Part shown: positions 1 to 56,494 of the stretch, piece by piece | Position numbering within the stretch: the first letter of the stretch is position 1 | How the letters are laid out: each line of letters begins with the position of its first letter | DNA from: Bacillota bacterium | GTDB lineage: Bacteria > Bacillota > Limnochordia > DTU087 | DNA: 56,494 nt | NCBI GenBank assembly: GCA_012798695.1 | Contig: JAAZMR010000055.1 | Location: forward strand, 1 to 56,494 | Direction: 5' to 3' | Translations under genes and position numbers: made by a program | The notes under the pieces: generated by a model | The model's database searches: none | Told to the model about the DNA's origin: nothing | What the model saw: only the letters and a program-made list of their open reading frames with translations

Positions 1-551
1 AGAACTTCTTCGCTAGTCTTGGAATCTAGGTTAGCGGTGGGCTCATCGGCAAGAATCAGCTTCGGCTCCTTGACTATAGCCCTTGCGATAGCGACTCGCT
101 GTTTTTGACCGCCGGATAATTCATTGGGTTTGCGGTTTTCCAACCCTTGCAAGCCAACAGCAGCCAGCGACTTCATCACCCTATCCCTGACTTCCTGACT
201 ACTATGCTCCCTAACCAGCCGGATGGCAAACTCCACATTTTCATAGGCAGTTAGCACTGGGATTAAGTTATAGCTTTGGAAGACAAACCCGATTTTCTCC
301 CGCCTAATCCTAGCAAGAGCCTTCTTATCCAATTCTCTCAGTTCTCTACCAGCAAAGATGATCGAACCACTGGTGGGCTGATCTAGACAACCAATCAGGT
401 TAAGCAGTGTGGTCTTCCCCGAGCCCGAAGGACCAAAGAGGGTGGTGAACTCCCCTGGTTCCACGATTAGATTAATACCCCGCAGGGCAGGTACTTCGAT
501 CTGCCCTTGCCGGTAAGTCTTCTTGACACCAGTAAGTTCCAATAAAGTCAT
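1..551 (-). CDS. ABC transporter ATP-binding protein, MacB/LolD type (partial, runs off left edge)
   Basis: The reading frame starts at an ATG at 551 and is open to base 1, giving 183 codons of a cytoplasmic ATPase that would power an ABC exporter or lipoprotein/antibiotic-release system. Visible motifs in order are Walker A (GPSGSGKTT, about residue 40), the Q-loop (FQSYNL), the signature LSGGQKQR, Walker B (LILADEP) and the TANLDS block that typifies the MacB/LolD/FtsE branch. A GGGGGG stretch a few bases upstream may serve as ribosome binding site. The partner permease should lie just outside the window. Family assignment is firm; the substrate is unknown. Confidence 0.93.
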   Translation of the reverse strand, partial: MTLLELTGVKKTYRQGQIEVPALRGINLIVEPGEFTTLFGPSGSGKTTLLNLIGCLDQPTSGSIIFAGRELRELDKKALARIRREKIGFVFQSYNLIPVLTAYENVEFAIRLVREHSSQEVRDRVMKSLAAVGLQGLENRKPNELSGGQKQRVAIARAIVKEPKLILADEPTANLDSKTSEEV

Positions 552-636
552 GTCAAGCCCCCCAATTGCAGAATATCTAGCTTAAGCAACTTGCCCGAGC
601 ATGCACCCTACCTTTCGGCTTTCGATTTGAGTCCAT

Positions 637-666
637 TCTATACTACATAGATGATATCGTCCACAA
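637..666 (-). promoter_or_regulatory. possible sigma-A promoter for the ABC ATPase gene
   Basis: On the minus strand TTGTGG and TATAGA are separated by 18 bases, about 90 bases upstream of the ATPase start. The -35 match is poor, so this is only a candidate. Confidence 0.25.
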
Positions 667-790
667 TACCCATATCATCCTAATCTTGTCATAGCAACTA
701 CATGGTACCATATGGTAAAGGAGCTGCCAAACGTTTGTTCACCTTCATCCTCAATGAATTCCGGGGTTTTCCCGGCGCGGATCCATAATC

Positions 791-816
791 AAAAAAGGCC
801 ACATATGGGTGTGGCC
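791..816 (-). terminator. rho-independent terminator of the 6031-877 operon
   Basis: A perfect 7-bp stem (GGCCACA/TGTGGCC, loop of 6) is followed on the minus strand by six T residues, about 60 bases after the serine hydrolase stop codon. Confidence 0.85.
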
Positions 817-876
817 CGCTCATTTCTTTGGCTTCCTATGCAAGTCCTGTCCAGGAATAGTATGTCGGTAGGGACT

Positions 877-1932
877 CTAGACTCTCGTCAATTCAGCAAT
901 AGCCGCATTATGGAATCGCGGCCTAAACCTGATAATCGCATCATTGCCCCTGGTAGGATGCACTCTATTGGTCAGCAATATGAAGAAAGCTCGCAGCTCT
1001 GGGTCTATCCAGAGAGATGTACCGGTAAATCCGGTATGTCCAAAAGCTCGATTGGAGATGAGATTGCCTCCTGAGCAGAAGCCGGTACCCTTCATCATCC
1101 ACCCAATGCTTCTACTCTCATTGAGTTCCGGTGTATAGTTGGTATTCAGCAATCTCACAGTCCGCGGATGTAATATATGCCGCTTCTCATAAACTCCTTG
1201 CTGTAAGAGTAGGGTAGCAAAAATACCCAGATCACCCGCGGTCGAGAATAGCCCTGCATTACCGCTAACCCCACCTAAAAAGCGGCTGTTTTCATCATGT
1301 ACCCTGCCCCGAATGAAAGTCTTCTCTATGGGACACCACTCTGTATAAGCAATTCTCCCATGGAGCCTTTCAGGCGGATTGAAGCATGTATCATACATAC
1401 CTAGTGGCTCGAACACATGGCGAGTCACAAATACATCCAAGGTTTCAGAAGCGCACTTCTCCAGGATTTTCCCCAGCAAAATGTAATTGAGGCAGGAATA
1501 GAGAACCTGGGTCCCGGGAGCAAAAGCGAGTTCTGTGTGAAGGATATGGTCTATGACATCATCGGGACTGGCTAGCTCACGATAAAACTCGGTCTGGGGT
1601 ATCCCAGCGGTATGGGTCATCAGCTGCTGAAGCGTGATTTCTCTCTTATCTGAGGGAGCCTGTTTGAGGAAAGAGCCCACAGTATTGTCCAGAGATAGGT
1701 TACCACCCTCAAGTAGTAGTAAAGCCGCAGTGGTGGTAGCTACGACTTTGGTTAGAGAAGCCAGATCGTAGAGAGTATCTTCTGCCACTGGGTCAGCCTC
1801 AGGGAAAAAACTAGTAGACCCAACAGGGTATGGCCCATACATCTTCCCCCTATAGCCGACCAGCATGACGGCTCCCGGTGTATTCCTCTCATCCACAAAT
1901 TGCTTAACCAATGCCAGAGTCCGCGCCAACAT
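877..1932 (-). CDS. serine hydrolase, class C beta-lactamase/AmiE-like family
   Basis: A 351-residue penicillin-recognising serine hydrolase. The SxxK nucleophile motif is S59-L-T-K62, and the third motif is H299-T-G, as in the esterase/amidase branch of the family. The second motif, normally YxN, reads Y145-S-C, so the usual Asn is replaced by Cys. There is no signal peptide, so it should act in the cytoplasm, unlike true beta-lactamases. It is the last gene of a sugar-import operon and starts 46 bases after the HAD gene with GGAGG upstream. B. subtilis AmiE (YbbE), which removes peptide from MurNAc, belongs to this family, so removal of a peptide or ester group from an imported sugar is possible. 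That role is inferred. Confidence 0.85.
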   Translation of the reverse strand: MLARTLALVKQFVDERNTPGAVMLVGYRGKMYGPYPVGSTSFFPEADPVAEDTLYDLASLTKVVATTTAALLLLEGGNLSLDNTVGSFLKQAPSDKREITLQQLMTHTAGIPQTEFYRELASPDDVIDHILHTELAFAPGTQVLYSCLNYILLGKILEKCASETLDVFVTRHVFEPLGMYDTCFNPPERLHGRIAYTEWCPIEKTFIRGRVHDENSRFLGGVSGNAGLFSTAGDLGIFATLLLQQGVYEKRHILHPRTVRLLNTNYTPELNESRSIGWMMKGTGFCSGGNLISNRAFGHTGFTGTSLWIDPELRAFFILLTNRVHPTRGNDAIIRFRPRFHNAAIAELTRV

Positions 1933-1978
1933 ATCTTACTAACCTCCAGTCGCCTTGTCGCATTTACGCATTCCTATG

Positions 1979-2815
1979 CTAAGCTGCTTTGCGCTTAGCG
2001 TATTCCACAACAGCCAGGAGCTCAGAGAGGTCCTTGATGACATATTCTGGGCGGCACTCCTCGGGCTTGGCCTCTGGATAGGCCTCTGAGCAAAGATCCG
2101 ATGCAAAGGACTTTTGGATCAGGCTTTCAACCTCGGGCCTAGTAGGCCGCTCCCATGGCTGCAGAGCATCGAGGGCCTTGGGCAGCTTCCTCAATACCCA
2201 CACCGGTTCAAAACCGGCTTGGTGTGCACCCCAAACATCATGAATAATCGTATCACCTACGTGTAAGTGCAAAGCATATTCGCCTTTGACAGCTGCTTTA
2301 TAGATAGCTGCATAGGGTTTAACGGTACCCACCATCTCTGGAGTGATAAACTCATCAAAAAAGTGCCGTAACCCCAGACTCGTCATGACGGGGTTTTGGT
2401 ATTTGTAAAATCCATTGGTGACAACAGCCAGCTTAATGCCCCGAGCGGACAATTCCGTCAAAGTACTGGCTGCGTACGGATAAGATGAGATATACTCTGA
2501 TGTACAATACTTGATCACCAACTGCTCGATATCAAAACGGGCGGGGCTGCCCACTGCTTCTGCTACAGTACAGATGATATCATCCCAATCATAGGCGCCC
2601 ACATAGTCACCGGCAAGCAGACGCCGTTTCGCTTCATCCCGAATCATCTGCATCACCAGCTGAGAAGCTGTCTTGGGTTCCTGCCCTTCAGTTTCCACCA
2701 GCTTTGCTCCGATCTTCCCACAGACTTCCGGAAACACGCCTCGGCCGAAAGGGTTGCTCTGCAACACACCATCAAGGTCAAAGGTAATCAGCAAGCGAAT
2801 CCACCTTTCAAACAT
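1979..2815 (-). CDS. HAD-superfamily hydrolase
   Basis: A 278-residue HAD phosphatase-like protein with all four motifs: motif I FDLDGV (nucleophile D13, acid/base D15), motif II VVTNG, motif III lysine in GTVKPY, and motif IV GDTIIHD. The helical cap between motifs I and II fits subclass I enzymes (phosphoglycolate phosphatase, 2-haloacid dehalogenase). The ATG at 2815 lies one base past the upstream permease stop and lacks a clear binding site. A TTG at 2794, preceded by AAGGTGG, is a good alternative start (271 residues). Its place in a sugar-uptake operon suggests dephosphorylation of a sugar phosphate; substrate not determinable. Confidence 0.88.
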   Translation of the reverse strand: MFERWIRLLITFDLDGVLQSNPFGRGVFPEVCGKIGAKLVETEGQEPKTASQLVMQMIRDEAKRRLLAGDYVGAYDWDDIICTVAEAVGSPARFDIEQLVIKYCTSEYISSYPYAASTLTELSARGIKLAVVTNGFYKYQNPVMTSLGLRHFFDEFITPEMVGTVKPYAAIYKAAVKGEYALHLHVGDTIIHDVWGAHQAGFEPVWVLRKLPKALDALQPWERPTRPEVESLIQKSFASDLCSEAYPEAKPEECRPEYVIKDLSELLAVVEYAKRKAA

Positions 2816-2816
2816 T

Positions 2817-3671
2817 TTATCCTTTCAACGCACCCACCGTTACCCCTTCCAAGAAGTAGCGTTGGAACGCAAGGAAGACAATCAACATCGGAATAGCAGC
2901 ATAGGTTGCTCCCGCCATCAGCAGGGCAAACTGCATGGGCACTTCCTCTTGCAGGAGTGCCAACCCTACCGGCAGAGTGCGCATAGCCGAGCTGCTGGTC
3001 ACGATCAGCGGCCAGGTAAATGCATTCCACTGCCCTACGAAGGTAAAAATGGCCAGAACTGCCAGGCCGGGTTTAGATAATGGCAAAATGACTTTCTGGA
3101 AAATGCCCCACTCACTGCATCCATCGATTTTGGCAGCATCAATCAGCTCCGAGGGTAAGGTGCTAATATACTGTTTCATTAGGAACACCCCGAACGGCCC
3201 TGCCAACCCAGGTAAGATCAGGCCCTTGAAGGAATCGAGAAAGCCCAGCTTACTCATAAGTAAGTACAATGGCACTAGAGTCACCTGATTGGGCACCATC
3301 ATAGACCCTACATAGAGCCAAAATAGAACCTGAGACCCGATGAACTTCTTCTTGGCAAAGGTATAACCGGCCAAAGCTGATGCAAATATCTGTAAAGTGG
3401 TAACAGTTACTGCTATAATCACACTGTTAATGGTCCAGTTCCAAACATATGGCCGTTGGAAGAATCGGCGGAAATTGTCCAAAGTAGGCTCTGACGGGAT
3501 CCACTCCGGTGGAAACTGCATGGTCAGAGTCGGCCGCTGGATGGCCGTCACTACCATCCAATATAGGGGAATGATGGCCGCTAAGGCCAGGATGAGCAAA
3601 ATGATAAAAGTAGCTACCTCACGAACTGTTATACCGCTTTTCATGGAAATCGGGCCACGATGATTCCTCAC
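2817..3671 (-). CDS. carbohydrate ABC transporter permease, MalG family
   Basis: An inner-membrane permease of about 284 residues with six predicted hydrophobic segments. It has the cytoplasmic EAA loop (DAAKIDGCSEWG...LPLSKPG) that docks the ATPase, characteristic of MalG/UgpE-type CUT1 importers. It follows the MalF-type permease by about 30 bases and precedes the HAD gene by one base, so the genes are cotranscribed. The listed start is a GTG inside a small hairpin (3666-3680); an ATG at 3644 is an alternative and neither has a strong binding site. No ATPase gene is in the operon, so a shared MsmK/MalK-type ATPase encoded elsewhere is expected. Confidence 0.92.
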   Translation of the reverse strand: MRNHRGPISMKSGITVREVATFIILLILALAAIIPLYWMVVTAIQRPTLTMQFPPEWIPSEPTLDNFRRFFQRPYVWNWTINSVIIAVTVTTLQIFASALAGYTFAKKKFIGSQVLFWLYVGSMMVPNQVTLVPLYLLMSKLGFLDSFKGLILPGLAGPFGVFLMKQYISTLPSELIDAAKIDGCSEWGIFQKVILPLSKPGLAVLAIFTFVGQWNAFTWPLIVTSSSAMRTLPVGLALLQEEVPMQFALLMAGATYAAIPMLIVFLAFQRYFLEGVTVGALKG

Positions 3672-3680
3672 TTAGTGAGG
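3666..3680 (-). promoter_or_regulatory. small hairpin covering the MalG-type permease start
   Basis: CCTCAC-TTA-GTGAGG forms a 6-bp stem that includes the GTG start codon. It could modulate translation, or may be incidental if the ATG at 3644 is used. Confidence 0.3.
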
Positions 3681-3702
3681 GAAAAGGTGACCCTGCACCT
3701 CC

Positions 3703-4584
3703 CTAATACTCAATCTCTTCACCGAGCCATTTGAACTGAATCAAGGCAAAACCAAAGATGATGGCAAATAAAATAACCGCCATAGCCGAAGCCGGCCCGA
3801 ACTGGAAGTTGAGAAACGCCCGCTCAAAGATAAGATACACGATAGTGGTGGTAGCGAATTGAGGACCACCCTTAGTCATCATGTACACTTGCGTAAACAC
3901 CTGAAATGATGAAATAGTACCCATCACCATCAGGTACAAAATCGTAGGCTTGAGCAATGGCAAGGTAATCCGCAAATATGTAACTATCGGCGAAGCTCCA
4001 TCTAGCTCCGCGGCTTCATAGAGGTGTGAGGGGATACCATTCATGGCAGCAGAGATCAGGACAATCGATGAACCGCCGCCCATGATTACCGTCTGTGCGA
4101 TCAGAGCCGGCAAAGCAGTCTTCGTATTTCCCAGCCATGCAATACCTTCGTGTCCAAACAAGGACAGTATGTAGTTCAAAAGTCCAAAAGGCGGGTTATA
4201 AATCCAAAGCCAGATCATAGAAATGATCACCGATGATGTTACATGCGGCAAATAAAAAGCCGCCTTGAAAAATGTCTGAATAGATTTGCGAAATGGGAAA
4301 ATCAAAGCTGAGATGATCAGAGCCTTGCCCAGCCAAAGAGGTACAACTCCCAGCGCATAGAAAAAGTTATTGCGGAGAGAGACCCAGAAAATACGGTCAG
4401 CCAAAATCTCTCTGTAGTTATCTAGGCCCGCAAAATTAACTCCCCAAATCTGATAATCCAGAAAGCTAAGTATGATCGACCAAACAACTGGAAAGAGAAA
4501 GAAGGCAGCAAAGAAAACAAAACTGGGAAGCAAGAAGATATAAGCCCATCTGTCCTTTTTGATTCTAGTCCATATACTAGCCAT
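3703..4584 (-). CDS. carbohydrate ABC transporter permease, MalF family
   Basis: A 293-residue integral membrane permease of the CUT1 class. The N-terminus is positively charged and followed by a first transmembrane segment from about residue 14. Five more segments follow, with the conserved EAA loop (EAAELDGASP...LPLLKP) near residue 195. It lies between the binding protein gene and the MalG-type permease, the standard order of sugar importers. AAGGAGG lies 14 bases upstream of the ATG, a long spacing. Substrate cannot be read from the sequence. Confidence 0.93.
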   Translation of the reverse strand: MASIWTRIKKDRWAYIFLLPSFVFFAAFFLFPVVWSIILSFLDYQIWGVNFAGLDNYREILADRIFWVSLRNNFFYALGVVPLWLGKALIISALIFPFRKSIQTFFKAAFYLPHVTSSVIISMIWLWIYNPPFGLLNYILSLFGHEGIAWLGNTKTALPALIAQTVIMGGGSSIVLISAAMNGIPSHLYEAAELDGASPIVTYLRITLPLLKPTILYLMVMGTISSFQVFTQVYMMTKGGPQFATTTIVYLIFERAFLNFQFGPASAMAVILFAIIFGFALIQFKWLGEEIEY

Positions 4585-4681
4585 GGCTCAGGCAACGACC
4601 TCCTTACCGGATTCAGCAGGGCGGGATGCTGCAATGCAAACCCGCCCTTGGCGCAATGCATCGGTTCTCTTCACGCGGCTC

Positions 4682-6031
4682 CTATTTCTTAAATAAGACC
4701 TTGTTCGCCTCCCGGGCAAATTCCGTCAGGGCTTCCTGAGGAGTCTTATCGCCGGTAAATGCCGCCTCAAAAGCAGCCTGCCAGAACTTGCGAGCAGGTG
4801 TAAAGTCTACGTCCAAACTACCATAGTACTGATGTCCATTCTGAATGGCAGTGGAGTAGATGGAGACATCATCGGCGAAAACGCTGTCATTATAGAGATC
4901 CTGGTTGACAGAGTCTCGCGCAGTGATATACAAGAGTGATTTGAGCAGACGAGTATTCTCAGGACTGGTTAAGAACCGGCAAAATTCCATAACCATCTTT
5001 TTCTTCTCCGGATCCCGCTGCTTAAATACCATAAAGCCACCACTGGAATGATAGGCCACTGGGCCGATTTCGGGAACATGAGGGAATTGAGCAATCTTCA
5101 CCTCAAAGGGCTCATCTAGTTTGCCTTCATTCACATAGCGGTAGATACGTCCGATCTCATAAGGGCCACCATAACCTATGGCCGTCTTCTTGCTGTGAAA
5201 TAGGTTGATGATATCATAGATCCCCATTCCCTCTGCACCAGGAGGAGCAATCTTGTGTTCATAGATCATGTCCACCATGAACTGCAGGCCCTCGACACCC
5301 TCCGGTGAATCGATAATAACCTGGGTCTCGTCTTCATTAAACATCCTAGCCCCATGCATATAGAGCCATACCGGGTTGTTTTCTGAATCCTGAGCCCCTA
5401 GGCTTAAGGCGTAATGATCATTAGTGCCATCTCCGTCATCATCCCAAGAGAGTTTCTTGGCTGCACCAAGGAACTCATCCACCGTCCATGACCGATCAGG
5501 GAGAGGCGGCAGCTCTAAACCGCGCTCAGCGAAGATCTTGGGGTTGAGCAACATGGTAGAACCCATACCATTGGTACCGTAACTCCAAGGGAATAAGTAA
5601 TGTTTGCCATCAATCAGAGCTTTGTTCCAAGCATCAGGATACCAATCAGCCACATCTTCCGGGGTAACATAATCATCCACCGGCTCCAGGAGACCATGGA
5701 CCGCCCAAACCTTCTTGAAGGCATAGTCTCGCAGTACATCCGGTGGATTGCCGGCCAGGATTGCAGCAGAAATCTTCTGCTCATATCCGGCGTTAGTCAC
5801 TACCTCATACTTGACTTCCACGTTCGGGTATAATTTCTCGAACTCTTGCTTCACCCATTGGGGGTAGTCCTCAGCGGTCACCGTCTGTCCTTCTGGAAAG
5901 CCCGGTGGTTCGATACGCCATGGGTTCAACCACCAAGTAATCGTGATCTTCTTGGCAGCTGATACCTGTGCAGCCGATAAAGCTAGAACAAAGACAACCA
6001 AGAGTGCCAATACCCACTTGCGTTTTCTCAT
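4682..6031 (-). CDS. extracellular sugar-binding protein (family 1)
   Basis: A 449-residue binding protein that captures the sugar for the two downstream permeases. The signal peptide (residues 1 to about 25) ends in an AxA signal-peptidase-I site with no Cys. The protein would therefore be released into a periplasm-like space and not lipid-anchored. The mature part begins with the ITITWW strand typical of family 1 binding proteins and contains GYGGPYEIG and SSGGFMVF blocks. The ATG at 6031 sits seven bases after GGAGG; a GTG just before it would also be in frame. It is the first gene of the 6031-877 operon. Confidence 0.93.
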   Translation of the reverse strand: MRKRKWVLALLVVFVLALSAAQVSAAKKITITWWLNPWRIEPPGFPEGQTVTAEDYPQWVKQEFEKLYPNVEVKYEVVTNAGYEQKISAAILAGNPPDVLRDYAFKKVWAVHGLLEPVDDYVTPEDVADWYPDAWNKALIDGKHYLFPWSYGTNGMGSTMLLNPKIFAERGLELPPLPDRSWTVDEFLGAAKKLSWDDDGDGTNDHYALSLGAQDSENNPVWLYMHGARMFNEDETQVIIDSPEGVEGLQFMVDMIYEHKIAPPGAEGMGIYDIINLFHSKKTAIGYGGPYEIGRIYRYVNEGKLDEPFEVKIAQFPHVPEIGPVAYHSSGGFMVFKQRDPEKKKMVMEFCRFLTSPENTRLLKSLLYITARDSVNQDLYNDSVFADDVSIYSTAIQNGHQYYGSLDVDFTPARKFWQAAFEAAFTGDKTPQEALTEFAREANKVLFKK

Positions 6032-6228
6032 CACAACTCCTCCCTGTTTTTAGGCATACTAAGTGATTCTCCCAATTCCACCGGTTCCCTTCTATACCCA
6101 ATTTTTGGATAACATTGCATGGACAATTGGCGACCCTTACCGGCATCCTGCTGACAACGGCCTGGAAGCCCATACCCAGTACGAAGCAGGATTCCCTCTA
6201 GTGAGAGAGAAAACACTTGTGTATTACC

Positions 6229-6256
6229 AAGATAGTGCTCACGACTCTACGGTCAA
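6229..6256 (-). promoter_or_regulatory. possible sigma-A promoter of the 6031-877 operon
   Basis: TTGACC and TATCTT are 16 bases apart on the minus strand, about 200 bases upstream of the binding protein start. The -35 box is good and the -10 is moderate. The leader would be long. Confidence 0.4.
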
Positions 6257-6314
6257 GCTGTGGGAGTGACTAGTTTTACAAGCAGCCTTTCATCTGCGAT
6301 CACAGCATGAAAAC

Positions 6315-8015
6315 ATGAATCTTGCAGGTGATGCAATGTCTATAGCCTCAAAACCTGAGTTCCGCAACCTCCCGGAAACCTTACAAGATGACCTGAAGTT
6401 ATCCGTACGGGAAGGTGCTGTCAATACAGTCTTCGCTACCTTAATCGGCGGTACTTTCCTGGTGGGCTTTGCCTTAGAGCTAGGGGCCACCACCACGCAG
6501 ATTGGTATTCTTTCCGCTCTACCGCCCCTGCTTAACTTGGTTCAAATCTTAGGTTCGTACTTTGTCACCAAGGTAGGCAGCTCCAAACGCGTCTGTGTAC
6601 TAAGTGCAGCTTTGTACCGATTGGTATGGGTGCTCATCACCCTCTTGCCCCTAATCCTGTTTTGGACTACCAGAGAATGGGGAGCAGTACTGATCCTCAT
6701 TGCCTGCCTGGCAGTGGCCAGTTTGTTTGCCTCTTTAAGCGGTGTAGCTTGGATGACCTGGATCACCCAAATGGTGCCTGAATCTGTTAGAGGGCGCTTC
6801 TTTGGCCATCGCAACATGGTGGCTGGGGCAGTAGGAATGGTGGCTTCCCTAGCAGCTGCCCAGTTCATTGATGGCTGGCAAAGGACCTATACATCGCCGA
6901 CAGACCGTCTGCTGGGATTTTCTCTGCTTTTCGGCATTGGCCTAGCTTTCGGTTTACGGGGCCTAATGGGACTGCGTCGGATCTCGGATGTCCCACTTTC
7001 CCAGGATAGTGGTGACACTTCCTTTTGGCAAGAGTTAAGGCGTCCCCTACAGGATCAGGGATTTCGCCGGTGGATCATGTTTTCCACTGTCTGGGGATTT
7101 GCCGTAGGTGTGGGGAGCCCTTTCTTCTCGGTTTATATGTTGGAGAACCTGAATCTGCAGTTTTCGGTTATCGCTATCTTAGGTCTCGTAAATGGCATCA
7201 CCAATACCTTGGGAATGCGCCTTTGGGGTAACCTTATTGATGAGATGGGGAGCAAACCATTGCTAGCCATCTGCTCAGTGGGAGGTGCTGTAATCCCCTT
7301 CCTGTGGGTGCTAACTGGCCCGGGGAATTGGGGCATCCTCTGGGTGACTCACTTTTTTAATGGCCTCGCCTGGTCAGGCATTGGCTTAGCCTCTTCTCAG
7401 CTATTGATGTCCACCGCCCCCGAGGATGGTGCTAGTATGTATTTCGCTGTTTTTGCAGCAATTACGGGGATTGCCGGTACTATTTCCCCCTTGCTGGGTG
7501 GGGCTCTATCGGGAGTATTTGCTTCGCTGAGTTGGCAAGTGGGCCACACCACCCTAAGCGGGTTACAGCTTTTGTTCATCTTGACCGGCAGCTTGCGCCT
7601 GCTTTCTCTAACATTACTCCGGCCAGTGCCTAGTCCCCAAGAGATGTCCCTCGGCGAAGTACTCTCCAAGGTCAGACAACTATCGCCGCTCCAGGGGCTC
7701 AGAAGTCATCAGCAATTGACAGCAGTTGGCCTCCAGGCCGTGGAAAACACTTTCTTTCATATTGCAGAAGGCAGCCTGCAAAGTGAGCGGCATATCCAAG
7801 CACTTTTGGATCGAGGCTTTGCCCTGACCCACTATGTAAAGGAAACTAGTGAAAAGGTAGAAGAATCGATTGATCGAAGGCTGACTCGCTGGGAAAGATT
7901 CCTCGATATGCTCATATCCCCATTGGTAAGAGCCATACGCGCCCTGTGGGTGTTCTTAGCTGAGCCTGAAGACCGGGAATCTGACCGAACTCATCATCAA
8001 GATCGGAGAATGTGA
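6315..8015 (+). CDS. major facilitator superfamily transporter with long C-terminal extension
   Basis: A 566-residue transporter with about 12 hydrophobic segments between residues 35 and 440, and PESVRGRFFGHR in the loop after segment 4, resembling the MFS loop motif. MFS proteins are usually near 400 residues. Here about 120 extra residues (447-566) form a charged, helical cytoplasmic tail with one more hydrophobic patch. The ATG at 6315 has no clear binding site. An in-frame ATG at 6336, preceded by AGGTG, may be the true start. It is divergent from the sugar operon and is followed 48 bases later by an MscS-type channel gene. The substrate is unknown. Confidence 0.85.
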   Translation: MNLAGDAMSIASKPEFRNLPETLQDDLKLSVREGAVNTVFATLIGGTFLVGFALELGATTTQIGILSALPPLLNLVQILGSYFVTKVGSSKRVCVLSAALYRLVWVLITLLPLILFWTTREWGAVLILIACLAVASLFASLSGVAWMTWITQMVPESVRGRFFGHRNMVAGAVGMVASLAAAQFIDGWQRTYTSPTDRLLGFSLLFGIGLAFGLRGLMGLRRISDVPLSQDSGDTSFWQELRRPLQDQGFRRWIMFSTVWGFAVGVGSPFFSVYMLENLNLQFSVIAILGLVNGITNTLGMRLWGNLIDEMGSKPLLAICSVGGAVIPFLWVLTGPGNWGILWVTHFFNGLAWSGIGLASSQLLMSTAPEDGASMYFAVFAAITGIAGTISPLLGGALSGVFASLSWQVGHTTLSGLQLLFILTGSLRLLSLTLLRPVPSPQEMSLGEVLSKVRQLSPLQGLRSHQQLTAVGLQAVENTFFHIAEGSLQSERHIQALLDRGFALTHYVKETSEKVEESIDRRLTRWERFLDMLISPLVRAIRALWVFLAEPEDRESDRTHHQDRRM

Positions 8016-8031
8016 GTAGATGGATGCGCGA

Positions 8032-8050
8032 GCGGCCGCCGACCGGCCGC
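8032..8050 (+). other. GC-rich intercistronic hairpin
   Basis: GCGGCCG and CGGCCGC form a perfect 7-bp stem with a 5-base loop directly before the AGGAGG of the channel gene. It may tune expression of the second gene; there is no T-tract. Confidence 0.4.
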
Positions 8051-8063
8051 AGGAGGGATTCAC

Positions 8064-8885
8064 ATGACAGAGCAATTCCTAACATTCTATGGTGTACTCA
8101 TGAACCACATCTCTAATCTTGCCACGATTTATCTGCCCCGTATGGTCCATGCCCTGCTCATCATATTCATTGGCTGGCTGGTAGCCGCGCTGGGCAGAAA
8201 GCTCCTGCAACTTGGCTTAAGGGCTCTGGGGGTAGATGTGTTTTTGGGAAGGCTGGGCATAGATCGCCTCATTGCTCAAGGGAAGATTTCCCGTAAACCC
8301 TCCCAGTTGGTAGGCACCCTGTTTTACGGGCTAGCTTGGTTTGTTGCCATTCTGATGGCCCTTGATGTCTTAGGCCTGGAGACAGCTTCTTTATTGCTGG
8401 AAAATCTGGCCGGATATCTGCCCAGACTGATCACATCCCTGATCATGTTGGGATTGGGGTTATATGCGGTGGATTTCGTTATAGACCTTTTACGGGACCT
8501 CTATATCCCCAGCCGCCCCTCTCTTACCCCTGCGATCATGACAGTGACTCGCTGGGGGCTGACTCTGCTCGTGCTGCTGGCTGTGGCAGAACACCTAGGG
8601 ATAGCGAGATCCCTAATTACCATGATCTTAACCGTCACACTGGGAGGCCTAGCCCTTACCTTAGTTCTGGCCTTTGGCATCGGTGGGATAGATATGACAA
8701 GAAATATACTTGCCGGCTATGCTCTGCGGATGCATATCAAGGTAGGTGATACCATCATCTGGGAAGAGGAGAAAATGCAGCTCCAACGTATTGCCCTTAC
8801 CGCTTCGGAGCTAAAGAAAGGCGGTGAGACCTTGATGGTCCCCAATGTAATGCTGGCCAGCAAGGTGGTCAGCATCAAGGCCTAG
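8064..8885 (+). CDS. small MscS-family mechanosensitive channel-like protein
   Basis: A 273-residue membrane protein with about five hydrophobic segments. The arrangement resembles the conserved TM-helix/MscS family, ending in a beta-domain recognisable as KVGDTI...RIALTASEL...MVPNVML. The usual C-terminal alpha/beta domain of MscS is absent, so this is a minimal version. AGGAGGG lies seven bases upstream of the ATG. It probably shares a transcript with the preceding MFS gene and could act in osmotic release. It converges with the ROK gene, leaving only 16 bases between stop codons and no obvious terminator. Confidence 0.8.
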   Translation: MTEQFLTFYGVLMNHISNLATIYLPRMVHALLIIFIGWLVAALGRKLLQLGLRALGVDVFLGRLGIDRLIAQGKISRKPSQLVGTLFYGLAWFVAILMALDVLGLETASLLLENLAGYLPRLITSLIMLGLGLYAVDFVIDLLRDLYIPSRPSLTPAIMTVTRWGLTLLVLLAVAEHLGIARSLITMILTVTLGGLALTLVLAFGIGGIDMTRNILAGYALRMHIKVGDTIIWEEEKMQLQRIALTASELKKGGETLMVPNVMLASKVVSIKA

Positions 8886-8901
8886 GGATGGCTGCTCTGG
8901 A

Positions 8902-10149
8902 TCAACCGGTTACTCCATACTGCCAACGTGCCTGTACCTGGTGGCCATCCCATTCTTCCAGAGAGAATATCCTGTCCAATGCCAAGGCATAAGCGCCCAT
9001 CAAGGGAGCGCTCCCCCGCATGTCAGAAATCTGGATACTTATATTTCCTCCGATTTCCTCTAGAGTACGGGCTTCCACCTCACTTCTCACTGCCTGCAGC
9101 AAAGGCTCGCCTAATGTCGATAGCTCTCCACCTAAGATAACCATCTCTGGATTGAGCAGGCTGACCAAGTTGGCCACCATTACTCCAATAAAGCACCCTG
9201 TTTCTTGAATGAGTGCTCGAACCTCGGGAGAGTCAGCCAGTGGCGAGGAGCGCAGATCAGCTAGAGTCAGCTTTTCCTTGGTAATGCCATGCTCTAGAAA
9301 AACCTCGTCAGGAATGACCGCTCTGGCTCTTTGTATGACCGCCCTTGCGCCGCAAACTGCCTCAAAGCAGCCCTGGCGACCGCAAGCACAGCGCGGACCA
9401 TTTTCCGCGAGCAAGATCATATGCCCTAGTTCACCGGCATACCCCCGGACACCACCATAAATCTCTCCATCAGCTACAATCCCGGCTCCAATACCGACTG
9501 ATAGATTGACGAAAACCAGGTGTTTGTGTCCATGACCTAAACCATACTCTTTTTCCGCCAAAGCAGCAGCATTGGAAATATTCTCCACCTGCACGGGTAT
9601 ACCACCGAGACGTTTTGAGATCAAGGCACTAAGCGGTACTCTCACCCAGCCCAAATTAGAAGATCTTTGCACAACACCTCTATGTGAGGAGACCAGACCC
9701 GGACAGGCCACTCCACACCACAGGATGTTATCAAGATCAATCTGAGTCTCTTGAACAAGGTCCTCGAAATCTGCGCCGATCGCTTCCACCACTTGATCGG
9801 GATCATCAGTATCTAACTGGCAGTAGCGCTCTGCCAAGATGTTTTTGGCCAGATCGAAGATCGCCGTCATCAGCTCTCCCCGCTGAAGGCGTATAACAAA
9901 CACGTGAGCAGCCCTGGGATTTAGCTCCAGCAGAATGGGCCTTCGCCCCCCACTGGACGCGCCATGGCCAACTTCCTTAATCACCCCAGCCTGCAGCAGC
10001 TCTGCCACGATTACTGTTACCGTGGAGGGCGTGAGGCCCGTCTCTCTAGCAATCTCATAACGAGCAATTGGCCCTAGTTTCCTGATCATATCTCGGACCA
10101 GCAAGCGATTAAGTACCTTCAAATCCCTACTATTACTACCTATCCACAT
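8902..10149 (-). CDS. ROK-family transcriptional regulator (NagC/XylR type)
   Basis: A 415-residue repressor-like protein. An N-terminal winged helix-turn-helix (about residues 18-75, with SRDLKVLNRLLVRDM and TPSTVTVIV) precedes a ROK sugar-kinase fold. The fold carries the GAGIVADGEIYGG nucleotide-loop region and an intact zinc motif (GELGH, CACGRQGCFE). Such proteins bind a sugar or sugar phosphate and release DNA. It lies immediately downstream of, and in the same direction as, the amino-sugar operon but behind a strong terminator. It is the obvious candidate for that operon's regulator. The ATG at 10149 was chosen over a GTG at 10170 because AAGGGA lies 10 bases before it and nothing suitable precedes the GTG. 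Confidence 0.9.
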   Translation of the reverse strand: MWIGSNSRDLKVLNRLLVRDMIRKLGPIARYEIARETGLTPSTVTVIVAELLQAGVIKEVGHGASSGGRRPILLELNPRAAHVFVIRLQRGELMTAIFDLAKNILAERYCQLDTDDPDQVVEAIGADFEDLVQETQIDLDNILWCGVACPGLVSSHRGVVQRSSNLGWVRVPLSALISKRLGGIPVQVENISNAAALAEKEYGLGHGHKHLVFVNLSVGIGAGIVADGEIYGGVRGYAGELGHMILLAENGPRCACGRQGCFEAVCGARAVIQRARAVIPDEVFLEHGITKEKLTLADLRSSPLADSPEVRALIQETGCFIGVMVANLVSLLNPEMVILGGELSTLGEPLLQAVRSEVEARTLEEIGGNISIQISDMRGSAPLMGAYALALDRIFSLEEWDGHQVQARWQYGVTG

Positions 10150-10249
10150 TACTATACATTCCCTTAACACTTTATTGCCTAAAACTAATCGACCTACCTT
10201 CTACTTCCATCTAAGAAGCAAAGAACCTGCTCGCGTACCCTTCTAGTAC

Positions 10250-10297
10250 AAAATAGTGCCGGCCACCGGCTGATCTTATAAGCACGGTGGCCGGCAC
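10250..10297 (-). terminator. strong terminator after the amino-sugar operon
   Basis: A perfect 12-bp GC-rich stem (GTGCCGGCCACC/GGTGGCCGGCAC, loop of 18) is followed on the minus strand by TATTTTGT. It lies about 30 bases after the SIS gene stop. Confidence 0.85.
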
Positions 10298-10325
10298 AGC
10301 AATCTGTCACAATCAGATTCTCGAC

Positions 10326-11090
10326 CTAACGTAGGTGCTTTACTCGAGGAAAGTACCTTTCTTCATACTCCTTGTTTAACCTATCACCTTCCGGTAAGTT
10401 GGCACTAGTCCAAACCGGCGGCTGAATACCTCGCTCAACAAGCTTCTCTGCAGTCCGGATCATCAAGAGGTTAATAGCAAAGGCATTGCAGTACGTGGAG
10501 GTTGGGCCCATTTTCTGCGCAAGACCCTCCACTTCCACCACCGCATCACCTAAAGGCAAGTAATTGTCAATGAATACATCTACCAGCTCATGGAGGTTCT
10601 TCCCACTAGGATGTCTGGAAGGAGCATCCTTAGGTACTTGCCGAGCAAAGCCGGTAGAGGTAATGCCGATCGAAGCTACACCTCGTTCTTTACAGTATAA
10701 GGCACAATCTATAGTCATAGAGTTAATGCCATAGGCATTGACTATGACCAAGACATCTCCCTCAGTCACCCCATATGATACCAAGACCGCCTCGGCATAG
10801 CCGGGACTGCGCTCAATATAGTTCGAGCGCTTAGCTCCAAACATCAAGATCGTCCCAGGGTCTAGAATGGGGTTGACGGGTGCCAAGCCTCCTGCCCGCC
10901 AGAGGACTTCCTCAGCGGCCAGGTTGGAATGCCCCCCGGGGCCAATGACATTGATTAACTTGTCTTCTGCGACAGCATTGGCGAGTATGGTGGCAGCTTT
11001 GTCAATTGATTCCTGCTGTTCTTCCTCAATTCTCTTCAGTACTGATACGATTGTTTCCACATAAGACCTGCTAGTCCTCGACAAGAACAT
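10326..11090 (-). CDS. SIS-domain phosphosugar-binding protein, UPF0309-like
   Basis: A 254-residue cytoplasmic SIS-domain protein resembling the UPF0309 family. Diagnostic stretches are GPGGHSNLAAEEVLWRAGG and LAPVNPILDPG, then a YAEAVL segment. The phosphosugar loop, usually SNSGRN in this family, reads VNAYGIN here, so the usual Ser/Arg contacts are missing. The ATG at 11090 follows GAGAGGAG. It is the last gene of the amino-sugar operon, after NagB. Binding or isomerising an amino-sugar phosphate from the same pathway is likely, but the reaction is not established for the family. Confidence 0.82.
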   Translation of the reverse strand: MFLSRTSRSYVETIVSVLKRIEEEQQESIDKAATILANAVAEDKLINVIGPGGHSNLAAEEVLWRAGGLAPVNPILDPGTILMFGAKRSNYIERSPGYAEAVLVSYGVTEGDVLVIVNAYGINSMTIDCALYCKERGVASIGITSTGFARQVPKDAPSRHPSGKNLHELVDVFIDNYLPLGDAVVEVEGLAQKMGPTSTYCNAFAINLLMIRTAEKLVERGIQPPVWTSANLPEGDRLNKEYEERYFPRVKHLR

Positions 11091-11165
11091 ATCTCCTCTC
11101 AATAACGCCAATAACTAGAGACTTCTTGATCCCATACCTTACTATTCACTATTTCTAACCGGAAC

Positions 11166-11936
11166 TTACAACAACCCTGCTGAATCTCTATCCAAATACA
11201 GTATGGAAGCACTGTGTTGGCGAAGAACCGTCGCTGGGCAATGAGTTCCGATCTCCCCCTCAATAGTTTCCTTTACTGCTTCAGTCTTCGTCTTGCCGGG
11301 AACCATACAGTAAATGAATTGAGCGGACATCACCGCCGGAATCGTCAGGGTAAGTGCCTGCTTCGGCACCTGATCTATTGAAGCAAAACAGCCATCATTA
11401 ACTTGCTGCCTGCGGCATTTCTCGTCCAACCAGACAGTTTTCACCAGGCAAGGATCGGCGAAATCCGCCACTGGTGGGTCATTAAAGGCAATGTGACCAT
11501 TTTCACCAATACCAATAAATGCTATGTCGAGGGGATACTGGCGTAAGAGATCAGCATATCGCTGAGCTTCCCTCTCAGGCGAACCTGTATCACCCCGTAG
11601 ATAGTGGACTTCCTTAAAATCGACCTTGCCAAAGATGTGCTCATCCAAGAACACGGCAAATCTCTGGGGAGCATCACTAGGCAAGCCTAGGTATTCATCT
11701 AGATGAAAAGCTCTTACCCTCTTCCAATCAATATCATCCTCATTGATCAAGGCCTCGAGAAACTCATTCTGTGAAGGAGCTGCAGCAAAAGCCACATTGA
11801 TGCACTCCCTCTCCCTCAGCAAATCACGCATTTTCTGAGCAGCACACGCAGCAGCTGCTCGCCCCATACAGGGCCGATCACGGTAAATTTCCACCATCAG
11901 GCTATCCTTTTTAAACGATCGTTCTGAGCTAGACAT
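11166..11936 (-). CDS. glucosamine-6-phosphate deaminase-like protein (NagB family, variant active site)
   Basis: A 256-residue cytosolic protein of the NagB/6-phosphogluconolactonase fold. NagB converts glucosamine-6-phosphate to fructose-6-phosphate and ammonia. The catalytic-base region FHLDEYLGL (D80) is conserved. The second active-site block reads GIGENGHIAFNDPP: His148 is kept, but the Asp expected two residues before it is Asn146 and the following Glu is Asp153. This is a distinct subgroup from E. coli NagB, so activity or substrate may differ. It follows nagA by 15 bases and has AAAGGGG before the ATG. Function as amino-sugar deaminase/isomerase is the best guess from context. Confidence 0.85.
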   Translation of the reverse strand: MSSSERSFKKDSLMVEIYRDRPCMGRAAAACAAQKMRDLLRERECINVAFAAAPSQNEFLEALINEDDIDWKRVRAFHLDEYLGLPSDAPQRFAVFLDEHIFGKVDFKEVHYLRGDTGSPEREAQRYADLLRQYPLDIAFIGIGENGHIAFNDPPVADFADPCLVKTVWLDEKCRRQQVNDGCFASIDQVPKQALTLTIPAVMSAQFIYCMVPGKTKTEAVKETIEGEIGTHCPATVLRQHSASILYLDRDSAGLL

Positions 11937-11951
11937 GACAGATCCCCTTTC

Positions 11952-13172
11952 TTAAGATGAATAAACGCTTCTCCCGCCAACGATTGTACTAACTACGGAA
12001 AAGTCATCACGCAAAATGGTGATATCAGCGTATTTCCCTTGATCAAGACTACCCATCACATTATCCACATGCAGAATCCGTGCTGGAGTAATGGTCGCCA
12101 TCTTGACTGCTGCCTGTATGGGAACTTCCGCTAGCTCCACCATAGTCTTAATCAACTGATTGCCCCGCACTACACTGCCTGCGAAGGCAGACTTGTCTGC
12201 TAGCCAAGCCACTCCTTCCTCCACCAGAATTTCTTGGCCATCTTCTCCACTGCCCAAAAAGTATCTGCCTTCCGGCATACCCGCAGCCCGCAGCGCATCG
12301 GAGCATAGGGCCATCCTTTCGGCACCTTTGCATTTGTAAATCAGTTTGAGCAAGGATGCAGGCAGATGCTTGCCATCAGCGATCACCTCCACTGTAACAT
12401 CATCTAGAAGTAGTCCAGATTCGATGGCCCCTGCCACCCTATAGCAGTTGAACCTTCTCACCCCGGCCATGCCAGAGTACAGATGAGTCATGTGCGAATA
12501 TCCAGCCTCTACCGCAGCTATGACCTCATCATGAGTGGCATCTGTATGGCCAATCGCCGCTAGAACCCCCCGCTTTCTCAGCTCTCTGCCCAGCTCCAGA
12601 GCACCGGGAAGCTCCGGTGCCGCCGAAATCCGCTTAATGAATGGATAATCGTTAAGTAGTGCCAAATACTCATCGGGTTCCGGATTCTTGATATAGCGAG
12701 GGTCTTGGGCTCCCCGTTGTGCGTGGGCAAAATATGGGCCTTCCAGGTGCACTCCCAAAAGGCGGGCACCCTTGGCCCTCTCTGTGCTCACCAATTTGCA
12801 TGCATCGAGGGCCAGGCGCAGCTCCCTTAATGAACTAGTCAATGTCGTCGGCAGGATCGCCGTAGTCCCGCCTTCGGCATGGATACGAGCAATAGTTCTA
12901 ATCGCTGCGGCGCTCCCATCCATCACATCCGCGCCCCCACCACCATGTAGGTGCATATCGATCAGTCCCGGCATGATCCATGCTCCCCGTACATCGATTA
13001 CCTTGGCTCCTTCTGGAATGTGTCCATCGGCCATGGCAAAGACCCTCTGGATGTACTCACCTTTAACATGGACTCCTCCAGGTGCAATCATGCGGTAAGG
13101 GGTGATGACTTGACCATTGACCAGGTAAAACTCTGTTTCAGTGTCCCGTTTTTGTGTGCTGCACTTCACCAT
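11952..13172 (-). CDS. nagA: N-acetylglucosamine-6-phosphate deacetylase
   Basis: A 406-residue amidohydrolase that removes acetate from N-acetylglucosamine-6-phosphate in the cytosol. Seen motifs are DMHLHGGGG (metal site H74, H76), HLEGPYF (metal Glu), GHTDATHDE and THLYSGM (metal and substrate His), and CSDALRAAG (catalytic Asp). The start is the ATG at 13172, seven bases after GGAGGTG; an ATG 15 bases further upstream overlaps that site. It lies between the ceramidase-like and NagB-like genes in the amino-sugar operon. The GHTDATHD and CSDALRA blocks differ slightly from E. coli NagA, so a related N-acetylated sugar phosphate is possible. Confidence 0.92.
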   Translation of the reverse strand: MVKCSTQKRDTETEFYLVNGQVITPYRMIAPGGVHVKGEYIQRVFAMADGHIPEGAKVIDVRGAWIMPGLIDMHLHGGGGADVMDGSAAAIRTIARIHAEGGTTAILPTTLTSSLRELRLALDACKLVSTERAKGARLLGVHLEGPYFAHAQRGAQDPRYIKNPEPDEYLALLNDYPFIKRISAAPELPGALELGRELRKRGVLAAIGHTDATHDEVIAAVEAGYSHMTHLYSGMAGVRRFNCYRVAGAIESGLLLDDVTVEVIADGKHLPASLLKLIYKCKGAERMALCSDALRAAGMPEGRYFLGSGEDGQEILVEEGVAWLADKSAFAGSVVRGNQLIKTMVELAEVPIQAAVKMATITPARILHVDNVMGSLDQGKYADITILRDDFSVVSTIVGGRSVYSS

Positions 13173-13190
13173 AGTTCTCACCTCCATCTT

Positions 13191-14489
13191 CTAGGCAAAT
13201 GCTTTGACCAACTCTGCTGCTCCTTGGACTAGAGCTTCCCCCATCTTCTCATTGAAAATCGATGTTTCTACCTCATAGCCCCCTTGTGCAAATGCATCTT
13301 GATTTGGCAAGTAACCCCAAGCACCGTTTGCATAGCCAACCAGAAATATTCTATAGTCCCCCCGACTTTGCCGGATGGCGAGGCCAAGCTCGACGAACAG
13401 CTCCCCAGGGATAGCTACCAAAATGGCTGAGCCAATTTGCAGAGCTTGCAGCGGCATGACCACTTGCTGCTGTCCCTTGATCTCGTGGTGCAGCATCGAG
13501 TCCCTTAGACATTCCAAGTAGATCTTGCTGACCTCTATTTTGCCTAGCTCTTCCCAGGCATCCATCGCCTGCAGCTTGTCCATGGCCTGAGTCTTCTGAG
13601 CAATTTGCTGCCCTAATCCGGCAACACTAGGCAGATTTTTGAGCGGCAGAGCCACACCCAGCTCCCGGGCTTCAATACCAGCATTATCTACCCAGTCGGC
13701 AGCATCTAGACCATCTAATACCGCAGTACCCAGCCTTTGTCCGACTTCAGCGGCTTTCTCAAAAGTGCGAAAGTCAAATACCTCACCTAAGGCGCTGGCA
13801 TCAGCTGAATATCCAATATTAATATTGCCTGCGGCTCCATTCAGGAATAGGGTGTGGCACAAAGGATGCTTTGCTTGGATCGTACGCCTCAGATACCCTG
13901 GATAGTCAGCAGTATACTGCCGGTTTTCTGCACCGAGTACCGTCGCATGTAGGGGGAAATTGACCAAACACCCAGCCAATCTGTTCCCAAAGTAAAACCC
14001 AATGAAATTGAGCTCGGGATCAGGACTGGGCTCTAGACTGCGGCGATTCTTGCCTATGTCAGGGACTTTGACTGAACCGACCTTGATTCTTACCGGATGA
14101 AGCCCATCTAGAGCTTCCAAAACCGTCATCACAGTTATCTCGGCGATCCGGTCAACTATCGCCGCATTCCCAGTCTCTCCAAATCCACTAGATACCAGTG
14201 GGCCCGAGTGAGTGTGAGTTGCCCCGACGAGGATAGCCTCTGACGGTATATCGGTTTTGGTACCCACTGCCTCACGGATTTTGCTAGCTAGATCATCGGG
14301 GATCTCAACCAGGTCCATGCTGATGATCGCCACCCATTTGGACCCTGCCCTGAGTACCATGGCATGGGTATACAGATCATCGTGAATGCCGATCGCACCC
14401 CCTTCTCTGGCGGCATAGCCGGCCATTGTGACACCCAAGGATGGTGTGATTTTTCGTGCTGCAAAGCCTGCGCATAATGAGTCAAACAT
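13191..14489 (-). CDS. neutral ceramidase-like hydrolase (PF04734-type), cytosolic
   Basis: A 432-residue protein matching the N-terminal domain of neutral/alkaline ceramidases. It has the ITPSLGVTMAGYA opening, the HTHSGP zinc motif (H92, H94), a second zinc histidine in FPLHAT (H181), and NGAAGNIN (217-224). In true ceramidases the last block contains the nucleophilic Ser (GDVSPN); no Ser is present here. No signal peptide or C-terminal domain is seen, so it should be cytosolic and probably not a ceramidase. It starts 50 bases after the transglutaminase-like gene with GGGAGG upstream. An amidase role on an N-acylated amino sugar is plausible from its position just upstream of nagA. Confidence 0.82.
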   Translation of the reverse strand: MFDSLCAGFAARKITPSLGVTMAGYAAREGGAIGIHDDLYTHAMVLRAGSKWVAIISMDLVEIPDDLASKIREAVGTKTDIPSEAILVGATHTHSGPLVSSGFGETGNAAIVDRIAEITVMTVLEALDGLHPVRIKVGSVKVPDIGKNRRSLEPSPDPELNFIGFYFGNRLAGCLVNFPLHATVLGAENRQYTADYPGYLRRTIQAKHPLCHTLFLNGAAGNINIGYSADASALGEVFDFRTFEKAAEVGQRLGTAVLDGLDAADWVDNAGIEARELGVALPLKNLPSVAGLGQQIAQKTQAMDKLQAMDAWEELGKIEVSKIYLECLRDSMLHHEIKGQQQVVMPLQALQIGSAILVAIPGELFVELGLAIRQSRGDYRIFLVGYANGAWGYLPNQDAFAQGGYEVETSIFNEKMGEALVQGAAELVKAFA

Positions 14490-14538
14490 TCTGAGTGCCT
14501 CCCTTGATCATCCTGTCCTGTTTGCTCTCATGTTTAGC

Positions 14539-16140
14539 CTAGAACACCTGTATCTGCCTTAGCCACATGAGATTGGGATGTAAAGCATGTCCACCATCTA
14601 CAGATTGAACAACTCGGATCTTAGTTATGGACTTGGTCGAGAATTCATGGACATTCCATGCCTGTTCCGGGTTTGCATCCACTGCCGCCACTCTTTCCCA
14701 CCGGTTATCGATTAATACCTCAATCCGGTACTTTTGCGAAGTGCGGAAAACGCCTAAGCGATCAGCCCAATGAATAACTACACTCGAGACATCTATCGGC
14801 TCTTCCCACTCCACCTGCACCCAGTGTTCAGTAGGCAGATCATCTGAGGCCCACGCAGTATGCAGCCGGCCGTCATTCAGCACTGAAGTGGTCTGCTTAT
14901 AAGGTTTGGCCACATGGACCGGCCCCATGAGATGGCGCCGCCACATCATGTCTTCCCCATACCACCAGAGAATGGGTGGTGTACTATCATCGATCAAGTG
15001 AGCTATTCTAATTGGTCCTTCGGCATCAGAAAGGAAATTGTTGCGCATCAAAAACGAAAGGTGTCCATAGAAACTCAAACGCTTGGCTAAGGTCTGACTG
15101 CCCATTTCTGCTGCAGTATGCGGCCCAGCGCACATTTGGATCTCTGACGCCTTGCCTGCCTTGAGCAAATTGTGGACGTCCAGGGCACTGAGTACCACAC
15201 CACCGTGCACATAATGACAATCATAATCAACATCAAACAAGACCCATTGGCCGAGGTCATTAGACCAGATCTCAGTCACTACATGTTCATCACAGGGAGG
15301 TTGGTGCTCCTGTTCCTGCCCCGGCTGACAATCCTCGGCGATTCCCCGGTGCAAGTTAATCATCCTGACCATATAACCCAAACTCAGACAGCATTGAACG
15401 AAGCTCACACTGTAATGCACACAATGAAAGCGTTCAAGCCCTTTCCTGCCTCGCTCGATGATGAACCGAGCATCCCAAGGAGGCAGACACAAGGGCTGGC
15501 CGTGAATCCACAAGCCCTTTAGCCATGTCCGCAAAGGAATTAGCCGTTCCCAATCAGCACCCACAGCAGCGAGCTTTTCATCCAGCCGATAAGCCTCCCG
15601 CAGTGAAACAAGTTCTGGATGAAGATAGTCTTCGTAAATGAACTGGTGTGGGCTGACCACCGGCCTTCCACCATTGATTGCTGCTGTCATTGCATTGGAG
15701 CTTGGATCGTAATCCACAAGCACCTCGGTTGCTCTGCCTATTACCCCGGCAGTATTGCGGCTGTGAAAACAGAACCGGTTTTGACCGGGACGTAAAGGCA
15801 CGCTCCATATGGAGGGAACCGGCTGCCATTCACCTTTGTCTATTTGAGCAAATACACCTGCTAAGTTAGGCGTGTTAGTGCTTATATAGAACACCACATA
15901 GGCGGGGCTCGAGCCGAGTTCCGCCCGCACAGCCACTTCATTTAATGTCCAATAAAGATTGTCTGATCTCGTGTTGGTGGTAGAATAGAAGCTATCCACC
16001 GACACAACCGCTCCCGCATCGATATGACTCAACTCGGTTCTACCAAGGAGATTACCGAATTCTCTTCCAGGCTGAAAATGATGGGCAACTTCCCCTTGCC
16101 ACGCTCTCAGCCGCAACTGTGCATTAGATAATTTCTCCAT
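14539..16140 (-). CDS. transglutaminase-like protein with C-terminal F5/8 type C (discoidin) domain
   Basis: A 533-residue protein without signal peptide. The N-terminal 150 residues look like beta-sandwich material. The middle carries a transglutaminase/papain-like core with a triad that aligns as C240 (HCVHYS), H286 (DEHVVTE) and D303 (LFDVDYD). Residues about 395-533 form a discoidin-type jelly roll (LHTAWASDD...VQVEW...IRVVQS), usually a sugar-binding module. AGGAGGG precedes the ATG by six bases. It sits between permease and ceramidase-like genes of the amino-sugar operon. Cleaving a peptide from an imported glycopeptide is a reasonable guess; the substrate is unproven. Confidence 0.82.
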   Translation of the reverse strand: MEKLSNAQLRLRAWQGEVAHHFQPGREFGNLLGRTELSHIDAGAVVSVDSFYSTTNTRSDNLYWTLNEVAVRAELGSSPAYVVFYISTNTPNLAGVFAQIDKGEWQPVPSIWSVPLRPGQNRFCFHSRNTAGVIGRATEVLVDYDPSSNAMTAAINGGRPVVSPHQFIYEDYLHPELVSLREAYRLDEKLAAVGADWERLIPLRTWLKGLWIHGQPLCLPPWDARFIIERGRKGLERFHCVHYSVSFVQCCLSLGYMVRMINLHRGIAEDCQPGQEQEHQPPCDEHVVTEIWSNDLGQWVLFDVDYDCHYVHGGVVLSALDVHNLLKAGKASEIQMCAGPHTAAEMGSQTLAKRLSFYGHLSFLMRNNFLSDAEGPIRIAHLIDDSTPPILWWYGEDMMWRRHLMGPVHVAKPYKQTTSVLNDGRLHTAWASDDLPTEHWVQVEWEEPIDVSSVVIHWADRLGVFRTSQKYRIEVLIDNRWERVAAVDANPEQAWNVHEFSTKSITKIRVVQSVDGGHALHPNLMWLRQIQVF

Positions 16141-16153
16141 GACTGCCCTCCTC

Positions 16154-17029
16154 TTACCCTTTGATGCCCCCTGATGCCAAGCCCCGAATGAAGTACTTTT
16201 GCCCCAGCAAGAAGATTAACAGGGTGGGAATCACACCCAGTATGGCACCAGCAGCTGATTCCCGCCATCCACCATAAAAGGCTGAGTCTAAAGTCGTCAG
16301 GCCTAGTGGCAAAGTGTAAGAATCGGGACTCTTCAATAAGACGACAGGCCACAGCAATGCATTCCACTGCTCCACGAAGGTGAAGACCGCTATGGTAGCC
16401 ACCGCGGGTTTAGCTAGGGGAAGCATGATCTTCCAATAAGTGCCGAATTCAGAACAACCATCGATCCGGGCGGCATCTTCAAACTCTCCCGGCATAGTAA
16501 TAAAGGACTGCCTCATGATAAATATGCTGAAGGGAGTAACAATCAGGGGCAGTACCAAAGCCCAGAGATTGTCCAAGAGGCCCAGATTGCGAAAAACACC
16601 AAAGAGCGGGATCAAAGTAACTTGCTGTGGGATCATCATGGCAGCTAGAACAATCATGAACAACGCATCGCGTAGAGGGAAGTTCTTGCGCGCAAATCCA
16701 TAGCCCGCCATCGGGACCAGAATCACCTGCAGCAAGACTGTCATACCTGATACCCACGAGCTATTCCAAACATAGCGCCAAAAGGGAAAGACCCGCAACA
16801 CCTCGGGAAATATCTCAAAGTTCGCTGGCCGAGGAATGATTACCGGTGGAAAAGCAAACAAATTCGCCGTCGGTGGCTGCAGGGCAATGGAGATCAGGAT
16901 AATGAAAGGCCCGAAAAACAGCAGCCCCCCGATTATAAGTCCCAACCAAATACCAACTGAACCTAACTGTGCTGAACGCTGCATCGATTTTTTAGTAGCA
17001 ACTGCGGTTTCCACAAAATACCCCCCCAT
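16154..17029 (-). CDS. carbohydrate ABC transporter permease, MalG family
   Basis: A 291-residue inner-membrane permease with six hydrophobic segments and the EAA loop (DAARIDGCSEFG...LPLAKPA) near residue 200. It pairs with the MalF-type permease 12 bases upstream to form the amino-sugar importer. An ATG at 17029 is listed. A GTG at 17014, preceded at six bases by GGGGGG, has the better ribosome binding site and may be the real start. No ATPase gene accompanies it, so a shared sugar-import ATPase is expected. Confidence 0.92.
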   Translation of the reverse strand: MGGYFVETAVATKKSMQRSAQLGSVGIWLGLIIGGLLFFGPFIILISIALQPPTANLFAFPPVIIPRPANFEIFPEVLRVFPFWRYVWNSSWVSGMTVLLQVILVPMAGYGFARKNFPLRDALFMIVLAAMMIPQQVTLIPLFGVFRNLGLLDNLWALVLPLIVTPFSIFIMRQSFITMPGEFEDAARIDGCSEFGTYWKIMLPLAKPAVATIAVFTFVEQWNALLWPVVLLKSPDSYTLPLGLTTLDSAFYGGWRESAAGAILGVIPTLLIFLLGQKYFIRGLASGGIKG

Positions 17030-17041
17030 AACAGCCAAAAC

Positions 17042-17968
17042 TCAATAGGTCGTATACTGTTTTTCCATATGCCGCATGTATGCAAAGCTAAACACAAACA
17101 GCATTGCAAAAAGAACGACACCCATAGCCGAGGCATAGCCCATCTTCAAGAAGATAAAAGCTTGCCGGTAGATATAATAGACGATTACGTTCGTACTATC
17201 TGCCGGCCCCCCACCGGTCATCACGTATACTTCACCGAAGACCTTCAAAGCTCCAATAGCCGCCATGATTACGACCAGCACAATAGCAGGTTTCAGGAGG
17301 GGGAGAGTAACATGCCAAAATCGCTCAAATACATTCGCCCCATCGACCGTCGCCGCTTCGTCAAGTTCAACCGGGATCCCCTGTAACCCACCAAGATACA
17401 GCATCATGTAGTACCCCGATGCCTTCCAAATAGTCACGAAGATAATCGATAAAAGGGCTACCTTAGGATCACTCAAGAAACCGATAGGTTGTTTACACAG
17501 CCCCGTCCACTGCAGGAAGCCGTTGATGAAGCCCTGTTGAGAATAGAGTATTTTCCACATGATGCCGGCAATAGGCATGGCCGTGATTACCGGAAGATAG
17601 ATAACAGAGCGAAAAAAGGCAATCCCCCGCAAAGTGCGGTTGACAAGCAAAGCCAATAATAACGGGAAAACGATACATGCCGGCACAACCACCGCTGTGT
17701 AGATGAGGGTATTTTTCAGAGCTATATGGAAGATCGGGTCATAGAATAGCTCACGAAAATTATCCAAACCGATAAACACCGGTGGTTTGACGATATTGTA
17801 CTCTGTCAAGCTCAGCCAAAAACTCGCTAAGAGTGGGTAGAACATGAAGATACCCAATAGGATAATGGCGGGAAGCACGAACATAAATCCTGATAGATCA
17901 TGTTGGCGACAGAGACGCTTCAGGCGCAATGAGAGCGAAGGATGGGCAGTCGAATTCTGCACAGTCAT
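17042..17968 (-). CDS. carbohydrate ABC transporter permease, MalF family
   Basis: A 308-residue CUT1 permease with a hydrophilic N-terminus, six membrane segments and the EAA loop (DEAATVDGANVFERFW...LPLLKPA) near residue 210. The ATG at 17968 was chosen because AAAGGAGG lies just upstream; the frame is open further but without a better site. It follows the binding protein gene by about 85 bases and precedes the MalG partner. Together they probably import an N-acetylated amino-sugar oligomer, judged from the nagA/nagB-like genes downstream. Confidence 0.93.
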   Translation of the reverse strand: MTVQNSTAHPSLSLRLKRLCRQHDLSGFMFVLPAIILLGIFMFYPLLASFWLSLTEYNIVKPPVFIGLDNFRELFYDPIFHIALKNTLIYTAVVVPACIVFPLLLALLVNRTLRGIAFFRSVIYLPVITAMPIAGIMWKILYSQQGFINGFLQWTGLCKQPIGFLSDPKVALLSIIFVTIWKASGYYMMLYLGGLQGIPVELDEAATVDGANVFERFWHVTLPLLKPAIVLVVIMAAIGALKVFGEVYVMTGGGPADSTNVIVYYIYRQAFIFLKMGYASAMGVVLFAMLFVFSFAYMRHMEKQYTTY

Positions 17969-18053
17969 CCTGCCTCCTTTCCAATGGCTAGCTTGGCTGG
18001 AGGCACCAGGCCCCCAGCCAAGCAACGGATTCAAAAGTTGCTGCTATTGCTTG

Positions 18054-19352
18054 CTATTGCTTGCTAAGCAGGCGATTCCAAACCCGCTCAGCATTAGCTA
18101 GTGCTTGTTCAGGACTGATCTGACCGGTATACATTCTCTGTGTCTCTCTAGCAAAGGCTTCAGCTAACTCCGGCCATATCGTGCTAGGTGGAATGGCGGT
18201 CGGACTGACAACTGAACCACCGGGCCAACTCACCTGCAGCATCCTTGACTTATCTCTTAGAGTCTCGGGATTCTCAACATCGAAATAAGGGTCTTCCAGA
18301 ACCTCAGGCCGACTCGGGAAAATGGCCACTTGCTTGATAAACTCAAGCTGCAGTTCTTTACTCGTCACATAGAGGGCGAAGTCTACTGCTTCCTGGGGAT
18401 GTTTGCTTTGGCTCGAGACTACTAGATACTGGAAGTGAGTCAAAGCTTTCCCCGTTTTGCCGGTGATCGGATAGGCGATATCGGTTTCTAGAGCCTCAAG
18501 CACCTCTGGGGTAGTGCGATTCAGTACTTGGGGACCGACCAGGGTAAAGGCACCGCGGCCACCAATGTACCACTGTTGGGCTTCAGACCACACAGCCGTT
18601 AGTGCTTCCTGGGGTAGATAACCATCTCGGTACAGATCACGCCACTTCGTCAGCACTTCCACTGCTTCCGGGGTATTGAAGGCTGCTTTCTTGCCATCAG
18701 GTGTAAACAGGTTAACACCTTCTTGCAGCAACCAGTCTATTTCTTGGCCACCATCGACCTTGTTATTGGACTGGCCGATTACCGTCATCAACCCAAACTT
18801 GCCGGTAGCATCTTTGATCTTGCGGCTCATCTCCATAGCTTCATCATACGTCTTGGGAGGACAATCGGGGTCTAGTCCAGCTTCTTTGAAGATTTTTCGG
18901 GAATATACCAAAGGTGAGGCACCTTCACCATACCAGGGCAAGCCCAAGGTCTTGCCATTGAAGGTCAGAGCATCCATCAGGCCTTGATCATAAGCGGCCC
19001 TCTCTTCTGGGGCGAGATACTGGTTAACATCCACCAGAACATCCAATTCCACTAGTTTGGCCAAACCATAGATATTGCCAACATCTGGTGCTATACCAGC
19101 ACTGACTGCCGCCAGGTATTTCTGAGCCACATCAGCCCCTGGTACGTCCACCCAGTTAATTTTCACACCGGGATGGGCGTTCTCATAATCTGCAATAAAG
19201 CCACGAATCCAGTCCCCGAAAGGACCTGCAAGACTGATCGTCCAGAATTCGAGGGTAATATCCTCGGCAGCAAGAACGGAAACACTAGGTAAGAGCATGA
19301 CGACAATCAATGTGATTAACAACGAAACTCGAACTTTAGCCATCTTAGACAT
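18054..19352 (-). CDS. extracellular sugar-binding protein of the amino-sugar importer (family 1)
   Basis: A 432-residue family 1 binding protein. The signal peptide (about 1-29, ending SVLAA) has a signal-peptidase-I site and no lipobox Cys. The mature region starts ITLEFWT and contains VNWVDVPG-like and GGRGAFTLVGP stretches of the UgpB/MalE group. AAAGGAGAA precedes the ATG. It is the first gene of the eight-gene amino-sugar operon. The downstream nagA and nagB-like genes suggest a GlcNAc-containing ligand, which the sequence alone does not prove. Confidence 0.93.
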   Translation of the reverse strand: MSKMAKVRVSLLITLIVVMLLPSVSVLAAEDITLEFWTISLAGPFGDWIRGFIADYENAHPGVKINWVDVPGADVAQKYLAAVSAGIAPDVGNIYGLAKLVELDVLVDVNQYLAPEERAAYDQGLMDALTFNGKTLGLPWYGEGASPLVYSRKIFKEAGLDPDCPPKTYDEAMEMSRKIKDATGKFGLMTVIGQSNNKVDGGQEIDWLLQEGVNLFTPDGKKAAFNTPEAVEVLTKWRDLYRDGYLPQEALTAVWSEAQQWYIGGRGAFTLVGPQVLNRTTPEVLEALETDIAYPITGKTGKALTHFQYLVVSSQSKHPQEAVDFALYVTSKELQLEFIKQVAIFPSRPEVLEDPYFDVENPETLRDKSRMLQVSWPGGSVVSPTAIPPSTIWPELAEAFARETQRMYTGQISPEQALANAERVWNRLLSKQ

Positions 19353-19789
19353 TTACGGATTCTCCTTTCTTGATCAAATGCGGCATATATTGCTAAATCT
19401 AACGAAGTCCCGGTCATTCCCCCCTTCACACGGTTGAAATTTGAAACACTTCGTTTGGAGCAACAGATACTTTAGCACTGGATGAATCCATAAACCTTGC
19501 TGCCTTGATGTACAGGCAGCAGCCCTACAACTTCACAATACTTCCAGAGTTAGTTTTTTCAACAAACCAAGTATCTTGTTGTGATCATTCTGGGGCTGCT
19601 TCGGAATTCCTGCCGTTGATCAAATATTATTTTCGTTGGCAACAACTGGTTAGGAATTAGTCTGAATGAGCATTGGATGGATGTATCTTGTGGTCATGAT
19701 TGATGGATGGATACAAGGCGCCATATACTTACTTTACCTAAGGGCTAGTGGCTGCCCGCAAAATATGCAATGAGGCCGGCTATCCGACC
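19353..19789. other. intergenic regulatory region upstream of the amino-sugar operon
   Basis: This 437-base gap holds the amino-sugar operon leader and the terminator of the flavin reductase gene. I see no gene. An 8-bp inverted repeat (19401-19408 and 19448-19455) is the clearest operator candidate. No convincing -35/-10 pair was found. Confidence 0.5.
19401..19455. promoter_or_regulatory. inverted repeat, possible operator of the amino-sugar operon
   Basis: AACGAAGT and its exact complement ACTTCGTT are separated by 39 bases, 49-103 bases upstream of the binding protein start. Spaced half-sites of this kind could be bound by the ROK regulator encoded at 8902-10149. This is suggestive only. 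Confidence 0.3.
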
Positions 19790-19792
19790 TCA
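19760..19792 (-). terminator. terminator overlapping the flavin reductase stop codon
   Basis: On the minus strand TGAGGTCGG/CCGGCCTCA forms a 9-bp stem (one G-U) with a 4-base loop, then TTGCATATTTT. The stem begins with the TGA stop codon itself. Confidence 0.65.
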
Positions 19793-20317
19793 GCTCTGGC
19801 AGCTTACATCAGCACTAACCGCACCCATCCTGTAATCCGGGGCTAAGGTATAGAGCCGTTTCAGAGTGGTATCGGTATTCATATGAGAAGCTACTACCCT
19901 ACCCACAAAGAGCATATGATCTCCCACTACCATTTTGGACTCCAGCTTGCACTCAAAGTTAGCTACTGCATCACTGAGCAGCAGGGCATCCACCTGGGAG
20001 GCCGCTTCGGTAGCTATAGGGTGCTCTTTGAGCTTATCAATATCCCGTCCGGAATGGGTCCCATAAAAGAGCGCCGCTTCCGCCATAGTGCTCGACGGGA
20101 AAGCCACTACAAATTCACCGGCTGCTTCTATTACCTCACGGGAATAGTGTGTGAGAGCCACTGCCATCGCCATCATGGGTGGCTCGTGGGAAGTGATCAT
20201 CGTCCACCCCAAAGTAATGGGATTGTACTTGCCCTGCGCATCTTTAGCGATGGCGATTACCACCGCCTCCGGAAACTTGCGCGTAATTACCTCAGCATAG
20301 TCTTTTCTGACCTGCAT
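19790..20317 (-). CDS. flavin reductase-like FMN-binding split-barrel protein
   Basis: A 175-residue cytosolic protein of the flavin reductase-like domain family. Typical blocks are NPITLGWTM followed by PPMMAMAV, YSREVIEAAGEFVVAFPS and FECKLESKMVVGDHMLFVGRV. Such proteins bind FMN and reduce flavin or act in redox side pathways. AGGGAG precedes the ATG at a normal distance. It lies 150 bases after the GH95 gene in the same direction and may be the last gene of the glycogen/GH95 cluster. No functional link to sugar metabolism is evident. Confidence 0.88.
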   Translation of the reverse strand: MQVRKDYAEVITRKFPEAVVIAIAKDAQGKYNPITLGWTMITSHEPPMMAMAVALTHYSREVIEAAGEFVVAFPSSTMAEAALFYGTHSGRDIDKLKEHPIATEAASQVDALLLSDAVANFECKLESKMVVGDHMLFVGRVVASHMNTDTTLKRLYTLAPDYRMGAVSADVSCQS

Positions 20318-20470
20318 AAATTATCTCCCTTCCTATATCAGTAGTCTTGTATTCTAATCTTCACTTTTCTGATTCCGATTTCCTGCAAATCTGACATGCT
20401 TACAAGGGTACCCACCAGCCACTACAGGAATCGCACATGCCATGGAGAGAAATTGAACTGAACACGGCCA

Positions 20471-22837
20471 TCATTTAACCTTATCCAGGACTTTCAGCTC
20501 ATAACTATACCCAGGCGTAGTGGCAAACTGAATGACTCCTGGTGCAGAGCTGGTAAATACTTCTTTGCCATTACAGGTCACTTTCACTGGACTCGCTACC
20601 TGGATACGGCAGTCTCTACCAAGGAGTGAATAAACCATGGCTCTTTTCAGCTTTCCCCCTTCCCACTCCAGGTCAACGGTAAATCCTGCCCGAGCCCGTA
20701 GGCCCCGCACATACCCAGTTGGCCATGAGGTAGGTAGCGCGGGAAGTATCTGCAATTTTCCTGTATGACTCTGTAGGAGCATCTCAGCAATTCCAGCTGT
20801 GCAGCCAAAGTTGCCATCGATTTGGAATGGTGGATGGGCATCGAAAAGATTGGCATAGACTCCGCCGTGCTCGTAATCAGTCTCACCATCCTCAACTAAG
20901 GTTAAGAGGTTGGAGAGCAGCTTATAGGCCCGATCCCCCTCACCCAAGCGAGCCCATAGGTTGATTTTCCAAGCCAGGCTCCAGCCGGTACCACCATCGC
21001 CCCGCCTCTCGAGAGAGTGGCGAGCAGCGGCAAACAGCTCCGGTGTAGATGCCTCGGTGATCTGACGCCCCGGGTGCAATCCCAGCAAATGCGACACATG
21101 ACGGTGATGCTGATCCTCATCGACAAAATCCAAAAACCACTCTTGAAGCTGCCCATACTGCCCTACCTTTAGTGGATATAGCCGGCTCCGAGCCTTGGCC
21201 ACTTCTAGCCGGAACTCCTGATCGCATCCCAGGATCTCTGCAGCTTCAATGGAATTGGTGAAAAGATCCCAGATCAGTGACATATCCATGGTACTTGCCA
21301 GACTGACAGCGGCCTTTTGCTCATCTGTGGTAATGAACTTGTGTTCAGGGGAGGTGGAAGGAGCGGTAACCAGGTAGCCATCATGCTCAAACATCCAATC
21401 AAGGTAGAACTCCACAGCGGCTTTCATCAGTGGATATGCCCGCTTCCGGAGAAAATCTTCATCCCCACCAAAAGCATAGTGCTCCCAGAGATGTTGGCAG
21501 AGCCACGCTGCCGCCATTGGCCAAAGGCACCATACCGGATCACCCTGCCCATAATCTCCCGCGGGAGCTGACTGACGCCATAAGTCCGCATTGTGATGAG
21601 CAGTCCAGCCCCGGCAACCATAGTTGACCATAGCGGTTTTGTGGCCAGAGACAGCCAGATCCGCGATGAAATCAAACAGGGGTACATGGCATTCAGCTAG
21701 GTTGCAGGTTTCTGCTAACCAGTAATTCATCTCGGTATTGATATTTAATGTATAGTTGCTGCTCCAAGGAGGCCTCACATCGTCATTCCAAATTCCCTGC
21801 AAGTTGGCAGGCTGAGTTCCCGGCCGGGAGCTTGAGATGAGTAGGTACCGGCCATATTGAAACATGAGTTCAACCAAGTGCGGATGAGGATTTCCGCCGT
21901 TCCGAAGCATCATGTCTGTCTCTAGGTCTTCTTCGGAAGATGGGCTCAGGTGAAGCTCCACCCGATTAAACAGCCTTTGATAATCTTCTATATGCTCTTG
22001 GCGAAGCTGTGTATAGGACTTGCCCACCCCACCCGCCAAATACCTGAGCGCTACAGGTATAGGGTTTTTACCCGCCTTTCCAGGGGATTTGCTAAAACCG
22101 TCAAAGCTCGTAGCCATACTCAGCAGCAGTGTCACTTGAGTAGCCTTCTCTACTCGTAGGTTATCTACACCAGTATATATGCTGCCATCTTCTGTGATCA
22201 CTTGCAGATGACAGGCAAAAGCCATCCCTTCCTCGTCATAGATAATCGGCTGGCTGCGATCATAGTAGTTTGGATCCACGTGGCTGGGGGCTCTCCCTGT
22301 CAGAGTGAGGAGATTACCCGCAGCTTCTGTATCATGGGGCAGTTTGCTGCCCAACTTGACAGCAAAGTTAAGCATACCTGGCTGACTCACCCCGAGGCGC
22401 ATCACGATCAGCTGTTCAGGGTAGGAGGCAAAGACTTCCCGAGTGTAGATGACTTCTCCAATTGCATAGCTGACTTTGGCTATAGCCGTGGTGATGTCCA
22501 ATTCCCTTTGATAGTTCTTAGCCCAATTACCATGCTCCATGGTTATGCATAAATCCCCGAGGGGCAGATATGATTGAGTATAGGGCCCCATCATCTGCTT
22601 ACACAGCTGATCTGCTTCATTATACTTTCCCGTCAGGATCAGGTGGCGTACTTGTGGCAAGACGTTTTTCGCCCCTGGATTATCCCAATCCTTCGGCCCC
22701 CCGGACCATAGTGTATCCTCATTGAGCTGCAGTCTCTCTGTCTCCACATTGCCAAACACCATGGCACCTAACCGGCCATTGCCAATGGGCAGAGCTTCGG
22801 TCCAACGGCAGGCAGGTTGGCTGTACCATAGTCTCAT
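20471..22837 (-). CDS. glycoside hydrolase family 95 (alpha-L-fucosidase type)
   Basis: A 788-residue GH95 enzyme without signal peptide, so it acts in the cytosol on imported oligosaccharide. The N-terminal domain starts at once with [18 protein letters not shown]. The (alpha/alpha)6 barrel holds the NINTEMNYW block (two catalytic-site Asn), STSPEH (likely the acid Glu) and QIDGNFG (the Asp that supports the Asn base), as in bifidobacterial AfcA. Family members mostly cleave 1,2-alpha-L-fucosyl links, some alpha-L-galactosides. AGGAGG precedes the ATG. It lies about 180 bases after the SIS gene in the same direction. Confidence 0.93.
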
Positions 22838-22948
22838 AGGGAAGACCTCCTCTCATAAAATACTGCCAGTCCCGTCCGCTTTCAGCATAACCAAGCTAAA
22901 GGCTTGGCTGATCAGGCTGTTTGACATCTTGCCCACCTGTTAGCTATG

Positions 22949-22969
22949 CTCAAAGCGATGAGCCTTGAG
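22949..22969 (-). other. short hairpin between SIS gene and GH95 gene
   Basis: CTCAAGGC/GCTTTGAG (one G-U, loop of 5) lies about 50 bases after the SIS stop on the minus strand. There is no T-tract, so it may be a processing or weak termination structure. Confidence 0.3.
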
Positions 22970-23016
22970 AATAGGAACCCTTTGGGAGGTGGCCAAAGTA
23001 GGACAAGCCGACTGCC

Positions 23017-24066
23017 CTACTCAAAATCTGTCACTTTACTGATTCTCCGCAGCTTACCTGGTTCGAAACCTTTCCGGCGGGCTATGGCTGTTCCCAGCAA
23101 CTCCGGGACAATAATCGAAAGCAGGGGGAAGAGGCTTTCTGGTACATGGGGCAATCGGGACACAAACAAGTTCTCTCTGGCGGCTACTTGCACAGATGTA
23201 TCGGTTACCAACCATGTTGGTGACCCATAATCGGCAGTATCCTGGGCTAGCTTGATCAACAGCCTAGTAGTTCTACCCATAGGGGCAAAGACCACCATAA
23301 GCAAATGAGGGCCTGCCGCCTCAATTGGGCCATGCCGAAACTGCCCAGCACTGATGCCCACAGCCGGTATTTGGGTCATTTCCTGGGTAATCAAAGCACC
23401 TTGCCGGGCGGTGGCTAACCCCGGTCCTCGGCTGGTGAACACAATGGAGCTAAAATCACCAAATTGGCCTAACAACCTCTCAACCTCACTACCAAGACCT
23501 GCAATCATTTCCTGCATATGTTCTGCCAACTCCAGGGCTTTATCTAAAGAGAGCACAGCCTCACCCAATACAGCATCTGCCAGTAGGTGTAATACCGCCA
23601 TAGTGGCGACAAATGTTTTGGACGTAGTTCCCCCTTCATAGCCGGCTAGTAAAGGCAGTATTATGTCACTTTTGCGGCCCAAACGGCTCTCTGGATCATT
23701 GGTGATGGAGATGAGTGGCATCGATTCAGGACGCGCTGCAGCTGCGAGGCAGGGTTCAGCACTCTCGCCCGATTGGGAGACAGCGAGCATAATCGCATTC
23801 CGGCCCATTATCCCCTGCCCATAGTGATAGAGCTCACTGGCATCACAAACTAAGACCTTTAACCCTGTCTGGTTGAGACGTAGTGCCAATAGCTCGCTTG
23901 CGAAGGCGGAGCTGCCCATGCCTACCGCTAGAGTGAGAGGTCGGCTCTTGATCAATTCAACAGCTTCCCGAAGCCTACTCTGCAAGTCACTCTCATAGGA
24001 TCTAACAAGGTTTCTTAGCACCCTAGGCTGCTCAGCAACATCATCCAGAAACGTCGTTTTCATCAT
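23017..24066 (-). CDS. double SIS-domain protein, GlmS isomerase-like (no glutaminase domain)
   Basis: A 349-residue protein equivalent to the isomerase half of GlmS: two SIS domains (about 45-170 and 200-330) with GMGSSAFAS, SQSGESAE and the TSKTF segment that in related proteins contacts the sugar phosphate. The N-terminal glutaminase domain is missing, so it more likely deaminates or isomerises an amino-sugar/fructosamine phosphate (FrlB/AgaS style) than makes glucosamine-6-phosphate. The start is the first of two adjacent ATGs at 24066, six bases after AGGAGGT; the frame is open 27 codons further. It lies 115 bases after glgP. Confidence 0.87.
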   Translation of the reverse strand: MMKTTFLDDVAEQPRVLRNLVRSYESDLQSRLREAVELIKSRPLTLAVGMGSSAFASELLALRLNQTGLKVLVCDASELYHYGQGIMGRNAIMLAVSQSGESAEPCLAAAARPESMPLISITNDPESRLGRKSDIILPLLAGYEGGTTSKTFVATMAVLHLLADAVLGEAVLSLDKALELAEHMQEMIAGLGSEVERLLGQFGDFSSIVFTSRGPGLATARQGALITQEMTQIPAVGISAGQFRHGPIEAAGPHLLMVVFAPMGRTTRLLIKLAQDTADYGSPTWLVTDTSVQVAARENLFVSRLPHVPESLFPLLSIIVPELLGTAIARRKGFEPGKLRRISKVTDFE

Positions 24067-24180
24067 TGTTGACCTCCTGTCCTTTTCTCTGGTGAAACTC
24101 GAATCCTTCTGTCCTCTATTCCGGCCAAATGCCCACAAGACTACCATTACCGTAAGACACAGGCCAAGGCCTGAGCATGA

Positions 24181-26619
24181 TTACGCAAACCGCGGTAGGT
24201 GCCAGATATGCTGATTGTATTCTTCTATGGTACGATCGCTGGAAAAGCGACCAGCATGAGCGATATTGATAATCGCTTTTTCCCACCAAAGCTGTGGCTG
24301 GCGATAAAGCTGATCGATCTGGCGATGGGCATTACTATAGCTGGCAAAATCCTTTATGACAAAATAGGAATCAGCCATATCGCCATTGCCGTACTTGAGC
24401 CCCTCATAGATTTCCTTGAACATGTCAGGATGCTCCACCGGTAAGAAGCCATTGACTAATTGTTCCAAGATTAGATTGAGTTCTGGGTCTTGCTCTAGGA
24501 TGGCGCGGGGACAATAATTGCCATCACGATAGTAGCGATTGACCAAAGCTGAAGGCAAACCGAAAATAAAGATATTATCAGAGCCCACCTCTTCTTCGAT
24601 CTCCACGTTCGCTCCATCTAAGGTGCCCACAGTTAGGGCACCATTCAGCATGAACTTCATGTTGCCAGTACCCGAAGCCTCTTTGCCGGCAGTCGAGATC
24701 TGCTCACTGACATCGGCAGCCGGAATAACCAGTTCAGCCAAGGAGACCCGATAGTTTTCCAGGAAAACGACTTTCAGTTTGTCATTGATGCGGGGATCAT
24801 GACTAACGGCTTCTCCAATACTATGAATCAGCTTGATAATCAATTTGGCCATACGATAGCCGGGGGCGGCTTTTGCTCCAAAGATGAATGTACGGGGTGT
24901 CATTTCTAAATCGGGGTCGGCTAGTAAGCGATTATATAGAGCCATAATGTGCAGTGCATTAAGCAACTGCCGCTTATACTCGTGCAGGCGCTTGATCTGC
25001 ACATCGAAAATGGAGTTGGGATCCACTTTGATACCGTTATGCTGCTCAATGTAGGCCGCTAGGCGCAGTTTGTTCTGATAACGGATCCTGCGCAAAGCTT
25101 GCTGCACTTCCGCATCTTGACTATACTCGGCAAACTCCCTTAATCTAGTGGGCTCAACGATCCATTCCTCTCCAATCTTGCTGCTGATCAGATCGGCTAG
25201 GTGGGGATTGGCCTGCAGGATAAACCGCCGAAACGTAATGCCATTCGTGATGCCGGTAAACTTGTCTGGGTAGATCTCATAAAAATCCTTAAATACGATT
25301 TCCTTCAGGATATTGGTATGCAGCTGAGCTACTCCATTCACGGAAAAAGAACCTACTATACATAAATGGGCCATCTTCACCTGCTGGTCAGCGATGATCG
25401 CCAGGCGGGCAATCCGCTCCCATTCACCAGGGTATCTTTCCCACAACATGCGACAAAACCGCTCATTGATCTCATAAACTATATCCCAAAGCCTAGGCAG
25501 AAGGCTTTGGAAGAGATCTACAGGCCATTTCTCCAAAGCTTCTTCCATGATCGTGTGATTGGTATATGCAAAAGTCTGGCGAGTGATCTCCCAGGCCTCA
25601 TCCCACCCCAGACCTTCTTCATCGATCAAAATCCGCATCAATTCCGGTATAGCCAAGGCAGGGTGAGTATCATTGATCTGTACAACTACCTGCTTGGCCA
25701 GGTCCCTAATATCCTTGTTGCGGGCCTTGAAAGTGCTCACCATATGCTGAATACTGGCAGAGGCAAAGAAATATTGCTGCTTGAGCCGCAGTGCTTTTCC
25801 CTCCGGGTGATTATCCTCAGGGTAAAGCACCTTGGAGATTACCTCTGCCAATTCCTTTTCCTCTATCGCCCGCATGTACTTGCCCTGGCCAAAGAGATCC
25901 ATGTCCATATGCTGCATGGCTCGGGCTCCCCAGAGACGCAGGGTATTTACCACCGGCGATTTGTACCCTAGGACCGGTATCTCATAGGGAACGGCTCTCA
26001 CTTGCTGATAGCCTTTGTGCTCAAAGGTCAGTTTGCCATTTTTATAGACCTGTTCAACATAACCACCGAACCGTACAATTTGTGTCTCCTCTGGGACGGG
26101 CAGCTCCCAAACATTGCCATCCTCCAGCCAAGGATCTACGAGTTCAATCTGATAACCATCTACAATCTTTTGTTTGAAAAGGCCATATTCATAACGAATT
26201 CCACAACCATGGGCCGGCATACCCAAAGTAGAAAGGGAATCGAGGAAACAAGCTGCCAAACGGCCAAGGCCACCATTGCCCAGACCAGCATCTGGTTCCA
26301 GTTCACAAATCTCGTCCAAAGCAACCCCAAAATCCTCACATACTTCCTCAATGATCCCATCAATCTCCAGGTTCAGCATGTTGCTGCCGAGCGATTGGCC
26401 CATCAGAAACTCCATAGACAAATAGTACAATTCCCGTTCAGGATTCTGGTGAACGACACCCCGGGAATAAGCCCATCTCTCCATCACCAGATCCCGCACC
26501 ACCATGGCAATGGCTTTATACAGCTGGTTCTTGGAAATGGTGTTACAGGTGCGACCAAACATCCGCTGAGATTTAGTCTCCAGTGCCCTGACAAAATCCT
26601 TTTTCGTCAGACCGTTCAT
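24181..26619 (-). CDS. glgP: glycogen/maltodextrin phosphorylase
   Basis: An 812-residue GT35 phosphorylase, normal length for the family, that releases glucose-1-phosphate from alpha-1,4-glucan ends in the cytosol. Visible hallmarks are NGGLGRLAACFLDS, QINDTHPALAIPELMR and KRLHEYKRQLLN. The pyridoxal-phosphate site is EASGTGNMKFMLNG with its lysine, followed by TLDGANVEI. The ATG follows AGGAGGT and lies inside the end of glgB (47-base overlap), indicating translational coupling. It completes the glycogen operon by adding the breakdown enzyme. Confidence 0.97.
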   Translation of the reverse strand: MNGLTKKDFVRALETKSQRMFGRTCNTISKNQLYKAIAMVVRDLVMERWAYSRGVVHQNPERELYYLSMEFLMGQSLGSNMLNLEIDGIIEEVCEDFGVALDEICELEPDAGLGNGGLGRLAACFLDSLSTLGMPAHGCGIRYEYGLFKQKIVDGYQIELVDPWLEDGNVWELPVPEETQIVRFGGYVEQVYKNGKLTFEHKGYQQVRAVPYEIPVLGYKSPVVNTLRLWGARAMQHMDMDLFGQGKYMRAIEEKELAEVISKVLYPEDNHPEGKALRLKQQYFFASASIQHMVSTFKARNKDIRDLAKQVVVQINDTHPALAIPELMRILIDEEGLGWDEAWEITRQTFAYTNHTIMEEALEKWPVDLFQSLLPRLWDIVYEINERFCRMLWERYPGEWERIARLAIIADQQVKMAHLCIVGSFSVNGVAQLHTNILKEIVFKDFYEIYPDKFTGITNGITFRRFILQANPHLADLISSKIGEEWIVEPTRLREFAEYSQDAEVQQALRRIRYQNKLRLAAYIEQHNGIKVDPNSIFDVQIKRLHEYKRQLLNALHIMALYNRLLADPDLEMTPRTFIFGAKAAPGYRMAKLIIKLIHSIGEAVSHDPRINDKLKVVFLENYRVSLAELVIPAADVSEQISTAGKEASGTGNMKFMLNGALTVGTLDGANVEIEEEVGSDNIFIFGLPSALVNRYYRDGNYCPRAILEQDPELNLILEQLVNGFLPVEHPDMFKEIYEGLKYGNGDMADSYFVIKDFASYSNAHRQIDQLYRQPQLWWEKAIINIAHAGRFSSDRTIEEYNQHIWHLPRFA

Positions 26620-28549
26620 TTTCTACCTCCTGGGCAGTTTCGCTGTTTTCTCCCTCTTTCAAACACAGATAGACACTGGCTAAGGGTGGAAGCTTCAACA
26701 TCAGACTGTAGGGTTGGTTGTGCCAGGGGATGTTTTCTGTGAATAACTGAGAACTATTGACCTGGCCGGATCCCCCGTAAGCTTCAGCATCACTATTCAG
26801 TATTTCGGTATAAACGCCGGGAACCGGTACACCGATCCGGTAATCATAGCGTACTACGGGTGTGAAATGGCAGATGACGATGATGAACTCGTCGCCTGCT
26901 TTTGTCTTGCGCATAAATGAGACAACACTTTGACTATGGTCATGGGGATCGATCCACTCAAACCCCTGCCAGCTGAAGTCTTCCTCCCACAAGCACGGCT
27001 CCTGCCGATATAGATGATTCAGCTCCCGTACATAGTTATGTAGCTGGGCGTGGAGTGGGTAATCTAAGAGGTGCCAGTCCAAGCTCTCACGATAATTCCA
27101 TTCAATGAACTGGCCAAATTCTCCCCCCATAAACAGCAGCTTCTTACCAGGATGTGCCATCATATATCCATATAAGGCACGCAAACCGGCGAATTTCTGC
27201 CAATAATCACCAGGCATCTTATCCAGCAAAGACCGCTTCCCATGCACAACCTCATCATGAGAAAGGGGTAAAATGAAGTTTTCGGAAAAAGCATACATGA
27301 AGGAGAAAGTCAACAACTCATGATGGTACTGACGGTAGATGGGATCAATTTCCATGTATTTGAGGACATCATTCATCCAGCCCATATTCCATTTATAGTT
27401 GAAGCCCAAGCCCCCCAGATAAGCTGGACGACTGACTAAGGGCCAGGCCGTCGCTTCTTCGGCCATCATTAGGCAACTGCCAAACTCTTGGAAGACAGCC
27501 GTATTGAGTTTGCGAATAAAATCAATGCCTTCTAGGTTCTCCCGGCCACCATGACGGTTAGGCCGCCACTCTCCTGGCTTTCTGCCATAATCTAGGTAGA
27601 GCATATTACTGACGGCATCTACCCGCAAACCATCAATGTGAAATTCCCTCAACCAAAAGCAAGCATTAGAAATAAGAAAACTCTCTGCTTCCGGCTTGCC
27701 TAAATCAAAATTGGCAGTCCCCCAGCCCCGGTTTTCCCTCTTTCTGGGGTCAGTATACTCAAAGGTGGGGGTTCCGTCAAACTCTCGCAAGCCATGATCA
27801 TCTTTACAAAAATGGCCAGGTACCCAGTCCATGATCACCCCTATGCCATGTTGATGGGCCCTATCTACCAAATACATAAACTCATGAGGTGTGCCATAGC
27901 GGCTGGTAACCGCAAAGTAGCCGGTAGTCTGATACCCCCAGGAACCGTCATAGGGGTGTTCCATCAACGGCAAGAGTTCAATATGGGTATAACCCATATC
28001 CACCACATAATCGACTAGTTCTTCGGCGAGTTCGCGGTAGGTTAGAAATTCCTCTAGGACCCTCTGCCGCCATGAACCCAGATGCACCTCGTAAATGAGC
28101 AGCGGCTGATGGTAGCTAGGGGTCTTCTGCTCCTGCCAGGCCTCATCCTGCCACTTATAACCCTGCAGCCGGTAAACTATGGAAGCGGTGTTGGGTCTTA
28201 GCTCTGCATAAAACCCATAGGGATCGCTCTTTTGCTGGATACCCTTGGCGCTGTGGATCTCATACTTATAGATAGTGCCTTCTTCTAACCCTGGAATGAA
28301 CAATACCCAAATGCCGGAATCCTCGATTAGACGCATAGGATGCGCCTGGCCATCCCAATTGTTAAAATCACCGACAATACTTACAGCCCGGGCCCGAGGG
28401 GCCCAAACGGCAAACCGTACTCCAACTCTGCCTTCTTCTGTTACTAGATGAGCTCCCAGCATTTCATAGCTGCGAAAATGGTTCCCTTCATGGAATAAAT
28501 ACCGATCAAATTCACTATAAGGTGAGGATTGCCAATATCCCCTTGTCAC
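26573..28549 (-). CDS. glgB: 1,4-alpha-glucan branching enzyme
   Basis: A 658-residue GH13 branching enzyme that makes alpha-1,6 branches in glycogen. An N-terminal CBM48 domain (about 25-130; WAPRARAVSIVGDFNNW) precedes the catalytic barrel. The barrel has DWVPGHF, the nucleophile Asp in GLRVDAV, the acid Glu in MMAEEATAW and the stabiliser in LSHDEVVHG. A C-terminal beta domain follows. The start is a GTG at 28549, eight bases after AGGAGGGG that overlaps the pulA stop; a longer frame to 28636 would overlap pulA by 73 bases and lacks a binding site. The end overlaps glgP. Confidence 0.95.
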   Translation of the reverse strand: MTRGYWQSSPYSEFDRYLFHEGNHFRSYEMLGAHLVTEEGRVGVRFAVWAPRARAVSIVGDFNNWDGQAHPMRLIEDSGIWVLFIPGLEEGTIYKYEIHSAKGIQQKSDPYGFYAELRPNTASIVYRLQGYKWQDEAWQEQKTPSYHQPLLIYEVHLGSWRQRVLEEFLTYRELAEELVDYVVDMGYTHIELLPLMEHPYDGSWGYQTTGYFAVTSRYGTPHEFMYLVDRAHQHGIGVIMDWVPGHFCKDDHGLREFDGTPTFEYTDPRKRENRGWGTANFDLGKPEAESFLISNACFWLREFHIDGLRVDAVSNMLYLDYGRKPGEWRPNRHGGRENLEGIDFIRKLNTAVFQEFGSCLMMAEEATAWPLVSRPAYLGGLGFNYKWNMGWMNDVLKYMEIDPIYRQYHHELLTFSFMYAFSENFILPLSHDEVVHGKRSLLDKMPGDYWQKFAGLRALYGYMMAHPGKKLLFMGGEFGQFIEWNYRESLDWHLLDYPLHAQLHNYVRELNHLYRQEPCLWEEDFSWQGFEWIDPHDHSQSVVSFMRKTKAGDEFIIVICHFTPVVRYDYRIGVPVPGVYTEILNSDAEAYGGSGQVNSSQLFTENIPWHNQPYSLMLKLPPLASVYLCLKEGENSETAQEVENERSDEKGFCQGTGD

Positions 28550-28563
28550 ATCACCCACCCCTC

Positions 28564-30528
28564 CTAGCTCGATTTCGCTCTCTGGTAGCTGTCTGCATCT
28601 ACTAACACCATGGCGGTGTGAGGAGGTACTGTCCAAGAATCACCCTGAATCCTATCCAACATGGTAGTACCCGCCTCTTGGCCGTTGACTACGATCACCC
28701 AGTCCTCCCCCGGCAGCTCCATCTCTTTGCTCTCGGCATTGGCATTGAAGACAACTACAATAGTTTGCCAAGGGTCACCATTGGCATACTCGCCCAGCGC
28801 ATAGGCCACCATATGATGGGCAAATACCGGCAAAAACCGCAGGTGCATTTGAATCTCCTCGGCGGTACTCAAGCGAAAGGCCGGATGAGACTTGCGCAAA
28901 GCGATCAACCCCTGGTAGTATCGAAAAACCTCTCTATACCGATATTTACGTTCCCAATCCAGCTGATTTACCTCATCTGGTGATCGATAAGAATTGGCGT
29001 CTCCGTATTTAGTCCGGAGAAACTCCATGCCGGCATGGAGGAAGGGAATACCCTGAGAGGTCAACACAATCGCTCCACATAGTTTATGCATGGCCATGAT
29101 TCGTGCATCATCATTATCGGGGCTGACTGCCCGCAGCTTGTCCCATAAGGTCAGATTGTCATGGGCTTCCACATAGTTGATGCTCTGTGCCGGTTCAGCT
29201 GCCCAAGGCCGTTGGGTATAGATCACCTGGTTATAATCCACTTGGTCATGATCACAAGCTCCCACAATGCCACATTCCACACTTTCTTCCATTCCCACCC
29301 CACCATTCGCAAAACCAGGCCAATCAGCATGAAAGACATGGCCCCTCAGGCCATCCCGCAGATCATCATTGAAAACACCAGTCCCGGGCAATTGACGGAC
29401 ATTGCCTTTGAGAGCTTTGAGATAGTCTGGCAAAGGTGAACAGCCACCTGTCCACCCCTCCCCATACAGCATAATACTGGTATCCACCTCGTTGAGGGCC
29501 ATGCGGATCTCATTGACTGTGGGGATATCTATGAGGCCCATTAGATCAAAGCGGAATCCATCAATTTGGTATTCTGTAGCCCAATAACGGACTGAATCGA
29601 TCATCATTTTTCTCACCATAGACCGTTCAGTAGCCAGTTCATTGCCGCAACCTGAGCCATTACTGAAACAGCCCCTGGCATCTTGGCGATAATAGTATCC
29701 AGGCACTAGATGATTGAGGTGGGAGTTATGAGCATAAAATGTATGGTTATAGACCACATCCATATTGACCCGGATGCCTGCCTCTTTGATAGCTTTGATC
29801 ATCTGCTTGAATTCCCCGATCCGCCGCTCACCCTGGTATGGATCGGTAGCATACGAGCCTTCTGGGATGTTATAATTGAGCGGATCATACCCCCAGTTAT
29901 ACTCCTTCGGGCAAGGTATGGATTCATCAATGGTAGCAAAATCACAGCAGGGCATCAATTGGACATGGGTAATACCGAGTTCTACTAGATGGCTGAGTCC
30001 CGTCCATACACCCCCAGGCCCTCGAGTATACCTTTCCGCAAGCCCCAGATATTTGCCGCGATGGGCAATCCCAGATAGAGGGTGGATGGACATATCCCGC
30101 ACATGAATTTCATAGATGATGGCATCGACAAACCGTGACAGGGGCGGTCTAGACAGCTTCTCCCACCCAGGTGGATTGGTACGGGCCAGGTCTACCACCA
30201 TCCCCCGCCGGCCATTGACACCACAGGCTTTGGCATAGGGATCCATGGCTTCATGGATAACACCATCAACCAACACCTTAAAAGTATAATACAAACCATG
30301 CCGATCTCCCGCCAACTCAGTTACCCAAGTACCTTGCACATCTCGGTCCATGGGTATCTCAACACCTGGACCTTCATGACCATTGGCATAGGTCACGAGC
30401 CAAACTCGGGTGGCAGTAGGTGCCCATACCCGAAACTCTGTATATAGAGGGTGATACAGAGCTCCCAATTTTCCATCAAAGTGAAACCTCTCGTAGAATT
30501 CCTGGCTGGAAAAATCCGGATACGGCAT
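28564..30528 (-). CDS. pulA: type I pullulanase / glycogen debranching enzyme
   Basis: A 654-residue GH13 enzyme hydrolysing alpha-1,6 branches. It has an N-terminal CBM48-like domain (about 10-110; FRVWAPTATRV), the pullulanase signature YNWGYDP, then DVVYNHT. The nucleophile Asp is in GFRFDLMGL, the acid Glu in YGEGWTG, and VEAHDN supplies the stabiliser. No signal peptide is present, so it is an intracellular debranching enzyme acting with glgP. It lies 10 bases after glgA with AGAGGTG before the ATG. Placing the debranching enzyme between synthase and branching enzyme in one operon links glycogen structure and turnover. Confidence 0.94.
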   Translation of the reverse strand: MPYPDFSSQEFYERFHFDGKLGALYHPLYTEFRVWAPTATRVWLVTYANGHEGPGVEIPMDRDVQGTWVTELAGDRHGLYYTFKVLVDGVIHEAMDPYAKACGVNGRRGMVVDLARTNPPGWEKLSRPPLSRFVDAIIYEIHVRDMSIHPLSGIAHRGKYLGLAERYTRGPGGVWTGLSHLVELGITHVQLMPCCDFATIDESIPCPKEYNWGYDPLNYNIPEGSYATDPYQGERRIGEFKQMIKAIKEAGIRVNMDVVYNHTFYAHNSHLNHLVPGYYYRQDARGCFSNGSGCGNELATERSMVRKMMIDSVRYWATEYQIDGFRFDLMGLIDIPTVNEIRMALNEVDTSIMLYGEGWTGGCSPLPDYLKALKGNVRQLPGTGVFNDDLRDGLRGHVFHADWPGFANGGVGMEESVECGIVGACDHDQVDYNQVIYTQRPWAAEPAQSINYVEAHDNLTLWDKLRAVSPDNDDARIMAMHKLCGAIVLTSQGIPFLHAGMEFLRTKYGDANSYRSPDEVNQLDWERKYRYREVFRYYQGLIALRKSHPAFRLSTAEEIQMHLRFLPVFAHHMVAYALGEYANGDPWQTIVVVFNANAESKEMELPGEDWVIVVNGQEAGTTMLDRIQGDSWTVPPHTAMVLVDADSYQRAKSS

Positions 30529-30538
30529 AAAAACACCT

Positions 30539-31972
30539 CTAAGTCGCGATCAATCTCTGGTACAAATCTATATACTTTTTGGCTGATTGGGTCCAGGAAA
30601 AGTCCATCTGCATAGCTCTCTGGCAAATACGATTCCAGACGGGTTTGTCCTGATAGATCTCTAAAGCTCGCCTGATAGTATACAACATGTCGTGAGCATT
30701 ATAGTTGGTAAAACTAAACCCATTGCCTACTCCAGTTTCAGTATTGTAAGATTGCACCGAATCGTTCAGCCCTCCGGTTTCGCGAACAATAGGCAAACAA
30801 CCATAGCGCAGGGCAATCATTTGGGCTAACCCACATGGTTCAAACATAGATGGCATGAGCAACAAGTCGGCCCCAGCATAGATGCGATGGGCCAAGGTAT
30901 TATCAAAGCGAATATTAGCCGAGAGCTTTTCAGGATATTGAGAGGCTTTGATCCCAAACATATCTTCAAAATAGCCATCCCCGGTGCCGAGTACAACCAT
31001 CTGCAGATCACAATTCAGGATTTCATCTAGAACGTGGGCGATTAGATCAAACCCTTTCTGGCTCACCAGCCGCGAGACTATACCGATCAACGGGATTTCA
31101 CTATTAACCGGCAGATGCAGCTCTGCTTGCAGCCTAAGTTTATTTTCCACTTTATCCTGTAGTGAATCGGCATCATAATATTTCCAGATATGGGGGTCAC
31201 GCATGGGATTGTATTCATCGTAATCAATCCCATTTAAAATACCAACCAGCTCATCCTGGCGGTTCTGTAAGAGCCCCTCCAGTTTCTCACCATAAAAGGG
31301 ATATTGGATCTCTCGAGCATAGGTCGGGCTCACGGTCGTCAGGAAGTCAGAATAGACCAACCCTGCCTTCAGAAAATTGATATGGTCATGAAACTCCAGA
31401 CCTTCCACGGTAAAATAATCCCAGCTTAGTTCCAGTAAGTCATATAAGATGGTTTTGGGGAAAATGCCTTGGTATTTTAGGTTATGGATAGTAAAAACTG
31501 ACTTAGTATCTGCATAAAAAGGCACTTCCCCATAGTGCGCCTCCAGAAGTGGGCTAATGATGCCAGTTTGCCAATCATGCAGATGGAGTACATCTGGTTT
31601 TAGATCAATAGCGGTTAGAGCCTGCAAAACTGCTCGGCAGAAAAAGGCATAGCGCTCCGCTTCATCACCATATCCATATAATTCGTGGCGGCCAAAATAA
31701 TACTCATTATCTATTAGATAAAAAGGCACATCTTGGTGATTAGTGGCCAATACTCCACAGTATTGCTGACGCCAGCCCACCTTCACTTTGAAAGAATCTA
31801 CCAGGTGCAATGCTTCACATAGCTCGCTAGGTGTGCTCCGGTACTTGGGTAACACCACCGCTACATCAATTCCCTGCCGATGCAATTCCTTGGGAAGTGC
31901 TCCGATGACATCGGCCAAACCTCCACTTTTGGAGAACGGTACTCCTTCTGAGGCAACAAAGACTACCTGCAC
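30539..31972 (-). CDS. glgA: glycogen synthase (ADP-glucose type)
   Basis: A 477-residue GT5 glucosyltransferase that extends alpha-1,4-glucan from ADP-glucose in the cytosol. The N-terminal KSGGLADVIGALP loop binds ADP-glucose. The HDWQTG, GILNGIDYDEYNP and C-terminal PSMFEPCGLAQM/ETGGLNDSV blocks are all present. The GTG at 31972 was chosen because AAGGGGGT lies seven bases upstream; a GTG three codons earlier would overlap that site. It lies 18 bases after glgD. Length and motifs are normal for bacterial GlgA. Confidence 0.96.
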   Translation of the reverse strand: MQVVFVASEGVPFSKSGGLADVIGALPKELHRQGIDVAVVLPKYRSTPSELCEALHLVDSFKVKVGWRQQYCGVLATNHQDVPFYLIDNEYYFGRHELYGYGDEAERYAFFCRAVLQALTAIDLKPDVLHLHDWQTGIISPLLEAHYGEVPFYADTKSVFTIHNLKYQGIFPKTILYDLLELSWDYFTVEGLEFHDHINFLKAGLVYSDFLTTVSPTYAREIQYPFYGEKLEGLLQNRQDELVGILNGIDYDEYNPMRDPHIWKYYDADSLQDKVENKLRLQAELHLPVNSEIPLIGIVSRLVSQKGFDLIAHVLDEILNCDLQMVVLGTGDGYFEDMFGIKASQYPEKLSANIRFDNTLAHRIYAGADLLLMPSMFEPCGLAQMIALRYGCLPIVRETGGLNDSVQSYNTETGVGNGFSFTNYNAHDMLYTIRRALEIYQDKPVWNRICQRAMQMDFSWTQSAKKYIDLYQRLIAT

Positions 31973-31990
31973 AGTCAGCACCCCCTTGTG

Positions 31991-33097
31991 TTATATCACA
32001 GTTTTCTTGCCCAATACCATGGGGTAATCAGGGTCACCAACCAGATTTTTGGCATCAGTGACGACTACTTCTTTATCAAGAATCACGTTTTGCAGTACAC
32101 AGTCTTCCCCGATAACGCTTTTCTGCATAATGATACTATCTCTGATCACTGACCCCTTGCTGATCTTCACCCCCCGAAAGAGCACACTGTTTTCCACAGT
32201 ACCTTCAATAATGCAGCCATTGGCCACCAACGAATTACTTACCCGGGCACTCTCTTGGTACCTAGTGGGAGGTTCGTTTTTCACCTTAGTATACACCGGC
32301 CGTTCTTTGGGGAACAGCTCACGCCAGATCAGGGGTTCTAATAGTGCCATACTGGTTTTGTAGTAGCTGCGCAAAGAGGTCACTTTGCCCACATAGCCTG
32401 TAAAGGGGTAACCATATACTTTGAGGTGATGGAGGTTTTTCATCAAGGCATCTTTCATCCAATCCGTTTCCGCTCGGGCGATGCCCTGATCGAGCATTTC
32501 CATAAGCAGGGCCTTGGACAGCACACAGATATTCAACGAGAGATTTTGACTACGGGGCCGGATGGGGTTGACTTCAATACCGGTAATCCGGCGATCAGGG
32601 CCCACATCCAGCAGAGTACAGCGATCATTAAACTGATCCCAGTTAGGCTTATAGATGAGGGTAATATCTGCTCCCTGAGTCCTGTGAGCCTCCAAGACTG
32701 CACTGAGATTGATATTGCAGATCTGCGCGGTCGATCCGGCAATCACTGTATCTTGACGACTTTTTTCCAAATAGTCCAGGTGGCGGTAGAGAAGTTCCAT
32801 ATCGCCATAGGTGCGGCTTTCCATGCTTTGGTCCGGAGGCAGGATGAATAGACCATCCCGCTGCCGGTCTAGATCCCATTCATTGCCAGTGCCGAGATGA
32901 TCCATCAAGGAGCGGTATTGATCTTTGACGATAAGCCCTACATTTCTAATACCGGCATTTACCAGGTTAGATAGGATGAAATCGATCAGCCGGTAGCGGC
33001 CCGCAATGGGTACTGCCCCTAAGGCCCGATGGGCCGTGAGTTCTTTCATGTCACCTGTCGGTTCCACTAAGTTGATCAGCCCCATGACATTCTGCAT
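31991..33097 (-). CDS. glgD: glucose-1-phosphate adenylyltransferase regulatory subunit
   Basis: A 368-residue paralogue of GlgC, typical of Bacillota, that forms a heteromeric ADP-glucose pyrophosphorylase. The N-terminal pyrophosphorylase loop is degenerate: where GlgC has AGGQGSRL this protein has NLVEPTGDMKEL, so it is probably non-catalytic and modulates GlgC. The RLIDFILSNLVNAGI block and the C-terminal left-handed helix repeats (IEGTVENSVLF, GEDCVLQNVILD) remain. It starts one base after the glgC stop, with GAGGT in the end of glgC as binding site, so the two are translated together. Confidence 0.95.
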   Translation of the reverse strand: MQNVMGLINLVEPTGDMKELTAHRALGAVPIAGRYRLIDFILSNLVNAGIRNVGLIVKDQYRSLMDHLGTGNEWDLDRQRDGLFILPPDQSMESRTYGDMELLYRHLDYLEKSRQDTVIAGSTAQICNINLSAVLEAHRTQGADITLIYKPNWDQFNDRCTLLDVGPDRRITGIEVNPIRPRSQNLSLNICVLSKALLMEMLDQGIARAETDWMKDALMKNLHHLKVYGYPFTGYVGKVTSLRSYYKTSMALLEPLIWRELFPKERPVYTKVKNEPPTRYQESARVSNSLVANGCIIEGTVENSVLFRGVKISKGSVIRDSIIMQKSVIGEDCVLQNVILDKEVVVTDAKNLVGDPDYPMVLGKKTVI

Positions 33098-33098
33098 C

Positions 33099-34283
33099 TC
33101 AGTCTACCTCCCCATCGAAAATACCTTGGAAGCGAAAAGCCGGGGGTATGTTCAAATCCTCACCGATAACCGTCAACACAGGCTCTGGCGGTTCTCCCCC
33201 GATCACTGCTTGGCTCCCTATAATTGTGTTACTTGCGATAATCGCCTTGCGGATAATCGCATGTTCACCCACCTGTACATTGGGCATCAAGACTGAGTCA
33301 TACACCTGGGCATGTTCCCCAATATATACCCCCGGGAATACCACAGAACCGCGGACCAGGCCTTTGACCACACAGCCTTCATTTACCAGGGAGTTTTGCA
33401 CCTGGGAGGAGGCGGCTATGAATTGTGGTGGCTGGTTGGGGTTGACCGAGTAGATGCGCAAGTAGCGTTCATTCAGATCCAAGGCCGGTTTGTCACCAAG
33501 AAGATCCATATTGGCTTCCCAAAGGCTATCGAGAGTGCCGACATCTTTCCAGTACCCCTGAAAGGGATAGGCAAATAGCGGTTCTCCACCATTTAGCATG
33601 TTGGGAATAACATTCTTGCCAAAATCATGAGCAGAATCAGTGTCTGCTTCATCCTCGATTAAGTAATGTCTGAGCACTGGCCAGTCAAAAATGTAAATCC
33701 CCATAGAGGCCAGATTGCTCCTGGGCCGCCGGGGCTTCTCCTCAAAGGCGAGAATCGCTCCCTGGTCATCGACATTCATGATACCAAAGCGGCTGGCTTC
33801 GCTCCAAGCAACTTCGATGACGCCGATAGTGGCTGTTGCTCCCCGTTTCCGATGATAATCCAACATTTTGCCATAATCCATCTTGTAGATATGATCTCCT
33901 GACAAGACCAGGACATAGTCGGGGTCATAGTTCTCGATAAAATCAATATTCTGGTATACAGCATTAGCAGTTCCTTTGTACCATTCACCCCCGGTAGCTC
34001 GTACAAAAGGGGGCAAAACCGCAACTCCTCCGTGTCTGCGATTCAAGTCCCAAGGACTGCCAATACCGATATACGCATTGAGAGCCAATGGTTGGTATTG
34101 AGTAAGTACGCCAACTGTATCAATGCCTGAATTTGTGCAGTTGCTAAGGGCAAAATCAATGATCCGATACTTACCTCCAAAGGGCACCGCTGGTTTGGCT
34201 ACCCGTCTGGTCAGAACACCTAGGCGACTCCCCTGGCCGCCTGCCAGTAGCATGGCAATACATTCCTTTTTTGGCATCTTCAT
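33099..34283 (-). CDS. glgC: glucose-1-phosphate adenylyltransferase catalytic subunit
   Basis: A 394-residue enzyme making ADP-glucose, the committed step of glycogen synthesis. Seen motifs are the nucleotide loop [20 protein letters not shown], the GTANAVYQN segment and the substrate region ASMGIYIF. C-terminal beta-helix repeats ([19 protein letters not shown]) carry the usual allosteric region. The ATG at 34283 is preceded by GGGAGGGAGG; a start 15 bases earlier would lie within that site. It is the first gene of the glycogen operon and is transcribed divergently from the oligopeptide importer genes. Confidence 0.97.
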
Positions 34284-34403
34284 ACTCCTCCCTCCCATTC
34301 TGTGTTGCCGAAAATATCCTTCTTCATTTAATGATTTCCAGAATAGTATCGGCTTTCCCTCCCATAATGTGGCGAGTCATTCTGGTTAACATGTATACAC
34401 CTT

Positions 34404-34465
34404 GGCCAAAAAGGCCATTGAATTGGGCTAATCCGAAGGATTTCACCAATCCTTCCGGGTTTTTC
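34404..34465 (+). promoter_or_regulatory. possible attenuator in the leader of the importer operon
   Basis: On the plus strand a GGCC-AAAAA-GGCC hairpin (34404-34416) precedes a terminator-like stem CCGAAGGAT/ATCCTTCCGG (34433-34458, one bulged base) followed by TTTTT. This lies 90 bases before the binding protein start. Bases 34451-34456 (CCTTCC) could instead pair with GGAAGG at 34490-34495, an antiterminator-like alternative. The promoter position is not established, so attenuation is inferred. Confidence 0.4.
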
Positions 34466-34552
34466 AGCGAGAAAAGAAGGGTTCCTGAAGGAAGGGTCAA
34501 ATACTCAGTAATGAGCGGGAGCTTTCAAATAACTAAACACGGGAGGTCGCTT

Positions 34553-36064
34553 ATGCGGAAAAGAATAAGTTTTATGCTCATTCTGATGTTGGTGTTAGGT
34601 CTTGCTGGGATTGTTTCTGCCAAGAACGATACTTTGGTGATCGGGTCGGGAGCTGAAGCCATCGGCTTGGATCCCCGATTGGAAACAGATGTCCCCTCAT
34701 TTGAGCGCATCAATGTGATGATGGAGCCTTTGGTAAAGTTCGATGTTGACATGAATCTCGTGCCAGCACTAGCTATAGACTGGGGATTCAGTGATGATGC
34801 CCTGACCCTGACATTCCAGCTGCGCGAAGGTGTTACCTGGCACGATGGCCAACCATTCACAGCCGCGGATGTGCAATACACCTTTGACTGGGTATTGGAT
34901 CCGGCCAATGCAGCCCCCAACCGAGGACTATATGCAGATGTCAAAGAGATCGAGATAGTCAATGACCATGAGATCAACTTTCATCTGGGCAAACCCTACT
35001 CGTTTTTGCTGAACAATATCGCGCGCATGCCGATTACTCCAAAGCATCACGGTGACCGAGATGACTTCCGGCAGAACCCCATCGGCACCGGCCCCTATGA
35101 ACTGGTCAGCTGGACCCGAGATGACCGCATGGTGCTCAAGGCTAATAACGCTTACTGGGGTGGAAAACCCATTACCCCCAATCTCATTTTCCGGACGATT
35201 CCTGAGGACTCGACCCGGCTGTTGGCCTTTGAAGCTGGGGAAATCGACATATTCCAAGGTGGCATAGTACCTCAGGAGCTGCCACGACTAGAGGAAGACC
35301 CTCGTTTTGTCGTACAGCGGACACCGGGGACAGGCTATAACTATCTTGGGTTCAACACCATGGTTGGTGCCCTATCTGATGTACGTGTTCGACAAGCGAT
35401 CAGCCACTTGATCAACCGAGAAGGCATAGTCAGCCGGGTCCTCAACGGTATCGGCACCCCAGGTATTGGACCGATCCCAGAGGCCCTGCCTTGGTTTAAC
35501 CCAAATGTGAAGCGCTATCCCTATAGTGTGGAAAAAGCCAAGGAACTCTTAGCTGAAGCTGGCTATGGACCTGGGGATATTCAGCTCCGCCTGTATACCA
35601 ATGAGAACCCGACCAGGATGCGGATCGCAGAGATTCTGCAATTCGAGGCTCAGAAAGCCGGTATTGAAGTAGAAGTCACCATCGAGGAGTGGGGTGCTTA
35701 TCTAACCCGTATCCAAGAGACTGATGACTATGATATCTTCATCCTGGGCTGGGCTGGTCAGCTAGATCCTGATCGGGCCATGATCCGTCAGTTCCATACG
35801 AATGGAGCCAACAACTATGGTAAGTACTCCAATGAGCGCGTCGACTACTTGCTGGACTATGGGCGTACTATAGCTCCCGATTCCCAGGAGTCCATCGAGG
35901 TCTATGGCGAGGCGCAGGAGATCGTAGTACGTGAGGTGCCCTATGGCTTCATTAACTACGCTGAAGAGGTAGGTATACACCATCCGTACATCAAGAACTG
36001 GACCGTACATCCGTATTCCGCAGGCTCTTGGCAGGATGTACACCTCATGGTAAAAGACAAATAA
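34553..36064 (+). CDS. peptide/oligosaccharide ABC transporter substrate-binding protein (family 5)
   Basis: A 503-residue DppA/OppA-type binding protein. The signal peptide (about 1-23, ending GIVSA) has no lipobox Cys. The mature part begins DTLVIGSGAEAIGLDPRLETD, and contains FQLREGVTWHDGQPFTAADV, NPIGTGPYEL and the VRQAISHLINRE blocks of family 5. The ATG at 34553 follows GGGAGG; the frame is open 94 codons upstream but that part is not protein-like. Two matching permease genes follow. Family 5 proteins bind peptides, nickel or, in thermophilic and fermentative bacteria, oligosaccharides; the glycogen genes next door do not decide this. Confidence 0.93.
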   Translation: MRKRISFMLILMLVLGLAGIVSAKNDTLVIGSGAEAIGLDPRLETDVPSFERINVMMEPLVKFDVDMNLVPALAIDWGFSDDALTLTFQLREGVTWHDGQPFTAADVQYTFDWVLDPANAAPNRGLYADVKEIEIVNDHEINFHLGKPYSFLLNNIARMPITPKHHGDRDDFRQNPIGTGPYELVSWTRDDRMVLKANNAYWGGKPITPNLIFRTIPEDSTRLLAFEAGEIDIFQGGIVPQELPRLEEDPRFVVQRTPGTGYNYLGFNTMVGALSDVRVRQAISHLINREGIVSRVLNGIGTPGIGPIPEALPWFNPNVKRYPYSVEKAKELLAEAGYGPGDIQLRLYTNENPTRMRIAEILQFEAQKAGIEVEVTIEEWGAYLTRIQETDDYDIFILGWAGQLDPDRAMIRQFHTNGANNYGKYSNERVDYLLDYGRTIAPDSQESIEVYGEAQEIVVREVPYGFINYAEEVGIHHPYIKNWTVHPYSAGSWQDVHLMVKDK

Positions 36065-36077
36065 ACCATGCAGTCAG

Positions 36078-36110
36078 GAGGATGCCAGATGTTCATCATC
36101 TGGTATCCTC
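36078..36110 (+). other. strong intercistronic hairpin between binding protein and permease genes
   Basis: A 14-bp stem (36078-36091 with 36097-36110, one G-U, loop of 5) lies 14 bases after the binding protein stop. There is no T-tract. Such structures commonly stabilise the binding-protein message and reduce permease expression. Confidence 0.65.
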
Positions 36111-36184
36111 TCACCCCCAGCATCTGATATACCAAATTGTCTACTTGAAGAACGGTCCATTCTAAAAAGGAGCAAATATGCCCC

Positions 36185-37168
36185 ATGTCTCGTTATATAG
36201 CGCGTAGATTACTACAGATGATTCCATTGCTGATCGGGATTTCGATCCTGGTTTTTCTCTTGGTACACCTTTCTCCCGGTGATCCGATCCGCATGCTCTT
36301 AGGTGAAGACGCTACAGATGAAGATGTGGCACGCTTAAACGAGGTATATGGATTTGATCAGCCTTTGCACATTCAGTATTTTCGTTGGTTGAGTAACGCC
36401 CTGCAAGGGAATCTAGGAGTCTCTATCCGGCAGGGTATCTCAGTTAGTACCCTCATTTTCGAACGGCTGGGGGCTACCTTGGAGTTGGCGGTGGTGTCAG
36501 TGCTGATCGCCGTTGGCCTGGGGGTCCCTTTAGGGATTATCGCCGCCGTGAATCGGGGAACGATTACTGACTATGCCACGATGATCCTGGCTTTGATCGG
36601 TGTCTCTACACCGGGATTTTGGCTAGGTTTGATTTTGCTTTCCCATGTTGCACTAAAAGTGGATTTCTTCCCTATATTTGGGCGGGATGGGTCGATTTTC
36701 TACGGCCTTTGGGTATTAGTTACTCAGTTGCGCGTTGATGAGCTGATTACGGGCCTCCGATATATAATCCTTCCGGCTTTCAGCATAGGAACCGGCATGA
36801 TGGCTATTATTGCTCGTTTGACGCGTTCCAGTCTCTTAGAAGTCTTAGGTAAAGACTACATCCGTACAGCCAGGGCAAAAGGATTAGATGGTAAAATCGT
36901 TATTCTCAAACACGCCCTGCGCAATGCTCTCATGCCCGTAGTCACCATTATTGGGATTCAGTTTGGTGCTATGCTCGGTGGAGCAGTTGTCACAGAGACG
37001 GTTTTTGCTTGGCCGGGAGTCGGCCGACTCGTAGTCAATGCCATCAGCCAACGAGATTTCCCCATCATTCAAGGTGGGGTTTTGATGATGGCCATCATTT
37101 TCACTCTCGTCAACCTCATGGTCGACTTAAGTTATGCTTTGATTAACCCTCGGATTCGTTATGACTAA
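36185..37168 (+). CDS. peptide-type ABC transporter permease, DppB family
   Basis: A 327-residue inner-membrane permease. It shows the DppB N-terminus (YIARRLLQMIPLLIGISIL), VHLSPGDPI, six membrane segments and the EAA loop DYIRTARAKGL...LKHALRNALMPV near residue 225. It ends VDLSYALINPRIRY, as DppB-type proteins do. AAGGAG lies 12 bases before the ATG, an unusually long spacing. It follows the binding protein gene across the 36078 hairpin and precedes the DppC-type partner by 14 bases. Confidence 0.95.
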   Translation: MSRYIARRLLQMIPLLIGISILVFLLVHLSPGDPIRMLLGEDATDEDVARLNEVYGFDQPLHIQYFRWLSNALQGNLGVSIRQGISVSTLIFERLGATLELAVVSVLIAVGLGVPLGIIAAVNRGTITDYATMILALIGVSTPGFWLGLILLSHVALKVDFFPIFGRDGSIFYGLWVLVTQLRVDELITGLRYIILPAFSIGTGMMAIIARLTRSSLLEVLGKDYIRTARAKGLDGKIVILKHALRNALMPVVTIIGIQFGAMLGGAVVTETVFAWPGVGRLVVNAISQRDFPIIQGGVLMMAIIFTLVNLMVDLSYALINPRIRYD

Positions 37169-37182
37169 AGGAGGCGGCCAAT

Positions 37183-38013
37183 ATGAAGCAAATTCTGCGC
37201 AACAAGAGTGCCTTGACAGGGCTGATCCTGATCGGCGTTTTGCTCATTGTGGCTATATTTGCCGATGTCGTCGCACCTAAGGATCCCTATGAAATGGATA
37301 TCTGGGAGAGTTTTCGGCCTCCGGAGGGTTTGAAGGGGGAATACATCTTAGGTACCGATGATATGGGCCGGGATGTACTAAGCCGCATCATCATGGGTTC
37401 TAGAGTGTCACTCCTAGTAGCAGCAGTGGCTACCGGAGTGTCCCTCGTTTTTGGGGTGACCCTTGGGGCTATAGCAGGGTATGTAGGTGGCACCACCGAC
37501 ACTGTTATTATGCGCATCATGGATTTGATCTTGGCTTTCCCTTCCATTTTACTGGCTATTGCCATTGTAGCATCTCTAGGGCCAGGTGTTGCTAATGCCA
37601 TGCTCGCCATCGCCATAGTCCGCATACCGGCTATGGTAAGGATCACCCGCAGCATGGTGTTAAGCCTCAAAGAAGAGGAATTTGTGGTCGCAGGCAAGGC
37701 CTTAGGGCTTTCACATGCTAGGATCCTGTTTCGCCATATTTTGGTTAATTGCTATGCACCTATCCTAGTGGTCGCCACTCTCAATATGGGTACAGCGATC
37801 ACAGTAGAGGCTACCTTGAGCTTTTTGGGGCTCGGGGCACAGCCGCCAATCATTAGTTGGGGGAGAATGCTGGCTCTGGGCAGAGATGCCATACGCTCAG
37901 CTCCATATATTACGCTTTTCCCAGGTCTGGCTATCGTCTTTACCGTGCTGGGGTTTAACCTTCTCGGAGATGGCTTGAGAGATATTTCCGACCCCCAGCT
38001 AAGAGGCCGCTAG
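37183..38013 (+). CDS. peptide-type ABC transporter permease, DppC family
   Basis: A 276-residue permease with the DppC opening (LRNKSALTGLILIGVLLIVAI), the ILGTDDMGRDVLSRIIMGSRVSL block, six membrane segments and the EAA loop EEEFVVAGKALGLSHARI. It ends GFNLLGDGLRDISDPQLRGR, a full-length C-terminus. AAAGGAGG lies eight bases before the ATG. Normally dppD and dppF ATPase genes follow; here the operon ends at a hairpin and an opposite-strand gene. The ATPases must be supplied from elsewhere. Confidence 0.95.
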   Translation: MKQILRNKSALTGLILIGVLLIVAIFADVVAPKDPYEMDIWESFRPPEGLKGEYILGTDDMGRDVLSRIIMGSRVSLLVAAVATGVSLVFGVTLGAIAGYVGGTTDTVIMRIMDLILAFPSILLAIAIVASLGPGVANAMLAIAIVRIPAMVRITRSMVLSLKEEEFVVAGKALGLSHARILFRHILVNCYAPILVVATLNMGTAITVEATLSFLGLGAQPPIISWGRMLALGRDAIRSAPYITLFPGLAIVFTVLGFNLLGDGLRDISDPQLRGR

Positions 38014-38020
38014 GTAGTAG

Positions 38021-38048
38021 GAGGCACTTGCCACACAGCAAGTGCCTC
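38021..38048. terminator. hairpin between converging genes, probable bidirectional terminator
   Basis: A perfect 11-bp stem (GAGGCACTTGC/GCAAGTGCCTC, loop of 6) sits 8 bases after the DppC stop and 30 bases from the lipoprotein stop on the other strand. It lacks a clear T-tract in either direction, so termination efficiency is uncertain. Confidence 0.55.
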
Positions 38049-38078
38049 AGGGTCACAGGTCGCTTTGCCTGTTCTAGA

Positions 38079-39173
38079 TCAGTAATCAATGAGCTCGAGA
38101 CTGTATTTGAAGTAACCCTGAAATTCACCGTCCATCCATACTGCTTGATCGCCACGATACTGGACCATCCCGATGCCCGGTGCTAACCACAGTACACCGT
38201 GTTCATCGAGGGAGGGGGAGTAAGTGGTGATCTTCAGAGTGGGAAAGGTCCCTGCCTCAACTGAGAGGGTTTCCAATTCAAGCTCAGTCAGCTTCTTGTC
38301 TTTTAGGACGTAGTCCATGACTGCTGTTGCTTCTGTTGGTTGCTCCAGCTCGGCATGATACCAATTCAGTGTACCGCCCTCTATCCGCACCCACATCGGA
38401 AACTGGCTATCACCCTGGTCATTGATCCATTTGTATGCCGAAACGTTCTCATCTGTATCCGCCACATGGATCTCGCCCCTCTTTCCAGTCCCTATTAGCG
38501 TTTGAGTAGTTATCTCTTCGGTTTGCCATTCATCATTGTATACTGTAGTCCGATATGTGTTCGAACACTTAGCATCAAAGGGGTAATAGTATCGGAAGAA
38601 ATTATCAACTATTTCGTCGGCCACTCCGATCTCATCAAAGCGCACAGACTCGCCCCGTCTGATAAGGGCCACAATGCTCTGTACTGTACCACTTTCCTTA
38701 GCCGCCTGCACCAACTTATCGAAGTCTACATCACGCTTGCTCTTGAATCCTAGACCCTCCATGCACCTCATAGCAGTGGTGGTAGCGACACTGACTTCAA
38801 CAGGCTTCGGATTCTCACTGGGTGAACCGAGACTCTGCAGGCTACTCACCTTGTAGTTCGTGGGTAGTTTGGCATTGATCACATATGGATCGAATGGCGA
38901 GAGACCCGCAATTGCAAAATACCCGTCAGCATCAGTCACCGCCGTTATGCCTCCATTCTCGACAGTGATCGTAGCACCTTTTACAGGTACCTCGCTGCCC
39001 ATATCGCCACTCGGCTCAGCCAAAGACTTAGCTATCGAAGGCGCTGGCATTACAACCCTGCCAGTTAACAGCATGCTATCTTGTCTATCCGATATGCCGC
39101 CTCCCAATAGCGAACATCCAGCTGTTGAAATGACCAATAATACAAGGCCGACCACCGACATCAGTCTTCTCAT
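38079..39173 (-). CDS. lipoprotein with carboxypeptidase-regulatory-like domain
   Basis: A 364-residue exported lipoprotein. The N-terminus MRRLMSVVGLVLLVISTAGC ends in a lipobox (TAGC) with Cys20. Residues about 40-105 look like a carboxypeptidase-regulatory/transthyretin-like fold (VPVKGATITVENG...TDADGYFAIAGL). The C-terminal 200 residues contain SVEAGTFPTLKI and LWLAPGIGMVQY, a pattern common in envelope lipoproteins of unknown role. The ATG at 39173 is nine bases after AGGAGG; an ATG two codons earlier would be only three bases from it. Transcribed alone. No specific function is recognised. Confidence 0.8.
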   Translation of the reverse strand: MRRLMSVVGLVLLVISTAGCSLLGGGISDRQDSMLLTGRVVMPAPSIAKSLAEPSGDMGSEVPVKGATITVENGGITAVTDADGYFAIAGLSPFDPYVINAKLPTNYKVSSLQSLGSPSENPKPVEVSVATTTAMRCMEGLGFKSKRDVDFDKLVQAAKESGTVQSIVALIRRGESVRFDEIGVADEIVDNFFRYYYPFDAKCSNTYRTTVYNDEWQTEEITTQTLIGTGKRGEIHVADTDENVSAYKWINDQGDSQFPMWVRIEGGTLNWYHAELEQPTEATAVMDYVLKDKKLTELELETLSVEAGTFPTLKITTYSPSLDEHGVLWLAPGIGMVQYRGDQAVWMDGEFQGYFKYSLELIDY

Positions 39174-39701
39174 GTCCATATTCCTCCTCCAAAGTAGATG
39201 CACCAATTTCTTCTTTTTATCGGCCGTATGGCGTCCTGATATTCATGACGAGGACTATCAATGCTACAGGAGTGTAAGTCACTAGACCCCGAGCAGCTTA
39301 AGCCTAGCATAGCCCTAGCCTGCCTCTGAGACTCCTCTGGAAATCAGGCACTTCCCAGATAGATCATTCACACGAACAATTTGCACAGATCCTCCCTCAA
39401 TGTTATCCTCACCTCCGGTTCCATCGCAATCCATTACCTCATAGAGCCTCATGTGCATCACAGCCTTCCATCTCTAATAAGACTCTATCCCATAAATACG
39501 TTCTGTCCAAGTCTTTTATATATATATGTAAAAGTCCCGTGCAATCCCCACCGTCTTGTAAGCCAATCACCATTATCATACAAAAATACGCAATATACTT
39601 TGTGAATCACCATAATGGATTGAATTTTGTGGCAGCCTAGTATACGATATATCTATTAAGAACTACATATTCTCTTAGGCATATTCCAGGGAGGGATTAA
39701 C
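39174..39701. other. intergenic region between lipoprotein and chemoreceptor genes
   Basis: This AT-rich gap of about 530 bases holds the divergent leaders. It contains the chemoreceptor promoter at 39620-39648 and an AT-rich near-palindrome at about 39511-39532. No protein-like frame is seen. Confidence 0.5.
39620..39648 (+). promoter_or_regulatory. candidate sigma-A promoter of the chemoreceptor gene
   Basis: TTGAAT and TACGAT are exactly 17 bases apart, 54 bases upstream of the ATG at 39702. The surrounding sequence is AT-rich. Confidence 0.45.
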
Positions 39702-41576
39702 ATGTCCATGAGGCTGAAGCTTTTTTGCGGGGTGAGCCTGCTGGGGTTGCTTGTTCTAGTTGGCATTGTAGCCTTTATGAGTCAACAGGCCTTGCATGTC
39801 ATTGAGAACAACGAACGCAGTGAGTTGGAGCTCATCGGTAGTGTAATTGAAACAAAACTGGCTGAGCAGATTGAGGCCACTAGAGCTATTACGCTCAGTG
39901 TCGCCAACAATCGAGAGATTCAGAGACTTTTTTCCGAACGCAACCGTGAACAGCTGACAGACGATCTTCTCCCCGCCTATGAAGCTGTCAGTGACAGATT
40001 TGCCCAGATGCAATTTCATCTGCCAGATTCAACTTCGTTTCTTAGGCTGCATCAACCGAGCAAGTTTGGTGATAGCCTTAAGGATTTCCGCTATACTGTG
40101 AATGAATGCAATCGAACCAAAACAGTGACCGCCGGGTTAGAGGAAGGTCGCGGTGGCTATGGATTGCGTGTAGTAGCACCCATGTTTCACAATGGGAGAC
40201 ACATTGGTTCGGTTGAGTTTGGCGGCAATTTCGGTTCTGCCTTTGCCCAGACCCTAAAAGATGATCTCGGTGGCGAGTATTTTATTTATCAGCTGCAAGA
40301 TACCAGTGTGGCTTGGGATGAACATGAAGCTGACGACTCCGGGCTTTTGGTAGCTACTTGTGAAAGTGATCTTTGGCCCGTAGCCAGTGATCTGCTGCCT
40401 GCGGTGCTGGGCGGCAACCAGCAGCAATATCTGTCCACCGATAAGCATGATCTGATTTTGCTGCTGCCCCTCAGAGACTTTCAGCAAAAGGTGATTGGGT
40501 ATATCAAGATGGTACGAGATCGGGAAAAGGTCTTGGCATCAACCGCCAAGACCCGCCGGAATGCATATCTACTGAGCATAAGTGCCGCATTAGTAATCGC
40601 ACTCGTGCTTTATATATTGCAAGGCCGCTTGCTCAAGCCGTTAACCGATCTGGTGATTGCCGCCCAGGCCATGGGGGCCGGTGACTTCACTGTCTCGCTG
40701 TCCCACAATGACAAGGATGAGATTGGCCAAATATCTGCAGCCTTTGCTGAGCTCCGGGATAGGGTTGGAGCCACCATCAATCAGATTGCCGAGGCGTCCA
40801 CGTCCCTAACCCAAGCTAGCCAAAGCTTGTCGGCTTCTACGGAGGAAACGGCTGCGGCAATTCAACAAGTGGCTGGCACCAGTAGTCAATTTGCCCAAGG
40901 AGTAGAGAGACTAACTGACGAAGCCACAAGGATGAATGAAGATGCTGCCAGTATCGCCGAATATGCAACCCATGGCAGTAGTGCTATTCAGCAAGTCGTC
41001 GATAGCAGTGAAGCACTAAGTGCCAAAATCGCCGGTATCACCCAAGCTGTGGGCGAGCTAGGTGGTAGCTCGCAAGAGATCGGCAATATCGTTAGAGTTA
41101 TGGCTGATATTGCGGAACAAACCAATCTCTTAGCACTCAATGCTGCTATTGAAGCCGCTCGGGCCGGAGAACACGGGCGAGGCTTTGCGGTGGTAGCGGA
41201 AGAGGTCAGCAAATTGGCCGAGCAATCCTCACGTAGTGCGTCTGAAATAACCAGTCTGATCCAGGCCATTCAAAAGGCGGCAGATCGAGCCGTCAGCGAT
41301 ATGGGTGAAGGGGCCCAGGCAGCCCAAATGAGTGCCCAAGTCGCCAAGGAAAACGGAGAAATCATCCACCAGATCATTGAAAACGTAGAACAGGTAGCTC
41401 ATCGAGTCCGTGACATGTCGGCTGGATTGCAGGACATGGGCAGCAGTAGTCAGCAAATAGCGGCACTCACCCAAGAGCAATCGGCTGTCATCGGTAACGT
41501 AGCTTCAGCCACGGGCCAACTAAACGCGATGGCAGATGAACTAGAAGAGCTAGTCAAGTGGTTCAAACTAGCTTAG
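39702..41576 (+). CDS. methyl-accepting chemotaxis protein with double-Cache sensor
   Basis: A 624-residue transmembrane chemoreceptor. A first membrane segment (about 6-28) is followed by an extracytoplasmic dCache_3-like sensor to residue 285 ([37 protein letters not shown]). A second membrane segment (about 287-307), a HAMP domain and the signalling helices follow. The hairpin tip [20 protein letters not shown] that contacts CheA/CheW is fully conserved. GGGAGGG precedes the ATG. It is a single-gene unit with its own promoter and a hairpin after it. No che or flagellar genes lie in the window. The ligand is unknown. Confidence 0.96.
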
Positions 41577-41621
41577 TTTGGATTTTCCCACACTCGATCG
41601 CGAGGGCCAGCAGGTAATGAG

Positions 41622-41663
41622 CTCTGCCCTGAGCTTACAGCGTAAGCTAGGCTCAGGGCAGAG
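41622..41663 (+). terminator. hairpin after the chemoreceptor gene
   Basis: A perfect 13-bp stem (41622-41634 with 41651-41663) encloses a smaller TTAC/GTAA stem, about 45 bases after the stop codon. No T-tract follows, so it may act as an inefficient or factor-dependent terminator or protect the 3' end. Confidence 0.55.
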
Positions 41664-41770
41664 TGCTAACAGATCGGCTTAGAGCTCGAATCTGCTTCGC
41701 CAGGTCCTGCAGCCTCCGGATATGTAACTAAGTCGGTTGGATAGCATCATATGTGCTGGATGCTTTGGCC

Positions 41771-41959
41771 TTAGTAACAACCCGAAGTGAGCTCTCGCCA
41801 TGCACCTTCAGGAAAAACCAAAACCAATGGCCGGACTCTCTGTAACCGGTTGTGCCGCTTCCACATTTCTCTTCGGTCTGTCATAACTGGTAGGCTAGCG
41901 ATATCCGCCACCCGCCTTGCCAAATCCCGAAGCAACCTGCGATCTGCTTGGCCAATCAT
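41771..41959 (-). pseudogene. truncated N-terminal remnant of a URO-D-like (uroporphyrinogen decarboxylase family) gene
   Basis: A 62-codon frame whose text RLLRDLARRVADIASLP, then RREMWKRHNRL and RPLVLVFPEGAWREL, matches the start of the long URO-D-family proteins that accompany sugar genes in Bacillota and relatives. These are normally well over 300 residues. The frame ends at a TAA right after WREL, and no recognisable continuation is seen in the 190 bases downstream before the chemoreceptor hairpin. It is most likely the remains of a deleted gene, lying 99 bases downstream of the aldolase gene in the same direction. The similarity is from memory of the family, not from a search. Confidence 0.6.
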
Positions 41960-42002
41960 TGGGTTAGTTCATCCTCTCTAGTGCAGTGACCAGTGCCCCG
42001 CA

Positions 42003-42014
42003 GATGAATTCATC
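42003..42014. repeat. 12-bp perfect palindrome with a third half-site
   Basis: GATGAATTCATC is a perfect palindrome, and ATTCATCT recurs at 42045-42052, pairing with AGATGAAT at 42002-42009. It lies between the aldolase stop and the URO-D remnant. It could be an operator or a hairpin element. Confidence 0.3.
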
Positions 42015-42058
42015 CGGGTTTGAATGCAGCCTTCTCAGGCACCGATTCATCTAAAAAG

Positions 42059-42979
42059 TCATTCCATATACTCATCCCGATATCTTTCCGTCATTCTCCT
42101 CAGCTGCTTGACTTCAAAGCGTTCTGCTGGGGTGAATTGCGAAGCATCCTTCACCCGGGAGTTGAGGGTCATATTTAACCCCTCAAGCTGCAGATAGTAC
42201 TTGCCATTAATCGGATATAGCTGCCGTTCTATTAATGACGCTACCCCAAGAAAGTCTTGCAGCTGCTCAGCTTTCTGAGTTTCCCTTGACCACTGTCTGC
42301 TCAGCCATACATAGAGCTCTGGGTGGAAGTTGGCCATTACTCCACTATACCCGCTGACTCCTAGTTTGAGCGTCTCCAAAAGGGTGGCGGCATTCGCATT
42401 AAATATCTTAAGGTCTGTTCCTTTGACTGCCTCTACTTTTGCCCGCATGTCTTCAATATTGCAGGATGTATCTTTCAGAAATAGGACCCTTTCGGTCGAT
42501 GCACACCAGGCCAAGAGCTCTGGAGACATCAATCTCTTGTACGGGTAAGGGCATTCATAGAAACCGAAAAGGATATCTGGGAGCTCATCGAATAAGATTT
42601 CGGCATTCCTCTTCCAGACATCGTCAGACTCTTCTTCTCCTGCCAACCGATTAGTCACCAGCACTATCGCATTAACGCCGGTATCACTGATCGCCCTTAC
42701 TTCCTCTATCTGATCGGCCATATCATCCGCAATATGGCCCGCAGCTATCACAGGAACACGCCCTGCGGTTTGCTTAACTACACAGCTGGCTATGCCAACT
42801 CTTTCCTCAAGTGATAGCTGAAACATCTCACTAGATTGGCAAACAGCAAAGAGTCCATCGACCTGTCTTGCTATGTACCATTCAACTAGTTCCCTTAGTG
42901 CACCATAGTCTACTGTATTGGCATCAGTAAAAGGAGTAAGCATGGTGGGCCATACTCCATCAGGAATGCATTTGCTCAT
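42059..42979 (-). CDS. DapA/NanA-family aldolase (dihydrodipicolinate synthase family)
   Basis: A 306-residue (beta/alpha)8 class I aldolase. The Schiff-base lysine is K169 (LFLKDTS) and the helper tyrosine is Y141 (FYECPYPY). The loop that reads GTTGE in true DapA is CQSSEMFQL here, so it is probably not lysine biosynthetic. It more likely belongs to a sugar-acid or pyruvate-aldol subgroup. GAGGGGG precedes the ATG. It stands apart from the sugar operons with only the URO-D remnant downstream, so its pathway cannot be named. Confidence 0.88.
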   Translation of the reverse strand: MSKCIPDGVWPTMLTPFTDANTVDYGALRELVEWYIARQVDGLFAVCQSSEMFQLSLEERVGIASCVVKQTAGRVPVIAAGHIADDMADQIEEVRAISDTGVNAIVLVTNRLAGEEESDDVWKRNAEILFDELPDILFGFYECPYPYKRLMSPELLAWCASTERVLFLKDTSCNIEDMRAKVEAVKGTDLKIFNANAATLLETLKLGVSGYSGVMANFHPELYVWLSRQWSRETQKAEQLQDFLGVASLIERQLYPINGKYYLQLEGLNMTLNSRVKDASQFTPAERFEVKQLRRMTERYRDEYME

Positions 42980-43353
42980 CTAAAAGTCCCCCTCTTATCC
43001 TATTTTCGGCCAAGGTATCTAGCTAACTATCTACTGTTTCGAGAAATGATGAAATAACCCCTCTTATCTCGGCGGCCGTTACCTTCTCCATTGGCCATTC
43101 TTGGCACATCTTGATCAGATACAGCTCTCTGATTGAACGGTGTATCAATGGCGATTAGAATGCTCTTACTAGTCAGGGGAAATCCCATGAAGGCAAGTGC
43201 CCTTACCGCCAAACCGCGGACTGGATATGGGCAGAGAAAACCCCTAGCCGAGAGACTACTCTTTACTAGGGGCTTCATTCTGAGGTTTGCATCACACCGG
43301 ACCGGTCAATAACCTATATGCCGCCAGATGCGGGCTGTACCTGCAAATCGACA
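42980..43353. other. intergenic region between TPR gene and aldolase gene
   Basis: This holds the terminator of the 51673-43354 operon and the aldolase leader. An 83-codon frame (43027-43278, minus) starts inside the terminator stem and has no recognisable protein features; I do not treat it as a gene. Confidence 0.5.
43237..43272 (-). terminator. terminator of the envelope operon
   Basis: CCCCTAG/CTAGGGG (7 bp) encloses a second AGAG/CTCT stem. It is followed on the minus strand by TTTTCTCT, about 80 bases after the TPR gene stop. Confidence 0.75.
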
Positions 43354-44271
43354 CTATCTAGTAAGAGCATTCAAAGTACCCTGATACTGGAACCTATACC
43401 ACGCCCAAGAGCTCGGTAGTCCTAGGTTAAGACCCTGCCGCAACATGGCGATGGCTAGAAGTTTTTCGTCCAACTGCGCATAGGCCAACCCTAGTAGTCC
43501 GTAAGCAGCCGCGTCGTTGGGGTTTATCTGGGTTGCATGCAATCCGTAGCTCACGGCATCTTCGTAGTTTCCAGCCAGATAGCTAAAGTGAGCCAACCAG
43601 TAAATGGCATCCGCATTGTCGGGCATGATCGAGACTGCTGTTTCGATTTGCTGCAAGGCTCGCTCCAGATTGCCGGTAACCAGGTAGATAATGGCCAACC
43701 GAACATAGGCCGGAAGGAATTCTGGTGAGAACTGAATAGCCTTCTCGTAATGCTCGATACTGTCATTATACTTTTCCAAGTTCGCAACACTGGGGTTGTC
43801 GTATTTGCCCCACGTATAGTCCATTTCATAAGCCCGACCTAGATAATAGCGGCTCAAAGCTTCATCAGCTCCAAAAGCAATGGCGATGGCGAAGCTCTCT
43901 ATCGCGCGAGGATATATATCTCTCCGATTATTCTCATACTCTAACTCATCTGCCTTATCGAGCCGCAATATACCTAGTATGAAATGATTAGTCGGATATG
44001 TGTAATCATCCTTGGTAAGCTGCTTATACTCATCAATATAGTCATCCCTTTTCCCTGAAGCAAGATAAGCGTCGGCAAGCCTCTCAGCAATCTCCAGGTC
44101 ATACTCGGCTATTTCCAGGCCCTTCTCAAACTCGACAATTGCCCGCTGCCAGTCTCCTACCTGCATAAACTTATTTCCATTCTCTAAGAACTGGTCAGCC
44201 TGAGCCATGACCATAGTGGTGCTGGACACCAATAATGAAAAACATATGAATAACAACAGCTTCCTTCTCAC
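43354..44271 (-). CDS. secreted TPR-repeat protein
   Basis: A 305-residue protein with a signal peptide (about 1-23, ending VMA) followed by tetratricopeptide repeats over most of the chain, for example GDWQRAIVEFEKGL, YNDSIEHYEKAIQFSP, ALQQIETAVSIMP and AVSYGLHATQINP. TPR arrays act as docking scaffolds. The start is a GTG, ten bases after AAAGGAG. It is the last gene of the seven-gene operon that encodes only exported proteins. It would act in the periplasm or at the cell surface, possibly assembling the CsgG/FlgT-like partners. Confidence 0.85.
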   Translation of the reverse strand: MRRKLLLFICFSLLVSSTTMVMAQADQFLENGNKFMQVGDWQRAIVEFEKGLEIAEYDLEIAERLADAYLASGKRDDYIDEYKQLTKDDYTYPTNHFILGILRLDKADELEYENNRRDIYPRAIESFAIAIAFGADEALSRYYLGRAYEMDYTWGKYDNPSVANLEKYNDSIEHYEKAIQFSPEFLPAYVRLAIIYLVTGNLERALQQIETAVSIMPDNADAIYWLAHFSYLAGNYEDAVSYGLHATQINPNDAAAYGLLGLAYAQLDEKLLAIAMLRQGLNLGLPSSWAWYRFQYQGTLNALTR

Positions 44272-44291
44272 TGCACTGACACTCCTTTGCC

Positions 44292-46334
44292 TTATTCAAA
44301 ACACACGTCATCTGGTAAGTTGTCCATGTACTCGTTGGCTGGTTCGGTATACGGGGGCACTGCATAGCGAGGCCATGGTGTGCCTTTCATATCCACTGCC
44401 AAAGCCTCTTTGCTCACAAAAATCGCCCCTCCGCCTAGACCACCACCATGGTTAGATATAAACACATTACCCGCTATTTTCGGTGCTGACTTTTTCTCTA
44501 CATAAATTGCCCCACCACTTCTTGCTGACTTATTGCCGGCAAATTGATTGTTTATGATCGTGGGAGAAGAGTCACGAATATAGATAGCTCCCGCACTCAA
44601 GAAATAAAATTGAGAAGCTGAGTTCTCTTTGAAGTGATTCCCTTCAACCACTGGCTGGGAATCGCCCAGAATAGTGATCGCGCCCTCTTTGTTATTAACA
44701 AACACGTTGCGCCGAATGGTCGGTGATGACCTGTTGGATATGAAAACAGCCTGTCTAGCACTGTCTTTGATTGTAAACCCTTCCAAGATCGTGTCATTGT
44801 TCTCACCTTTACTGAAGTTGGCGATAGTGGGGTTAGCCGGGCCACCCGTCAATATGGTAGAACTGACTATATCTGGAGCGAGAGGATTGACGCTGCGGAT
44901 GGTAATGGATTTCCCCCTAAAATCTAGGTAATCGTAGTAAGTCCCAGGCGCAACAATAATGGTGTCCCCAGCCTTGGCTGCATCCACAGCTTGTCGAATG
45001 GCAGCATAATCTTGAGGAACCCTAATCTGCCTACCTGCACCTCGAGACCGGCTCTTGGGTGTCTGAATCGTCATCTGAGATTGCTCAAAGTCGAAGTCGG
45101 AAGTATATATGTCAGTAGATAGCAAGCTAGCTATGGTAGAATCCTTAACCAGACTCCCTATAGTGCTGCTGATTAGTAAACCTGTTTCTGTCTCGATCAA
45201 CCGCATATCTAGATCTAGCTTTGATCCCAAATCAGTGATGCTGCCAACAATAATGGCATCTACCCCGAGGATCTTCCCTACTTCTTTGATAGAATCCTCA
45301 TCGATGAGCCCCGTCTGGCTCAGTTTTAGCTCATCTATGACTTGGTCAAGCTGCTGCCTTTCCACCACTTCTATCTCAGGGTAAGCTGCCAAGGCCGTGA
45401 GCACTGCTTCCTGCAGTGTCCATGATAAGAGCGTATGGGACTGATTGGGAACTGTAAACCGGTAAACCGCAATCTTCTTTGTATCGACCAGCTGATAAAC
45501 GAGGTCCCCAACCTGGAAAGGCTCACTCACCAAGCCTCTGGGAGTGCCGATGGACATATTCTGTCTTACCCTGCTTATTTCAATCACGCCCCGATGCTGC
45601 TCCTGATGCCCAATTAGATCCCCAGTATTGGGATCATATATCGGTTCTCCAGGCCCGACGATTTCGTATCGCTCACCCACCTTCATCTGACCATAACCTT
45701 GATTGAGATACACCTCGGTGGGAGAAGCCTGCGCTACCCTCGCTGCTTTGGCTCTCAATGGTTCCAGAATACGTTTAACCAACTCTTCAGTTTCTAGGCG
45801 CAGATTGTCCGAGCTTTCATCAGCTGCCTCCGGTTCCAGGATTACCTCCAGGTGAGTCTCCTGCCCTTGAGCTATGGTCACCGGCATCTTTGCAGGCACG
45901 TATCCGGATTTGTCAATTATGACATTGTATGTACCGGTACCCATCGATTCCAGCCATAAAGGTGAGCTATAGAGGTTTTGCTCAATCAGGACAGTACATT
46001 CGGTGGGCAAGGTTGTAATATACAGGCTTCCTGACGGCTTTGCCAGTGAAACCTCTACAATTACCTGCTCACCGGGAGGTAAGAGGATCGTCTGCTCCCA
46101 TGGGAGATAACCATCACATGATACTCGAACATTGTGAGAGTCTGCCACTTCCCTAGCAATTAGTGGTGTTACACCCACGAAATCTTCACCGATGTAGACC
46201 TTTGCACCTGAGATATTCGAGAATATCGCCAGCTCTCCAAATTGGTCCGCTCTTTGCTCCTCACAGCCCATTTGACTGACACTGAGGGTGACGAGCAAGA
46301 CAATCATGAATAACTTCTTGTACACTTCCATCAT
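44292..46334 (-). CDS. exported PEGA-PEGA-FlgT_C-CsgG-beta-helix fusion protein
   Basis: A 680-residue protein combining five modules. The N-terminal signal ends in a non-ideal lipobox (QMGC, Cys24). Two PEGA domains follow (about 30-97 and 98-172; AKVYIGEDFVGVTPL). An SH3-like FlgT_C-type domain (about 200-285) shows EVYLNQGYGQMKVGERYEIV and YDPNTGDLIG. A CsgG-like domain (about 290-415) shows VVERQQLDQVIDEL and KILGVDAIIVGSI. A right-handed beta-helix (about 430-650) shows DTIIVAPGTYYDYL and NNQFAGNKSARSGGAI. PEGA modules often bind surface polymers. I know no named family with this order. The start is one of two adjacent ATGs, four bases after GGAGG. Confidence 0.85.
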   Translation of the reverse strand: MMEVYKKLFMIVLLVTLSVSQMGCEEQRADQFGELAIFSNISGAKVYIGEDFVGVTPLIAREVADSHNVRVSCDGYLPWEQTILLPPGEQVIVEVSLAKPSGSLYITTLPTECTVLIEQNLYSSPLWLESMGTGTYNVIIDKSGYVPAKMPVTIAQGQETHLEVILEPEAADESSDNLRLETEELVKRILEPLRAKAARVAQASPTEVYLNQGYGQMKVGERYEIVGPGEPIYDPNTGDLIGHQEQHRGVIEISRVRQNMSIGTPRGLVSEPFQVGDLVYQLVDTKKIAVYRFTVPNQSHTLLSWTLQEAVLTALAAYPEIEVVERQQLDQVIDELKLSQTGLIDEDSIKEVGKILGVDAIIVGSITDLGSKLDLDMRLIETETGLLISSTIGSLVKDSTIASLLSTDIYTSDFDFEQSQMTIQTPKSRSRGAGRQIRVPQDYAAIRQAVDAAKAGDTIIVAPGTYYDYLDFRGKSITIRSVNPLAPDIVSSTILTGGPANPTIANFSKGENNDTILEGFTIKDSARQAVFISNRSSPTIRRNVFVNNKEGAITILGDSQPVVEGNHFKENSASQFYFLSAGAIYIRDSSPTIINNQFAGNKSARSGGAIYVEKKSAPKIAGNVFISNHGGGLGGGAIFVSKEALAVDMKGTPWPRYAVPPYTEPANEYMDNLPDDVCFE

Positions 46335-46381
46335 ATGGCCTCCATAACTCACAGTCATACTAGTTGCAAACAGGCATCAGA

Positions 46382-47518
46382 TTACCTAGCCACGGCATGC
46401 AGCTTGACCGCTTCGATGCTATTACCACTAACGCCAATAACCTCAAGATGCAGGCCAGCCCAATCCACTGCTTGGATCTCATTAGCCAATTGGCTGGTAG
46501 TCAAGAGTGTGCTTACATCGAGGTGGGCTCGTCCATCACGGAAACTACGAATAAATACGTTTCCCACCAAGTGAGTGTTCTTCAGCCTGGTTTCCACCGT
46601 CTGTAGATCCTCAAAGACCAAGCCCTTGATTTCCAGACTGATGATGGTCTCCTTATTGACGTAGCGGTTGGCCAATGCCGTAACCAAGTGTTCAATCATG
46701 GCATCTCCAGCATTAGACATGGCTACCCGGGCGGCACCCTCTGCGTCAAGCGCCAAACCTGGTTCATTGGTGCGGTGGGTGGCGAGCACATATGCATTAG
46801 AGCCATCCAGAACCCGTACTTCCACGCTGCCTCGATAGGATTCCAGCCCATGGATATTCCCTACCGGGCTAGCTTGGGCAACCCCCAATACCAGTAGATC
46901 GGCATTGATGGCACCGGTTAGCTTAGAAACAGCCTGAGCATCTCCTGCTAGGGCCCGAGGAACTTCATATGAATAAGCATCATAGCTTAAGGCGCGATTG
47001 TCCACCAATAAGAACCCGGCAGAGATCAAACCCTCGATGATCACCGGCTCGGCCGGGGAACTAGCTGAAAGGTCACTGCCAGACTGCTGCGGTATTAGGA
47101 CCGCTATGCGAGGGTTGCCCTTCCGCTGGATGGCAGCCTTGAGAGCGTTTGCATCATTCTCCAGCCGCCCTGCTTGAATCACCATCAAAAGCATTACATT
47201 AATCAATCCCTCATCCACCCATTGATCTGTAATGGAATATGATGCCACATAGCCAGCCGCCTTGGATAGAATTGAGTCTTCAACTAGTTCGAAGTTACTC
47301 ACCCATGTATGGGAATCGAGATAAGACCCCAGAGCCTGTTCGACACCACGGCGCATAGCATCCCTAATGGCCACGTCAATAGCGTGGGCCAAATCTTCAT
47401 GAATCACTGCATAACCGGTAACGGTTATTTCTATAGGCTCCTGATCTGCTTTGGCAAAGGCGCAAGATGTCAAAACCAGACACACCATACAGGCCACGAA
47501 TATTCTCTTTGCGCTCAT
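46382..47518 (-). CDS. FlgT-like exported (lipo)protein
   Basis: A 378-residue exported protein. The signal ends in a good lipobox, LTSC (Cys19), although an AKA signal-peptidase-I site follows. Residues about 28-115 match the FlgT N-terminal pattern: AIDVAIRDAMRRGVEQALGSYLDS, then LSKAAGYVASYSI. Residues 115-280 resemble the CsgG-like middle domain of FlgT (RIAVLIPQ, INADLLVLGVAQA). The C-terminus is a third, unassigned domain. FlgT in Vibrio builds the H-ring of the flagellar motor. No flagellar genes are near, so a different envelope role is likely. GGGGGGT precedes the ATG. Confidence 0.78.
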   Translation of the reverse strand: MSAKRIFVACMVCLVLTSCAFAKADQEPIEITVTGYAVIHEDLAHAIDVAIRDAMRRGVEQALGSYLDSHTWVSNFELVEDSILSKAAGYVASYSITDQWVDEGLINVMLLMVIQAGRLENDANALKAAIQRKGNPRIAVLIPQQSGSDLSASSPAEPVIIEGLISAGFLLVDNRALSYDAYSYEVPRALAGDAQAVSKLTGAINADLLVLGVAQASPVGNIHGLESYRGSVEVRVLDGSNAYVLATHRTNEPGLALDAEGAARVAMSNAGDAMIEHLVTALANRYVNKETIISLEIKGLVFEDLQTVETRLKNTHLVGNVFIRSFRDGRAHLDVSTLLTTSQLANEIQAVDWAGLHLEVIGVSGNSIEAVKLHAVAR

Positions 47519-47534
47519 TGAGCCTACCCCCCAT

Positions 47535-48425
47535 CTACTCTGCTACTAGCCTGGACAGAACCTGCTGCAATCCAGCGTGGTTGGGAAACAATGCTGCAGA
47601 AAAAACTGCCATCTCCACCGCCATATCCACTAGATCCGCTCTTTCCAAGACTGTCACCAGTACCATAATCTGATCTGGAGTAAGCTTCTCGTAGAATTGC
47701 TGGTCAGTGTACTCCAGCAGAGGCGCTATCGTTCCATAGGCTGCATAGTTATCACCAGACATTAGTTGGATTTGGGCTTTACTCACAATGATATCTGCAC
47801 GCAACCCCAAGGCAGGCTGAAAACCAAGCAGCCAATCCAGGTTAGCTAATGCGTGATCCGTTTTCCCCAGGTAGAAGAACAGCTGTGCCTGGGCAAAAAC
47901 ATACTGAGCAAACCGCTCGAGGTTAACGTCTTCTGCTAACTGGTAACTCACATCTTGACTAGGCATACGCACAAGCGACCCCAGCCACTCAGTATTGACC
48001 TCGGTTGTTTCCAGAAATTCACCAACTACATATTTGAACCCATCAGCTAACTGAAAATAGACCAGATCCTTATGAAGAGCCATCGGTCCCTCTACTTCGA
48101 TCTTGATCTTGTCATAAAACGCAGCCAGAACGGCCTGCAATTGAACCGCTGAAAGAAAATCAGGCTCACTGTGCCGTGGATAAAACGCTACCCCATATAA
48201 GTGATCTACATATGCAGCCCCACTGACCAGAAAACCAGAGGGCAACCATGTGCTATTGGCCATTAATGAGTCAACCACTGCGCTGTCCCAATCTGTGTTG
48301 GCCATTACCAGCTCTTGCATTACATCCAGCTCCGCGGGCAGTGCCTCGGCAGAAGCCGATAAAACAAGAAAACAGGCAAAGAGTAATAGGATACTCTTTG
48401 CCCCAGATCCGATTCTAGAGATCAT
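47535..48425 (-). CDS. secreted protein of unknown function, TPR-like C-terminal half
   Basis: A 296-residue protein with a signal peptide (about 1-26, SASA). The N-terminal half (30-160) is not recognised. The C-terminal half has helix-turn-helix repeats resembling degenerate TPRs (YVFAQAQLFFYLGKTDHALANLDWLL, then AYGTIAPLLEYTDQQF). The ATG overlaps the stop codon of the upstream gene (ATGATCTCTAG, 11 bases), so the two are translationally coupled. It is followed by the FlgT-like gene. It may be a partner protein of the 48415-49695 product. Confidence 0.75.
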   Translation of the reverse strand: MISRIGSGAKSILLLFACFLVLSASAEALPAELDVMQELVMANTDWDSAVVDSLMANSTWLPSGFLVSGAAYVDHLYGVAFYPRHSEPDFLSAVQLQAVLAAFYDKIKIEVEGPMALHKDLVYFQLADGFKYVVGEFLETTEVNTEWLGSLVRMPSQDVSYQLAEDVNLERFAQYVFAQAQLFFYLGKTDHALANLDWLLGFQPALGLRADIIVSKAQIQLMSGDNYAAYGTIAPLLEYTDQQFYEKLTPDQIMVLVTVLERADLVDMAVEMAVFSAALFPNHAGLQQVLSRLVAE

Positions 48426-49695
48426 CTTCCGAACTCACCTTTCCAGTGGGTGCTTGTTGGACAGGAGCATCGCTTCCCGGCTCATAAGTATCGCTCAGGC
48501 GTCGGTTGCCTGACCCACTCTTCTGGGCGGGACTTTGCATTTGACGGTAAAACTCAGCTGCATCCCCGGATACGCTGGGGAGATAGACATTAACCGCATA
48601 AACCCAATACTCATCTGTCTTTAGCTGAGTATTTACGCCTGGGGGCATCTGGCCACTGCGAAATGAGCGGTAATCATCAGTAACAGCCATGGTGTTTAGG
48701 AACCGATGCTGCACCTCATCCAGCACCTCGTGCTGAATAGTGGGATCATCTTCGACAACCTCCTGGAACTCCTGTTGGGAATAGGCTGTGGTTGTTCGCA
48801 ACCCCGTATTCCAAGTGACCTGGTCTCCATTCATTAGACCGATCATTGCATCATTGGCCCTGACTGTAGCAACTCGCTCTGCAACCTGAAATAGCCTACG
48901 GGCCATGGTCGGGTCGTCGTGCTGCCGAATTATGTCACTGCCAAAGCTGATCACTGCTGTTTCGCCGGTGGATGGAACGAACACTATCTTGCCACCTACT
49001 GGTGGAACAATGCCGAGGTTAATCTGTTGCAGCACATAATCCATGCCTGCTCGCAATGACGAGGTCTGCACCACTGCCCCGGAAATGTTGGAGACGGCTG
49101 ATATAGTCTTCAGTGATGTTGCCAGGCTGACATATACCTGTTTCTTTTCCGGCCGATGCTCGACTTCATAGACCACATATCCCCGCAACAAGCCCTCTAC
49201 CGCTTGTTGGAGATCTTCTTCGTATATAGTTGAAAAGTTATAGGCACTCTCGGCCCCCGTGGTCACTTCGTCCAAACTCTCTTGCAGCCGGTCACGGCCT
49301 CTGCCAGACAATCCTCGTAAGCCCCGAGTGAGCTCTGCTTTGGCCTTAGTATATGCTCGGACATAGGCCAACCGCAAACTGTGCTGAGTAGCATTGGGAT
49401 TTTCAAACACTACATAGCTTTCCGTTACTCCGGCCATATAACCTAACCCTGAGCCAAACATGACTTGGCGAAACCCTCCGCCCAAATCACGCAGTTTTTG
49501 GCTGGCATAGTTAAACCCATCTTGAGCAGTTTCTGCTTCAACTATCCCATCATCCGCTTCATTCACAACAGCCACAATCTCTGTACGACCACCCTCAACC
49601 GGAGGCAAAAAATCGTCAGTCGAAAATGCCAACCCACCTACTGTCATAGCCAAAACTATTCCTAGAGCTAATAGACCATTTCTGATATGCTTCAC
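48415..49695 (-). CDS. secreted protein of unknown function with an LPP20-like stretch
   Basis: A 426-residue protein with a signal peptide (about 1-24, GGLAFS). Residues about 80-185 (LRLAYVRAYTKAKAELTRGL followed by VEGLLRGYVVYEVEHR) follow the alternating helix/strand pattern of LPP20/FlgT_N-like domains, a weak match. The last 40 residues are Ser/Gln/Pro-rich and probably disordered. The start is a GTG at 49695, seven bases after AGGAGG; the frame is open 25 codons upstream without a binding site. It is the third gene of the envelope operon, separated from the CsgG-like pair by about 294 bases that might hold another promoter. Confidence 0.75.
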   Translation of the reverse strand: MKHIRNGLLALGIVLAMTVGGLAFSTDDFLPPVEGGRTEIVAVVNEADDGIVEAETAQDGFNYASQKLRDLGGGFRQVMFGSGLGYMAGVTESYVVFENPNATQHSLRLAYVRAYTKAKAELTRGLRGLSGRGRDRLQESLDEVTTGAESAYNFSTIYEEDLQQAVEGLLRGYVVYEVEHRPEKKQVYVSLATSLKTISAVSNISGAVVQTSSLRAGMDYVLQQINLGIVPPVGGKIVFVPSTGETAVISFGSDIIRQHDDPTMARRLFQVAERVATVRANDAMIGLMNGDQVTWNTGLRTTTAYSQQEFQEVVEDDPTIQHEVLDEVQHRFLNTMAVTDDYRSFRSGQMPPGVNTQLKTDEYWVYAVNVYLPSVSGDAAEFYRQMQSPAQKSGSGNRRLSDTYEPGSDAPVQQAPTGKVSSEDDL

Positions 49696-49989
49696 TTGAA
49701 CTCCTCCTTGAATTCCCAGCGCCTTTACCTGGCTATTGCTATTCCGTTTTTGCTGCCGATCTGGGTGCAAAGATCAGCTGGGTATCAGCCTCCCCTCGTT
49801 TCATCAGATGCCGGAAGTCCATGGCAGACAGCCATCAACCGACTCGTTATGTAGTTCCATAGTACTAGCTCAAAGCAAGAAGCGCCCCTTGTAGGCACAA
49901 TATACTAGATGTTCTAGGGTCTTTTCCTTGTTTCCTCCATACTGATTGCATTATTGTGTTAGATCATTGCTTGGCATTGCCCTGGTTGA

Positions 49990-50814
49990 TTAATTTGGCT
50001 GCAAAACAGCATTAATATGTAGGCCTTCGAAAACATTGACATCTCTTAGCCAACAAGCATGGCCAGGATAGCTCACGGCTACTGCGTGGATTCCCGAACT
50101 CAAAGGAATCACAGAGGGCGTATTCCCATAATAGATGCCATCAACCAAGATCTCTGCCCCTTGGGGATGGGAATCGATGTATACTGTTACTTCTGAAATG
50201 CTATCGGGACTAGACTTTTCCAATTCATTCATTAGGCGTTTTACTGCACCACTCATTGATTTCTGCAGTAGAACCCGGTCTATGCTAGATGAAAGCCGGC
50301 CCTTAGACAGGGCTTCTTCGTGAGAACTGCTAAACGATGTGGCAAGACTTATGAGACCTGTATTCACGTCTAAGACTCGCAAGCTCACACTCATTTCTGA
50401 GACAATCTTGGCAGTAGATATCCCATAGCCCCGAAAATGAGTTGTCTCTTGTTCAAAAGAGATGATCGAGCCTGTTACCAGGTATTCTGCTCCCAAGAGT
50501 CGTCCCAGCTGAACTGATGACTGATCTAGGTCCATCAAACCGGTCAGGGAGTACTTCTGTTCTGTAGTTATCTCAGAGAGCTTAGTCCGCTCAACCATAG
50601 AGACTTTCCCTGACTGAACTAAGAGAGTACTTAATATCTCCTCAGCCGCTTGTTCAATGCCTGGGAGCTCATGCCCAGTTGCATTAACAACACCGATAAC
50701 TGCCATGATGGGTTGGGCGGCGATTGCAGCGGGATATGCCATAAATACTAATAGCATCACCATTATGCCAGTCAACCTAAGGGCAATGCCTCTATTACTG
50801 TTTGCGTACAACAT
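49990..50814 (-). CDS. exported CsgG-like protein with C-terminal PEGA domain
   Basis: A 274-residue exported protein. The signal peptide (about 1-33, ending AIAA) has no lipobox. The CsgG-like core covers about 36-195: an opening IGVVNATG strand, MVERTKLSEI, GRLLGAEYLVTGSI and LRVLDVNTGLI. A PEGA domain occupies the C-terminus (about 205-274; VTVYIDSHPQGAEILVDGIYYG pattern). E. coli CsgG is a lipidated outer-membrane pore. The lack of a Cys and of the CsgG membrane hairpins means this need not be a pore. The ATG at 50814 overlaps the preceding gene by 20 bases with GAGGTGG as binding site. Confidence 0.82.
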   Translation of the reverse strand: MLYANSNRGIALRLTGIMVMLLVFMAYPAAIAAQPIMAVIGVVNATGHELPGIEQAAEEILSTLLVQSGKVSMVERTKLSEITTEQKYSLTGLMDLDQSSVQLGRLLGAEYLVTGSIISFEQETTHFRGYGISTAKIVSEMSVSLRVLDVNTGLISLATSFSSSHEEALSKGRLSSSIDRVLLQKSMSGAVKRLMNELEKSSPDSISEVTVYIDSHPQGAEILVDGIYYGNTPSVIPLSSGIHAVAVSYPGHACWLRDVNVFEGLHINAVLQPN

Positions 50815-51673
50815 ATCCCACCTCGAAAACAGCATCCTCTGCTTCAGCCACACTAGCCTCTGCATCGACACTGATAATCCGCAAGCTACCCATAGGTATC
50901 TCGACTGGACTAGATAACCCTGCTACTTTGACCAATTGAAAGACCGCGAAACGATCCCCACGAGTAACTCCATGGACACTCCCCAGATTGAGCACATACT
51001 TGTCCTCAATTACAGCCAGTATGTTCCCAGCCAGTTCTTCTCCGGGCGCATCCCATTTTGCATATACTTCTTCGAACTCTTCGACCAGCTCAGATACGGA
51101 TTTGGTCAATGCTTGGCCCAATACCGAGTTCTTGAAGGTATCACTTTGAAAGGATACCCCCATGAGATTATGCACTGAAATACTTGCACCGGAATGCTTA
51201 CCAGAGGATTGAACAGAGCCGATGATCTCCCCTGTTTCAGTATTGACTATTCTGGCACTCAGGTTGACTCTGGCGGTGGTGCTCCGAGCTCCGATGGGGC
51301 CCAGCTGAATCCCGCCGGATTCATTCATGTCGATGGCGGTTACGGTACCCATGACCAACAGATCCGCGCCCAGCAAGCGTCCAATCTCCGCTGCACTCAA
51401 GAGATCGACTCTACCGGAATAGCCAAAGTCCTGCTCCTGAATGATTTGCAGCAAACGTCCGCGTTCTACAACTCTCACACCTTCAAGCTCTGCTAACCGA
51501 TCGGTTAGAGATTCTGTGATACCTGTGATCATCTGATCTCGATCAATGTACCAGTTTCTGATTTCATGCCCTTCAAAAGGCATTACTGCCACTGTACTCT
51601 GGGCTGCCGCTATTGTCGGAAAACATATTAGGCAGCTAAGGATGACTAAGACCAGATATGTTCGTTTTACCAA
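50795..51673 (-). CDS. exported CsgG-like protein with FlgT_C-type domain
   Basis: A 292-residue protein with a signal peptide (about 1-24, IAAA). The CsgG-like core (about 26-195) shows VAVMPFEG, VVERGRLLQIIQEQ, GRLLGADLLVMGTV and ARIVNTETGEI. The C-terminal SH3-like domain (about 210-292; KYVLNLGSVHGVTRGDRFAVF) resembles FlgT_C. The start is a TTG; GGGGGT lies eight bases upstream and no ATG or GTG alternative was found. It is the first gene of the seven-gene envelope operon and overlaps the second CsgG-like gene, suggesting a fixed ratio of the two products, perhaps a hetero-oligomeric ring. Confidence 0.82.
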   Translation of the reverse strand: MVKRTYLVLVILSCLICFPTIAAAQSTVAVMPFEGHEIRNWYIDRDQMITGITESLTDRLAELEGVRVVERGRLLQIIQEQDFGYSGRVDLLSAAEIGRLLGADLLVMGTVTAIDMNESGGIQLGPIGARSTTARVNLSARIVNTETGEIIGSVQSSGKHSGASISVHNLMGVSFQSDTFKNSVLGQALTKSVSELVEEFEEVYAKWDAPGEELAGNILAVIEDKYVLNLGSVHGVTRGDRFAVFQLVKVAGLSSPVEIPMGSLRIISVDAEASVAEAEDAVFEVGYVVRKQ

Positions 51674-52178
51674 AACTCTTACCCCCTATGCAGCAGTGAG
51701 ACTACCTGCTTTCAGCTTATTGATCCCTCTAACCTGCTTCATGGTCTCGCCACACCATCGACAATAGACCAAACTAGGCTCACCAACGGATCCTTTCAAG
51801 ATATCTTAGCTTTTTGTACCACCAACACCTGCCAATTCCGACTGATTTCTGGTCACATATCATTGGAGGCGCCTAGGCCAGTAGCGGGGGTTTTTGGGAA
51901 TAGCGGCTCCTTTTGGTCACAACATGCAACGGCTGTTAGAGGTATATGTCTATTTCCTTGGATGCCTAGAGGATTTCTTAGGAAACTGGTAAATTTAAAG
52001 TTATAGTATAGGTAGCGGCAAACTAACAAACAGTTGGATGCCGAAAACCTCTACGCAAGCAGCCTCTTTGATCATGTTTATCCTGATGTATTGGGCTAGC
52101 TGCCAGAGGGTTCTGATCTAATGCGGGACTTGAGTGGGCAATATCCCTCAAATTGCCCCAATGACTAGGAGGAACACG
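51674..52178. other. divergent regulatory region between the envelope operon and cls
   Basis: This 505-base gap must hold promoters for both directions. A TATAGT at 52002-52007 is the best plus-strand -10 but lacks a good -35. On the minus strand TTGGTG and TATCTT 16 bases apart (upstream of about 51790) are a weak pair. A 37-codon minus frame with a CxxC motif (51686-51799) is discussed in the findings. Confidence 0.4.
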
Positions 52179-53603
52179 ATGCAGCATATTCATTATCTGG
52201 TTTACATCTGCTACTTGTTTCTAATTATCTTCCTGATTTTCTTCGATCGGAAAAAGCCAATGCAGCGCTTTGGTTGGATTCTTGTACTGACATTCCTGCC
52301 TGGAGTCGGCTTGCTGTTATACTGGTTTATTGGCAGTAACCATTTCATTAATTACCGAAGAAGAAGAATTCAAAAACGGCATGGAGATGTTTTTCGCGAG
52401 CTAGAAGAAATTGTGAGTGAGACTGATCATGGCTTCGAGACTCCTTCATCCAAAGGGATAGAGTTTCACCGCAAGTATTGTGGCAGCATTTTTACTGATG
52501 ACAATAATGTAGAGATCTATACTACTGGAGCACCTAAGTATAAGCAGCTTTTTCAGGACTTAGAAGCAGCGGCAGATCACATACATGTCCAGTATTTCAC
52601 AATCCACAATGATGAAATAGGGGAAAAACTGGTTGACACCCTGATAGAAAAAGTGAACGAAGGCGTGGAAGTTAAGTTACTTTATGATACTCTTGGTTGT
52701 TTGCCAACTTTTGTGATTCCCTTATTGTGGAGAGTAAGAAGAGCTGGTGGCAGTGTATTGAGTATTAGGCCTTACACACGTGCCATTAACTATAGGAACC
52801 ATCGGAAGGTGGTAATCATTGATGGGAAGGTCGGGTATCTAGGGGGCATAAATATTGGAGAACAATACACATATGGGGTAAAAGGCAAGCATTGGCGAGA
52901 CACTCATATCAGGATTACTGGAAGTGCAGTTCATGATTTGCAGAAAGTGTTTTTATCTGATTGGACCGCTTCCACGATTCGGGCTGAGATTGGGTTGCGG
53001 CATGAACTGCGGCATTACTTCCCTACCCCTGACACTACTGGCAATCTAGGCGCTCAAATCGTGGCCAGTGGGCTGTACGATGAGAACGACAATGATGAGA
53101 TCATCAATCTTAGCTATTTCAATCTCATATCTCAGGCAAAGAAACGAGTGTGGATTCAGACACCATATTTTCGTCCTCCTGAAATCATAATCGATACCCT
53201 GAAAACCTTAGCCACTCTCGGTATAGATGTGCGCATTATGGTTTCCCGATACTATGCTTCTGGCATCATATTTAACCGCAGTACCAATAACTACTTCTTG
53301 CGCCATATAGTGGGTAGTGGCGTCAGAGTGTTTGGATATATGGATATACTGCATGCCAAGACCTTGCTGATTGATGACGATATTCTATGCATAGGTACTG
53401 TGAACCTGAATAGTCGTAGTTTGGAGATTGATGATGAGATCTATGCCTATTTTGAATCAGAGGCACTGGCTGCGGAGTATGAGGAAATATATAGTCGCGA
53501 CACAGAAAACTGCATTGAGCTAGATTATATCAAGTTTATGAACCAAAACCTCTTGTCACGGGCAACTGAATCTTTGGTGAGTTTCCTTACACCTTTTTCT
53601 TAG
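52179..53603 (+). CDS. cls: cardiolipin synthase, phospholipase D family
   Basis: A 474-residue membrane enzyme that joins two phosphatidylglycerols (or a related donor) to cardiolipin. Two N-terminal membrane segments (about 1-22 and 33-55) precede two PLD domains. Each carries a complete HxKxxxxD motif: HRKVVIID with GYLGGINIG, and HAKTLLID with IGTVNLNSRS. Length matches bacterial ClsA. The ATG at 52179 follows AGGAGG; a start 45 bases earlier lacks a site. It is divergent from the envelope operon and ends at a rho-independent terminator. Confidence 0.95.
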   Translation: MQHIHYLVYICYLFLIIFLIFFDRKKPMQRFGWILVLTFLPGVGLLLYWFIGSNHFINYRRRRIQKRHGDVFRELEEIVSETDHGFETPSSKGIEFHRKYCGSIFTDDNNVEIYTTGAPKYKQLFQDLEAAADHIHVQYFTIHNDEIGEKLVDTLIEKVNEGVEVKLLYDTLGCLPTFVIPLLWRVRRAGGSVLSIRPYTRAINYRNHRKVVIIDGKVGYLGGINIGEQYTYGVKGKHWRDTHIRITGSAVHDLQKVFLSDWTASTIRAEIGLRHELRHYFPTPDTTGNLGAQIVASGLYDENDNDEIINLSYFNLISQAKKRVWIQTPYFRPPEIIIDTLKTLATLGIDVRIMVSRYYASGIIFNRSTNNYFLRHIVGSGVRVFGYMDILHAKTLLIDDDILCIGTVNLNSRSLEIDDEIYAYFESEALAAEYEEIYSRDTENCIELDYIKFMNQNLLSRATESLVSFLTPFS

Positions 53604-53609
53604 AAAAAT

Positions 53610-53652
53610 GCCCCTGACAGAGAGGTTGAGCTCCGCCAGGGGCTGGCTTTTT
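53610..53652 (+). terminator. rho-independent terminator of cls
   Basis: GCCCCTG/CAGGGGC (7 bp, loop of 20) is followed by TGGC and TTTTT, seven bases after the cls stop. Confidence 0.75.
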
Positions 53653-53689
53653 GCGACATCGAATACGCTAACGCAAAATCCCTGTCCCA

Positions 53690-53836
53690 CTATCTATCGC
53701 GAGGCTGCCTGTTGCGAATCAACTTACCCTGGCGCAACAACTCAATGGCCTTCTTGGCAATATGCGGATCAAACTGGCTACCCGATTCTCTTTCCAGAAC
53801 TCTACTCAAAAAACCATGTATGGACAAGGCTTCACG
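53690..53836 (-). pseudogene. C-terminal remnant of an HD-GYP phosphodiesterase gene
   Basis: A minus-strand frame of 48 codons ending in TAG at 53690 reads LSRVLERESGSQFDP then HIAKKAIELLRQGKL. The E-x-G-x-QFDP pattern marks the last helices of HD-GYP c-di-GMP phosphodiesterases. A stop codon (TGA) closes the frame just upstream at 53837, and the catalytic HD and GYP parts are not recognisable in the remaining 80 bases before the GGDEF-EAL frame. It therefore appears to be the tail of a deleted gene, between cls and an intact c-di-GMP gene. Recognition is from the pattern only. Confidence 0.6.
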
Positions 53837-54016
53837 TCAGACCCTAAATATGGTAAGCTTAATAATATAGAATACTCCTAAATACGACACTAATCCCAAA
53901 GCTCTGCCTTTGCTTATCAGGTGCTTCAAAGCGGCCAATACCCGAGAGCCCTTGGTGAGAATTGGTTAGTTACGCCTTTAATCTGTCCGGTAATGGAACG
54001 GGGAGGCGAAAAGGTT

Positions 54017-56053
54017 ATGAAGGATAGTAGAGGCATGATCAGAACAGTACCCCGCACCATCGAGCTCATCCTGAATTCTGACGACACACTGATGGTGACA
54101 AGGTATGAGAATGAACTGATCTGTATATTTGCGGCACCCCTTATGCTTCTTTCCGCGTTTGTGAACTACGTTAATCGTTACCTAAGACTGCACGAAGACT
54201 TCCTAGACATTCTGCCAGACATCATAGTATTTCTGGCTTTCTATCTGGCGTTTGAATTCTTTCTGAGAACTGAAAGAATACACCCTAAGCGGGCCTCAAT
54301 AGAAATCTCCATATTGCTTTCCCTTGTTCTATTCTTTGTGGTAGGCAGGTACTATGAAATGATGGGCAGTGCAGTGTGGACAGTTTCATTTGTTCTCATT
54401 GCCGTATCGTTATTTCGCAATAGCAGAGCGATGCTGTGTACTATAGCAGCAGCCAGCTTCCTATGCTTAATCTACATAATACTCAAGTTTGGCCACAGAA
54501 CTGTTGAGGTAACATCCCTTTCTATTTTTAACCAAGTATTTCTATTCGTCGTGCTGTTTGCTGTCTCTCTTACAATCAACATGCTGAACACATCTAGGTA
54601 TTCCAAGATCAGAGAGCAATACACTGAGTTAATGGCGCAAAAAGAAGAGATCACTGCTGTGGAGGAAGAACTGAGAGTCCAGCATGCAAGGCTGGAAGAG
54701 TATAACAGGCAGATAAGAGAAAGTGAGCGAAGTCTCTATCACTTGGCTCATCATGATCCTTTGACGGAACTGCCTAACCGAAAGAAGATCATTGATGATC
54801 TGAATGAGCTGATCGAACTGTCGAAGGGGCAACCAACTCCCATCTACTTAGTTTTGATAGACTTGGATAATTTCAGAAAAACCAATGACACATTGGGCCA
54901 TGCCTTTGGGGATCTGTTTATCCAGTCTGTTGCAAAGAACATGAATGCTGTCATTCATGAAGACGATATTCTCGGGCGTATTGGTGGTGATGAATTCGCC
55001 CTGATAATTGGGCGTAAGCTAGACGAAGAACAGGTATTCTCCTATATCGATTCCTTTAGAGAGAATTTGATGAAACCGTTCTTTATGCGAAACAGGGAGA
55101 TCCATACAACGGGAAGCTTCGGCATCTCCGTGTTCCCCCGTGATGGCAGTAATGCAATGGAATTGTTCAGAAGTGCAGATACTGCAATGTATAAAGCAAA
55201 AGAACTAGGAAAGAACAATGTGCAGCTTTTCAGTAAGTACATGCAGCATGAGATTGACAATAGGGTGAAAATGGAACACTGCCTGTTGAATGGGATTAGG
55301 AATGATGAGTTCTTCTTGGTATACCAACCTCAGTATTTCTCAAATAGCCGAGAATTGAGGGGCTTCGAGGCACTGCTCAGATGGGATTCACCTGAGTTTG
55401 GTGTTATCGGTCCCAGGCAGTTCATTCCACTGGCAGAGGACACCCGACTGATTGTGCCATTGGGTGATTGGGCTCTGGAAGCGGCCTGTAAGAAGCAGAA
55501 AATGCTTCAAAACACTTACAATCTGGATACGGTCATGTCAGTAAATATCTCCACCATTCAAATGAAGAGCCCGGACTTTACTAAAAGTGTGAAAAAAGCC
55601 TTGGCTATCTCCAGATTGGAGCCTAGATATCTGGAGCTTGAAATCACCGAATCTGTCTTTATTGAGTCCTTCAGTGAGACCGTTATACTACTGGAGCGGC
55701 TCAAGGAGGTCGGAGTCAGGATTGCCCTAGATGACTTTGGCATGGGGTATTCCTCATTGAACTACCTGAGAAGGCTCCCTCTTGATACTTTGAAAATTGA
55801 CAAGTCCTTTGTTGATGATATGGATCTGCAAGAGCTATCTCAACAGATTATCGGAGACATCATCTCAATTGCACACCACATGGGTCTATTCGTCATAGCA
55901 GAGGGAGTCGAACATGATCAACAACTTGAATACTTGACGAATTTGAACTGTGATGGGATTCAAGGTTTTCTTCTACACAAACCGCTTTCTGCAGAAGACC
56001 TGGAGCAGATGCTCCAGGCTTCAGTGAAGAGTCCCCACAACTTGTCCACATAG
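54017..56053 (+). CDS. membrane-bound GGDEF-EAL protein (diguanylate cyclase/phosphodiesterase)
   Basis: A 678-residue c-di-GMP protein. About five or six membrane segments (residues 28-185) form an unassigned sensor, followed by a coiled coil (about 190-240). The GGDEF domain (about 245-405) is intact, with DPLTELPNRKK and RIGGDEF. The product-inhibition site RxxD is HEDD, so the Arg is missing. The EAL domain (about 420-670) retains FEALLRW, VNIS, EITES, DDFGMGYSS, KIDKSF, AEGVE and IQGFLL, so it looks catalytic. The ATG at 54017 has GGGGAGG upstream; a longer frame starts at 53921 without a site. Direction of net activity cannot be told. Confidence 0.95.
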   Translation: MKDSRGMIRTVPRTIELILNSDDTLMVTRYENELICIFAAPLMLLSAFVNYVNRYLRLHEDFLDILPDIIVFLAFYLAFEFFLRTERIHPKRASIEISILLSLVLFFVVGRYYEMMGSAVWTVSFVLIAVSLFRNSRAMLCTIAAASFLCLIYIILKFGHRTVEVTSLSIFNQVFLFVVLFAVSLTINMLNTSRYSKIREQYTELMAQKEEITAVEEELRVQHARLEEYNRQIRESERSLYHLAHHDPLTELPNRKKIIDDLNELIELSKGQPTPIYLVLIDLDNFRKTNDTLGHAFGDLFIQSVAKNMNAVIHEDDILGRIGGDEFALIIGRKLDEEQVFSYIDSFRENLMKPFFMRNREIHTTGSFGISVFPRDGSNAMELFRSADTAMYKAKELGKNNVQLFSKYMQHEIDNRVKMEHCLLNGIRNDEFFLVYQPQYFSNSRELRGFEALLRWDSPEFGVIGPRQFIPLAEDTRLIVPLGDWALEAACKKQKMLQNTYNLDTVMSVNISTIQMKSPDFTKSVKKALAISRLEPRYLELEITESVFIESFSETVILLERLKEVGVRIALDDFGMGYSSLNYLRRLPLDTLKIDKSFVDDMDLQELSQQIIGDIISIAHHMGLFVIAEGVEHDQQLEYLTNLNCDGIQGFLLHKPLSAEDLEQMLQASVKSPHNLST

Positions 56054-56226
56054 TCTCTTATCTCATGGGATTTTCGTCGGGCTATTGCACACCTCCGGTA
56101 CCTAGCAAGCCCCAGATTACGTATGCTGTGTCCCTACCCCATTAAGCGTAAGGTGACTCCCTTCTCTCCCCCGTAGGGCGGGATCGCTATTCTTTGGGCA
56201 AATCGCGCTGAAACCTGGCTGCTCTG

Positions 56227-56494
56227 CTAGCGCCCCGCGGGCATAGGAAAGCGAAGGGCGTTTTTATGCATCTTGTCTTGTATGGCCGCAGCTACATCAA
56301 TGTCCAATTGGTTGGCCAAGGACATACAGTAAATCAGAACATCAGCCAGTTCCTCCTGAAGATGCTGAAATTCATCTGATTCTCTCACCCGCCAGGCTTC
56401 TTCCGACGAGACCCATTGAAAGATCTCCATGAGTTCCGCAGCTTCAATACTGATGGACATGGCCAGGTTCTTCGGTGAATGGAATTTCTCCCAT
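56227..56494 (-). CDS. MazG-like nucleotide pyrophosphohydrolase (dCTPase type), partial
   Basis: The frame is open to the right edge, so the 5' end is missing. The visible part reads WEKFHSPKNLAMSISIEAAELMEIFQW and then EELADVLIYCMSLANQLDIDV (split here), which matches small all-alpha NTP pyrophosphohydrolases of the MazG/RS21-C6 group. The metal-binding ExxE (EAAE) and ExxD (ELAD) pairs are present. Such enzymes hydrolyse dCTP or modified nucleotides to the monophosphate and clean the nucleotide pool. An internal Met at 56460 is not the start, because family-typical residues precede it. Confidence 0.88.
   Translation of the reverse strand, partial: WEKFHSPKNLAMSISIEAAELMEIFQWVSSEEAWRVRESDEFQHLQEELADVLIYCMSLANQLDIDVAAAIQDKMHKNALRFPMPAGR

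Follow-up and report, generated by a model that had tools for sequence, protein, structure and literature searches.

Gene organization of the operon

The window analyzed here is the whole 56,494-nucleotide stretch of contig JAAZMR010000055.1 from a Bacillota bacterium. It contains one compact minus-strand operon, running from 19352 to 8902, in which the genes of an ABC importer (SBP, PermA, and PermB) are followed by those of a transglutaminase-like protein with an F5/8C domain (TGase), a ceramidase-like protein (CDase), NagA-like, NagB-like, and SIS proteins, and a ROK protein (Table 1). From the solute-binding protein gene to the SIS gene, all genes lie on the minus strand with intergenic gaps of 4-55 bp. 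The genes and coordinates given for this part in an initial annotation, made from the sequence alone, were confirmed. No kinase or PTS gene and no wall hydrolase gene was found within the operon, and uronate genes were absent from it and from loci L082 and L083. The solute-binding protein gene also heads the operon in L082, L083, and L084, and in the sister locus L082 the ROK gene again follows the SIS gene.

Table 1. Features of the operon in the window
Feature	Coordinates	Strand	Evidence
ABC solute-binding protein (SBP_bac_1)	18054..19352	-	Pfam E 2e-38
ABC permease A (UgpA-like, CUT1)	17042..18034	-	Profile matches
ABC permease B (UgpE-like)	16154..17038	-	Profile matches
TGase-like enzyme (Cys-His-Asp) with an F5/8C domain at the C terminus; accessory, proposed to act as a cytosolic amidase	14539..16140	-	Triad, profile matches
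Short neutral-ceramidase-like zinc hydrolase (CDase-like), Asn224 at the Ser position	13191..14489	-	Profile match 2zws, zinc site
NagA-like deacetylase, VRR type (canonical HREPG block replaced)	11952..13187	-	TIGR00221 above cut-off, block comparison
NagB-like deaminase without phosphate loop and without R172	11166..11936	-	TIGR00502 below cut-off, loop comparison
SIS protein, NagS/PRK02947 family, Asn and Tyr at phosphate-binding Ser119/Ser121	10326..11111	-	PRK02947, 9eol, residue table
Transcriptional regulator of the ROK family (NagC-like) with HTH; closes the operon	8902..10170	-	Profile matches

The operon, the protein families, the intact catalytic residues, the lost phosphate residues, and the conserved linkage are direct observations at the level of sequence. 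As to linkage, 17 of the 24 genomes with a CDase in the phylum sample have a NagS-family SIS gene no more than 5 kb from the CDase gene, and all seven alphaproteobacterial plasmids (7/7) carry the order NagB–SIS–NagA–CDase–ABC. The compact operon is also kept in another genus, with 69-75% identity for both the TGase and the CDase.

Phosphate-site residues of the SIS, NagB-like, and NagA-like proteins

The SIS protein passed the PRK02947 cut-off (254 bits against 135) and matched the structure of NagS by profile with an E value of 2.5e-37. NagS is the GlcNAc-6P dehydratase of Streptomyces, in which S119 and S121 bind the phosphate and H53, R64, E94, D179, and N228 are essential (PMC12680351; PDB 9eol). 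The operon's SIS protein keeps all of these essential residues, whereas the two phosphate serines are replaced by Asn and Tyr, a substitution found in 11 of 53 SIS homologues, this one included. Three NagS homologues of species that do not belong to Streptomycetaceae were reported to show negligible GlcNAc-6P activity or none (PMC12680351), and the module described here gives a concrete context for such NagS-like proteins outside Streptomyces, whose substrate was left open in that work. MurNAc recycling by the operon's SIS protein is weakened as an explanation by the presence of MurQ and a BadF-type kinase in the same genome (contig C113).

The NagB-like protein scored below the NCBIfam cut-off of TIGR00502 (133 of 236.9 bits). 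With positions assigned from E. coli NagB, which we take as the reference, it reads AAAPSQ instead of the phosphate loop TG[SG]TP and has G182 instead of R172. Its catalytic sites are kept, with Asp72 (HLDEY), His143 (NGH), and an acidic residue at position 148 (FNDP, Asp for Glu148). When 68 NagB homologues were compared, 41 (the operon's protein and its cluster members) lacked both TG[SG]TP and R172, and 27 had the canonical loop, one of these (L187) with Lys in place of R172.

The NagA-like protein scored above its NCBIfam cut-off (TIGR00221, 273 against 225.65 bits), yet the N-A/G-M...HREPG block, which presumably lies near the phosphate, is missing and the region reads YSGMAGVRRFNCYRVAG. 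The replacement, YSGM..VRR..YR with an insertion, is common to the operon's protein and 19 others, three of which have KR, TRR, or QR variants; a second replacement of the HREPG block, LPRHPN, occurs in seven sequences. All residue comparisons (SIS, NagB, NagA, and CDase) were restricted to ORFs within set length limits, with duplicates and nested sequences removed.

Because NagA, NagB, and SIS have lost or remodeled their phosphate residues and kept the catalytic ones, and because a canonical NagA-NagB pair is encoded separately in the same genome (contig C18) in addition to the MurQ–kinase pair, there is a strong argument that a hexosamine-6-phosphate is unlikely to be the substrate. The change in all three enzymes is the new point of this locus, and the compound degraded by the operon is probably an unusual amino sugar that lacks a phosphate and may be acidic. 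Compared with the NagA-NagB pathway, the operon's pair shares the families and the metal and catalytic residues, but the phosphate-site blocks are replaced in both enzymes and the pair is coupled to SIS and CDase.

The initial annotation had proposed stepwise stripping of an amino sugar, in which the TGase removes a peptide, the CDase removes an N-acyl group, and ordinary NagA and NagB finish GlcNAc-6P. The gene order and families are as it described, the NagA-like protein lies above its curated cut-off, and the conserved linkage gives partial support to the order of steps, with peptide removal and N-acyl removal as putative steps. The GlcNAc-6P end of the scheme was not supported, being opposed by the NagB score and its lost loop and R172, by the remodeled NagA and SIS, and by the lack of a sugar kinase in the operon; we regard the complete scheme as quite unlikely. 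Canonical GlcNAc-6P catabolism was dropped as the main reading because of the phosphate residues missing from the three enzymes and the canonical pair encoded elsewhere in the genome.

The ceramidase-like protein

The CDase-like protein matched Ceramidase_alk (E 4.1e-14) and the profiles of 2zws (E 4.6e-47) and 4wgk (E 3e-45), which we take to be the neutral ceramidases of P. aeruginosa and human, respectively; it did not reach the NCBIfam neutral ceramidase cut-off (NF041649, 37 of 1200 bits). At 432 aa against 646 aa for neutral ceramidase, it is matched only over the N-terminal region and the Glu/Tyr block. The zinc ligands and the adjoining His and Arg are kept: H92, H94, H181, R149, E363, and Y393, covering the zinc site and neighboring residues, are invariant in 20 relatives. 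This HHRHEY set is intact in every scored CDase row, with the exception of L161, where three positions read X (the comparison holds no CDase row from L243, L244, L050, L064, L162, or L275).

The position of ceramidase Ser274 is occupied by Asn224. The initial annotation had correctly noted the three histidines and the missing serine, but the latter is not supported as the sign of an odd enzyme, since Asn (or Arg) is the rule at this position (29 of the 41 CDase rows placed on the tree) and the zinc site is intact in these rows. It had also described the TGase and the CDase as lacking signal peptides, and none was visible by eye in either start region. A role as a sphingolipid ceramidase was rejected in view of the amino-sugar context and the shortness of the protein, and the module supplies a context for short ceramidase-like proteins in general. 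That the CDase and the TGase are inactive or regulatory remnants, as the Asn at the former catalytic Ser might suggest, is very improbable given zinc residues and a Cys-His-Asp triad that are invariant across relatives and families and the retention of both proteins in the other genus.

The residue types of SIS and CDase (Ser versus substituted) agree in 25 of 25 loci. This agreement does not represent 25 events; because each label changes only once on its own tree, the co-split is a single event. N-acylglucosamine 2-epimerase family genes adjoin the CDase gene in several modules. This family acts on unphosphorylated sugars, and its presence was counted in favor of an unphosphorylated substrate.

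The transglutaminase-like protein

The TGase protein has a significant F5/8C domain (E 2.8e-10). It does not reach the Pfam cut-off for Transglut_core (16 of 23 bits), a family that matches 10 of 10 aligned relatives at E<=0.05 (best 1.8e-14). The triad C240, H286, and D303, proposed along with the discoidin domain in the initial annotation, is invariant, in this order, in these 10 relatives. Profile matches were obtained to 6g49 (E 4.6e-4) and to peptide N-glycanase 2f4m (E 0.012). A Cys-His-Asp core is common to the TGase, peptide N-glycanase, and TgpA-type proteins (6g49); the similarity is weak, and the operon's protein differs from both in its F5/8C domain, its lack of a visible signal peptide, and its sugar-operon setting. 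AlphaFold models of two proteins were poor (pLDDT 58 and 49, the latter being the TGase at 48.9).

Among 72 genomes of the class, four carry the TGase. Its gene follows the importer in every case and stands beside the CDase in three of the four loci; in the fourth, L084, neither CDase, NagA, nor SIS stands alongside. A contig scan over 84,980 species, limited to two sequence patterns, found it at three loci, and none was found in the viral contigs or plasmids searched. Most CDase modules lack it, so that neither a general partnership with the CDase nor the standard place in the pathway implied by the initial annotation holds.

The matches to 6g49 and peptide N-glycanase would also fit cell-wall scavenging, in which a wall or S-layer fragment amidated with peptides or amino acids is imported and the TGase acts as a peptide-releasing amidase. 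Pseudomurein contains N-acetyltalosaminuronic acid, and some archaeal N-glycans carry an amidated aminouronic acid; both are candidates. The named relatives are the MAGs AS23ysBPME and UBA3910, from sets that we assume to come from digesters rich in methanogens. On the other side, the operon has no wall hydrolase, and MurQ and a kinase are already present in the genome. We consider scavenging improbable, although it could be combined with a hexosaminuronate substrate.

Neighbors of related modules and the nature of the substrate

Genes of the hexuronate pathway (UxuB-UxuA, UxaB-UxaA, KDG) lie outside this operon, behind related modules. UxuB-UxuA follow three of three Nitratireductor operons, with a shortened dehydrogenase in one; L169 has tagaturonate reductase, UxaA-like, KdgA, and KdgK genes; L248 has TRAP, UxaB, and UxaA, L262 has TRAP, UxuB, and UxuA, and L252 and L273 have TRAP genes. 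Uronate-type genes were present at 8 of 40 module loci and 0 of 21 canonical NagB loci (p 0.026, for loci that are not independent). Because uronate enzymes and TRAP carboxylate importers adjoin related modules, N-acetyl-hexosaminuronic acid is suggested, and the case for a uronate is of moderate strength. We give just short of an even chance to the reading that the operon serves to take up and degrade an N-acylated amino sugar without a 6-phosphate, with a hexosaminuronic acid (C6 as a carboxyl), or a small glycan that includes such an acid, as the likeliest candidate.

The case against a hexosaminuronate in this organism arises because no Mannitol_dh_C protein (UxuB/UxaB-type dehydrogenase) was found in its own genome. 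The lack of uronate genes in the operon, L082, and L083, the weakness of the uronate enrichment, the single-event SIS/CDase co-split, the L084 TGase, and the low quality of the two structure models were also counted against the preferred reading.

The lost phosphate residues would be accounted for equally well by a neutral unphosphorylated N-acyl-hexosamine with a free C6-OH (GlcNAc, ManNAc, GalNAc, or MurNAc), converted to fructose or tagatose and phosphorylated only afterwards, and the missing UxuB/UxaB likewise favors such a sugar. Hexosaminidases beside some related NagB genes (L242, by annotation, and L265, GH3) and a PfkB kinase with a ketose-bisphosphate aldolase in L158 fit neutral sugars and were counted against a hexosaminuronate; the Ser-type SIS-CDase pair also stands beside NagZ-type GH3 and/or GH84 genes at six loci (L052, L054, L056, L058, L065, and L170). 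However, a neutral sugar leaves the UxuB-UxuA, UxaB-UxaA, and TRAP/TTT importer genes by related modules unexplained, and we hold it to be a real possibility that stays clearly below even.

Proposed pathway

For a hexosaminuronate, the ABC importer would take up the sugar in unphosphorylated form. The cytosolic TGase-like enzyme, present in this lineage only, might perform a first amide cleavage, for example releasing an amine or amino acid bound to the C6 carboxyl, and might grip the glycan through its F5/8C domain. The conserved pair of NagS-like SIS protein and zinc-dependent CDase-like amidase could act on the open-chain N-acyl form, with C2/C3 chemistry and N-acyl hydrolysis. These individual roles of TGase, CDase, and SIS are weakly suggested assignments. 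The NagA-like protein would then remove N-acetyl groups, and the NagB-like protein would remove ammonia to give a ketose or keto-uronate; the operon is likely switched by the ROK protein.

Tentatively, and with doubt outweighing confidence, we extend this to a widespread, undescribed N-acetyl-hexosaminuronic acid pathway, comprising import, 2-epimerization, removal of the N-acyl group by ceramidase-like and NagA-like enzymes, a step of NagS type, and a phosphate-independent NagB yielding fructuronate or tagaturonate for the hexuronate route. With a cytosolic TGase-like amidase placed ahead of it in this lineage, the pathway might also accept amidated substrates, for instance from archaeal walls or glycans. 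In the part of the literature searched, we found no account of this set of genes or of aminouronates being degraded by it. Should the substrate prove to be an aminouronic acid, the return of aminouronates from capsules, O-antigens, S-layers, and archaeal walls to central metabolism becomes testable.

The window-type NagB family has members in 33 of the 398 phylum genomes sampled (E<=1e-40), as well as in Alphaproteobacteria and Bacteroidota plasmids. Its members are annotated in the records as GlcN-6P deaminase or 6-phosphogluconolactonase, labels that are probably wrong.

Operon organization

The operon is compact, with internal intergenic gaps of 4-55 bp. The residue assignments of the initial annotation proved correct on checking: the TGase-F5/8C triad is C240-H286-D303, the CDase-like protein carries H92, H94 and H181, and Ser is indeed missing from the ceramidase position, which is occupied by Asn224; the observation is sound. 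The GH95 fucosidase-like and 376-aa SIS genes are missing at the equivalent place in the sister locus L082 and thus probably lie outside the operon. No published account of this gene combination was found in the literature searched, whose coverage was partial.

Genes of the operon and other features noted in the window
Feature	Position	Strand	Remark
SBP	19352-18054	minus	first gene of unit
Two ABC permeases		minus	after SBP, before TGase-F5/8C
TGase-F5/8C	16140-14539	minus	
CDase-like	14489-13191	minus	
NagA-like, then NagB-like		minus	between CDase-like and SIS
SIS	11111-10326	minus	
ROK regulator	10170-8902	minus	156 bp beyond SIS
GH95 fucosidase-like protein	20471-22837	minus	upstream of operon
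376-aa SIS protein	23017-24147	minus	upstream of operon
DapA/NanA-like lyase (by eye)	42059-42979	minus	away from other amino-sugar genes
Series of secreted/lipoprotein-like genes	43354-51673	minus	share repeated, related domains (by eye)

Phosphate-binding residues of SIS, NagB and NagA

The window SIS groups with NagS (PDB 9eol). In the NagS report, H53, R64, E94 and D179 are essential, N228 is important, and S54, S119 and S121 contact the phosphate; because the S119A and S121A variants remain functional, S119 and S121 bind but do not catalyse (PMC12680351). Whereas NagS has Ser at positions 119 and 121, the window SIS, like the others of a group of 11 among 53 homologues, has N119 and Y121; in the window protein all five catalytic residues are unaltered. 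An AAPSQ or STGASQ-type loop replaces TG[SG]TP, and Arg is absent at R172, in 41 of 68 NagB homologues, including that of the window (27 are canonical). The window NagA and 19 others carry YS[GA]M..VRR..YR (KR, TRR or QR in three), while LPRHPN occurs in seven homologues and the canonical HREPG in 20. Since the same genome encodes a canonical NagA-NagB pair (contig C18) and MurQ with a BadF-type kinase (contig C113), the enzymes in the window form an additional set that has diverged.

The stronger point is that three enzymes encoded in a single operon have all lost residues that bind phosphate. With these residues lacking in all three, the operon probably works by a route other than the scheme proposed initially (removal of a peptide and an N-acyl group, deacetylation and deamination of a substituted amino sugar), and a substrate without a 6-phosphate is likely, as the plainest reading.

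Two module types

The zinc-site residues were invariant among the CDase relatives compared; at the ceramidase Ser position one branch has Ser, and the remaining sequences carry Asn or Arg. Over the 25 loci with both proteins scorable, Ser-type CDase accompanied Ser-type SIS in 11 and non-Ser CDase accompanied N/Y-type SIS in 14, without exception (p 2.2e-7). The label changes once on each tree, which rules out 25 independent co-changes and indicates one ancient split. This suggests one module for phosphorylated sugars and another, the window's, for unphosphorylated sugars. The former has, in L047 and L164, PTS genes of the mannose type (assigned by eye), but in L052, L054, L056 and L058 it has ABC importers with GH84 and NagZ-type GH3.

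These four loci, with L065, L170 and L171, represent a module type distinct from the window's: they combine an RpiR regulator, Ser-type CDase and SIS (SIS unscored in L171), an ABC importer, GH84 and/or NagZ-type GH3 and, in some, a secreted GHL10; NagA or NagB was not seen near them. This arrangement appears parallel to the Bacillus MurNAc operon. CDase stands alongside several SIS and NagA copies in L047, L049 and L164; L047 and L164 also have Gfo/Idh and a DeoC-like aldolase, which suggests that the route may end differently there. Two small Amidohydro_2-type proteins (about 243-248 aa) repeatedly adjoin SIS/NagA/NagB in L046, L050, L162 and L250.

Conservation of the operon

CDase was found in 24 and SIS (NF002805, above cut-off) in 49 of 299 phylum genomes, both in 18 (Fisher p 2.4e-11), within 5 kb of each other in 17 of the 24 CDase genomes (coordinates compared by eye). 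The order NagB-SIS-NagA-CDase-SBP-permease-permease, checked by tblastn, recurred in all seven plasmid records common to two separate search lists (Devosia, Microvirga, Martelella, Ponticoccus and three Nitratireductor); NagB is annotated there as 6-phosphogluconolactonase, except in Devosia (glucosamine-6-phosphate deaminase). The linkage proposed initially is real.

The TGase is rare: only four of 72 genomes of the class encode it, namely this one, G310 (75%), G334 (56%) and G309 (55%), the remaining matches being F5/8C-only or generic transglutaminase-like. A genome_contigs scan, limited to two patterns, gave no relatives beyond those three (MAGs, Bacillota or Firmicutes). L082 (G310) has the complete operon, ROK included; L083 (G334) runs SBP-PermA-PermB-TGase-CDase to the contig end; and L084 (G309), which lacks CDase, NagA and SIS, has SBP-PermA-PermB-TGase and next to it genes for an HpcH/HpaI aldolase, a protein of no assigned family and, after these, NagB. 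A profile from a 10-member TGase alignment matched protein-glutamine gamma-glutamyltransferase 6g49 (TgpA; E 4.6e-4) and, at E 0.012, peptide N-glycanase 2f4m. The natural target for such a triad would be an amide bond of the imported sugar, and an amidated C6 carboxyl would suit an aminouronate.

Candidate substrate

In favour of an acidic sugar, UxuB and UxuA immediately follow the operon in all three Nitratireductor plasmids (dehydrogenase shortened in one). L169 has tagaturonate reductase (652 of 359 bits), UxaA-like, KdgA and KdgK genes; TRAP importers occur with UxaB-UxaA in L248, with UxuB-UxuA in L262, and in L252 and L273, and L264 carries what by eye is a TTT-like importer. Uronate/TRAP-type genes adjoin 8 of 40 module loci versus 0 of 21 canonical NagB control loci (p 0.026), or 7 of 30 among loci found via NagB alone (p 0.018). 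Against an acidic sugar, the window's own genome has no Mannitol_dh_C protein, and hexosaminidases adjoin some related NagB genes. On this balance an aminouronate is possible, while the lack of a 6-phosphate stays likely. On the haloarchaeal plasmids L243 and L244, CDase-like genes adjoin Gfo/Idh genes, with a heparinase II/III family gene also in L243.

Follow-up and report, generated by a model that had tools for sequence, protein, structure and literature searches.

Described systems built from FlgT-, FlgP- and CsgG-type proteins

In the flagellar protein FlgT, a single chain comprises the N, M and C domains. CsgG/FlgT-type domains are also found in proteins that do not necessarily form rings, for example in LpoB, which regulates PBP1B. 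In Vibrio, FlgT, FlgO and FlgP belong to the H ring (PDB entries 3W1E and 8Z5N), and in Campylobacter a FlgP protein belongs to the basal disk (9HMF). Within the FlgP family, an insertion between the SHS2 helix and the second strand has been reported to correlate with ring formation (PMC12222027). CsgG is the channel of the curli system, and many CsgG hits have been considered likely paralogues outside curli (PMC3521004). A literature search for FlgT, CsgG and LPP20 together returned no open-access paper, which is weak evidence because subscription papers lay mostly outside its scope.

The locus described here lies within a stretch of 56,494 nucleotides (the window), one complete contig from a genome of 2.68 Mb. 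It resembles the Vibrio H ring in the FlgT fold of one protein (g1) and the FlgP profile match of another (g5), and clusters related to it likewise show FlgO, FlgT_N and LPP20 matches. It differs from that ring in having no flagellar genes nearby. In addition, the domains are split and recombined with respect to the H ring, N-like and M-like domains being found in g5 and M and C domains in g1, and PEGA, beta-helix and TPR parts are added, together with the g3 protein.

Organisation of the locus

Positions 43354-51673 are occupied by seven consecutive minus-strand open reading frames, from g1 (51673) to g7 (43354), as the preliminary description had stated, with the reservation that g2 and g3 should be given new starts. 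Ribosome-binding sequences were used to choose these starts. The g2 gene most likely starts at the ATG at 50814 instead of at 50871, with GAGGTGGG upstream, and g3 most likely at the GTG at 49695 (preceded by AAGGAGG) instead of at the TTG at 49770; for g6, the ATG at 46334 is probably the start. With these starts, the intergenic gaps from g1 to g7 are -20, +294, -11, +16, +47 and +20 nucleotides, and the overlaps of 20 and 11 bases reported earlier are recovered, the former between g1 and g2 and the latter between g3 and g4. The gap sizes make a single operon plausible, in line with the seven-gene operon first proposed; the 294-nt interval between g2 and g3 (49696..49989), however, leaves room for two transcription units, possibly split 2+5. 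This interval has no match in Rfam, and a promoter scan gave results at chance level. The run ends, as described before, at a clear intrinsic terminator (43225..43300, minus strand) with a long stem around GCCCCUAG/CUAGGGGUUUU and a U run, whose folding energy is -28.6 kcal/mol (z -3.9 against shuffled sequences).

All seven proteins had been read as exported, and each of them indeed has a basic N-terminus followed by a hydrophobic core (11-residue hydropathy 2.6-3.4) with no internal hydrophobic segment, the call being based on N-terminal charge and hydropathy and not on a dedicated signal-peptide predictor. The motif for a lipid anchor is absent from g1, g2, g3, g4 and g7. A weak lipobox, QMGC, is present in g6, which may possibly be a lipoprotein. 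Elsewhere in the window (10326-14489 and 23017-34298) there are genes for amino-sugar use and a complete cluster for glycogen synthesis and breakdown, mostly on the minus strand.

CsgG- and FlgT-type cores

The g1 protein (50795..51673; 292 aa) combines a CsgG/FlgT_M-like core with a FlgT_C-like SH3 domain, and g2 (49990..50814; 274 aa) a CsgG-like core with a C-terminal PEGA domain (Pfam PEGA 1.6e-12). The Pfam CsgG family is matched by g1 (1.8e-23), g2 (3.1e-19) and g6 (2.9e-10), in all cases over the curated cut-off, and the source genome contains no further CsgG match; the earlier claim of such cores in at least three proteins is thereby confirmed. FlgT_C has been matched in 4 of 10 members of the g1 family (best 2.2e-4). 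An AlphaFold model of g1, built with ten homologues (pLDDT 74.8, pTM 0.52), finds its best PDB fold match in Vibrio FlgT (3W1E, E 9e-18), over 291 columns and thus the full length, with a Vibrio LPHT-ring chain (8z5n, 1.8e-16) coming next. Structure prediction, which the preliminary description had proposed as a check, thus partly supports a FlgT-like fold for g1; the domain arrangement is uncertain, because the pTM is 0.52 and the TM-scores to FlgT are below 0.5.

The core common to g1, g2 and g6 is also that of the curli channel, and g1 or g2 might be an outer-membrane pore of the CsgG type that secretes a surface polymer or protein. In favour of such a pore, besides the three CsgG cores, the g1 model has long strands at the place of the CsgG membrane hairpins, the first of them showing strong alternation. 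However, neither g1 nor g2 has a lipobox, and in the length of the first hairpin region both the g1 family (by about 4 residues) and g2 (by about 7) fall short of E. coli CsgG and of the class's own curli CsgG. Moreover, FlgT outranks CsgG in the fold search with g1, in which the CsgG fold (2.7e-7) was placed below FlgT, the 8z5n chain and a Chlamydia protein. Finally, Pfam detects no CsgE/CsgF or curlin-repeat genes among the seven, as noted previously for curli subunits, whereas CsgG (6.9e-41), CsgF (5e-12) and two curlin-repeat proteins are all detectable in the true curli locus of G022, a diderm Bacillota relative belonging to the host's class. On these grounds, an export channel is considered improbable. 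The curli locus of that genome (L045, G022:C287, 49-3243) has a compact order, namely a curlin-repeat protein, CsgF, CsgG and a second curlin-repeat protein.

A different proposal is that the proteins of the operon act across the periplasm as regulators of peptidoglycan synthesis or hydrolysis, in which case rings would not be needed. LpoB matches are found in 8 of 10 g1 homologues and in g2 (5.7e-9), and a gene for an MltC-like lytic transglycosylase is present in the Pseudoalteromonas cluster described below, both of which are in accordance with such a role. The CsgG scores are, however, far above those of LpoB, and the LpoB equivalog TIGR02722 (cut-off 110.55) is not reached by either protein (29.9 bits for g2 and 13.5 for g1). 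The g1 model does match the folds of the ring lipoprotein PelC (1.1e-5) and of LpoB (2.8e-5), more weakly than those of FlgT and CsgG, and in contrast to the PelC and LpoB systems no Pel genes or partner synthase accompany the operon. Since, in addition, the cluster in the window has no synthase or hydrolase gene and g5 has a ring-type FlgP insertion, we regard this role as improbable.

The FlgP-type protein g5

The g5 protein (46382..47518; 378 aa) is predicted to consist of a FlgP-like SHS2 domain, a CsgG/FlgT_M-like middle domain and a conserved C-terminal domain. On its own, the g5 sequence gives no usable Pfam match, and the FlgT resemblance that the preliminary description had assigned to a fourth protein stays below Pfam detection; comparisons at the family level do confirm this resemblance. 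When a profile built from 12 homologues was compared with the PDB, it matched Campylobacter FlgP (9hmf, 7.2e-9) and Vibrio FlgP (8z5n, 4.1e-5); a FlgT_N match at 1.4e-4 is found in a g5 homologue, and the middle domain resembles the core of g1 (hhalign 94.6%). The alignment with Campylobacter FlgP is ungapped across 80 residues and includes the above-mentioned insertion that correlates with ring formation. By sequence, g5 is therefore predicted to be a ring-type protein whose FlgP-type domain includes the ring-forming insertion. Compared with Campylobacter FlgP, g5 is much longer, owing to its extra CsgG/FlgT_M-like and C-terminal domains. The N-terminal half of g5 also resembles the Leptospira lipoprotein LipL46 (NCBIfam, 1.9e-10), although at 40 of 400 bits this match is far under the cut-off.

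The proteins g3, g4, g6 and g7

Neither g3 (48415..49695; 426 aa), which is without known family, nor g4 (47535..48425; 296 aa) has a Pfam match, TPR matches included in the case of g4. Homologues of g3 have been found only in a locus labelled Candidatus Cloacimonadota (L004, 46%) and in Pseudoalteromonas (L050, 30% over the full length). The gene was sought without success in viral contigs, in 61 relatives and in 398 genomes of the phylum; it occurs in 1 of 73 genomes of the class, and among 125 genomes of the phylum of L004 only the genome of L004 itself matched. A pattern scan of GTDB contigs, a method that detects close relatives only, yielded one relative. An AlphaFold model of g3 from two sequences reached a pLDDT of 30, and a comparison with the FlgP/LPP20 domain gave no support for a relationship. 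A homologue of g4 directly follows g3 in L004 (23% over 243 aa).

The largest protein, g6 (44292..46334; 680 aa), contains two PEGA domains, a FlgT_C-like stretch, a CsgG/FlgO-like core and a C-terminal right-handed beta helix. Its Pfam matches are PEGA (2.8e-21), Beta_helix (1.9e-14), CsgG (see above) and FlgO (0.039), and its core is similar to a 371-aa protein of another locus (L035). The last protein, g7 (43354..44271; 305 aa), is a predicted exported TPR protein (TPR_19, 3.7e-19). The PEGA domains of g2 and g6, the beta helix of g6 and the TPRs of g7 had all been named in the preliminary description, and Pfam agrees.

Gene neighbourhoods in other genomes

Homologues of g5 are present in 25 of 398 genomes of the phylum, and in 15 of the 20 loci read there a CsgG-like gene is found on the same strand at a distance of at most 1.5 kb; by comparison, about 120 kb of control sequence contained no CsgG-like gene. 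These clusters also contain FlgO (6.9e-15), LPP20 (0.0013) and TPR proteins, as well as a weak LptE match. Most g5 homologues in the phylum (loci L100-L116) are adjoined by a second protein with a FlgP/LPP20-like domain, of about 290 aa.

Several arrangements of the operon genes have been observed. In a genome of the same family (G003, locus L030), g1 and g2 lie side by side (70 and 44% identity) without g3-g7. Another genome (G572) has a g5-g1-g2 run in which the g2 homologue is short; this homologue (L057, 7064-7435) is a 124-aa frame that may be truncated or frameshifted. A single fusion protein in G054 joins a CsgG core and a FlgT_C-like part to the middle and C-terminal domains of g5, and in G034 a g2 homologue is paired with a protein resembling the core of g6. 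The most extensive run is g3-g4-g5-g2-g1 in L004, located between transposase-like genes, the N-terminus of g5 being absent from the open frame. This contig (1-10144) comes from a metagenome-assembled genome, has about 30% GC and transposase-like genes at both ends, and could be mobile or wrongly binned.

Another example comes from Pseudoalteromonas sp. HL-AS1, where the full-length g3 homologue immediately follows the counterpart of g5 (E 8e-14, from a small search set), in a cluster that also holds genes for LPP20 and the MltC-like lytic transglycosylase. The cluster (L050, 10846-18805 of NZ_CP133570.1) is a run of eight genes for exported proteins on an 805-kb replicon, annotated mostly as hypothetical, and includes a lipoprotein, the LPP20 protein, the g5 and g3 homologues and the transglycosylase. 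A relationship between its p3 protein and g1 was considered, and the comparison gave no support.

The co-conservation predicted for the seven genes thus holds in part. Genes g1, g2 and g5, and rarely g3 and g4, recur as neighbours elsewhere, so that the outcome which the preliminary description had named as refuting its proposal, an absence of such neighbours from every related genome, does not apply. The exact seven-gene set, on the other hand, was seen only in the source genome, and g6-g7 were not found together with other operon genes in the genomes searched.

The host and its flagellar genes

Omp85 is encoded in the source genome and in 39 of 40 relatives; the host class is therefore diderm, as assumed in the preliminary description. 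In its content it seems to be similar to Limnochordia-like Bacillota, which have been described as diderm (PMC11456536). We considered whether the window might be misassembled or contaminated and reject this, since four genomes of the same family share 75-81% identity with the cardiolipin synthase in the flank and a transporter run reaches up to 91% in G006. In the same-family relatives with matching flanks, the operon is absent at that place.

Given the homology to FlgT, FlgP and FlgO, the g1-g7 proteins might be accessory rings of the cell's own flagellum, equivalent to the H ring or basal disk and encoded apart from the flagellar cluster. Flagellin_N matches occur in the source genome and in 19 of 21 relatives, and a chemoreceptor gene is located 2 kb from the operon, in agreement with this possibility. 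The absence of flagellar genes claimed earlier is accordingly true within the window only, since the genome has a Flagellin_N match and its relatives are mostly flagellate. However, of 73 genomes in the class, 4 have g5 and a single one has g3, so that in most relatives the flagellum manages without them. Besides, inspection by eye of the lists of open reading frames revealed no evident flagellar genes next to the window operon or the g5 clusters, and the lone Flagellin_N match of the source genome (a 318-aa frame, 79 bits) is like the weaker, FlgL-sized matches of the relatives. Taken with these observations, a flagellar role seems unlikely.

A possible ring system outside the flagellum

In our judgement there is about an even chance that the operon encodes a periplasmic ring or collar associated with the outer membrane, related to the FlgT/FlgP/FlgO ring system but not flagellar. 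The family memberships, the fold of g1, the ring-type insertion of g5, the conserved neighbourhood and the fusion protein support this reading, from which we infer ring assembly, stacking, location and use. Against it count the scarcity of lipid-anchor motifs, which makes a tether to the outer membrane doubtful, the incomplete conservation of the seven-gene set, and the presence of CsgG/FlgT-type domains in proteins such as LpoB. According to the model, the N-terminal domain of exported g5 would assemble into a FlgP-type ring, to which g1 and g2, with FlgT_M/CsgG cores and either SH3 or PEGA tails, would add more rings in a stack. The g6 protein might tie the stack to the wall or membrane via its PEGA and beta-helix parts, g4 and g7 could act as helical adaptors, and g3 may be a special subunit. 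The structure would probably serve, at specific sites, as a brace or organiser of the outer membrane against the cell wall. A protein kit common to the flagellar H ring and basal disk and to the CsgG core would in this way be employed outside the flagellum.

If this non-flagellar reading is right, proteins that form the rings of high-torque flagellar motors also live independently in the envelope of diderm Bacillota, a group central to the debate on outer-membrane loss. The operon would then offer a candidate for a structure of the periplasm or outer membrane that has not yet been described and that cryo-tomography could show, and would hint at the origin of the flagellar accessory rings. More tentatively, and with a chance of roughly one in three in our estimation, diderm Bacillota, and occasionally distant bacteria, may possess a conserved machine of several outer-membrane rings that is not flagellar and consists of FlgP-, FlgT/FlgO- and CsgG-type ring proteins. 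Such a machine would represent a new type of envelope complex, perhaps near the ancestral pool that supplied the flagellar H ring and basal disk.
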